35,216 bases of DNA from Myxococcaceae bacterium (lineage in GTDB: Bacteria > Myxococcota > Myxococcia > Myxococcales > Myxococcaceae): contig JAIBBQ010000051.1 in assembly GCA_019694595.1 (NCBI GenBank), positions 1 through 35,216 on the forward strand, given 5' to 3'. Position 1 is the stretch's first letter. Every line of letters starts with the position of its first letter. Below the pieces are notes generated by a model. The model was not told the DNA's origin. It saw nothing but the letters and a program-made list of their open reading frames with translations, and made no database searches. Below, piece by piece: positions 1 to 35,216 of this stretch. The translations under genes were made by a program, and so were the position numbers.

Positions 1-1
1 G

Positions 2-82
2 CAGCGGGCGGCGGGCGGGCCGGCCGGGCGCTGGGTGGTGCCGTGCGAGGGCCTGCCGTGCACCGGCGACGTGCCCCCCTGA
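2..82 (+). CDS. C-terminal end of an unidentified protein, cut by the left edge
   Basis: An open frame enters from the left edge and ends at a TGA at 80-82. Every complete codon in it ends in G or C, as in the real genes of this window. The visible tail reads Gly/Ala-rich, then GRWVVPCEGLPCTGDVPP, with two cysteines. Nothing identifies the family. It is called only because of the codon pattern and because the haemoglobin gene begins 43 bases later on the same strand. It could also be non-coding GC-rich sequence. Confidence 0.4.
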   Translation, partial: QRAAGGPAGRWVVPCEGLPCTGDVPP

Positions 83-94
83 GGGGCTCCTCAG
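79..94 (+). terminator. Short hairpin overlapping the upstream stop codon
   Basis: CTGAGG at 79-84 and CCTCAG at 89-94 form a perfect 6-bp stem with a GGCT loop, overlapping the stop codon of the left-edge frame. No T-run follows, so this is at best a weak or Rho-assisted terminator. It could equally be chance in GC-rich DNA. Confidence 0.3.
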
Positions 95-125
95 CGCGCC
101 GCGGGCGGGGTAGAGCCTGCTGCCC

Positions 126-566
126 GTGACGACGCTGCGACAGGGACCCGACGTGGAGGTCAGCCCGGAACACACGCCCTACGAGGCGCTGGGCGGCACG
201 CCGGCGGTGAACGCGCTGGTGGAGCGCTTCTACGACGCGATGGAGGCCCACGAGCCCGAGCTGGCGGCGCTCCACGTGGTGGACGCCGCGGGCAAGGTGT
301 CGCGCGAGTCTCGCGACCGCTTCGCGCTCTTCCTCGCCGGCTGGCTGGGCGGCCCGCAGACGTACACCGAGCGGCACGGGCACCCGCGGCTGCGCATGCG
401 CCACGCGAAGGTCCCGGTCACCATCGCCACCCGCGACGCCTGGCTGCGCTCGATGGAGCGCGCGCTCGACGCGCAGGGTGTGACGGGCGGCGTGCGCTCG
501 TACCTCGACGCCCGCTTCGCCGAGGTGGCGAACTTCCTGCGCAACCGCGACGAACCGACGCCGTGA
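126..566 (+). CDS. Group II truncated haemoglobin
   Basis: A 146-residue globin of the 2-on-2 truncated type, a cytoplasmic haem protein that binds O2 or NO. The family is linked to nitrosative and oxidative stress or oxygen handling. Visible marks are the YEALGG helix-A motif (19-24), FY with the presumed B10 tyrosine (Y36), a glycine-rich stretch GWLGGPQTY around 72-80, the HGHPRLRMRH segment whose last histidine (H93) is the expected proximal haem ligand, and a tryptophan at 106 in the position typical of group II (G8). The start is GTG at 126. A TAGAGC hexamer at 111-116 lies only 15 bases upstream, so the message may be nearly leaderless. The last bases overlap the next gene by 4 (GTGA), implying translational coupling. 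The ligand preference cannot be told from sequence alone. Confidence 0.9.
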   Translation: MTTLRQGPDVEVSPEHTPYEALGGTPAVNALVERFYDAMEAHEPELAALHVVDAAGKVSRESRDRFALFLAGWLGGPQTYTERHGHPRLRMRHAKVPVTIATRDAWLRSMERALDAQGVTGGVRSYLDARFAEVANFLRNRDEPTP

Positions 567-1753
567 AGCGCGCGCTCCTCGCGCTCGTCGCCGTGGTGCT
601 GGCGCTGGCGGGAGGCTTCCGGCTGCTGGTGTCGCTGCGTGCCCGCCCGCTCTCCGAGGCGCTGGTGGCCAGGCTCGTGCTCGCCGCGAAGCTCCCCGCG
701 CGCACGGTGGTGGGCGAGGTGGAGTCCGTCGAAGGCACGCGCTGCCTCGAGGAAGCACTCGCCGCGCTGCCGGGCGACGGCGAGCTGCCGGGGTGCCGCG
801 AGGTCCGCCTCGGGCAGAGCAGCGCCGCGCCCCAGGCCTGCCACGACGCGGTGGCCGAGCTGTCGGAGCGCGCCCGCGCGGTGGTGCGCTGTGGCCGGGC
901 GCAGACGGTGGAGGCCGCGCGCGAGCCGCCCTTCGAGCAGGAGGAGCCGTTCCGCCGGCGCGCGCAAGCCTTCGGGCAGGCGGGCTGGGTGCTGGGGCTC
1001 GAAGCCTCGCTCCTCGCGGGCCAGGGCAGCGCGGCGGAGGCGCTCGGTCCGTGCCGCGACCTGGTGGCGCTGGTGCGCGACCGCATCCTCGCCGAGACCG
1101 GCGCGCCCATGGGGGTGCTCGTCTTCCAGCAGGCGCTGCCCGGCTGTGCGCGCGCGGTGGACGCAGCGAGCGCGGCCGAGAAGCGCGCCTTCCTGGAGGA
1201 GCTCACCGCGGTGAGGCGAGAGGTCCCTTCGCTCGAGCGGGTGATGCTGGGCTTCACCGCGCTGCTCGAGCTCGAGCTGATGGCGCCGCTGCTCACGCCT
1301 GAGCAGCTGTCGGCGCTGCCCCAGGGCACCGCCACCGCGGCGCTGAGCGGCTCGAGCGCGCGCCCGGGGCTGCTGCTGCGGGAGCGCCTGGCCATCGCCT
1401 GGCCGGCCATCGCGCGGCGCTTCGAGACGGCGCGGGCCACCGCGGCGCTCCCCGGGGACCACCGGGCAGCGTTCGGCGCGCTGGACGCGGAGCTGGTCCG
1501 TCTGCCGCACCCGCCGGAGCTGGAGCTCAACCGGCTGGCGGAGACGGCCATCGCGTACGCCCAGCTGGACGCGGAGCTCGAGCTGCTGTCCGCGGCGGCG
1601 CGCCTCGATGCTCAGGGCTTCGACGTCGGGGCGCCTCCTGCGCTCACGGGGGGGCCGATCTCGCTGCGCCCCGAAGGCTCGGCGCTGGTGCTCACGCCGG
1701 TCGACCCCGCGCTCTCGACGGTGCAGGTGCGGATTCACCCCGACGCGCGGTGA
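563..1753 (+). CDS. Membrane-anchored protein of unknown function coupled to the globin
   Basis: A 396-residue protein whose GTG start overlaps the globin stop by 4 bases. Residues 1-25 form a basic then hydrophobic segment (MKRALLALVAVVLALAGG) that reads as an uncleaved anchor or signal peptide. The rest is predicted mainly helical and Ala/Leu/Glu-rich, with scattered cysteines between about residues 60 and 200. A short beta-like end follows from about 355 (GGPISLRPEGSALVLTPVD). That end resembles the tails of poorly characterised myxobacterial and planctomycete proteins with a 'PL-x-Y/L-R-x-x-G-x-x-F/LVL' ending. I do not recognise a catalytic motif. The coupling suggests co-expression with the globin, but no shared function can be inferred. 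Confidence 0.8.
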   Translation: MKRALLALVAVVLALAGGFRLLVSLRARPLSEALVARLVLAAKLPARTVVGEVESVEGTRCLEEALAALPGDGELPGCREVRLGQSSAAPQACHDAVAELSERARAVVRCGRAQTVEAAREPPFEQEEPFRRRAQAFGQAGWVLGLEASLLAGQGSAAEALGPCRDLVALVRDRILAETGAPMGVLVFQQALPGCARAVDAASAAEKRAFLEELTAVRREVPSLERVMLGFTALLELELMAPLLTPEQLSALPQGTATAALSGSSARPGLLLRERLAIAWPAIARRFETARATAALPGDHRAAFGALDAELVRLPHPPELELNRLAETAIAYAQLDAELELLSAAARLDAQGFDVGAPPALTGGPISLRPEGSALVLTPVDPALSTVQVRIHPDAR

Positions 1754-1792
1754 GGCGCAAGGGTGCGCCGGGCGGTGCTAGGAGCGCGCGCC

Positions 1793-2929
1793 ATGTCTCT
1801 CCCCCGCCTGGTGTCCCCGCTGGTGCTGACCATGTTGCTCGCCTGCAGTGCCGGACCCTCGGGCGGCAGCGCCGGCGGCGGAACCGGGAGTGCGGGCGGC
1901 GGCACAGCGACCGGAGGAGGCGACGGTGCCTCGGGTGGAGGGAGTGGCGGGAGTGGAGGGAGTGCCGGTGGTGGCTCGGCGGGCGGTGGATCCTCCGGTG
2001 GTGGCGCTCCCGGCGGCGGCTCGGCGGGCGGCGGCCAGAGTGCGCCTGACGCAGGGACCTGGGTGACGGGGCTCGCACCGCTCCCGGCACCGCAGCAGGA
2101 GTCGGCGGTCGCGGAGCTCGGCGGTCTCATCTACATCGTGGGCGGGCTGAGCGTCGGCTACGCGTTGATGGACGACGTGCTGGCGTACGACCCGGCGCAG
2201 AACACGTGGACGCGCAAGCACGCGCTGCCCAAGCCGCTCCACCACTGCAACCTGGCGGCGGTGGGCGGCAAGCTCTACGTGGTGGGCGCGCTGGAGAAGA
2301 CGAGCTTCTCCGCGGTGGGCGACGTCTACGAGTACGACCCGGTGCAGGACCAGTGGGCCGCCAAGGCGTCGCTGCCCACCGGCACGCAGCGCGGCGCGAG
2401 CGCGGTGGCGGTGCTGGGCGGCAAGGTCTACGTGGCGGGCGGAAACCGGGGCGGCGCGGCGGTGACCGACGTCTCGGTCTACGACCCGGTCGCCAACAGC
2501 CACACCCCGCTGCCGGCGCTGCCGGTGGCGCGCGAGCACGTGGTGGGCGCCGCGCTGGCAGGCCGCCTGCTGGTCATCGGCGGGCGGCAGGGCACCACGA
2601 GCTCCATCACCGCGCGGGTCGACGTCTTCGACCCCGGCACCTCGAGCTGGAGCCTGGGCCCATCGCTGCCGACCGCGCGCGGAGGTCATGCCGCGGCGAG
2701 CGACGGGCAACGGGTGGTGGTGTTCGGCGGCGAGGGCAACGCGGCGGCGGGCTCGGGGGTGTTTCCGCAGACCGAGGTCTTCGACGGCAGCCTCTGGCGT
2801 GCAGCGCCCGACATGCCTTCGCCGAAGCACGGGACCGGCGCGGCCCACCTCGGAGGAACCTTTTACGTTCCGGGAGGAGCGACCAGCCAGGGGCTCGCGC
2901 CGGTGGTGACCTTCCAGGCCTACCGGTGA
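1793..2929 (+). CDS. Kelch-repeat lipoprotein with a Gly/Ser-rich linker
   Basis: A 378-residue surface lipoprotein. The signal peptide MSLPRLVSPLVLTMLLAC ends in a lipobox (LLA-C18). A Gly/Ser/Ala-rich linker then runs to about residue 85, followed by a beta-propeller of about six kelch blades. Blade signatures are GGLIYIVGG, GGKLYVVG, GGKVYVAGG, GRLLVIGG, GQRVVVFGG and GGTFYVPGG, most followed by a Y/F-D-P turn and a W or P at the blade end. Kelch propellers usually bind proteins or sugars, and the ligand here is unknown. ATG 1793 was preferred over an upstream in-frame GTG at 1763 because it sits 8 bases after GGAG (1781-1784) and begins a proper signal peptide. The gene starts 39 bases after the previous stop. 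Confidence 0.88.
   Translation: MSLPRLVSPLVLTMLLACSAGPSGGSAGGGTGSAGGGTATGGGDGASGGGSGGSGGSAGGGSAGGGSSGGGAPGGGSAGGGQSAPDAGTWVTGLAPLPAPQQESAVAELGGLIYIVGGLSVGYALMDDVLAYDPAQNTWTRKHALPKPLHHCNLAAVGGKLYVVGALEKTSFSAVGDVYEYDPVQDQWAAKASLPTGTQRGASAVAVLGGKVYVAGGNRGGAAVTDVSVYDPVANSHTPLPALPVAREHVVGAALAGRLLVIGGRQGTTSSITARVDVFDPGTSSWSLGPSLPTARGGHAAASDGQRVVVFGGEGNAAAGSGVFPQTEVFDGSLWRAAPDMPSPKHGTGAAHLGGTFYVPGGATSQGLAPVVTFQAYR
1860..2040 (+). repeat. Low-complexity GGC/GGT/AGT linker-coding tract
   Basis: About 180 bases built from imperfect repeats of Gly, Ser and Ala codons (for example GGCGGCTCGGCGGGCGG). They encode the flexible linker between the lipid anchor and the kelch propeller. Such tracts commonly expand or contract by slippage, so linker length may vary between strains. 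It is coding sequence in phase, not a separate element. Confidence 0.7.
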
Positions 2930-2934
2930 CCGCT

Positions 2935-2964
2935 TTGTCTGCGCAGGACCCCCTGGGGTAGGGT
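2935..2964 (+). promoter_or_regulatory. Probable sigma-70-type promoter for the P-loop gene
   Basis: TTGTCT (2935-2940) is followed 18 bases later by TAGGGT (2959-2964), a fair -35/-10 pair. It would start a transcript near 2971, about 20 bases before ATG 2990. The -35 lies just after the kelch stop codon. The call rests on motif spacing only. Confidence 0.5.
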
Positions 2965-2989
2965 CAACGAGAGCGGATCCCCAAAAGCC

Positions 2990-4381
2990 ATGGCCATCGA
3001 GAGAGCAGCGAGGCGGCAGGTCACCCTTCCCACGTCCACCAAGGCGTCGGAGACCACGTCCACGGCCGAGGTCCGGCCCACCACGACGCCGGTGGCGAAG
3101 GCGAAGTCCGGCATCGCCGACGCAGTCGCGGCTCCGGTGATCGCTCGCCCGGCGGCGCGTTCCCAGCAGGTGGGCGGTGCGGCCGCCTCCTCGGTGAGCG
3201 GCGACTGGCTGGGCGGGGGGCAGTCGGGCCGAGAGATGATGACGGCGGCGCTGGCCCGGCACGGCCTGACGGGGACGAGCGACGCGCCGCCCCCCGCGGG
3301 TGCCAACATTCACCGGGCGAAGCTGGGCACCTCGGCGCTGATCAGCCCGGCCACCAGCCAGCTCGACCCGCGGGCCTCGGCGGCCGACAACATCGCCAAG
3401 CTCAAGGCCGAAGGCATTCCTCGCTTCCCCGGCCTGTCGGCGGCGGAGCGGGCCCACGAGACGGCGTTCGCGTCCGAGGTGGAGGCCGACCCGCAGCACT
3501 TCATCGAGGGCGCGATGATCCTCGCGCGCAACGACAAGCTCGACACGTCGATCTTCGAGGTCGACGCGATGAAGCGGCAGTACGGGCCGTACGGACAGGG
3601 CGCCAAGCCCGAGAACGCCGACGAGCGTGCGCTGCGCGGCACGATGAACCACGCCCTGCACCCGACCGCGGTGACGGTGGCCCGCCTGGCCTTCCTGGCC
3701 AAGCTCGACGAGCTCGGGAAGCTCCCCGAGGGCGACCCCAAGCGGCAGGTCTTCGTCACCAACGGCGGCTGTGCCGCGGGCAAGGGCTCGCTCACCGACG
3801 TGGTGAAGCAGCAGCTGGGCGACATTCCCTTCGGCGCGGTGTGGGACGCCGCGGGCGAAGGCGACGCACTCGAGAACGCGTGGATCCTCGAAGCCTGTCA
3901 GGCGCGCGGACTCAAGACGGTGTTCGGGTTCGTCGAGAACAACCCGATGATCAAGTACCAGGACGTCATCGCGCGTGGCGACCTCACCGGGCGCATCGTC
4001 GACGTGGCGACCTTCACCAACTCCTACGTCGAGGGCGCGAAGAACATGCGCGCCTTCCTCGAGTCGCCGGCGTACCTGAAGGCGCAGGCCGACGGCACCA
4101 CCAGGACCTTCGGCGTCTACACCGGCCGCTTCGACCAGGCCTCGCTCGACGACTCCACCAAGCCGCCGTATCCCGACCTCCACCTGCTGGGAGACGGGGG
4201 CGTCATCAGCGCCAAGGACGTTCCCCGGCCGCCCTCGAAGACGGCCGTCCTCGCGGAGTGCATCGCCACCACCGAGCGTGCGCTCACCGACAAGCGCACC
4301 AAGGGCGAGCCCACCGACGTGCTCCTGCAAGGCGCACTGCAGTCGGCGCAGAAGTTCATCGCCAGCTGGGAGGACGCATGA
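2990..4381 (+). CDS. P-loop protein resembling zeta-toxin-type kinases
   Basis: A 463-residue protein. Residues 1-70 are Ala/Thr/Pro-rich and low in complexity. A helical middle (130-250) follows, and then a nucleotide-binding core starts at the hydrophobic strand VFVTNGG. Its P-loop is GGCAAGKGS (259-267), with an acidic VWDAAGE strand end near 285-290 and a second strand KTVFGFVENNP near 309-319. That order matches the P-loop kinase fold of zeta/PezT-like proteins, which phosphorylate small substrates such as UDP-N-acetylglucosamine. However, the loop is atypical and the protein is much longer than free zeta toxins. The gene overlaps the next small gene by 4 bases (ATGA). It could be a toxin, an exported effector or a housekeeping kinase. 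There is no signal peptide. Substrate and toxicity are inference. Confidence 0.7.
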   Translation: MAIERAARRQVTLPTSTKASETTSTAEVRPTTTPVAKAKSGIADAVAAPVIARPAARSQQVGGAAASSVSGDWLGGGQSGREMMTAALARHGLTGTSDAPPPAGANIHRAKLGTSALISPATSQLDPRASAADNIAKLKAEGIPRFPGLSAAERAHETAFASEVEADPQHFIEGAMILARNDKLDTSIFEVDAMKRQYGPYGQGAKPENADERALRGTMNHALHPTAVTVARLAFLAKLDELGKLPEGDPKRQVFVTNGGCAAGKGSLTDVVKQQLGDIPFGAVWDAAGEGDALENAWILEACQARGLKTVFGFVENNPMIKYQDVIARGDLTGRIVDVATFTNSYVEGAKNMRAFLESPAYLKAQADGTTRTFGVYTGRFDQASLDDSTKPPYPDLHLLGDGGVISAKDVPRPPSKTAVLAECIATTERALTDKRTKGEPTDVLLQGALQSAQKFIASWEDA

Positions 4382-4569
4382 CCCCCGAGAAGAAGCAGCC
4401 GTCGCTGGACAAGACGGCCAAGGACTTCGCGGTGCGCCTCGCCAAGACGATGGCGGCGAACGACCCCGCGGCCGACGCCGCCTTCCAGAAGGCCGAGGCC
4501 GAGCGCGACGCCAAGGTGAGCGCGGCGCTCAAGGCCCACCTGGCGAAGAAGAAGCCGGCGAAGAAGTAG
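4378..4569 (+). CDS. Small Lys/Ala-rich protein coupled to the P-loop gene
   Basis: A 63-residue protein whose ATG overlaps the stop of the preceding gene (ATGA), so it is probably made by reinitiation in step with it. It is highly charged and predicted to be all helical. The Ala/Lys/Asp/Glu-rich body is followed by a basic tail (LAKKKPAKK) like those of histone-H1-like proteins. It has no cysteine, no signal peptide and no recognised domain. Its position suggests a partner of the P-loop protein, perhaps a neutralising or nucleic-acid-binding subunit, but nothing in the sequence proves that. Codon use matches its neighbours. Confidence 0.7.
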   Translation: MTPEKKQPSLDKTAKDFAVRLAKTMAANDPAADAAFQKAEAERDAKVSAALKAHLAKKKPAKK

Positions 4570-4590
4570 CCGACGTCGCGCGCTACTTCT
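4562..4590. terminator. Bidirectional hairpin between convergent genes
   Basis: AGAAGTAGC (4562-4570) and GCTACTTCT (4582-4590) are perfect 9-bp arms around an 11-base loop. The hairpin spans both stop codons: TAG at 4567-4569 for the + gene, and TAG of the TolC-like gene on the - strand at 4585-4583. A CTTCT tail lies on each side rather than a true T-run. It is well placed to end or protect both transcripts. Confidence 0.6.
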
Positions 4591-5929
4591 CGTCGTTCTG
4601 CGCCAGCCCGAACGCGCCCGCGAGCCGGCCTTCGGCGGCGGCGAGTTCCACCTTGCGAATGTCGAGCTGCGCGCGGGCCTGAGCGGCGGCGCTGGCGGCG
4701 AAGAAGCGCTTGTTGTCGATGTCCGACAGCTCGAGCGAGGTGGCGGCGCCCAGCTGCACCGCGGCGTCGAGCTGCTTCTGCGCGCGGGTGGCGAGCGCGA
4801 GCTGCGCCTCGGCCTGCTCCAGCGCGGTCTGCGCGGCCGCGAGGTTGGCCTTCGCGCCCACCCAGGTGGCCTTGGCCTTGGCGCGGGTGGCGTCGACCAT
4901 CGACGCGGCAGCGGCGGCCTTGGCCTCGTCTTCGTGGAGCTGCGAGTAGCGCGCCCCGCGGTCGTAGAGCGGAATGTTGGCCGCGAGGATGAAGTCGGCG
5001 GTGGCCGACTTTCCGGTGAAGCCTGGGTTCGAGCTGAAGTTGCCCTTCACCTGGGCGACGATGGTGGGCAGGAACGACAGCTTGTCGGCGAGCGGGAAGC
5101 GCCCGGCCGCCTGCGCCCCCAGCACGCTGGCGCGCACCGCGTAGGTCTTCTCCCAGGGCTCCGCGGCTTCCTCGGCAGCCGGGCCCAGGTCGGGCTTCGG
5201 CCCACCGGACAGCGCGCGCACCGGCTCGCCGCAGATGGCGGACAGCATGGCTTCCAGTCCTTCGCGGTTGCCCTGCAGCTGGGCGAGCGTGTTGCGCGCC
5301 TGGGCGGTCTCGCTCTGCGCCCGCAGGCTCGCCACCTCGACGGCGGTGCCGATCTTCACCTGGGCGGCCGCGTCGCGCTCGCGCTTGAGCGCCACCCCTT
5401 CCGCGTCCTTCGCGGCGCGCTCGAGTTCCACCAGGCCTTCGAGCCCCAGGTAGAGCCGGGCGACGTTGAGCAGCACCTGCTCCTGCGCTTCCAGCGCGCC
5501 CAGCCGCGCGGCCTCGGTGCCTTCCTTCGCCGCCGGCAGGAGAATCATCTGCGGGGTGAAGAGCAGCTGGGACGCGAGCAGCGTGCCGTACGCGGAGTTC
5601 GCGCCCACGATGCTGATGGGCGCGGGAATGAGCGAGGTGTCCTTGGGCTGCAGCTGGTACACGCCGCCGACCAGCTGAATGGTCTGCCCGAAGTCGAGCA
5701 CCGCGGGCGCGGTGGTGTGCACCAGGCTCCCCTGGGCGGTGAGCTCGGGGAGGAAGGCGCCGATGACCCGTTCCGCCTGGGCCTTCGCCACTCCCGCCTG
5801 GGCCTGGGCGGCCTTGAGGTCGTGGCTGTTCTTCTGGGCGAGGCCGAGCGCCTCGGCGAGGGTGACTTCCCGCCGATCCGCGAAGGCGGCCGGTGCGCAG
5901 AGCAGCGCGAGCGCGAGCAGCGTTCTCAC
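4583..5929 (-). CDS. TolC-like outer-membrane efflux channel
   Basis: A 448-residue protein with a signal peptide ([17 protein letters not shown]). It has the two-fold repeated architecture of the TolC/OprM outer-membrane factor family. The first repeat opens with VTLAEALGLAQKNSHDLKAAQAQ-like sequence. Long Ala/Gln/Glu-rich coiled-coil helices lie near 145-235 and 330-430, and each repeat has beta-barrel strands. Trimers of this family form the outer-membrane exit duct for a tripartite pump. The ATG overlaps the pump stop codon by 4 bases (ATGA), so it is the last gene of the efflux operon. Its 3' end meets a convergent gene across a shared hairpin. Length is normal for the family. Confidence 0.92.
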   Translation of the reverse strand: MRTLLALALLCAPAAFADRREVTLAEALGLAQKNSHDLKAAQAQAGVAKAQAERVIGAFLPELTAQGSLVHTTAPAVLDFGQTIQLVGGVYQLQPKDTSLIPAPISIVGANSAYGTLLASQLLFTPQMILLPAAKEGTEAARLGALEAQEQVLLNVARLYLGLEGLVELERAAKDAEGVALKRERDAAAQVKIGTAVEVASLRAQSETAQARNTLAQLQGNREGLEAMLSAICGEPVRALSGGPKPDLGPAAEEAAEPWEKTYAVRASVLGAQAAGRFPLADKLSFLPTIVAQVKGNFSSNPGFTGKSATADFILAANIPLYDRGARYSQLHEDEAKAAAAASMVDATRAKAKATWVGAKANLAAAQTALEQAEAQLALATRAQKQLDAAVQLGAATSLELSDIDNKRFFAASAAAQARAQLDIRKVELAAAEGRLAGAFGLAQNDEK

Positions 5930-8900
5930 TTCGCCACCTCCGCGGACATCGAAGCTTCGGGCTGCTCGGCGCGGATCCGCAGCGACTTGGGGGTCAGCCG
6001 CTCGAAGACGCTGAACACCACCGGCACCACCAGCAGGGTGAGGAAGGTGGAGGTGATGACGCCGCCGATGACCACGATGGCCATGGGCGCGCGGAACTCG
6101 GCGCCGAGGCCCTTGCCGATGGCGGTGGGAATCATGCCCACGGCCATCGCCGCCGAGGTCATCAGGATGGGGCGCAGTCGCCGGGGGCCGGCCTTCAAGA
6201 TGGCGGTCTCGAGGTCGTCACCCGCGCGGAGGTTCTGCAGCGCGCCGTCGACCAGGAGAATGGCGTTCTTGGTCACCAGGCCCATGAGGAGGATGACGCC
6301 GATCATCGCCCCCAGCGAGAGGTTGTAGCCGGTGAGCACCAGCGACAGCAGCGCACCGATGAGCGCGAGCGGCACCGACACCATGATGGTGAAGGGGTGC
6401 TTGAAGCTCTCGAACTGCGACGCGAGCACCATGTAGACGAAGACGAAGGCCAGGCCGAAGGCGACCGCGAAGGCGTCGTTCTGCTCGTCGAGCAGCTTGA
6501 GCTGACCGTCGAAGACCACCGAGTAGCCTTCGGCGACCGGGTTGGCCTTGAGGTGCGCCTTGAGCTGCGTGGCCACGTCGCCGAGCGCCGCGCCGTCGAG
6601 GTTGGCGTACACCGCGACCTGCCGCTGGCGGTTGTGGCGCTCGATGATGCTGGGGCCGTCGTGCCGCTCGACCTGGGCCACGTCTTCCAGCGGGCGCGGT
6701 CCCTTGGGCCCGAAGATGAGCATGCGCTTGACGGCTTCGGGGTCGCCGCGGTCCGCCTCCGCGAGGCGCACCACGATGGGCGTCTCGGTCTGGTCCTCGC
6801 GCAGCTTGCCGACTTCCTGGCCGTTGAGCGCCAGGCGCAGCTGCATGCCGAGCGCGCCGGCGGACAGGTCGCCGTCACCCGCACGCGAGCGGTCGATGCG
6901 GGCCTGCAGTTCCTGCCGCGGCGGGCTGTAGTCCACGCGCACGTCGGCGGTGCCCTTGATGTCCTTGAGCATCTTCTCGACGCGCTTGGCCTCGGCGAGC
7001 GCCACCTCGGTCTGCGGCCCGAGGATGCGCACCATGACGGGGAAGAAGTCGCCCGCGCCGTCGATGTCCGGCGGGTCGATGATGGCCACCTTGGTGTCGG
7101 GCAGCGCCGCCAGCGCGCTGCGGAAGTCTTCCTTCACCTTGAGGATGTTCTTGGCCCGCTTCTCCTTGGGCGTGAGCAGCACGCGCAGGCGCGCCTTGTT
7201 GGCGTCGCCGTTGCTGCCGATGATGCTGTACGCGTCGGTGACCTCGGGAATGCCGTGCAGCGCGTTCTCGGCCTGCAGGGCGACCACGCCGGTCTGGGTG
7301 ACCGAGGAGCCTTCGGGCAGCTGCAGGTCGACGAGGAGCTGGCTGCGGTCCTGCGCGGCGATGAACTCCGCGCCCAGGCCGCGCGCGCCCATCACCGAGC
7401 CGACGATGACGCCCAGGGTGATGAGCCCGGTGAGCGCCTGGTGCTTCATCACCCAGTGCAGCACCCGCGCGTAGCCGCGCTCGTTGGCGGCGAAGAAGGC
7501 GCGGAAGACGGCGGCGACCGGGTTGTCCTTCACCACCTGGCCCGGCACCCGGCGCTTGGCGAGGCGCGCCGAGAGCATGGGGTCGAGCGTGAAGCTGATG
7601 AAGAGCGAGATGATGACCGCGGCGGAGATGGTGACGCCGAACTCCTTGAAGAACTGGCCGACCATGCCGGGCATGAAGGCCACCGGCACGAACACCGCGA
7701 CCAGCGACAGGGTGGTGGCGAGCACGGCGAGGCCGACGTCCTTGGTGCCCTTGCTCGCGGCTTCCATGGGCGACTCGCCTTCTTCCAGGCGGTGGGTGAT
7801 GGCTTCGCGGACCACCACCGCGTCGTCGATGAGCAGGCCGATGGCGAGCGAGAGCGCCAGCAGGGTCATCTGGTTCAGCGAGTAGCTGAAGATGCTCATG
7901 ACGAAGAAGGTGCCCACCACGCTGGTGGGGAGCGCGAGCGAGCTGATGAAGGTGCCGCGCGCGTCGAGCAGGAACATGAGGATGATGAGGATCGCCATCG
8001 CGCCGCCGAAGAAGAGGGCGATCCACACCTCGTGGGCGTTGGCCTGGATGATCTTCGCCTGGTCGATGAGCAGCGTGGCCTTGAAGTCGTGGCCGAGCTG
8101 CGCGCCCAGGCCGTCGAGCACGCGCTTGGCGTTCTTCGCCACCTCGATGGTGTTGGAGCCGGGCGCCTTCACCACGTCGAGGAGCACCGCGTCCTTGCCG
8201 TTCAAGCGGGCGACGGTGCGCCGCTCGGCGACGCCGTCGGTCACCTCGGCCACCTCGCTCAGGAGCACCTGCGAGCCCGACTGGCTGCGCGCCACGGGGA
8301 GCGAGCGAATCGCGTCCACGTTGGGGAACTGGCCCAGCGCGCGCACGGGAATTTCCTTGGGGCCGACCTCGAGGTGGCCGGCGGGCACGTCGAGGTTCTC
8401 GAGACCGAGCTGCTGGGCGACGAGCGCCGGGGCGATGCCCGCGGCGAGCGCCTTGTCGACCGACACGTCGACCCGCACCTCGCGGGTGTCGCCGCCGAGC
8501 ACGCGCACCTCGGCGACGCCTTCGAGCTGGGCGAGCGCGGGCTTCACCCGGTCCTCGATGAGCTGCCGCAGCTGGGGGCTGGGCATCGACGCCGACACCG
8601 CGTAGGTCTGGATGGGCGCGGCGCCGATGTCGATCTTCCCCACCACGGGGGTCTTGGCGTCCTTCGGGAGGTTGTTGGCGGTGGCGGCGACCTTGTCGCG
8701 CACGTCCTGCACCGCGCGGTCGAGCGACTGGGACAGCTTGAACTGGGTGACCACCACCGCGTAACTCTCGCGGCTCCAGGAGTGGATGAAGTCGACGCCG
8801 CTGATGCCGGCGATGGCGTCCTCGAGCGGCTTGATGACCTGGGACTCCACCTCGGCAGGCCCCGCGCCCGGGTACACCACGGTGGTGACCACCACCGGGA

Positions 8901-9024
8901 AGGACACGTTGGGGAAGAGGTCGGTGCCCAGGCTGCGCAGGCCGAAGAGCCCGAGCACGACGAGCAGGAGCGCCAGCATGGTGGTGAACACCGGGCGCTT
9001 GATGGAGACGTCGGAGAGCGTCAT
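5926..9024 (-). CDS. RND-family inner-membrane efflux pump (AcrB/HAE1-like)
   Basis: A 1032-residue proton-driven transporter of the hydrophobe/amphiphile RND type. The N-terminal helix follows ISIKRPVFT-like sequence. Two large periplasmic loops alternate with twelve predicted membrane helices, and the length equals that of AcrB. The proton-relay residues are present: adjacent aspartates D400 and D401 in [13 protein letters not shown] (helix 4) and K919 in [14 protein letters not shown] (helix 10). It should work with the adjacent adaptor and TolC-like channel to expel drugs, detergents or self-made metabolites from the periplasm. The start lies 24 bases after the adaptor stop, and its stop overlaps the channel start. 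The substrate cannot be told from sequence. Confidence 0.95.
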
Positions 9025-9048
9025 GGCTTTTCCTCGGAGAACCGAACG

Positions 9049-9840
9049 TCAGGGCTGCGGCAGGAACGCCTTGGCGAGCGTGTTGGCGGTGAAGCGCCCG
9101 TCGGCGTTGGGCACGGCGATCTCCACCGGGATGCGCCGGGTCTGCGGATCCGCCGCGGGGATGATGACCTTCACCACCGCGTCGTCGGTGGCGGCGTTCG
9201 AGCCGATGGCCTGCACGCGCACCTTCTGGCCCGGCTTCACGTACGCGCGGGCGCCTTCGGCGATGGTGGTCTTGAGGATGAGCGGGTCGAGCTGCTGCAC
9301 GATGTAGACGGGCACGCCGGGGCCGACCATGCCGCCGATCTGATCCGGCGCGTCGACCACCGTGCCACCGAACGGCGCCCGGAGGTCGTGCTTGCGGCGG
9401 GCCGCGCGCGCCTGGGCGAGCTGGGCCTTGGCGGCGAGCACCTGGGCCTGGGCCTGCTTGGCGGTCGCCGCGGCGCCGCGCGACTGGAGGTCGGACACGC
9501 TGCCTTCGGCCTTGAGCTTCTCGTTGCGACCGGCGACGTCGAGCGCCATCTCCGCGCCCGCCTCGGCGGCGGCCACCGCGGCCTCGGCCTGGGCGACCTG
9601 GGCGTCGGCGATCTCCGGGTCGAGCTGCCCGAGCACCTGCCCCAGCTGGATGACCTGGCCCTTCTGGGCGAGCGTCTTGAGCAGGCGGCCTCCGACCTCG
9701 AAGCCCCAGGGACCGAGCTTCGACGGCGCGAGCACGCCCGTCACCTCGTCGCGGCCCTTCTTGTCCTCGGGCTTGGGAATCGAGGTCTCCTGCGCGAACA
9801 CGGGCAAGGACACCAGCACTGCCACCGGCCACCACTTCAT
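9049..9840 (-). CDS. Short RND periplasmic adaptor (membrane-fusion protein)
   Basis: A 263-residue adaptor with a signal peptide (MKWWPVAVLVSLPVFA). A first lipoyl-like half follows (GRLLKTLAQKGQVIQLGQVLGQLD), then an Ala/Gln/Glu-rich alpha-hairpin near 75-150, the second lipoyl half (LRAPFGGTVVDAPDQIGGMV) and a beta-barrel segment. It is clearly shorter than typical AcrA/MexA proteins (about 370-400 residues), and it stops soon after the beta-barrel, so the membrane-proximal domain seems reduced or absent. ATG 9840 is preceded by a strong AGGAGG (9847-9852, - strand) at 6 bases. The start overlaps the TetR stop by 4 bases (ATGA). It should link pump and channel. Confidence 0.9.
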   Translation of the reverse strand: MKWWPVAVLVSLPVFAQETSIPKPEDKKGRDEVTGVLAPSKLGPWGFEVGGRLLKTLAQKGQVIQLGQVLGQLDPEIADAQVAQAEAAVAAAEAGAEMALDVAGRNEKLKAEGSVSDLQSRGAAATAKQAQAQVLAAKAQLAQARAARRKHDLRAPFGGTVVDAPDQIGGMVGPGVPVYIVQQLDPLILKTTIAEGARAYVKPGQKVRVQAIGSNAATDDAVVKVIIPAADPQTRRIPVEIAVPNADGRFTANTLAKAFLPQP

Positions 9841-10565
9841 CGAACGCCTCCTGAATGAGCTCGAGCTGTCGCTGCGTTTCGCCGGCGCGCGCGCGGGCGG
9901 GAAGTCCTGGGGGCGGCCGCCTTGGGCGCGCTGCCTTCGCGGATGAGCCGCTGGATGGCATTCACCCAGCGGGGAAAGTCGGGGGGGGCCTTGAGCCGCG
10001 TCATGCGGGCGGCGAGCAGGAAGTACGTGCCCACCACCAGCGAGCCGAAGACCTCGGGAGGCATGTCGTCGCGGCAGGCACCCAGGCCCTGCATGCGGGT
10101 GTACGCCTCTTCCAGCCGGGCGACCTCGGCGTCGGCGAGGTCCCACGCCACGCCCTCGAAGCGGGTGCCCGAGGCGCCGCGCAGGAGCACGGTGAAGATG
10201 CGGCGCTCCTGCCACATGAGCCGCAGCACCTCTTCGTCGTGGTGGCTCTCGAGCGCCAGCAGCGCCTCGTGGCGCGCGGAGCGCTCGCGCACGTCACGCG
10301 CGGTGATGGGGTTCTTCGACAGGAACTCGGTGACCGCCGCCTCGCGCTCCACCACGTGCGCGGCCAGGCGCGTGGTCATCGCGTCGAGCAGCTCCTGGAA
10401 GAGCGCTTCCTTGTCGGCGAAGTGCAGATAGAAGGCGCCCTTCGACAGACCCGCGAGCCGGGTGATGTCCTCGATGCGCGCGCGCGCGATGCCCACCCGG
10501 GCGAGTTCCTGGGCGCCGGCCTCGAGGAGGCTGGTACGGGCGTGCGGATCAGCGTGGCGGGCCAT
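9837..10565 (-). CDS. TetR-family regulator of the efflux operon
   Basis: A 242-residue one-component repressor. The N-terminal helix-turn-helix spans about residues 10-57, with the family core ITRLAGLSKGAFYLHFADKE. The rest is an all-helical ligand and dimer domain, and the tail is Arg/Ala-rich. It is the first gene of the four-gene efflux operon and is coupled to the adaptor by an ATGA overlap, so repressor and pump are made from one message. The ATG at 10565 was chosen over earlier in-frame codons because the HTH then starts at the usual distance and operator-like palindromes lie immediately upstream. Autorepression relieved by a pump substrate is the expected logic. The ligand is unknown. 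Confidence 0.92.
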   Translation of the reverse strand: MARHADPHARTSLLEAGAQELARVGIARARIEDITRLAGLSKGAFYLHFADKEALFQELLDAMTTRLAAHVVEREAAVTEFLSKNPITARDVRERSARHEALLALESHHDEEVLRLMWQERRIFTVLLRGASGTRFEGVAWDLADAEVARLEEAYTRMQGLGACRDDMPPEVFGSLVVGTYFLLAARMTRLKAPPDFPRWVNAIQRLIREGSAPKAAAPRTSRPRARRRNAATARAHSGGVR

Positions 10566-10579
10566 GGGGCGAGCGATGA

Positions 10580-10595
10580 CTAACCCGCGGGTCAG
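10580..10595. promoter_or_regulatory. TetR operator-like palindrome, proximal copy
   Basis: CTAACCCGCGGGTCAG is a 16-bp inverted repeat with one mismatched pair, 15 bases upstream of the tetR start. Its length and TNACC...GGTNA-like ends fit TetR-family operators. It would sit across the likely core promoter of the efflux operon, so binding should block transcription. Confidence 0.65.
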
Positions 10596-10611
10596 GAATT
10601 GCCACCGATTT

Positions 10612-10627
10612 CTGAATCCGGGGTCAG
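10612..10627. promoter_or_regulatory. TetR operator-like palindrome, distal copy
   Basis: CTGAATCCGGGGTCAG is an imperfect 16-bp inverted repeat. Its right half shares seven of eight bases with the right half of the proximal site. The centres are 32 bp apart, about three helical turns. It is nested in a wider perfect inverted repeat: ATTTCTGA at 10608-10615 and TCAGAAAT at 10624-10631. A second dimer could bind on the same DNA face, and the site also lies upstream of the divergent RDD gene. Confidence 0.55.
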
Positions 10628-10711
10628 AAATTCGGCCTCTGGGGCCGATGATCAGGCCTGTTGCGACCTGTCGCACCTCCGCGCCCCCGTGCCGTGGTAG
10701 CGCTTCGGGCC

Positions 10712-12004
10712 ATGGCGCTCGCCCCCGCTCCCCTGTCCCGCCGCGTGCTCGCCGGGGGCCTCGACGCCCTGGCCCTGGCCGCTCTCGCCGGGCTGGTGGT
10801 GGTGGTGCCCGCCTGGCTCACCGGGGTCCTGATGCCGATGTGGAGCGTGCTCGCGGTGCTCGTCGGCTACGCGGTGCTGCCGCTGGTGACCTTCGGGCGC
10901 ACCCCCGGACTGCGGGCGCTGGGGCTCGAGCTGGTGTCCGCCGACGGCGGCCCGGTCGACGCGACCAAGGTGCTGATGCGCGAGACGGTCGGCCGTGGGC
11001 TCCTGCCCGCCGCGGTGTTGCTGGCGGTGCCGGTGACGCTGGCGACCCGCGCGCTCGGCCTCGGACAGGGGCTGGTGTTCGAAGGCGTGCAGCTCCTCTT
11101 CTTCCAGGTCGCCCTGGTGCTCTTCGGCCTCGCGGTGGTGGGTCACCTGATGGCGCTCGGCCGGCCCGACCGGCGCACCCTGGCCGACCTGATGGCGGGG
11201 AGCGCCGTGCGGGTGTTCGAGCCCGCGCCCACGGTGGCCGACCCCGAGGTGGCGCTCTTCACCGCCCAGCGGACGCAGGCGCGGCGCCGCGCGTTCTGGA
11301 CCGCCGAGGCGATGCTGGTCGCCCTGGTGGTCGGCCTGCCGGTCGCGCTCGAGGCCGGAGCAGGCAGCAGCGAGGCCCGGCTGGCGAGGCTGCGCCGCGA
11401 GACGCTGGAAGAGCAGCTCAAGTACGAGCCCACCAACGGGGCCATCGCCGACGAGGTGGCCGAGGCGCTGGATGCCGAAGGCGACCACCGGCACGCGGAA
11501 GAGATTCGCGAGAAGTTCCGTCAGGCGCACCTCGCGGCGGAGCGCGAGCGCGAGCAGACGCTGCGAGCCTCCTGGGCCAAGGACGAGACGAGCACCGCCA
11601 CCACCGCGGCGCTGGTGGAGCTGCTCGACGACCAGCACCGCATCGACGAGGCACTGGTGGTCTACCGCCGCTACGTCGAGGTGAAGCACGAGCCGGAGCG
11701 CCGCGTGGGCCTCGCGAAGTGGCTCTGGGAACGGCGCCGGCGACCGGAGGCCATCGCGGAGGCGCGCGCCGCGCTGCAGGACGACCCCACGCTCACCGAC
11801 ACCCACGCGCTGCTGGGGAAGATGCTGCTGGAGCACGGTGACCCCGACTGCCGCGCCGAGCTGTACCTCGCGAGCCTGGAGTCCCCGACCGACGGCGAGG
11901 TGCAGGACGACTTCGACCGCGCCAACGAGGAGCACGGCCCGCTCACCACCGCCGAGCTCAAGGCGCTCAAGGCGCAGCACGCGCGGCGAGCGCCCACCAA
12001 GTAG
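10712..12004 (+). CDS. RDD-domain membrane protein with a helical TPR-like tail
   Basis: A 430-residue protein. Residues 8-175 form an RDD domain: RRVLAGGLDAL in the first helix, the FGRTPGLRALGLEL loop and the RPDRRTLADLMAGS motif after the third or fourth membrane helix. A further hydrophobic helix lies near 205-225. From there to the end it is soluble and helical, with TPR-like repeats (for example LVELLDDQHRIDEALVVYRR and LGKMLLEHGD). RDD proteins are poorly understood, and some act as small-solute or ion transporters. ATG 10712 was chosen because TAGCGC at 10698 and the domain start both fit. It is divergent from the TetR operon, with 146 bases between. The combination of RDD and TPR suggests a membrane-tethered scaffold, which is inference. 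Confidence 0.8.
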   Translation: MALAPAPLSRRVLAGGLDALALAALAGLVVVVPAWLTGVLMPMWSVLAVLVGYAVLPLVTFGRTPGLRALGLELVSADGGPVDATKVLMRETVGRGLLPAAVLLAVPVTLATRALGLGQGLVFEGVQLLFFQVALVLFGLAVVGHLMALGRPDRRTLADLMAGSAVRVFEPAPTVADPEVALFTAQRTQARRRAFWTAEAMLVALVVGLPVALEAGAGSSEARLARLRRETLEEQLKYEPTNGAIADEVAEALDAEGDHRHAEEIREKFRQAHLAAEREREQTLRASWAKDETSTATTAALVELLDDQHRIDEALVVYRRYVEVKHEPERRVGLAKWLWERRRRPEAIAEARAALQDDPTLTDTHALLGKMLLEHGDPDCRAELYLASLESPTDGEVQDDFDRANEEHGPLTTAELKALKAQHARRAPTK

Positions 12005-12014
12005 GCCCAGGAAA

Positions 12015-12042
12015 TTGCGCTGACTCCGGGTGGTCGTACCCT
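12015..12042 (+). promoter_or_regulatory. Probable promoter giving a leaderless VWA-gene message
   Basis: TTGCGC (12015-12020), a 16-base spacer and TACCCT (12037-12042) lie immediately before the ATG at 12050. Initiation 7-8 bases after the -10 would begin the RNA at or next to the start codon. No Shine-Dalgarno sequence is visible in this gap. Confidence 0.5.
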
Positions 12043-12049
12043 CACCCAC

Positions 12050-13096
12050 ATGAAGCGACTCCTCCCTCTGCTCGCGCTCGCTGCCTGTGGTCCCGCTGCC
12101 GTCTCCGAGGTGCCGTGTCTGGCGCTCGGGGTCCCCGAAGGGCAGGCGCTCTCGACCAGCGCGCCGTCGAAGGTGTCGGTGCTCTTCACCGCGCAGACCT
12201 GCAACGGCGCGCCGCTCACCAACGTGTCGACGGATCAGCTCACGCTGGAAGAAGACAACCACCCGCTGTCGGCCTTCGAGTCGCACCGCGTGCTGACGCC
12301 GCGGGCCGAGGCCTCGCAGGTGAACTCGCTGCTGCTGCTCGACCTCTCGGGCAGCATCCTCGAGAGCGGCGCCTTCGACGCCATGGCCAACGCGGCGAGC
12401 GCGTACATCGACGCGGTGACGGCGGAAGGCGGCCAGCGCATGGCGCTCGCCACCTTCGACGGCCGGGCGGACCCGCAGGTGCTGACGCCCTTCACCGCCG
12501 ACCGGGTGGCGCTGCAGGCGGGCCTGGCCTCGCTCCGTCAGCGCCAGTGCAACACCAACCGCGACTGCCCGCGCGACGTGAACGCCGGCACCTGCGCCGG
12601 CTGGCGCTGCGTCGACGAGTCGACCGACTTGAACGGCGCGGTGCTCTCGGGCCTCGCGATGCTCGACGAGGCCAACGCGCGCGCGAGCGGCGTGCCGTAC
12701 CGCGACAGCGCGCTGGTGCTCTTCACCGACGGCGCGGACCAGGCCGGCCGGGTGAGCAGCGGCAAGGCGCTGCAGGCGGTGCGGGGCAACGCGGCCCACG
12801 TCTTCACCGTGGCCTTCGGGCCCGAGGCCGACCAGCAGACGCTGGGCCTGCTCGGCAAGAGCGGCGCCTTCCAGGCGAAGGACAGCGCGCAGCTGCTCAC
12901 CGCGTTCGACCACATCGCCGACTCGGTGCGCGCGCTCGCCAACCGCTACTACCAGCTCGAGTACTGCAGCCCGAAGCGCGGGGGCACGCACACGCTCACC
13001 GTGCGGCTCAAGATTCCCACTCCGCTGGGCGCGCAGGAAGGCACGCTCACCCGCGCCTTCGACGCCACCGGCTTCACCTCGGGCTGCGAGCTCTAG
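12050..13096 (+). CDS. VWA-domain lipoprotein
   Basis: A 348-residue lipoprotein with a signal peptide ending in a lipobox (LAA-C13). A von Willebrand factor A domain follows, with the metal-ion-dependent adhesion site DLSGS (D98, S100, S102), the later conserved threonine region ATFDG and an LFTDGAD strand. A Cys-rich insert (QCNTNRDCPRDVNAGTC, near 164-180) interrupts the domain, as is common in myxobacterial surface proteins. VWA domains bind protein partners through a metal ion, so an adhesive or assembly role on the cell surface is likely. The partner is unknown. The gene ends 12 bases before the convergent NRPS. Confidence 0.9.
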   Translation: MKRLLPLLALAACGPAAVSEVPCLALGVPEGQALSTSAPSKVSVLFTAQTCNGAPLTNVSTDQLTLEEDNHPLSAFESHRVLTPRAEASQVNSLLLLDLSGSILESGAFDAMANAASAYIDAVTAEGGQRMALATFDGRADPQVLTPFTADRVALQAGLASLRQRQCNTNRDCPRDVNAGTCAGWRCVDESTDLNGAVLSGLAMLDEANARASGVPYRDSALVLFTDGADQAGRVSSGKALQAVRGNAAHVFTVAFGPEADQQTLGLLGKSGAFQAKDSAQLLTAFDHIADSVRALANRYYQLEYCSPKRGGTHTLTVRLKIPTPLGAQEGTLTRAFDATGFTSGCEL

Positions 13097-13117
13097 CGCC
13101 GCGGCCCTTCAGCGGCG
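13097..13117. terminator. Hairpin between the VWA gene and the NRPS gene
   Basis: CGCCGC (13097-13102) and GCGGCG (13112-13117) pair around a 9-base loop exactly in the short gap between the convergent stop codons. There is no T-run. It probably blocks read-through in both directions, but such stems arise easily in GC-rich DNA. Confidence 0.4.
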
Positions 13118-16100
13118 GAGCAGGACTTCCGACAGCCAGCGGGTGACGGCGTCCCGGCTCGCCTCGGGCCAGCGGAAGCCCTGCGCCGCCAGGAACTCGG
13201 ACGCCCGCAGAGTCTCCGGAGCCTCGAGGACGCGCCGCAGGACCTTCAGGTCCATCAGCGACGTGAGCTGCTCGAGCGTGGAGCGCTCGTCACCCGTGAG
13301 GGACTCGGCGCCAGGCAACAGGCGCGGGTCGATGGGCTCCGGCGTGAAGAGGTTCAGCGTGGACGCCCTGGGAACGCCCGAGCGCGCGAGCGTCACCAGC
13401 GCACGCGCGCAGGCGTCGACGGGCGTGAGGGAGGTGACGCACGGCGCGGGGTCGTGCGCGGAGGCGAGCGCGACCGACGCCAGCAGGAACCGCAGCCCGG
13501 AATCTCCGGCGTTGCGCTGGAAGCGCCCGTCGCGGTCGCGGCCCACCAGCATGCCGACCCGGTAGACGGCGAAGTCGAGGCCTTCGACGGCTCGCAGCGC
13601 CTGCTCACCGGCGCTCTTGGACGCCACGTACGGCAGGAACCGGGTGCCTTCGAACGCCAGGCTCACGGTGGAGACGTGGTGCAGCGGAGCACGCGCCGCG
13701 ACGCAGAACGCAGCGACCTGCCGGACCCCGGCGACGTTGGCCTGCTCGAGCTGCCGGAGCTCGCCGAGCCAGCGGACGTCCGCGGCGCAGTGCACGACGG
13801 CGCCCACCCGTGCCGCGAGCGCGGAGAACTCCTGCGCCGACAGCCCGAGCTGCTCGTGTCCCAGGTCACCGGGGAGCGCGCGAACCCGCGACGGCAACGG
13901 CTGCCCCGGGAAGTAGTGGTCCCAGACCTGCTCGAGCCTCGCCGCGGCCTCCGCCGTCCCGGGGGCGCGCACCAGGCACAGGACCTCGTCGGCGGTGGAG
14001 CGGAGCAGCTCGTCCAGCACGTGGATGCCGAGGAAACCGGTGGCGCCGGTGAGCAGCACCGCTCGGTCGCGGTCGATGGCCACGCGAGGCCCGGCGGGAT
14101 CCACTGCGCTGACGGACGGGCGGTGCGGCGCGCTGTCGGCCGCGGAGACCTCGCGGGTCACCTCGGCGAGACGGCGCAGCGTCCGCAGCTGGAAGAGGTC
14201 CTCCGGCGAGAGCGTGAGCCCGTGGTGCTGGGCAGCCGCGCAGAGGGAGATGACCGCGAGGGAGTCGAGGCCCGACTCGAAGAGGTCCTCGTCGAGCGAC
14301 GGCGCGCTCCCCAGGACCTCGCGCCACAGCGTCGCCAGGCGTGCCTGGGCCGGAGTGAGGTCCACCGCGAGCTGCTCGGAGGAAAGGAGCGACAGCGCCT
14401 CGCGGGCCGCGCGCTCGGTGTCGACCTTGCCGCTGGGGGAATGCCAGAGCCGCGGGACCACGAAGAGGTGCTCCGGCACGTGCGAGCTGGGCAGCGCGAG
14501 CGCGAGCGACCGGCGCAGCTCCGCGGGCTCGGCCCGTGCCCCGCCGAGGGGCTGCACCAGCGCGGCGAGCGACGTGCGGCCACCGCGTGACAGGGCGACC
14601 ACCGTGGCGTCGCGCACCGCGGCGTGCGCCCGCAGCGCCTGCTCGATCTCCTTCAGGTCGACGCGGTGGCCGCGGATCTTCACCTGCGCATCGCGCCGGC
14701 CGTGGAACTCGAGCTGTCCGTCGGCCGACCACGACACCTCGTCGCCGGAGAGGAACGCCCGCTTTCCGCCGGGCAAGGTCACGAACCGCCGCGCGCTCGC
14801 CTCCGCATCCGAGAGATAGCCGCGCGCGAGGCACGGCCCGGAGATGGCGAGCTCACCGCGCACGCCGAGCGGCACCGGCCGGCGCTGCGAATCCAGCACG
14901 GCGCACTGGAACCCGGGCAGCGGCCGCCCGAGAACCACGCGCCCATCGGCGGTGCCGTGAGACGTGGTGTTGATGGTGGCCTCGGTGGGCCCGTAGGAGT
15001 TGAGCACCACCGCCCGAGGGAGCTGGGCGCGCAGCCGGGCGGCGAGGCCCGCCGGGAGCTCCTCTCCGCCGAGCACCACCGCGCGGACGCTCTCCAGCGC
15101 CTCCCGCGGTGGCCCCATCGCCGCGAGGAAGGACGGCGTCACCGACAGCACGTCGATGCGCGCGGAGCGGACGAAGCCCCAGAAGCGCTCCGGCGTGGTG
15201 AGGGTCGCGGCCTCCGGCACCACCACCGTGCCCCCGGTGGCCAGAGCGAGGAACAGCGCCTCCAGGCTGGCGTCGAACGAGAGCCGCGCGGTGAGGAGGT
15301 AGCGTTGCGCGGGCTTCGCGGTGAAGGCCCAGGCCTGCCGCAGCGCGCGCACCTGCGCCTTCAGACTCCCGCGCTCGACCGCCACCGCGACCGGAGTGCC
15401 GGTGGTCCCCGAGGTGAGCACCACGTACGCGAGGCCTCCGTCGGGCAGCGCACGCGGGACGGACTCGGGGCGGGACCGCGGCCCTCGCACGAGGGGCCAG
15501 CGCTCGAGCGCGAGCGGTCCTGGCTCGCCCACCACGGCCTTCGCCCCGGAGCGCGCGACGATGTCGCCCCGGACTGCCTCCGGTGCGTCCGCGGGCACGA
15601 AGACCCAGGGACACCCCGCGTCCCACAGCGCGAGGATGGCGGCGACGGAGGCGGCCGAGTTCGCGCCGGCCACGGCGACGACCGCTTCCGCCTCGCGCCG
15701 TCGGTCCGCGAAGGCCTCCGCGGCGCCGGCGACCTCGGCGCGCGTCCAAGAACCGTCGGGACCTTCGACCAGCAGGTGGTCGCCTCCCTCGCTCGGCGAC
15801 AGCGTGGCATCACCGGTCGCAGTGAGCTCCGGCCCGAGCGGGAAGCGACGGGTGACGAGCTCCTCTTCCCCCGGGGCGAACCAGTCGACCTTCGAGAGCG
15901 CCTGGGCCGGGTCGGCCGCGATGGCGGCGAGGGCGATGCCGAGGTGTCGACAGAGGAGCGCGAAGGCCGCCTCGCTCCCCCCGGCCGCCGGGTCGAAGGG
16001 GTGGGCGATGCAGTGGAACGCCGCGGTGCGGCCGGAGAAGGTGACGTTCACCGCCACGTCGCCGCCCGGCGGGATGACGGGGCTGCGCGGATTCACCGTC

Positions 16101-17314
16101 ATCGCCACTGGCCCGAGGCTGAACGGCGGGAACTCGTGGGGGTCGAAGAGCGGCGAGTTGACGATGAGGTTGAGGAAGGGGAACGGCGGCTCGAGCCCGG
16201 GGGGCAGACACTCCTGCAGCACGAAGGCGCCGGGCACGTCGGCGAAGCGCTGCGCGAGCTTCATCCCCACCCGCACCTGCTGCGCGAGCTCGGCGAGCGT
16301 CGCGTCGGGCGCGCACCGCAGCCGCAAGGGCAGCGTGTTCACCAGGTAGCCGAGCGCGCCGGGCGCGTTCTTCCGGTTGGCGTAGGTGCAGAAGAAGGCC
16401 ACGTCGTCGACGCGGGTGTGGAGCCGCCAGGCGAGCGCGATGGCCGTCAGCGCGAGCGTCACCGGCGTCACCCCGATGGCGCGGGCGACGCTGTCCCAGG
16501 TGTCGTCGGGTCCACCGGGCACCTCGAGACGGAAGAGCTGCTCCCGCGCCAGGGGGCGCGTCGCGGCCTCGCGCAGCGGCGCGTCGGTGCGGAGCGCGGC
16601 GGGCGCACACCCCGGCAGCCGCGGGAACTCGCCCAGTCCCTCGAGGTACCGCGTCCACTCTTCCCGGGCCGGCTCGAAGGCACCCGCCGCCCGGGCCGCG
16701 TGCTCCGCGCGCGCCACCTCGGAGTACGGAGTGAACGCGGCGTCGACCTCCAGCGTCCGCGAGCGCTCGTCGCGCGAGCACTTCTCGTAGGCCGCGGCGA
16801 GTTCCCCGAGGAACAGCCCCGCGGACACGCCGTCGAAGGTGATGTGGTGCGTCGCCAGCACGAGCGCGTGGCGCTCCACGCCCAGGGTGACGAGGTGTGC
16901 GCGGAAGACCGGGCCGTCGACCAGGTCGAACCGGCGCCGGCCGACGTCGCGGAGAATCCCGTCGAGCGCGGCCACGGCCTCCGCCTCTGGCAGCCCGGAG
17001 AGGTCGGTGCGCTCGACGTGCTGCAGGCGGTCGAGCAGCTCGTGGGCCCAGACCTCTCCGCCCTGGAGGAAGTACCGGGTGTGGACGGTCTCCACGCGCG
17101 CCAGCACGTCCTGCAGCACGCGGCAGAAGAGCTCGACGTCGAGCGGCCCGGTGAGGTCGAGCGCCGCGGCGGTGTTGGCGCTCAGCGACGCGTGCTCGCC
17201 GACGCGGTCGAGCACGAAGAGCGCCGCCTGGTTGGCGGTGGCCTTGAACGCAGGCCCCGTCGCCCGGCGACCGTTCCCCTGCCCTTGCGCCTGTGGACGG
17301 TCCTTCGAGGGCAC
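13109..17314 (-). CDS. Single-module NRPS, C-A-PCP-reductase, lysine-like specificity
   Basis: A 1401-residue nonribosomal peptide synthetase module. The condensation domain (about 20-480) has HHITFDG (H156, H157, D161). The adenylation domain (about 500-970) has TSGTTG at 634-639, NSYGPTE, GELAISG, GRRDAQVKIRG and SGK with K963. The carrier has LFESGLDSL with phosphopantetheine serine S1018. The thioester-reductase domain (1085-end) has LLTGATGFLG and a YVASK catalytic pair. Aligned by eye to GrsA, the binding pocket reads D681 A682 E685 S724 V747 G749 S773 I781 N782 K963, close to published lysine codes. The product should be released as an aldehyde or alcohol, not an acid. The start is uncertain: GTG 17314 follows a purine-rich GAGAGAG, and GTG 17392 is also open. 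No partner NRPS, MbtH or PPTase gene lies nearby. Confidence 0.93.
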   Translation of the reverse strand: MPSKDRPQAQGQGNGRRATGPAFKATANQAALFVLDRVGEHASLSANTAAALDLTGPLDVELFCRVLQDVLARVETVHTRYFLQGGEVWAHELLDRLQHVERTDLSGLPEAEAVAALDGILRDVGRRRFDLVDGPVFRAHLVTLGVERHALVLATHHITFDGVSAGLFLGELAAAYEKCSRDERSRTLEVDAAFTPYSEVARAEHAARAAGAFEPAREEWTRYLEGLGEFPRLPGCAPAALRTDAPLREAATRPLAREQLFRLEVPGGPDDTWDSVARAIGVTPVTLALTAIALAWRLHTRVDDVAFFCTYANRKNAPGALGYLVNTLPLRLRCAPDATLAELAQQVRVGMKLAQRFADVPGAFVLQECLPPGLEPPFPFLNLIVNSPLFDPHEFPPFSLGPVAMTVNPRSPVIPPGGDVAVNVTFSGRTAAFHCIAHPFDPAAGGSEAAFALLCRHLGIALAAIAADPAQALSKVDWFAPGEEELVTRRFPLGPELTATGDATLSPSEGGDHLLVEGPDGSWTRAEVAGAAEAFADRRREAEAVVAVAGANSAASVAAILALWDAGCPWVFVPADAPEAVRGDIVARSGAKAVVGEPGPLALERWPLVRGPRSRPESVPRALPDGGLAYVVLTSGTTGTPVAVAVERGSLKAQVRALRQAWAFTAKPAQRYLLTARLSFDASLEALFLALATGGTVVVPEAATLTTPERFWGFVRSARIDVLSVTPSFLAAMGPPREALESVRAVVLGGEELPAGLAARLRAQLPRAVVLNSYGPTEATINTTSHGTADGRVVLGRPLPGFQCAVLDSQRRPVPLGVRGELAISGPCLARGYLSDAEASARRFVTLPGGKRAFLSGDEVSWSADGQLEFHGRRDAQVKIRGHRVDLKEIEQALRAHAAVRDATVVALSRGGRTSLAALVQPLGGARAEPAELRRSLALALPSSHVPEHLFVVPRLWHSPSGKVDTERAAREALSLLSSEQLAVDLTPAQARLATLWREVLGSAPSLDEDLFESGLDSLAVISLCAAAQHHGLTLSPEDLFQLRTLRRLAEVTREVSAADSAPHRPSVSAVDPAGPRVAIDRDRAVLLTGATGFLGIHVLDELLRSTADEVLCLVRAPGTAEAAARLEQVWDHYFPGQPLPSRVRALPGDLGHEQLGLSAQEFSALAARVGAVVHCAADVRWLGELRQLEQANVAGVRQVAAFCVAARAPLHHVSTVSLAFEGTRFLPYVASKSAGEQALRAVEGLDFAVYRVGMLVGRDRDGRFQRNAGDSGLRFLLASVALASAHDPAPCVTSLTPVDACARALVTLARSGVPRASTLNLFTPEPIDPRLLPGAESLTGDERSTLEQLTSLMDLKVLRRVLEAPETLRASEFLAAQGFRWPEASRDAVTRWLSEVLLRR

Positions 17315-17417
17315 GACTCTCTCTCTGGCGACAGCGCGACGACCCCGGCCGGCGAGCGGTGACGATAGCCCTGACCCTGGCGCCGAAGTCACGCCCGGGC
17401 GACGGGAGTGTCGGCCC

Positions 17418-17924
17418 TCACCTCTGGGGGACGCGCCTCGCCAGACCGCGAGCCTCGAGGAGGCGAACCAACCTGGAAAACTCGGCGGTCCCGAGCTGCG
17501 CGGCGTCGACGAGCAGCCCGACCGGAAGCTCGAGCTCGGACAGAGCCTGGGCGCTGAACTCGAGCGCCACCCGGGACGGGGACGTCACCGACGGGGCGAC
17601 GAAGCCCCAGCCGAGCTCGCGCAGCTGGCCTTTTCCGGTCGCGAGCCACACGGACTGCGCGTCGAAGATGAGCCGGGGAGCGCCGCGGACACGCTCGACG
17701 ACCGAGCCCCAGGCGGCCACCACCGCCACGATCAGGCCGAGGAGCAAGAGGATCACCCAGCCGACGAAGGCGAGGGCATACACTGCGGTCACCAGGAACA
17801 CCGCGAGGAGCACGAGGACGATCCGGCCCAGGGCGGTCCGTGCCCTCAGGCGCCAGTGGCTCCACGTGGCGCCCAAGCTCCCGCAGCGCACGACCACCTC
17901 CACGCGGTCGCCGCCGTCGTTCAC
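17418..17924 (-). CDS. Two-helix membrane protein of unknown function
   Basis: A 168-residue protein starting at a GTG that overlaps the stop of the upstream MopE-repeat gene by 4 bases (GTGA). Residues 1-33 are basic and polar. A strong hydrophobic block (about 34-72) holds two closely spaced membrane helices. The remainder (75-168) is soluble, with strand-like VWLATGKGQLRELGWGF and an amphipathic helical end. The layout, a PH-like soluble domain after a two-helix hairpin, recalls small bacterial membrane-associated PH-domain proteins, but the similarity is weak. It has no signal peptide and no catalytic motif. Coupling suggests co-expression with the surface protein upstream. Confidence 0.75.
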   Translation of the reverse strand: MNDGGDRVEVVVRCGSLGATWSHWRLRARTALGRIVLVLLAVFLVTAVYALAFVGWVILLLLGLIVAVVAAWGSVVERVRGAPRLIFDAQSVWLATGKGQLRELGWGFVAPSVTSPSRVALEFSAQALSELELPVGLLVDAAQLGTAEFSRLVRLLEARGLARRVPQR

Positions 17925-20320
17925 CGCGGGCTGACGGCCGTCGCCCGGCGCCGCCGCAGCAGCGCGAGGCCGAGCAGCATCGCGGGGAAGACCTCGACGC
18001 TGGTGCAGCCGCAGCCGCTCTTCATCGGCGTGCCGCCGCCACCCTCGCCCGAGCCGCCGCCGGTGGTGCCGGTGCCACCACCCGCGCCGCCGCCCTGGCC
18101 GCCGTCGCCCATGCCGCCGTCGGTGCCGCCGTCGAGGGTGAGGCAGGCGTCGTCGACCTTGCCGTTGCAGTCGTCGTCGAGCCCGTTGCAGAGCTCCTGG
18201 CTGGGCTTCACCTCGTCGGTGCACTTGGAGTACGCGGCGCCCGCGCAGGTCCGCTTGCCGGCGTGGCACACGCCCGCGTCGCGGGTAGTCGACGGGCCGG
18301 TGTAGCAGGGGCGCTCGTCGTCGACGCGGCAGTGGCAGCCTTCGTCGATGGTGCCGTCGCAGGTGTCGTCGATGCCGTTGCACGTTTCCTGGGACAGGGC
18401 CGCCTTGGGCATGCAGGTCGACGGCGTGCCGCCGCGGCACGCGGGCCCGAACTGGATGCAGCCGCCGGTGCCGCAGCGCTCCCAGCCGATCTGATCCGCG
18501 CTCATGGTGTCGTTCTGACCGTCGCAGTCGTCGTCGACCAACCCGTCGCACGTCTCCTTCTGCGGCAGGGTGAAGGCGCCGAGCAACATGCCCCAGCCGC
18601 CGTCGGTGCCGCACACCTGGCCCACGGTGGCGCCGCACGGCGGGTTGATGGGGTACAGGCCGCCGTCGACGAGCAGCGGGGCCGGAGGCGCCACGTTGCG
18701 CCGCCGCACGCCCGCGCCGCCGCCGTCGGGGAAAAGGCAGTCGAGCCCGTCGTCGGGAATGCCGTTGCAGTCGTTGTCGATGCCGTCGGGAATCTCGGCG
18801 CGCAGAGTGCCCGGCACGCAGGCGCCCGGCTTGCCGCCCTTGCACTCGTACGCGACGCGGAAGCACTCACCCACGCCGCAGGTGGCGATGCTGTAGCCGT
18901 CGTCGATGACGCCGTCGCAGTCGTTGTCCTTGAGGTCGCAGACCTCGGCCGACGGCTGCACCTGACCGAGGCAGGTCACCCGGCCCGACACGCACTTGAG
19001 CGCGCCCGCGGTGCACACCCCGCGCTCGCCGAAGACCTGGCAGCTCGCGTTGGGGTCGGTGCCCTCGTCGACCTCGCCGTCGCAGTCGTTGTCCAGCCCG
19101 TCGCAGACCTCGGGGAACGGTCCCACCATGTCGCGGCAGGCGCTCCAGAAGCCGTTGCGGCAGACCTGGGTGCCCTGGCGGCACTCGCCCTTGCCCAGGG
19201 TCGCGTTGTCCTGCGTGTAGCAGGAGCGCGAGGCGCCCATCGGGCACTGCTGCGCGCCCGTCTCGCAGTCGGCGGGCAGCTTGTTCGACGGGTCGAAGAC
19301 CAGCGGGCAGGTCGCGCTGCCGAGCGGCAGCTGCAGGCTGCCGGCGTCGCTCGACGGGTAGGTGTGCCGCACGCCGTCGCCGTCCTGGAAGAGGAAGTAG
19401 TACGGGTGGCAGCCTTCGGGCAGCACGTCGGGGTCGGGGAAAGTCGTGAAGTAGGTGCCGTTGTCCGCGGTGCCCGCGCTGCCGAGGTCCATGTCGAAGC
19501 AGTGGCCGCCGACCACCAGCGCGGCACGCTGCGGAGCCTTGCCGGTGCCGTCGAAGTAGTTGGCGGCGAAGGCGACCTGCGAGGTGTTGAGCGGCTTGGG
19601 CGGGTTGTAGATGGCGGACGCCGCCGGAATCCTCGGCACCGTCACCGCGCCGCGGCCGAAGGCCACCGACCAGTAGCTGTCGTTGCAGGAGCCGCCCGAC
19701 GACACGAAGTTGCCGGTGCCCAGCTCGGTGCCCGCGTCGTCGTAGATGAGGTCGCGGTAGCCGGGGTTGTTCAGCATCACGTTGGCCATGTCGCCCGCGC
19801 TCGCGACCTGCTTTGCCACGCCGCTCGCGGACAGGGTGTTGAAGCCGAAGAGCGCGTAGCGCTCGGTGGCGCCCTGCCCCGGGCCGGCGTCGCAGGTCTG
19901 GTTGCAGGCCATGCCGGTGCACTCCGCCGGCGCCACGCAGGTGGGCGTGCCGGTGCCGGCGTCACCCAGCACGCAGCAGTTCTCGTTCTGGTAGCAGCCG
20001 ACCTCGGACTCGTGGCGGCCGGTGAAGCGCGCGCCCAGGTTCGCCTCGCGCGAGTAGACGAGCGGCACCAGGTGCGTCGCGGTGAAGCCGCCGTCGGGCA
20101 GGCCCGGGCCGGTGGCGCGTGCCTGGTTGAGCAGCACGTGGAGCATGCGCTCCTGGTCGCTCGGGAAGCCGCCGATGGTCTCACCCAGCGCGCTCTGGCT
20201 CCGCGCCACCGAGGAGACGGGCGTCGACCGCGCGGGCGCCGCGGCGGGCTCGAGCACCGTGCGTTCGGTGCACGCGGTGAGGAGCAAGAGCACGCCGGCA
20301 CTGCGGAACGAGAAGGGCAT
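17921..20320 (-). CDS. CAP-domain plus MopE-repeat surface protein with MYXO-CTERM tail
   Basis: A 799-residue surface protein. The signal peptide carries a lipobox-like LLTAC. A CAP/SCP-like domain occupies about 50-270 (HVLLNQARATGP, then RHESEVGCYQNENCC). A beta-rich, Cys-containing middle follows. Six copies of the MopE-type putative metal-binding motif come next, such as CDGLDNDCDGEVDEG, CDLKDNDCDGVIDDG, CNGIDDTCDGTIDEG and CNGLDDDCNGKVDDA. A Gly-rich linker leads to a MYXO-CTERM tail (SGCGC, a helix, then RRRR). Asp/Cys repeats of this kind are thought to bind Ca or Cu. The protein should be exported and processed at the C-terminal cysteine motif. GGAGA lies 7 bases before the start. 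The next gene overlaps its stop. Confidence 0.9.
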   Translation of the reverse strand: MPFSFRSAGVLLLLTACTERTVLEPAAAPARSTPVSSVARSQSALGETIGGFPSDQERMLHVLLNQARATGPGLPDGGFTATHLVPLVYSREANLGARFTGRHESEVGCYQNENCCVLGDAGTGTPTCVAPAECTGMACNQTCDAGPGQGATERYALFGFNTLSASGVAKQVASAGDMANVMLNNPGYRDLIYDDAGTELGTGNFVSSGGSCNDSYWSVAFGRGAVTVPRIPAASAIYNPPKPLNTSQVAFAANYFDGTGKAPQRAALVVGGHCFDMDLGSAGTADNGTYFTTFPDPDVLPEGCHPYYFLFQDGDGVRHTYPSSDAGSLQLPLGSATCPLVFDPSNKLPADCETGAQQCPMGASRSCYTQDNATLGKGECRQGTQVCRNGFWSACRDMVGPFPEVCDGLDNDCDGEVDEGTDPNASCQVFGERGVCTAGALKCVSGRVTCLGQVQPSAEVCDLKDNDCDGVIDDGYSIATCGVGECFRVAYECKGGKPGACVPGTLRAEIPDGIDNDCNGIPDDGLDCLFPDGGGAGVRRRNVAPPAPLLVDGGLYPINPPCGATVGQVCGTDGGWGMLLGAFTLPQKETCDGLVDDDCDGQNDTMSADQIGWERCGTGGCIQFGPACRGGTPSTCMPKAALSQETCNGIDDTCDGTIDEGCHCRVDDERPCYTGPSTTRDAGVCHAGKRTCAGAAYSKCTDEVKPSQELCNGLDDDCNGKVDDACLTLDGGTDGGMGDGGQGGGAGGGTGTTGGGSGEGGGGTPMKSGCGCTSVEVFPAMLLGLALLRRRRATAVSPR

Positions 20321-20351
20321 CGTGGTCTCCGAAGAAGCGAAAGGGGGCGGA

Positions 20352-20825
20352 CTACTGCGCGGCCTTGATCTTGGCGATGGCGTCGCGCGCGGCGTCGGCG
20401 AGGGGCGGCAGCGGGTCCTTGGTCATCGTCTCCAGCGCGCTCAGCGCGGGCGCGCTCGCCTTGCCGATGGCGCCCAGCGCGTTGGCGCTGTTCCACCGCA
20501 CGTCGGCGTCGGCGTCGGTGACGCCCTTGGTGAGCGCGGGCACGCACGCCTTGGCCGCGGGCCCGAGCTTGGTGGCCACCGCGGCGACCTGCGAGCGCAC
20601 CATGGGCAGCGGGTCGCCGAGCGCCTTCACCAGCTCCGGCACCACGGCCGGCCCCAGGGCCGCCAGCGAGGCGATGGCGCCGTCCATCGCGTCGAGGTCC
20701 TTCTCCCGGAACACCTGGATGTACTTGGCCGCGTCCTTGGCTGCGCCGCCCTTTCCCTTCACCGGGGCACCGGCGAGCGCGACGGCGGACAGACCGAGGA
20801 GCGTCAGGACGAGAAGGCGGTGCAT
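20352..20825 (-). CDS. Exported HEAT-repeat protein
   Basis: A 157-residue protein with a signal peptide (MHRLLVLTLLGLSAVALA). About three HEAT/PBS-lyase-like helical repeats follow: SLAALGPAVVPELVKALGDP, LGPAAKACVPALTKGVTDAD and LGAIGKASAPALSALETMTKD. Such repeats form a small solenoid that binds other proteins, and there is no enzymatic motif. A good GGAGG lies 7 bases before the ATG. It sits 32 bases after the metalloprotease and 31 bases before the CAP/MopE gene, so the three are probably one transcription unit. A role as a periplasmic binding partner of the flanking secreted proteins is a guess. Confidence 0.88.
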   Translation of the reverse strand: MHRLLVLTLLGLSAVALAGAPVKGKGGAAKDAAKYIQVFREKDLDAMDGAIASLAALGPAVVPELVKALGDPLPMVRSQVAAVATKLGPAAKACVPALTKGVTDADADVRWNSANALGAIGKASAPALSALETMTKDPLPPLADAARDAIAKIKAAQ

Positions 20826-20857
20826 GGGCGGACCTCCGGCAGCGGAAAGTGCGCCCT

Positions 20858-23800
20858 CTACCACGCGCCGGTCGCGCGCGGCCGACGCAGCGCCAGCGCT
20901 GCCAGCGCGAGGAGCACCCAGCCCATCGAGGCCCCTTCGCCCGCGGCGCACCCGCAGCCCTTGCCGCCGCTGGTGCCCCCGCCGCCGCCCGAGGCGCCGA
21001 CGGAGTCGATGGTCACCACCGTGGAGCCGCTCACCCCGCCGCAGGTGGCGGTGACGGTGGCGCTGCCCGCGTGGCTGCCGGCGGTGAAGTTGCCCGTGGC
21101 CGCGTCGACGAAGCCTTCGCCCACCGCGCTCCAGGCGCAGCCGGTGACCGGCACGTCGGCGCCGGCGAGGTCCTTGCCCGCGGCCGACAGCTGCAGCGAC
21201 AGCCCGGTCTGCACGTGCGGGTTGGCGGGCGTCACCACCACCGCGGCGAGGCCGGACTTCACCTCCACGGTGACGAAGCCGGTGGTGGACAGCCCCGCCT
21301 CGTCGAGGACCTCGACCTGCAGGGTGTACGTGCCCACGGCGCGGAAAGTGACGGTGGTGGCCTTGGCGGCGTTGGTGCCGTTGGGCGCGAAGGTGACCGC
21401 GGCGACGGGGTTGAGCGCGCTCCAGGTGTAGGTGAGCTTCGCCTCGCCGTTGTCGTCGTCGGCGGTGACGCTCGCCTGTGCGGTGGCGCCCATGACCGGG
21501 TTGGGCGTGACGGTGGGGCCGGCGGTGACGCGCGGCACCGGGCCCACCACCACCTTGACCGCAGCGGTGCCGGTGAGGCCGTCGACCTCCGCGCTCACCG
21601 AGAAGTCGCCCACCGACATCGCGGTGAACTTGCCCGACGGCGAGATGGTGCCGCCGCCCGACACCATCCACTGCGCCTCGGTGGTGGCGTCGACGCCGGC
21701 GTCGAACTGGTCGCGCACCTCGGCGAGGAACTGCTTGTCGGTGTCGACTTCCACCGTCGCGCTCGCAGGCACCACCAGCACCTGCGAGGTGGTCTGCAGC
21801 ACCAGCACGGTGACGTGGCCGGTGGCCTTGAGGCCGCCCGAGTCCTCGATGTCCACCTGGAAGGAGTACGCGCCCGGGCGCGCGAAGGTGACGGTGATGG
21901 TCTTGGCGGCGTTGGTGCCGTTGCCCGCGGGAATCACCGCCGGCGCGGGCCCGAAGGTCTGGCTCCACCGGTAGACGAGCGCGGCCTCGCCTTCGATGGG
22001 GTCGTCGCCCAGCACGGTGAGCTGCGTCGTGGTGCCGGGCACCGGGCTCGGCGTGGCGTGCGGCGGGAAGGCGATGATGGGCGGAGCGTTGGGGTTGAGG
22101 ACGGTGAAGTCCTCGCCCAGCAGGTCGCCGCCGTCGACGTCCACCGCGCGGCTCGCGGGGCTGAACTGGTAGCCGGCCTTCGACGGAGTCAGCGTCCACG
22201 GGCCGTTGGGCACCCCCACCAGCGCGTAGTTGCCCTGGGAGTCGGTGCCCGAGTCGCGCAGGCCGTCGGTGACGTTGGCGTTCTGCAGCGGCGCGCCGGC
22301 CTCGTCGAGGTGGCCGCGCACCACGTACGCCTCGCCGGCGCTGGCGTTGAAGACGAGGCCCGAGACGGGAGCGCTGGCCACGGTGACGGGGTTCGAGAAC
22401 GCGGGGGTGATGACCTGCGCGGGCGCGGTGGCCGTGAGGTTCCACTTCCCGGGCGGCACCTTGGGCAAGGTGAAGAGCCACTTGCCGCCGGACAGCGCGG
22501 TCTGCACCGGCGCGCGCACGCCGTCGGTCACGGTGTGCGGACCGGCGAGGCCCTGGACCTCGCCGCTCACCGCCACCACCTTCTCGGCGAAGTCGCGGCC
22601 CGAGAGGTTGCCGTTGGTCACCTGCACCGGGTTCGAGAAGCCGACGGTGGCGAAGTCCTGCCCCGGCAGGCCGGTGGCGGACAGCACGTACGCGCCCGCG
22701 GGGATTCCGGTGAGCGTGTACTGCCCTTCCTGGCCCGCGGTGCTCGACGACACGGTGGAGTACTGGTTGGCGCTCACGGTGACGCCGCCCAGCCCCACGC
22801 CCGCGGAGCTCACCTTGCCGGTGATGGTGAAGAGCGCGCGGGTGGCGTTGAAGGTGAGGCCGGTGACGGCGGCGCTCACCGCGACGGGGTTGGTGAACTG
22901 GGGGCTGAAGCTGTAGCCGGGCTTCACCGCGGTGACGGCCACCGAGCCCTGCGGCACGCCGGCGATGGTGAAGTTGCCCTGCGAGTCGGTGAAGGTGAAG
23001 CGACTGCCGGCGTTGACGCGCACGCCTTCGACGCCGCTGCCCTGCTCGAGCACCTTGCCGCCGACGCGGAAGCCGGCCGGGCTGCCCCACTTCACCAGCG
23101 CGGTGGCGGTGGCGGTGCCGCCCTTCATGTCGCTCACCACCACGCGGGCCACCACGTCCTTCGCGGCGGTGAAGGCGCGGCTCTGCGTCGCCTGGTTGGT
23201 CGACTGGCTGCCGTCGCCGAAGTCCCAGAAGTAGGCGAGGGTGTCGCCGTCCTGGTCCATCGCGGTGGCGGTGAAGGTCACCGACGCGCCCACGGCCGGC
23301 GCGGCGGTGCTGGGCACCAAGGTGACGGTGGGCGAATGGTTCGAAGGGAAGAGGCCGCGGTTCACCACCACGTCGAGCGCGGTGGGCGAGCTCGCCACCT
23401 CGCCAGTGGGCGTGATGTGGATGCCGGCGGTGCGGTCGGAGAAGGTGCGGCCGATCTCCAGCGCGGCGTCGTCGGCCCGCTGCGTCCACGGCGTCATGTC
23501 GAGGAGGTCGGACGAGTCGGGCGACGGGTAGCCCCAGCGAATGACGGCGCCGCGGTCGGAGTTGCCGCCCGCCGACGGCCGGTACTCCACCCAGTAGTCG
23601 CGCGCGCCGGAGATGGGCACCCGCAGGCCGTGCAGCGCGCCGGGCGAGCGGACCTCGAGGTCCACCAGGCGGAAGGTGCCGGAGCTCGTCGCGGTGGTGA
23701 CCTCGGAGCCGACGAACCAGTCGAGCGAGCTCTTGTACCAGGCGTTGTGCTGGCCGCTGCCGCTGCCCATGATCTCGTACGGGTCGCCGTACTCCAGGCT

Positions 23801-24781
23801 CGAGCCCGCGCCGATGATGGTGTCGCCGCTCGCCTGCCAGAAGTTGGCGTGGCTGAGGCCGTAGTTGTGGCCGATCTCGTGCGCCATGGTGTCGGCATCG
23901 AAGGCGCCGTTCACCCACGCGCCCTTCTGGCCGACGAAGCCCAGGCCCGACCAGCCCCAGGCGCTCACGTAGGAGAAGGCCACCACGTCGAGCTGGTACT
24001 GCGCGGGGTCGAAGCCCGCCTGCGCGGCGGCGGCGCGCGCGTCCTGCAGCAGGCGCGAGGTGTCGTTGGCCTGCGCGTACGCCGCCTTGCTCTTCGGCAT
24101 GCGCAGCGTGGGCGTCACCGTGCCGGTGATGGAGGTGCGGTCGTAGCTCGAGTCCTTGTAGTACTGGCCGAGCGTCTGCACCGCGAGCGTGGCCTGCGTC
24201 GCGTTCACCGGGTCGCCGGGGGCGTCGGTGAAGTCGACGCGCATGTAGAGCAGCTTCTTGAGACCGGTGGTGTACGCCGAGGCCTGCACGGTGGAATGCG
24301 GCACGCCGGTGTCGAAGAGCGCCGCCCAGCCGTCGAGAGCGAGGCCCGTGGCGTGGACCTTCTGCGTGTGGAGCCGCAGGAGCTCGCCGTACCCGGTGAC
24401 GCGCAGGCGCTGCTCGCCCACGCGCAGCCAGCGCTCCACCGCGGTGCTGCGGTGCCGCGCGTCATAGGCCGCCAGCACCTCGAAGGTGCCCTGCGCGTCG
24501 AGCGGGAGCTCGAGCTCGCCTGCGACCTCCGCCGGCACCTGCTCGCGGCGCAGGAGCCAGGTGAGCGCGGTGCGCGGATCGCTCTGGATGAGCCCGAGCA
24601 GCGCCTTGCGCCGCGCCTTCGCCAGGCCGACGCCTTCGGGGAGCAGCTGCGCGCGCGCCACGCCCATGGGCGCCTCGCGGTAGCGGGTGTTCCAGGCGAG
24701 GAATTGCTCGTGGGCGTTCCCGGCGAAGGCGGGAGCCGACGCGAGGAGCGCCAGGACGAGGATGACGGAGGAAGGACGCAT
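20858..24781 (-). CDS. Secreted zinc metalloprotease with PKD/Ig-like domains and MYXO-CTERM
   Basis: A 1307-residue exported protease with a signal peptide (MRPSSVILVLALLASAPAFA) and a helical propeptide-like region to about 165. The catalytic domain carries HEIGHNYGLSH (301-311), the metzincin-type zinc signature, with E302 as general base. A methionine (YEIMGSG, M338) is placed like a Met-turn. C-terminal modules follow: a PKD domain with WDFGDGS near 525-610, about four carboxypeptidase-regulatory-like beta repeats to about 900, then two copies of an Ig/PKD plus Big2-like unit. The MYXO-CTERM tail is KGCGCAAGEG, a helix, RR. It should degrade proteins outside the cell or at its surface. 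The substrate is unknown. It is likely the first gene of the unit that continues with the HEAT and CAP/MopE genes. Confidence 0.93.
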   Translation of the reverse strand: MRPSSVILVLALLASAPAFAGNAHEQFLAWNTRYREAPMGVARAQLLPEGVGLAKARRKALLGLIQSDPRTALTWLLRREQVPAEVAGELELPLDAQGTFEVLAAYDARHRSTAVERWLRVGEQRLRVTGYGELLRLHTQKVHATGLALDGWAALFDTGVPHSTVQASAYTTGLKKLLYMRVDFTDAPGDPVNATQATLAVQTLGQYYKDSSYDRTSITGTVTPTLRMPKSKAAYAQANDTSRLLQDARAAAAQAGFDPAQYQLDVVAFSYVSAWGWSGLGFVGQKGAWVNGAFDADTMAHEIGHNYGLSHANFWQASGDTIIGAGSSLEYGDPYEIMGSGSGQHNAWYKSSLDWFVGSEVTTATSSGTFRLVDLEVRSPGALHGLRVPISGARDYWVEYRPSAGGNSDRGAVIRWGYPSPDSSDLLDMTPWTQRADDAALEIGRTFSDRTAGIHITPTGEVASSPTALDVVVNRGLFPSNHSPTVTLVPSTAAPAVGASVTFTATAMDQDGDTLAYFWDFGDGSQSTNQATQSRAFTAAKDVVARVVVSDMKGGTATATALVKWGSPAGFRVGGKVLEQGSGVEGVRVNAGSRFTFTDSQGNFTIAGVPQGSVAVTAVKPGYSFSPQFTNPVAVSAAVTGLTFNATRALFTITGKVSSAGVGLGGVTVSANQYSTVSSSTAGQEGQYTLTGIPAGAYVLSATGLPGQDFATVGFSNPVQVTNGNLSGRDFAEKVVAVSGEVQGLAGPHTVTDGVRAPVQTALSGGKWLFTLPKVPPGKWNLTATAPAQVITPAFSNPVTVASAPVSGLVFNASAGEAYVVRGHLDEAGAPLQNANVTDGLRDSGTDSQGNYALVGVPNGPWTLTPSKAGYQFSPASRAVDVDGGDLLGEDFTVLNPNAPPIIAFPPHATPSPVPGTTTQLTVLGDDPIEGEAALVYRWSQTFGPAPAVIPAGNGTNAAKTITVTFARPGAYSFQVDIEDSGGLKATGHVTVLVLQTTSQVLVVPASATVEVDTDKQFLAEVRDQFDAGVDATTEAQWMVSGGGTISPSGKFTAMSVGDFSVSAEVDGLTGTAAVKVVVGPVPRVTAGPTVTPNPVMGATAQASVTADDDNGEAKLTYTWSALNPVAAVTFAPNGTNAAKATTVTFRAVGTYTLQVEVLDEAGLSTTGFVTVEVKSGLAAVVVTPANPHVQTGLSLQLSAAGKDLAGADVPVTGCAWSAVGEGFVDAATGNFTAGSHAGSATVTATCGGVSGSTVVTIDSVGASGGGGGTSGGKGCGCAAGEGASMGWVLLALAALALRRPRATGAW
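21362..21923 (-). repeat. Internal duplication in the metalloprotease gene, 540-bp period
   Basis: The 22 bases at 21362-21383 recur exactly at 21902-21923, and similarity continues on both sides. The shared codons give NGTNAAK-x-x-TVTF in both copies. The offset of 540 bases equals 180 residues, one Ig/PKD plus Big2-like module. It is an in-frame module duplication, not a mobile element. Confidence 0.7.
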
Positions 24782-24823
24782 GGGGGACCTGCGGTGGGTG
24801 AGACCGGCCGTGCTGCGGCGCGC

Positions 24824-24852
24824 ACCCTAGGCGCCCCGGTCGCGCCTGTCGC
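24824..24852 (-). promoter_or_regulatory. Probable promoter of the metalloprotease gene
   Basis: On the - strand, GCGACA (24852-24847) is followed after 17 bases by TAGGGT (24829-24824), the same -10 hexamer seen before the P-loop gene. Transcription would begin near 24817, leaving a leader of about 36 bases. The motif lies in the 91-base gap between two genes. Confidence 0.5.
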
Positions 24853-24872
24853 CACCAGCGCGGCATGGCCTG

Positions 24873-25175
24873 TCACCCGGAGCTGCGGGGCCTCAGGGTG
24901 ACCTCCACCAGGTCCCCGTCGCCTTTCTCGCCACGTACCCGCGCGGGCACCGCGAGCAGCGTGCAGGCGAGCTTGGTGTCACGCCACACGCTGGTCTGCC
25001 ACGTCTGGCCGTCGACGCTCGCCGTGACCGGCGTGCGCCCGAACGCCGCGGCGCCCGGCGGAGCGCAGCGCGGCGGCACCCGCACGAAGGTCCAGCCTCC
25101 CTGCCCCGGGTATCGGAACAGCCGCCCGCGGAAACGCGCCGCCTTCAGCGGAACTTGCCCGAGGCGATGGTCCAC
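24873..25175 (-). CDS. DUF1905-like small protein
   Basis: A 100-residue protein whose body fits the DUF1905 beta-barrel pattern: ARFRGRLFRYPGQGGWTFVR, then VTASVDGQTWQTSVWRDTK, and a final GDLVEVTLRP. DUF1905 domains are small, of unknown function, and often occur alone or fused to YdeI-like domains. No ATG is available. GTG 25175, with GAGG five bases before it, gives a 31-base overlap with the upstream EF-hand-like gene. A shorter start near the domain edge would need a rare codon. The stop is TGA at 24873. Codon periodicity supports the frame, and the exact start is uncertain. Confidence 0.65.
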   Translation of the reverse strand: MDHRLGQVPLKAARFRGRLFRYPGQGGWTFVRVPPRCAPPGAAAFGRTPVTASVDGQTWQTSVWRDTKLACTLLAVPARVRGEKGDGDLVEVTLRPRSSG

Positions 25176-25516
25176 AGCACCTCGGCGCTGTCGCGCACGC
25201 TCTCGAGCGGCTTGGTCGCGGCCCGCAGGCGGTCGAGCGTCTCCGAGCCCGGGTTCGCCACCTTCCGCCGCGCCGCGCCGAGCGCGCCGAGCTCGTTCTC
25301 GTACGGGAGCTTCTGCTTCCAGTCGAGCGCCGGGTTGGCGAGGAACATCGTCTTCAGGTCCGCCGCGTAGGCGTCGAGCTCCTCGAGGCTCACCTTGCCG
25401 TCGCGGTTGCCCACGCCGTTGGCGCCCTGGTCGGCGTGCTGCGCCGCGCGCCGCGCCGTGGACTCGGTGCGAGAAGCGTCGATGCGCCACAGCGGGAGGT
25501 CGCGAATCGTGGACAT
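25145..25516 (-). CDS. Small protein with an EF-hand-like segment
   Basis: A 123-residue protein, mostly helical. Residues near 35-52 read VGNRDGKVSLEELDAYAADL, which matches an EF-hand/dockerin-like calcium loop and exit helix (Asn, Asp, Gly, Val, Glu placed correctly). Loop position 1 is Val instead of Asp, so calcium binding is doubtful. It has no signal peptide. Two ATG codons are in frame, at 25525 and 25516. The AAGGA at 25530-25526 abuts the first but is 9 bases from the second, so 25516 was chosen. It is followed by the overlapping DUF1905-like gene, suggesting a two-gene unit. Function unknown. Confidence 0.75.
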   Translation of the reverse strand: MSTIRDLPLWRIDASRTESTARRAAQHADQGANGVGNRDGKVSLEELDAYAADLKTMFLANPALDWKQKLPYENELGALGAARRKVANPGSETLDRLRAATKPLESVRDSAEVLWTIASGKFR

Positions 25517-25525
25517 GGTCGTCAT

Positions 25526-25530
25526 TCCTT
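25526..25530 (-). promoter_or_regulatory. Shine-Dalgarno sequence deciding the EF-hand-like gene start
   Basis: AAGGA on the - strand directly touches the ATG at 25525, too close to use, but is 9 bases from the in-frame ATG at 25516. It therefore favours the later start, giving a protein beginning MSTIRD. Confidence 0.55.
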
Positions 25531-25684
25531 CGTGGAGGGTCTGACGGGGTTGTCGAGGCCGGTGTGGGGAAGGTTGCGACCTGCACCCACCAGCCGCCGA
25601 CGCCCTGAACCTTCTGATTTCATTCGAGAAGCGCAGTGGGCGCGCGACCGCGCCGGGCCAAGCGCGCTTTCAAAGCCGCCCACT

Positions 25685-27373
25685 TCAGTACGTGCGGCAG
25701 CCGCAATTCCGGAAGGCGGAGTGCACGGCGCCGTGGTCGTGGCCTTCGTGGGCGAAGTCGTCGGCGTTGCAGCCCTGCGCGGTGGAGCCCGGTGCGCAGA
25801 GGCTCGCGGTGCCGGCCCACGCGCCGCCCGCGTACCAGTTGGCCCCGCACCGGCGCGAGGTGCGCGGCGAGCTGCCGACGCGGTTGCCGCGGAAGGCGTT
25901 GGTGGTGGCCGCCGACCAGTTGCCCGCGACGTCGAGGCCGGTGCCGCGCGCGACGTAGTACCCCATGCCCACGCAGGCCGAGCTGTCGCAGGTGGCGAGG
26001 AAGGTGTTGTCGCGGATGTCGTTGCCGATGGCGGCGAAGCTGCCCTGGTCGCGTCGCTTCACCATCAGGTACGCGAGCGACTGCCGGCGGCCGTCGGGCA
26101 AGTCGGAGTACGGGGCGGCGCCGGAGGCCGAGAAGCGGTCGTCGTTCGGGAAGTGCACGCCCACCGTGTTCCAGTCGCGGCCCTGGTTCTCCACCCGGTT
26201 GCGCGCGTAGGTGGAGTAGCGCGGCACGCCGGTGCGCATGGTGGCGGCCGAGTTGCACTTGGCGCCCACCTCGCCGACCGGCGCGGGGAAGCGGCGAGTA
26301 CCGGGGTTGTAGAGGTGGTTGTCGAGCACCTTCATGTGCCAGCAGTCGTCGAAGTCGATGACGTCGCGGCAGGTGTCGTGAATCTCGTTGTCCGCGAGCA
26401 CCGCCCCGTTGTGGTTGCGCGCGCAGTAGATGGCGCCGCCTTCCAGCCCGTCGCCCACGCACCACCCGTTGTCGTGGATGTGGTTGCGCCGGACGATGCC
26501 GAAGCCGGCGAAGGTGATGGGGTTGGAGCGGTTGAGGAAGAGCTCGGAGTCTTCCACCACGTTGTTCGACGCGCTGGTGAGGCCCGCGCCGAAGACCACG
26601 CCCAGCACCAGGCCGTGCAGCTTGGCGTGGCGCACCACGTTGTCCTGGTCGCCCGGGTTGAAGGCGAGCCCCGAGTGGTGGTTCACCGGCCCCACCGTCG
26701 CCCCGCAGCGGGGGATGACGTGGCGCTCGAGGGGGTTGAAGAGCTCCACGTGCTCGAGGAGGTTGTGGCGGCCGTCGACGTTGACGACCGAGTTGGGCCG
26801 CACCTCGCTGGTGACGTTGTTCATGTTGAGCTTGAGGAAGCGCAGCGTGCCGCCCACGTCGAGCTCGCCGCGGCCACAGCCGTTGCTCGCGGTGCGGGAG
26901 CAGACGGTCACCAGCCGGTTGGAGGCGAAGCGCGGCGTGCCGATGGCGCGCACCTCGGCCCAGGCGGTGTCCGGCCCGGCGCCCTCCGTGGTGAGCAGCG
27001 CACCCGACGGCACGGTGATGGGCGCCTCGAGGCGGAAGACGGCGCCCGGGTGGAGTCGCGCGAAGTCGCAGCGATTGAGACAGCTCTGCAGCAGCCGCCG
27101 GTTCTCGGCCGCGGTGGCCTGCGGACGGAGGTCCACGCAGCTCGAGCTGCAGTCGGCCACCGGTGCGGTCTCGGCCACGTCGTTGAAGCCTTCGGCCTCG
27201 GCGGGCGCGGGCTGCACCGTCGAGCTGTCGGGGTCGAACGACGCCGCGCCCACTTCGGGAATGGTGAGTGCGTAGGGTTCCTCGCTGGTGAGCGCGGTCT
27301 CGTCGACGTCGACCACCCCGCCGCAGGCCGTGAGGGTGCACAGCGACGAGAGGAGCAGCGAGCGAGAGCGCAT
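25685..27373 (-). CDS. Right-handed parallel beta-helix lipoprotein
   Basis: A 562-residue lipoprotein. The signal peptide (MRSRSLLLSSLCTLTAC) ends in a lipobox. After about 75 acidic residues comes a long domain of short repeated strands with regular Asn, Gly and Ile/Val positions, such as VVEDSELFLNRSNPITFAGF, NHIHDNGWC, LADNEIHDTCRDVIDF and LDNHLYNPGTRR. This is typical of parallel beta-helix (PbH1/pectate-lyase-fold) proteins, which bind or cleave polysaccharides. Many cysteines are present, including a CSSSCVDL pair, perhaps disulfides in the exported protein. No confident catalytic triad is visible, so a lyase is possible but not shown. AAGGA lies upstream of the ATG. It is divergent from the Arg-rich gene. 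Confidence 0.87.
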   Translation of the reverse strand: MRSRSLLLSSLCTLTACGGVVDVDETALTSEEPYALTIPEVGAASFDPDSSTVQPAPAEAEGFNDVAETAPVADCSSSCVDLRPQATAAENRRLLQSCLNRCDFARLHPGAVFRLEAPITVPSGALLTTEGAGPDTAWAEVRAIGTPRFASNRLVTVCSRTASNGCGRGELDVGGTLRFLKLNMNNVTSEVRPNSVVNVDGRHNLLEHVELFNPLERHVIPRCGATVGPVNHHSGLAFNPGDQDNVVRHAKLHGLVLGVVFGAGLTSASNNVVEDSELFLNRSNPITFAGFGIVRRNHIHDNGWCVGDGLEGGAIYCARNHNGAVLADNEIHDTCRDVIDFDDCWHMKVLDNHLYNPGTRRFPAPVGEVGAKCNSAATMRTGVPRYSTYARNRVENQGRDWNTVGVHFPNDDRFSASGAAPYSDLPDGRRQSLAYLMVKRRDQGSFAAIGNDIRDNTFLATCDSSACVGMGYYVARGTGLDVAGNWSAATTNAFRGNRVGSSPRTSRRCGANWYAGGAWAGTASLCAPGSTAQGCNADDFAHEGHDHGAVHSAFRNCGCRTY

Positions 27374-27408
27374 GTTCGGTTTCCTTCGCGAGGGCGACGA
27401 CTGTCGAG

Positions 27409-27425
27409 TTCTCGGGAATCGAGAA
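27409..27425. promoter_or_regulatory. Operator-like inverted repeat TTCTCG-N5-CGAGAA
   Basis: Perfect 6-bp arms TTCTCG (27409-27414) and CGAGAA (27420-27425) are separated by GGAAT. The site lies 36 bases upstream of the beta-helix gene start, where a repressor or activator could act. The binding protein is unknown. Confidence 0.45.
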
Positions 27426-27448
27426 GCGCGCGTTTCGCCCGCAGCGCC

Positions 27449-27503
27449 CGAGGCTCGAAGTGCGCGGATCGCCGTCGACGGCGCGCGCGAAAGCGAAGCC
27501 TCG
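27449..27503. promoter_or_regulatory. Large inverted repeat enclosing a 14-bp palindrome
   Basis: CGAGGCTCG (27449-27457) pairs with CGAAGCCTCG (27494-27503) over nine base pairs with one bulged A. Between them CGCCGTCGACGGCG (27470-27483) is a perfect palindrome. The arrangement could be a cruciform, a tandem operator or the end structure of a divergent transcript. Confidence 0.45.
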
Positions 27504-27618
27504 AGTGGACACCTGTCATCCCGTATCGGACGCCGCGCGCCAGCGCCGCGCCGAATGAAAACCAATTTGGCGGTGCGCCCCTCCGGGGCCACGGTGCCGG
27601 CGCCGACCACGCTCCTCG

Positions 27619-27647
27619 CTGTCAGTGAGGCCGTGCGGGGCTAGAGT
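27619..27647 (+). promoter_or_regulatory. Probable promoter of the Arg-rich gene
   Basis: CTGTCA (27619-27624), a 17-base spacer and TAGAGT (27642-27647) give a plausible -35/-10 pair. The transcript would start near 27654, with the GAGGGGG ribosome site (27663-27669) in its short leader. Confidence 0.5.
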
Positions 27648-27676
27648 GCGGCCACTCGATGCGAGGGGGTCACACC

Positions 27677-28102
27677 ATGGATCGCCGCACGCTGAACCGG
27701 TCGCTGCTGCTCGGTCTCGCCGCCGCCCTCACCACCGAAGCGCTCGCGGGACCCAGGCGTCGGCGCATCCGTCGCCGGGTGCGTCGGCGGATCCGCCGCC
27801 GGATCCGCCGCCACGTGCTGTGGCGCACGGTCGCCGGCCGCAGGCTGCTGGTGGTGCCCGTCGCCGTCGCGGTGGGCTGGGAGCTGGCGGTCGACCAGCG
27901 CGTGGTGGTGGTGCGCGAGGTGCGCGCGGAGACGGTGGTGGTGGCGGACCTGAAGACCAGCGCGACCGAGGAGCTCCCCGCGGTGCGCGAGGACGACGCG
28001 GAGAACGCGAAGGAGCTGCCCGGCACCGTGCTCGCGGAAGGCGACACCACCACGCCGAGCCGCGAGACCGAGGAAGAGGTCGAAGAAGAGGTCGACGGGT
28101 AG
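27677..28102 (+). CDS. Exported Arg-rich small protein with an acidic tail
   Basis: A 141-residue protein with a signal-like N-terminus (MDRRTLNRSLLLGLAAALTTEALA). It carries an RR-x-L pattern, so Tat export is possible. Next comes an extreme basic stretch (RRRRIRRRVRRRIRRRIRRH, about 27-46), then a hydrophobic strand-like region LLVVPVAVAVGWELAV that may span or enter the membrane, a VVVREVRAETVVVADL segment, and a Glu/Asp-rich end (EEEVEEEVDG). ATG 27677 was chosen because GAGGGGG (27663-27669) is 7 bases upstream. An earlier in-frame ATG at 27659 lacks this. I do not recognise the family. The opposite charges at the two ends suggest self-assembly or binding to an anionic polymer such as DNA, LPS or polysaccharide. 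Confidence 0.75.
   Translation: MDRRTLNRSLLLGLAAALTTEALAGPRRRRIRRRVRRRIRRRIRRHVLWRTVAGRRLLVVPVAVAVGWELAVDQRVVVVREVRAETVVVADLKTSATEELPAVREDDAENAKELPGTVLAEGDTTTPSRETEEEVEEEVDG
27788..27811 (+). repeat. Tandem 12-bp repeat coding the Arg-rich stretch
   Basis: CGGATCCGCCGC occurs twice in perfect tandem (27788-27799 and 27800-27811), with degenerate copies upstream from about 27760. Each unit adds four residues of the RRIR type. In-frame slippage could change the number of arginine blocks. Confidence 0.7.
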
Positions 28103-28114
28103 CGCGCTCCGCTC

Positions 28115-29608
28115 GTGCGCCCGGCGAGCCTCGCGCTGCTGCTGTCGCTGTCGGGGCCGGCGCTCGCGCAGAGCCTGCGCGTCGAGCGCGCCCCGGTCTC
28201 GGTCGCGGCGCGCTTCACGCAAGGGCCCTTCCAGGCCACCCGGCTCCTCGCCAACGGCCAGGAGGACACCTCGGGACAGCCGCTCGGCCTCACGGTGACC
28301 GCCGGCGCAGGCCGCGCGGTGCTCAGCGCCAGCCCGACGGCCGGGGTCTCCAGCTGGGCCAACGTGCTGCAGCTCGACGTGCCCGCGGGCCAGAGCCGGT
28401 CGCCGCCCTTCTACCTGCGCGCACAGGCCACCGGCGCGCAGTCCTTCACCGTCGCCGCCCCGTCGTCGGCGGCCGCTCCGGCCACCGCCACCTTCACGGT
28501 GACCGACCCGGCGCTGGGCGACGACTTCGAGACCGGCTCGGTCACGCTGCAGTCGACCCCGCCCGGGCGGTGGACCTCCATCACCGCCGGCCAGGGAACG
28601 GTCGAAGCGCTCGCCGCCGCGGCGCACCGGGGCGCCTACGGGCTCCACTGCGTCGACCCCGCGGGCACCTCGAGCTCGAATTTTCCAGCCTCGGTGTCCC
28701 ACGTCGTCGACCCCTTCCCGGGCGACCTGTCCTTGCGCTGCTGGCTGAGGCTCATGAGCTTCAGCGAGAGCGAGCACGTGCGGCTCTTCAAGGTCGACCT
28801 CGACGCCTTCGCCGCCGGCGCCTTCGAGCTGGTGCTCAGTCCACAGCGCCGCCTCTACGTCACCGCGTGGGACGCGCAGAACTTCTACTTCGGCAGCCAG
28901 AGCGACGCCGGCACGCTGCCCGTCGGCTCGTGGCACCTGCTGGAGGTGACCCGCCGCGGCACCTCGAGCGCTGCGGCGACGACCGACGCCTTCCTCGACG
29001 GCGAGCTCGTCTCCAGCGTGCAGCCGCTCGACGTGCGCGGGCAGCGCTACGGCTCGGTCAACTTCGGCGCCTTCTTCGAGAACGACGTGACCGCGGCGAT
29101 GACCGTCGACGTCGACGACGCCCGGGTGAGCACCGCCCCCCAGGCCACCTTCCTCGAGGTGCAGGTGCCGCCGTCGAGCGCCACCAGCTGCGTTCCGTTC
29201 ACCGTGTCGCTGCGCGACGTCTTCGGCGCCCAGGTGCCCGCGCCCTACGCGCTGGACCTGGTCGCGCCCGTGGGCGTGCAGGGCCCGTTCGGCGACCCCG
29301 CGTGCACCGCTGCAGGCACCATCGCGCAGGGAACGGTGGTCGCGACCCGTTACGCCTCGACGGCGTCCTCGGAGCTGCTCGCCGGGTTCACCCACCCCGA
29401 CTTCATTCCCCGGCCGGTGCGCAGCGACGGCGGCACCTCGCCGGTCGACGCCGGGCCGGGCGACGGCGGCCTGGCCGATGGGGGGAGCCGGGACGCGCGC
29501 CCGCTCGCGGTCGGCTGCGGGTGCGGGGCCGGTGGAAGTGGCGTGGGCCCGGGCGTCCTGCTGTGGCTCGGGCTCGCCGCGGCGAGGCGGCGGGCGCGGC
29601 GGCGCTAG
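28115..29608 (+). CDS. Secreted beta-sandwich protein with MYXO-CTERM tail
   Basis: A 497-residue protein starting at GTG, 12 bases after the Arg-rich gene, so the two probably share a transcript. The signal peptide (MRPASLALLLSLSGPALA) precedes an Ig-like region to about 130. A concanavalin/LamG-like beta-sandwich follows (about 130-345): FETGSVTLQ, GAYGLHCVD, LSLRCWLRL, GSWHLLEVTRRG, VDVDDARVS. A second Ig-like domain comes next, then an Asp-Gly linker and the tail VGCGCGAGG, a helix, RRRARRR. Beta-sandwich domains of this kind bind or cleave glycans, but no catalytic residues are evident. It should be exported and held at the surface through the MYXO-CTERM route. Its stop lies inside a tandem repeat shared with the convergent gene. 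Confidence 0.85.
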   Translation: MRPASLALLLSLSGPALAQSLRVERAPVSVAARFTQGPFQATRLLANGQEDTSGQPLGLTVTAGAGRAVLSASPTAGVSSWANVLQLDVPAGQSRSPPFYLRAQATGAQSFTVAAPSSAAAPATATFTVTDPALGDDFETGSVTLQSTPPGRWTSITAGQGTVEALAAAAHRGAYGLHCVDPAGTSSSNFPASVSHVVDPFPGDLSLRCWLRLMSFSESEHVRLFKVDLDAFAAGAFELVLSPQRRLYVTAWDAQNFYFGSQSDAGTLPVGSWHLLEVTRRGTSSAAATTDAFLDGELVSSVQPLDVRGQRYGSVNFGAFFENDVTAAMTVDVDDARVSTAPQATFLEVQVPPSSATSCVPFTVSLRDVFGAQVPAPYALDLVAPVGVQGPFGDPACTAAGTIAQGTVVATRYASTASSELLAGFTHPDFIPRPVRSDGGTSPVDAGPGDGGLADGGSRDARPLAVGCGCGAGGSGVGPGVLLWLGLAAARRRARRR

Positions 29609-29644
29609 GCCCGCGCTAGGCCCGCGCTAGGCCCGCGCTAGGCC
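29605..29644. repeat. 11-bp tandem repeat across convergent stop codons
   Basis: CTAGGCCCGCG is repeated three times in perfect tandem (29605-29615, 29616-29626, 29627-29637), followed by a partial fourth copy, CTAGGCC. The first copy holds the TAG of the + gene, and the fourth holds the TAG of the - gene. Because CTAG reads as a stop on both strands, each copy offers stops in both directions. Confidence 0.85.
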
Positions 29645-31215
29645 GAGAGGATGGGCAGCTTCTCGCCCGCCACCGCCCACTCGTACGCGTTGCGCCAGTT
29701 GCTCTGACGGGGAATCACGTCGGGCGGCCGGTAGCCGTAGCCGCCGTGGTTCGACTCCGCGCCGTTCGCAGGCCCGCCCCACTGGGTCTTCGGCACGTCG
29801 AGCCACTGCAGCATCGAGCCCAGCATCTGGTGGAAGGTGAGCCCCACGTACGGCGTCGAGGCCGACACGCTGCCGTCGTAGTGCTGCGGCAGGTGGCGGG
29901 TCAGGTCGCGGTAGTCGACGTGGAGCCCCGTCTTGAGCGCCCCGCGCGCGCTGCCGAACGTCACCACCGGGATGTTCTCCTGGCAGTGGCCGTAGGTGCC
30001 GTGCTCCTGCGTGAAGTACACGAGCGTGCGGTCGAGCAGCGAGCTCCCGTCTGCGGCGGTCACCGAGTCCAGCGTCGAGGCCAGCGGCACGATGACGTCG
30101 CGGAACATGCGGGTGCGCGATTGGTCCATGTCCACCTGCGCCGCCGCCTCGTCGGTCTTGTGGGAGACGAGCTGGTGGAACGGGTCGTTGATGAGCGTGC
30201 CGAAGGTCGTGTCCCACCCCTGGAAGAGGTAGCTCACGACGCGGGTGAGCCCGCAGCTGAGCGCGGCCACCACGATGTCCTTGTAGGCGCCGTAGTAGTC
30301 GGAGTGGCTCTGCGGGTTGTTGCCCTGCACCTGGGGCGTGGCGCCCGGCCGGGCCGGCGCGGTGCACGCGGTGGGCGTCGCCAGGCCCAGGCGGCGCTGG
30401 ATCTCAGCCACCCGCGCCACGTGCTCGTCGAGCCGCGCCTTGTCGAGCTTCGACAGCCGCGGGTTGGTGCGCAGCCGCTTGTAGTCCTCGAGCACCAGGT
30501 CGACCACCGGCCCGCGCGCCGGCTTGGGCGCGGTGAAGCCGGCGAAGAGCAGGTCCCACAGCTGCTGCAGCGACATGCTGGGCGGAATCTCGCCCGCGTT
30601 GACCGCCTTGCCTTCACCGCCGCCGGGGTACCAGTAGCTCAGGTTGCCGAAGGTGCTGATGGTGACCGAGCGACGCACCACCGAGCCCAGGTTTCCGTAG
30701 AACGCGGCGGAGTTCGCGAGCACCTGGTCGATGGTCGCGCGCGGGTGCGCCGAGATGGCGCGCCCCGAGATGCCGGTGGGCGAGTCGCCGCCCGCCACGC
30801 CCGCGTCTCCCTGCGCGAAGTTGCCGAAGGTCGCCGCCGAGTGGTGGTTCACGTCGAAGGGCAGGTCGATGCCCTGCACCAGGTTCATCTTCCCCAGGAG
30901 CCTGGGGGTCAGCTCGGTCGAGCGGCCGCGGATGACCTCCGACACCACCGTCTCTCCGTTGGCCTGCGTGCTCGGCAGCGCCTGCGAGCGCACGGTGCGG
31001 CCGGCGTAGGTGCGGCTCGCCGCCGCGGCCCCCATCGCGGGGAAGAACTTGTCGGCCCAGCAGCCTCCGTAGGCGCCCATGAAGCCGATGAAGATCTTGT
31101 CCGACGCGGCGGCCTGGGCGCGCGCCTCGAGCGGAGTCAGCAGCGACGGCAGCGCGGGAATGGCGAGCGCGGCGTGACCGGCACTGCGCAGGAACCAGCG
31201 GCGGCTGAACTTCAC
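29638..31215 (-). CDS. DUF1552 protein with Tat signal
   Basis: A 525-residue exported protein beginning with a twin-arginine signal (SRRWFLRSAG, then a hydrophobic stretch ending LEARAQA). The body matches the DUF1552 family: FIGFMGAYGGCW near the start, LVQGIDLPFDVNHHSAATF in the first third, and the closing YFTQEHGTYGHCQENIPVV block. The fold is thought to resemble sulfatase/alkaline-phosphatase-like enzymes, but no reaction is established. The GTG start overlaps the stop of the DUF1592 gene by 4 bases (GTGA). This pair recurs in planctomycetes, verrucomicrobia and myxobacteria. Tat export suggests folding or cofactor loading in the cytoplasm. Start and family are well supported; function is not. 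Confidence 0.9.
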   Translation of the reverse strand: MKFSRRWFLRSAGHAALAIPALPSLLTPLEARAQAAASDKIFIGFMGAYGGCWADKFFPAMGAAAASRTYAGRTVRSQALPSTQANGETVVSEVIRGRSTELTPRLLGKMNLVQGIDLPFDVNHHSAATFGNFAQGDAGVAGGDSPTGISGRAISAHPRATIDQVLANSAAFYGNLGSVVRRSVTISTFGNLSYWYPGGGEGKAVNAGEIPPSMSLQQLWDLLFAGFTAPKPARGPVVDLVLEDYKRLRTNPRLSKLDKARLDEHVARVAEIQRRLGLATPTACTAPARPGATPQVQGNNPQSHSDYYGAYKDIVVAALSCGLTRVVSYLFQGWDTTFGTLINDPFHQLVSHKTDEAAAQVDMDQSRTRMFRDVIVPLASTLDSVTAADGSSLLDRTLVYFTQEHGTYGHCQENIPVVTFGSARGALKTGLHVDYRDLTRHLPQHYDGSVSASTPYVGLTFHQMLGSMLQWLDVPKTQWGGPANGAESNHGGYGYRPPDVIPRQSNWRNAYEWAVAGEKLPILSA

Positions 31216-33101
31216 GGGACCTCCAGGGCGATGCGGCGCTTGAACTCGGGAGCGGTGACGAACGCCTCCAGCACCTCGGGAATCGACGCGCCGCCGCGCG
31301 CCAGGGGCTCGACCCGCGACAGCAGGCACTGGTCGGAGGCGACCTCGCCCGTCCGCGCGAAGGTGAAGCGGAAGTACTGGGTCACCATGCACGACTCGAA
31401 CTTCTTGCTCTCGGCGATGCGCGCGGTGAGCTCGACCGCGTCGGCGGTGGGCCGGCCGTCGCTCGAGAGCACGTACGGCGTCGACCGGGTGTCCACGCTC
31501 TGCTCGGCGACCACCGCGCCGGTGGTGGGCGAGAACACCTTCTCGCTGGTGCGGGCGCGGCCGAGCGCGTCGAAGCCTTCGAAGGCGAAGCCCAGCGGGT
31601 TGATGGAGGTGCGGTGGCACGCCGCGCAGCCGCCGCTGTCGGTCATCGCGCTGGCCTTCGCGCGGTCGCCTTCGGTGCCGGTGAGCGGCGTGGCGGCGGC
31701 CTGGGCGGCGGCGTTGGGCGGCGCCTCGCCGAGCGCATCGCAGAGCATGCCCACCCGCATCCGGACCCCGCGGAGGATGGGGTGGCTCGACACGTTGCCG
31801 GTGGTGAGGAAAGCGAGGCGGGTGAAGAGCCCCGCGCGCCCACCGCCCGGCGGAGCCTGCGGCGTCGACACCCCGTCCCACGGCGAGACGCCGTAGAGGC
31901 CGGCGGTGGCCGCGTCGCGGGTGTAGACGGCCTTGTCCTGGAGCAGCGCGGCGAGCGACGCCCGGCCGGCGACCGCGGCGTCCACCGCGCCGAAGACGTC
32001 GTCGAGCACGCCGTCGACCGAGGTGGGCAGCGCCTGGGTGCCGACCAGCGCCTTGTAGTCGGCGTAGGTGAGCGAGTCGGTCAGCTTCGGGGTGCGCTGG
32101 AGCTGGAACCAGCCGGTGAAGAAGCCGTGCAGCGTCGCCTTGGCGCGCGCATCGCCGAGGAGCCGCGCCACCTGGGCCCGGTACCCGGTGTCGGTGAGGA
32201 GCTCGCCGCTGCCCGCAGCCGCCCACAGCGCGTCGTCGGGCAGCTCGTCCCACAGCGCGAGCGAGAGCCGCGCCGCGAGCTCGTACGCGGTGAGCGAGGC
32301 GGTGGCGGGCGCGGTGCCGGCGCCTTCCACCACGAAGAAGGTCTCGGGCGACGCGAAGAGGACCGCGAGCACGTCGGCGAGCGACTCTGGCGAGATGGGC
32401 GTGCCGCGCAGCGCGCGCCGGTAGAAGGTGACGTCGTCGGCGGTGAAGGGGCGGTGGAGCAGCCGGCTGCCCTGGGTCTTCAGGAAGGTGTCGAGGCAGG
32501 CGGAGTCGTTGCTGGTGTCGGCGTCGGCGAGGCAGGCGCCGAACACCTTGCCGCGCCGGGCCGCGCTGGCGGTGAGCGCCTGGCCCAGCTTCACCGCGAG
32601 CGCGTACTGCGCGTCGGCCTGGTCCTGGCTCAGGACCTGATCCGCGCGCTCGAAGCCGTCGCGGCCCTTGTTGGCGGCGGACACGAAGCGGTCGGCCGGG
32701 AGCGCGCCGAGCTGCGTCGACGACTCGGCGAGCACCGCCGACGACTCCGAGCCCGCGAGCCGCGCGATGGCGGTGGTGATGCTGGAGACGAGCTGGCGGT
32801 GGCTCAGCCGGCGCAGCGGCACGTCGACGAGCGGCGAAGCGTTGGCGTCACACGCGTAGCGCAGGGGCGCGACGCCGTTCACCGGCTCCGGCGTGTTGGG
32901 CGTGGTGGGCGTGGTGGGCGACCCCGGCGTGCCGGGCGTGCCAGGAACCCCGGGGACGACCGGGTGGCTCGGCTGCTCCGGTCCCACGGGCGACAGCGGC
33001 TCGGGGGTCTCGATGTCCGCCGTGCACCCGAGCCACAGGGCCGCGACGCACCCCGCGACGATTCGAGCCCCGCCCAAAGTCGCCAGCTGCTGCTGCGCCA
33101 C
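31212..33101 (-). CDS. DUF1592/DUF1588/DUF1585 lipoprotein with a haem-c motif
   Basis: A 629-residue lipoprotein (signal ending LWLGC). A Gly-Thr-Pro linker (GTPGTPGSPTTPTTPNTP) is followed in order by DUF1587-like LRRLSHRQLVSSI, DUF1595-like RLLHRPFTADDVTFYRRAL, DUF1592 (ELAARLSLALWDELPDDALW), DUF1588 and DUF1585 (EFKRR at the end). The DUF1588 part contains CAACH (492-496), a CXXCH haem-c attachment motif, then NPLGFAFEGFDALGR, so the protein is probably a surface cytochrome. Its GTG start has a strong AAGGAGG (33114-33108) 6 bases upstream. The DUF1552 gene is translationally coupled downstream. The two are believed to act together in an extracytoplasmic redox or hydrolytic process that is still undefined. 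Confidence 0.92.
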   Translation of the reverse strand: MAQQQLATLGGARIVAGCVAALWLGCTADIETPEPLSPVGPEQPSHPVVPGVPGTPGTPGSPTTPTTPNTPEPVNGVAPLRYACDANASPLVDVPLRRLSHRQLVSSITTAIARLAGSESSAVLAESSTQLGALPADRFVSAANKGRDGFERADQVLSQDQADAQYALAVKLGQALTASAARRGKVFGACLADADTSNDSACLDTFLKTQGSRLLHRPFTADDVTFYRRALRGTPISPESLADVLAVLFASPETFFVVEGAGTAPATASLTAYELAARLSLALWDELPDDALWAAAGSGELLTDTGYRAQVARLLGDARAKATLHGFFTGWFQLQRTPKLTDSLTYADYKALVGTQALPTSVDGVLDDVFGAVDAAVAGRASLAALLQDKAVYTRDAATAGLYGVSPWDGVSTPQAPPGGGRAGLFTRLAFLTTGNVSSHPILRGVRMRVGMLCDALGEAPPNAAAQAAATPLTGTEGDRAKASAMTDSGGCAACHRTSINPLGFAFEGFDALGRARTSEKVFSPTTGAVVAEQSVDTRSTPYVLSSDGRPTADAVELTARIAESKKFESCMVTQYFRFTFARTGEVASDQCLLSRVEPLARGGASIPEVLEAFVTAPEFKRRIALEVP

Positions 33102-33224
33102 GGTGAACCTCCTTCGGCGGTGCTCTCAGGAGTGAGTGGTATGAGACACAGCAGCAGGCTCACCCTGGAATCCGTCGCCGGGACCGTTCTGGTTCTTCCG
33201 TGATTTCAGCCACCTGCGACCGGC

Positions 33225-33431
33225 TCACCAGTTGAGCGTCAAGGTGGTGAACAACACCAGCAAGGGCGAGGTGCGCAGGCCTTCGCCCCGGGACTTGCCC
33301 CCGTACTGGAGCGCGAGGACCCGCCGGTTCAGCCAGTCCGGCAGCTTGGGGACGATGATCTTCTCGGTCGGCATCTCCGGAAGCGGAACTGGCTTCACCT
33401 GCACCGACGACTTTCCTGAGCGCTGACGCAT
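33225..33431 (-). CDS. Small basic protein of unknown function
   Basis: A 68-residue frame with nearly all third positions G or C. It begins at ATG 33431 with GGGGGA about five bases upstream. The sequence is basic and Pro-rich at the N-terminus, with a Trp- and Leu-containing middle (KLPDWLNRRVLALQYGGKSR) and a short hydrophobic end (LLVLFTTLTLNW). There is no recognised motif. It lies alone between the xylanase and the DUF1592 gene on the same strand. Codon pattern and ribosome site favour a real gene, but the length is short enough for chance in this GC-rich DNA. Confidence 0.5.
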   Translation of the reverse strand: MRQRSGKSSVQVKPVPLPEMPTEKIIVPKLPDWLNRRVLALQYGGKSRGEGLRTSPLLVLFTTLTLNW

Positions 33432-33480
33432 CACGTCCCCCGATCACCGCGAGTTCTGCAGTCAGGTCTCCCGGGGCGTG

Positions 33481-33499
33481 AAAAACGGCTCACCGGCCG
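33481..33499 (-). terminator. Possible intrinsic terminator of the xylanase gene
   Basis: On the - strand, just after the xylanase stop, CGGC (33499-33496), a 6-base loop and GCCG (33489-33486) are followed by TTTTT (33485-33481). The stem is short, but this is the only clear T-run near a gene end in the window. Confidence 0.45.
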
Positions 33500-33502
33500 C
33501 CC

Positions 33503-35216
33503 TCAGTTGCAGCCGACCGGGCTGGTCGACACCACGGCCTCGTCGAGGAAGACCTCGCCGGTCGCGGTCGCCGGAGCGAGGTACGTGATGCCGAAGAGCG
33601 CATTCCCCATGCCTCCCGCGGGCAAGGTGTCGACGCCGCTCACCGCGATGGCGGGGGCACCGTCGAGGGTGAGGGAGGCGCTCCCGGCGGTGTCGCTCAG
33701 CGTCAGCGAGAGCAGCACGCAGCTCCACTGGTCCCGCGGGAGCGTGACGCTGGAGACGGGGTACTGCCCTGCGGTGGTGAGGCTCAGCTGCAGCTGGTTG
33801 CCCGAGAGCGCCGCGAAGACGCCCTGGTACGGCGCCGTCGACTCGCCCACCCCGAAGAGGTTCATGCCCTGGAAGTTCGCGGACGACGGCACGAACACGT
33901 GCACGCGCGCGTACAGGGTGCCGGTGCGCAGCGCGCCCAGCCCACCGTGGCCCCAGAAGGCCTGCGGCGTGGTCTCCGGGCCGGCGGTGGCGCGCAGCGA
34001 GCGGCCTCCGCGGCGGGCCCGCGCCGCGCTGAGCGCCAGGGTTCCCGTCGAGGAGGTGATGGCGAAGCCGCCGCCGAACTTCACGTTCTCGAACGGGTGA
34101 CAGGCGAGCCTGGTGGTCGCGTCGCGGCAGCTGGTGTCGAGGCCGAGGTCGAGCGCGCTGGCGCCGGTGCCCGTGAGCCCGTCGCGCACCGCCTGGTAGG
34201 CCGGCTTGGCGACCAGCGCGTCGTCGTAGAGGAGCGGGTCGTCGGCGCCGTACTGCGAGTCGATCCAGCTGTACTTGTCGGCGAAGCCCCAGAAGGTCAC
34301 CTCGTCGCAGCCGGGCTCCTCGCGGCACACCGTGGTGAGCAGCCGCACCACCTGCGCCTGGTACGCGAGCCGAGCGGCCGGCGACAGGTCGAGGCCCGCG
34401 ACGCGCACGTCGACTTCGGTGAAGTGCACCTTCACGCCGAGCGCGGCGAAGCGGCGAATGTTGGCGCGGAGGTCGGCTTCCCGCAGCGCGAAGGCCGCGA
34501 AGTCGTAGGCGTCGACGTGGAACTGCATGCCCACCGCGTCGATGGGCGCGCCGGCGGCCTTGAGCTGCTGCACCAGCCGGTACGCGGCGTCGGACTTCGC
34601 GTTCAGCGTCTCGATGTCGTAGTCGTTGTAGGCGAGCACGGCGCCCGGCGCGGCGGCGCGGGCCCGGCGGAGCGCGAGCTCGAGGTACCCGCTGCCCAGC
34701 TTGCGCAGGAAGAGCGTGTCGCGCAGCTGGCCCTGGTCGTCGAGCGCCTCGTTGACCACGTCCCACACCGCGACCGACGCCGAGTACCGGCCCACCACGG
34801 CGTCGATGTGCCCTTCGAGCTGCGCGCGCACCTCCGAAGGCGTCAGCGCGTCGCTCATCCACCCCGGGAGCTGCTGGTGCCAGACGAGCGTGTGCCCGCG
34901 CACGCTCTGCCCGTGCGCCTGGGCGAAGGCCACCAGCGCGTCGGCGTCGGCGAAGTCGTAGGTCCCCGGCTGCGGGTGAATCGAGGCCCACTTCATCGCG
35001 TTCTCCGGCGTCACCCGGTTGAAGTCGTCCGCGAGAATGGCGCGGTACCGCGCGTCGTCGCGCAGGGCCTTGGCGTCGACCGCCGCGCCCACGATGCCGA
35101 GCGCGGGGGACACCCAGCCGCGCAGCCCGGCGTCCGCCCGGCCCGCGTCGCTGGCCCCGGCGTCGATGCCCCCGCCGTCGCTCGGGCCTCCGCTGTCGGA
35201 CGCCGCCCCGGCGTCG
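33503..35216 (-). CDS. GH10 endo-xylanase with C-terminal beta-sandwich, 5' end missing
   Basis: A glycoside hydrolase family 10 enzyme, expected to cut beta-1,4-xylan by the retaining mechanism. The frame is open to the right edge, where an Asp/Gly/Ala/Ser linker (such as SDGGGIDAGASDAGRADAG) precedes the domain, so the true start lies outside. Counting from GTG 35113, the catalytic domain spans about 1-335: NAMKWASI, HTLVWHQQLPGW, the acid/base glutamate E122 in WDVVNEAL, and the nucleophile E233 in HFTEVDVR, then FWGFADKYSW. From about 335 to the end a LamG/concanavalin-like sandwich follows (TLYARVHVFVPSS, QWSCVLLSLTLS), probably a carbohydrate-binding module. The protein should be secreted. 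It is on the same strand as the small gene beyond its 3' end. Confidence 0.93.
   Translation of the reverse strand, partial: DAGAASDSGGPSDGGGIDAGASDAGRADAGLRGWVSPALGIVGAAVDAKALRDDARYRAILADDFNRVTPENAMKWASIHPQPGTYDFADADALVAFAQAHGQSVRGHTLVWHQQLPGWMSDALTPSEVRAQLEGHIDAVVGRYSASVAVWDVVNEALDDQGQLRDTLFLRKLGSGYLELALRRARAAAPGAVLAYNDYDIETLNAKSDAAYRLVQQLKAAGAPIDAVGMQFHVDAYDFAAFALREADLRANIRRFAALGVKVHFTEVDVRVAGLDLSPAARLAYQAQVVRLLTTVCREEPGCDEVTFWGFADKYSWIDSQYGADDPLLYDDALVAKPAYQAVRDGLTGTGASALDLGLDTSCRDATTRLACHPFENVKFGGGFAITSSTGTLALSAARARRGGRSLRATAGPETTPQAFWGHGGLGALRTGTLYARVHVFVPSSANFQGMNLFGVGESTAPYQGVFAALSGNQLQLSLTTAGQYPVSSVTLPRDQWSCVLLSLTLSDTAGSASLTLDGAPAIAVSGVDTLPAGGMGNALFGITYLAPATATGEVFLDEAVVSTSPVGCN

Follow-up and report, generated by a model that had tools for sequence, protein, structure and literature searches.

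A stand-alone single-module NRPS with a lysine-type code and a compact terminal reductase in a Myxococcaceae genome

The locus and its surroundings

The window, by which we mean the whole stretch of DNA analyzed here, comprises 35,216 bases and corresponds to an entire contig (C124), the ends of which are the window ends. The contig belongs to a genome of 7.28 Mb that is assembled in 394 contigs, and other members of the family of this genome carry myxochelin and myxalamid-type loci. Internal to the contig and flanked by about 13 kb and 18 kb without NRPS genes lies a gene for a single-module NRPS with the domain order condensation (C), adenylation (A), peptidyl carrier (PCP) and reductase (R) (Table 1). 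The frame is open without interruption from 13109 to 17392 on the minus strand and has a strong codon signal. Translation most likely starts at GTG 17314, which is preceded by the purine-rich stretch AGAGAGAGAG; an alternative start at GTG 17392 would result in a protein of 1427 aa, and all residue numbers given here are counted from this alternative start. The protein scores above the curated Pfam cut-offs with all four domains (Condensation 118 bits, AMP-binding 173, PP-binding 51, NAD_binding_4 147), and C with its HHxxxDG motif, A, and PCP with its serine follow each other in the order of an NRPS module. Intact motifs are found in each of them, namely HHITFDG in C, A7, A8 and A10 in A, GLDSL in the PCP, and GATGFLG with the T-Y...K residues in R. 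The stand-alone C-A-PCP-reductase NRPS that a sequence-only reading had described at this position is thus confirmed as one intact frame with four domains. The GC content of the gene (0.746, with 0.932 at third positions) is near the values of its neighbors in a window of 0.727 GC, and therefore bears no mark of a recent arrival.

Table 1. Features of the NRPS gene and of its neighborhood; positions refer to the window, residues are counted from GTG 17392.
Feature	Position	Strand	Remarks
Single-module NRPS CDS, C-A-PCP-R	13109..17314	-	1401 aa, GTG 17314 most likely start
Condensation domain, residues ~48-500	15893..17251	-	Pfam PF00668, trees, AlphaFold model
Condensation active-site motif HHITFDG, residues 182-188	16829..16849	-	motif reading
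Adenylation domain, residues ~545-1000	14393..15760	-	Pfam, code by alignment, A-domain tree
Peptidyl carrier domain, residues 1018-1077	14162..14341	-	Pfam; pantetheine serine 1044 in GLDSL
Terminal thioester reductase domain, residues 1112-1427	13112..14059	-	Pfam, motifs, alignment, model
Upstream co-oriented gene, 168 aa, no Pfam family	17418..17924	-	extended hydrophobic region that probably forms two TM segments
TetR / HlyD / AcrB-type RND / OEP efflux operon	4583..10565	-	conserved with VWA gene
VWA lipoprotein gene	12050-13096	+	conserved block with RND operon

The NRPS gene is arranged tail to tail with the VWA gene. The RND efflux operon was considered as an export partner and rejected, as it forms a block with the VWA gene in 7 of the 8 relative loci checked, none of which includes the NRPS. 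Since this block is conserved in other Myxococcaceae-type genera that do not possess the NRPS, the pump is no evidence of an exported product. The RDD-TPR gene between the operon and the VWA gene (10661-12004) had no match at the relative loci, and the small gene upstream of the NRPS was discarded as a conserved neighbor, as it is without relatives in the order. The other predicted proteins of the window that were scanned include neither a second NRPS or PKS module nor a carrier, an aryl/acyl ligase or a PPTase, which bears out the earlier impression of an enzyme without visible partners in the window. Elsewhere in the window, a 463-aa protein without Pfam match (2990-4381, plus strand) contains a P-loop-like GGCAAGKGS that is followed by a stretch resembling zeta-type kinases, and a small basic protein with the arginine run RRRRIRRRVRRRIRRRIRRHV (27659-28102, plus strand) also has no Pfam match. 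A gene pair on the minus strand (29638-33101) consists of a DUF1552 gene and a DUF1592/1588/1585 gene (HXXSHH, PSD4/PSCyt3/PSD2).

The genome encodes two PPTases and contains other NRPS loci with condensation domains on six contigs (C131, C352, C384, C82, C74 and C208), several of them cut by contig ends. The other strong NAD_binding_4 match of this genome, on contig C52, was examined as a second reductive NRPS and is instead part of a 1463-aa fusion of the fatty-acyl-reductase-like/AMP-ligase/carrier/acyltransferase type (L009:13313-17704), after which an SDR gene follows. Another lysine-like code, DAESMGVITK, is present in an NRPS (L081:2959-6408) that has a C domain without HHxxxDG and adjoins a stand-alone carrier, an acyl-CoA dehydrogenase-like gene and AMP ligases. 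Furthermore, an amidinotransferase-like gene adjoins an NRPS with an N-terminal surfactin-like C domain that is cut by a contig end (L086:226-5242 and L085:2-4615), and contig C74, with the related-type code DGETAGEVVK, may continue this NRPS.

Substrate code, reductase and condensation domain

Alignment of the A domain identified the pocket residues D707, A708, E711, S750, V773, G775, S799, I807, N808 and K989, and the resulting code DAESVGSINK is identical to the one previously read by eye. In its 8-residue form, DAESVGSI, it differs by two V/I swaps from DAESIGSV, the lysine signature tabulated for bacitracin BacB-M1 (PMC3207962), so that the earlier description of the pocket as lysine-like holds. 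As controls, the same script gave DAEDIGTVVK with the MxcG proteins of eight relative genomes, and with MxaA-type proteins DLFNNALTYK. At pocket positions 239 and 301, the lysine codes of the window protein, MxcG and BacB-M1 have Glu and Gly in common. In the A-domain tree, the window protein and its ortholog (see below) do not join the A domain of MxcG, and the lysine call therefore rests on the pocket and not on descent. Judged from this pocket, the substrate is probably lysine; ornithine, arginine or beta-lysine would be the main other candidates. At the A3 motif, the window protein has TSGTTGTPVAVAVE in place of the usual PKG, and the ortholog has TSGTTGTPKCIGIE.

The R domain scores above the cut-off of PF07993 and possesses the GxxGxxG motif as GATGFLG, together with Thr1242, Tyr1255 and Lys1259. 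Its AlphaFold model (pLDDT 73, pTM 0.78) shows the R fold, and the top matches in the search with this model are PKS/NRPS thioester reductases, among them the R domain of myxalamid synthetase (4W4T/4U7W). The NCBIfam model TIGR01746 gave 157 bits on the window protein, below its cut-off of 213. The reductive release that had been proposed for this enzyme is thus also predicted here, and the product would leave as an aldehyde or, if a 4-electron instead of a 2-electron reduction takes place, as an alcohol. Compared with the R domains of MxcG and MxaA, the domain is about 55-75 residues shorter; it lacks a segment that would lie between the Thr and Tyr motifs, as well as part of its C-terminal subdomain. 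The R domain of the ortholog is equally compact, with Ser replacing the catalytic Thr, and the compact form is therefore a family trait rather than damage.

The C domain was modeled with a pLDDT of 79 and shows the C-domain fold, and its PDB matches are C domains. It is about 35% identical to the C domain of the ortholog, and no other C domain in the compared set exceeds 29% identity with it. In a mixture-model tree, these two form a lineage of their own (support 100) on a long stem, the fork of which has a support of 62. With the small reference set that was used, this tree places the window C domain outside the EntF/MxcG branch (support 98), and an AU test on such a set did not reject a forced grouping with the DHB-type EntF/MxcG starters (p 0.20). 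A placement near the LCL group beside a long branch from the same genome, as obtained with FastTree, was dropped, because the mixture-model tree leaves the position unsettled, also with respect to the acyl-CoA-using starter (lipo-initiation) C domains. The usual LCL donor-side motif HQDxPFExLV is absent, the corresponding stretch reading RFADVPGAFVLQE, which makes the donor side of this C domain atypical. Together, the tree and the identities suggest a divergent C-domain lineage that is common to the window protein and its ortholog only.

A single ortholog and the known reductive systems

A search of 195 Myxococcota genomes for relatives retrieved one ortholog, in a genome of another order (G164). 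Its first piece, on contig C461, matched with 661 bits and 40% identity, whereas no other NRPS in the 195 genomes exceeded 314 bits, and a scan of plasmid records and GTDB contigs gave only generic NRPS matches of about 25-35%. The ortholog lies in two pieces on separate contigs, which would meet at the serine motif of the PCP: C461 ends within the carrier domain, and C332, which was found in the reductase search of that genome, opens with GLDSL and runs through the compact R domain. Residues 48-1039 of the window protein align with the first piece and residues 1041-1423 with the second, with identities of 38.6% over 1010 columns and 39.7% over 393 columns (about 39% overall), and both pieces most likely abut within one gene. 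The code of the ortholog is DAESFGGINK, and HHxxxDG is intact in both proteins.

Upstream of the ortholog lies a gene for a divergent XRE-type regulator, and directly downstream on the same strand a gene for an FAD oxidoreductase (PF01266; L118:5167-6555, minus strand). The latter is weakly similar to the L-pipecolate oxidase AmaA (136 bits versus a cut-off of 600), and a lysine-related link of it is possible. As a shared partner it was rejected, because its best match in the genome of the window reaches only 26% and no close copy exists there. The search for a conserved neighbor in related genomes, as suggested by the sequence-only reading, did not provide one: both orthologs are alone, without a conserved NRPS neighbor. 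The same reading had named a relative encoding the gene as part of a split assembly line as the case that would contradict it, and the one ortholog on which this could be checked stands alone. Indeed, the condensation domain of the ortholog is the only one found in its genome, which is 85% complete. This argues strongly, though not conclusively, against an NRPS donor in that genome, as a partner may be missing from the incomplete assembly.

A single C-A-PCP-R module for lysine is already known from MxcG, and the layout alone is not new. MxcG is reported to activate and load lysine, to acylate it from a carrier in trans and to release the product reductively, either to the alcohol or to the aldehyde, which is then transaminated (PMC8400222). 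The window protein shares with MxcG (NCBIfam NF038078) the domain order, the lysine-type code and the predicted reductive release, and MxcG is its best NCBIfam match. However, it reaches only 393 bits, with the cut-off at 2300, whereas a true MxcG used as positive control (L054) reached 2553. Its C domain is only about 19% identical to that of MxcG and lies outside the MxcG/EntF clade, and its shorter R domain lies outside the MxcG+MxaA group. In the other Myxococcaceae-type loci, the true mxcG has genes for the supply and loading of DHB beside it, and the window contains none of these. Based on the score and the missing DHB genes, with the A and R domains and, by the tree, also the C domain outside the MxcG clades, we reject a membership in the MxcG family.

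The terminal module of MxaA-type myxalamid synthetases has the same domain order, and MxaA is among the nearest structures of the R domain, but its code is unlike that of the window protein, and in the relatives examined MxaA follows large PKS-like genes and is not alone. Carboxylic acid reductases and Lys2-type enzymes have the A-PCP-R core and the R fold in common with the window protein, but they possess no C domain and another specificity, and the NCBIfam scores of the window protein are far below their cut-offs. Among small systems for basic aldehydes, the closest precedent is livipeptin from Streptomyces lividans, which involves an A-PCP-R NRPS without C domain and an L/F transferase (PMC10548850). 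The livipeptin NRPS is likewise a small reductive module with an A domain predicted for a basic residue. It differs from the window protein in that it lacks a C domain, that arginine is the predicted substrate, and that the amide bond is formed by a tRNA-utilizing enzyme encoded adjacently (PMC10548850).

Proposed reaction, alternatives and implications

We consider it about an even chance that the enzyme is a self-sufficient single-module NRPS, on which lysine receives an acyl group from a donor other than an NRPS and leaves as N-acyl-lysinal or N-acyl-lysinol. In this reaction sequence, the PCP would be primed by one of the two PPTases of the genome, and the A domain would activate L-lysine, or else a basic amino acid closely similar to it, and load this onto the adjacent PCP. 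The divergent C domain would then acylate an amino group of lysine, for which we infer acyl-CoA or acyl-ACP as the donor. As only one condensation domain was found in the 85% complete genome of the ortholog, another NRPS is unlikely to serve as donor. Finally, the compact NADPH-type R domain would release the N-acyl-lysinal, which may be reduced further to the lysinol. No donor or loading enzyme for the NRPS was identified among the window proteins, and the genome has no DHB-AMP ligase (TIGR02275) above the cut-off, the best match reaching 201 bits versus 723.55. That the product could be a basic peptide aldehyde with leupeptin-like protease inhibition, as considered earlier, is a guess to which only the R domain and the basic code point.

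In the first alternative, the protein would complete a split assembly line: an upstream NRPS encoded elsewhere passes a peptide in trans, and lysine is added before the peptide aldehyde is released. The further NRPS loci of this genome, with their truncations at contig ends, would leave room for such a partner, but the single condensation domain in the genome of the ortholog and the isolated position of both genes speak against it, and we regard this alternative as unlikely. It is distinctly unlikely that the C domain of a homodimer or oligomer joins two lysyl units of different protomers to a lysyl-lysinal or a ring derived from it. Lysine is the sole substrate evident from the sequence, and the lack of a donor gene in the window and of a DHB-AMP ligase in the genome would agree with this reaction, but the donor preference of the C domain is not readable from sequence. 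Quite improbable is an idle C domain, which would make the enzyme in effect a lysine reductase (A-PCP-R) with a free lysinal that cyclizes. The loss of the usual donor-side motif and the lack of a visible donor partner are consistent with this view, but both orthologs, whose C domains are 35% identical, have kept this domain with an intact HHxxxDG. A divergent myxochelin-type synthetase, which would build a bis-acyl-lysinol siderophore with 2,3-dihydroxybenzoate or a different aryl acid delivered by an aryl carrier protein, is very improbable, as the MxcG-like order and code, the NCBIfam ranking and the AU test are opposed by the low family score, the separate positions of all three domains, the lack of a DHB-AMP ligase above the cut-off and the absence of mxc genes from the window.

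The acylation of lysine from a non-NRPS donor remains the preferred reading. Both proteins have the same architecture and a lysine-type code and stand alone in two genomes, and from their sequences they make up a small family of their own, that of a self-contained NRPS module. More tentatively, this could be a new family that combines a new C-domain subtype with a compact reductase, that converts lysine and an acyl donor from primary metabolism to an N-acyl amino aldehyde or alcohol, and that some Myxococcota beyond the large producer genera have kept as their only NRPS. The enzyme is small enough for one expression experiment, and it defines a C-domain lineage in a setting in which an NRPS donor is unlikely, since the search of the ortholog's genome gave no further condensation domain. 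If the proposed reaction is true, it would provide a minimal one-protein route to N-acyl-lysinal or N-acyl-lysinol and a possible source of basic aldehydes.
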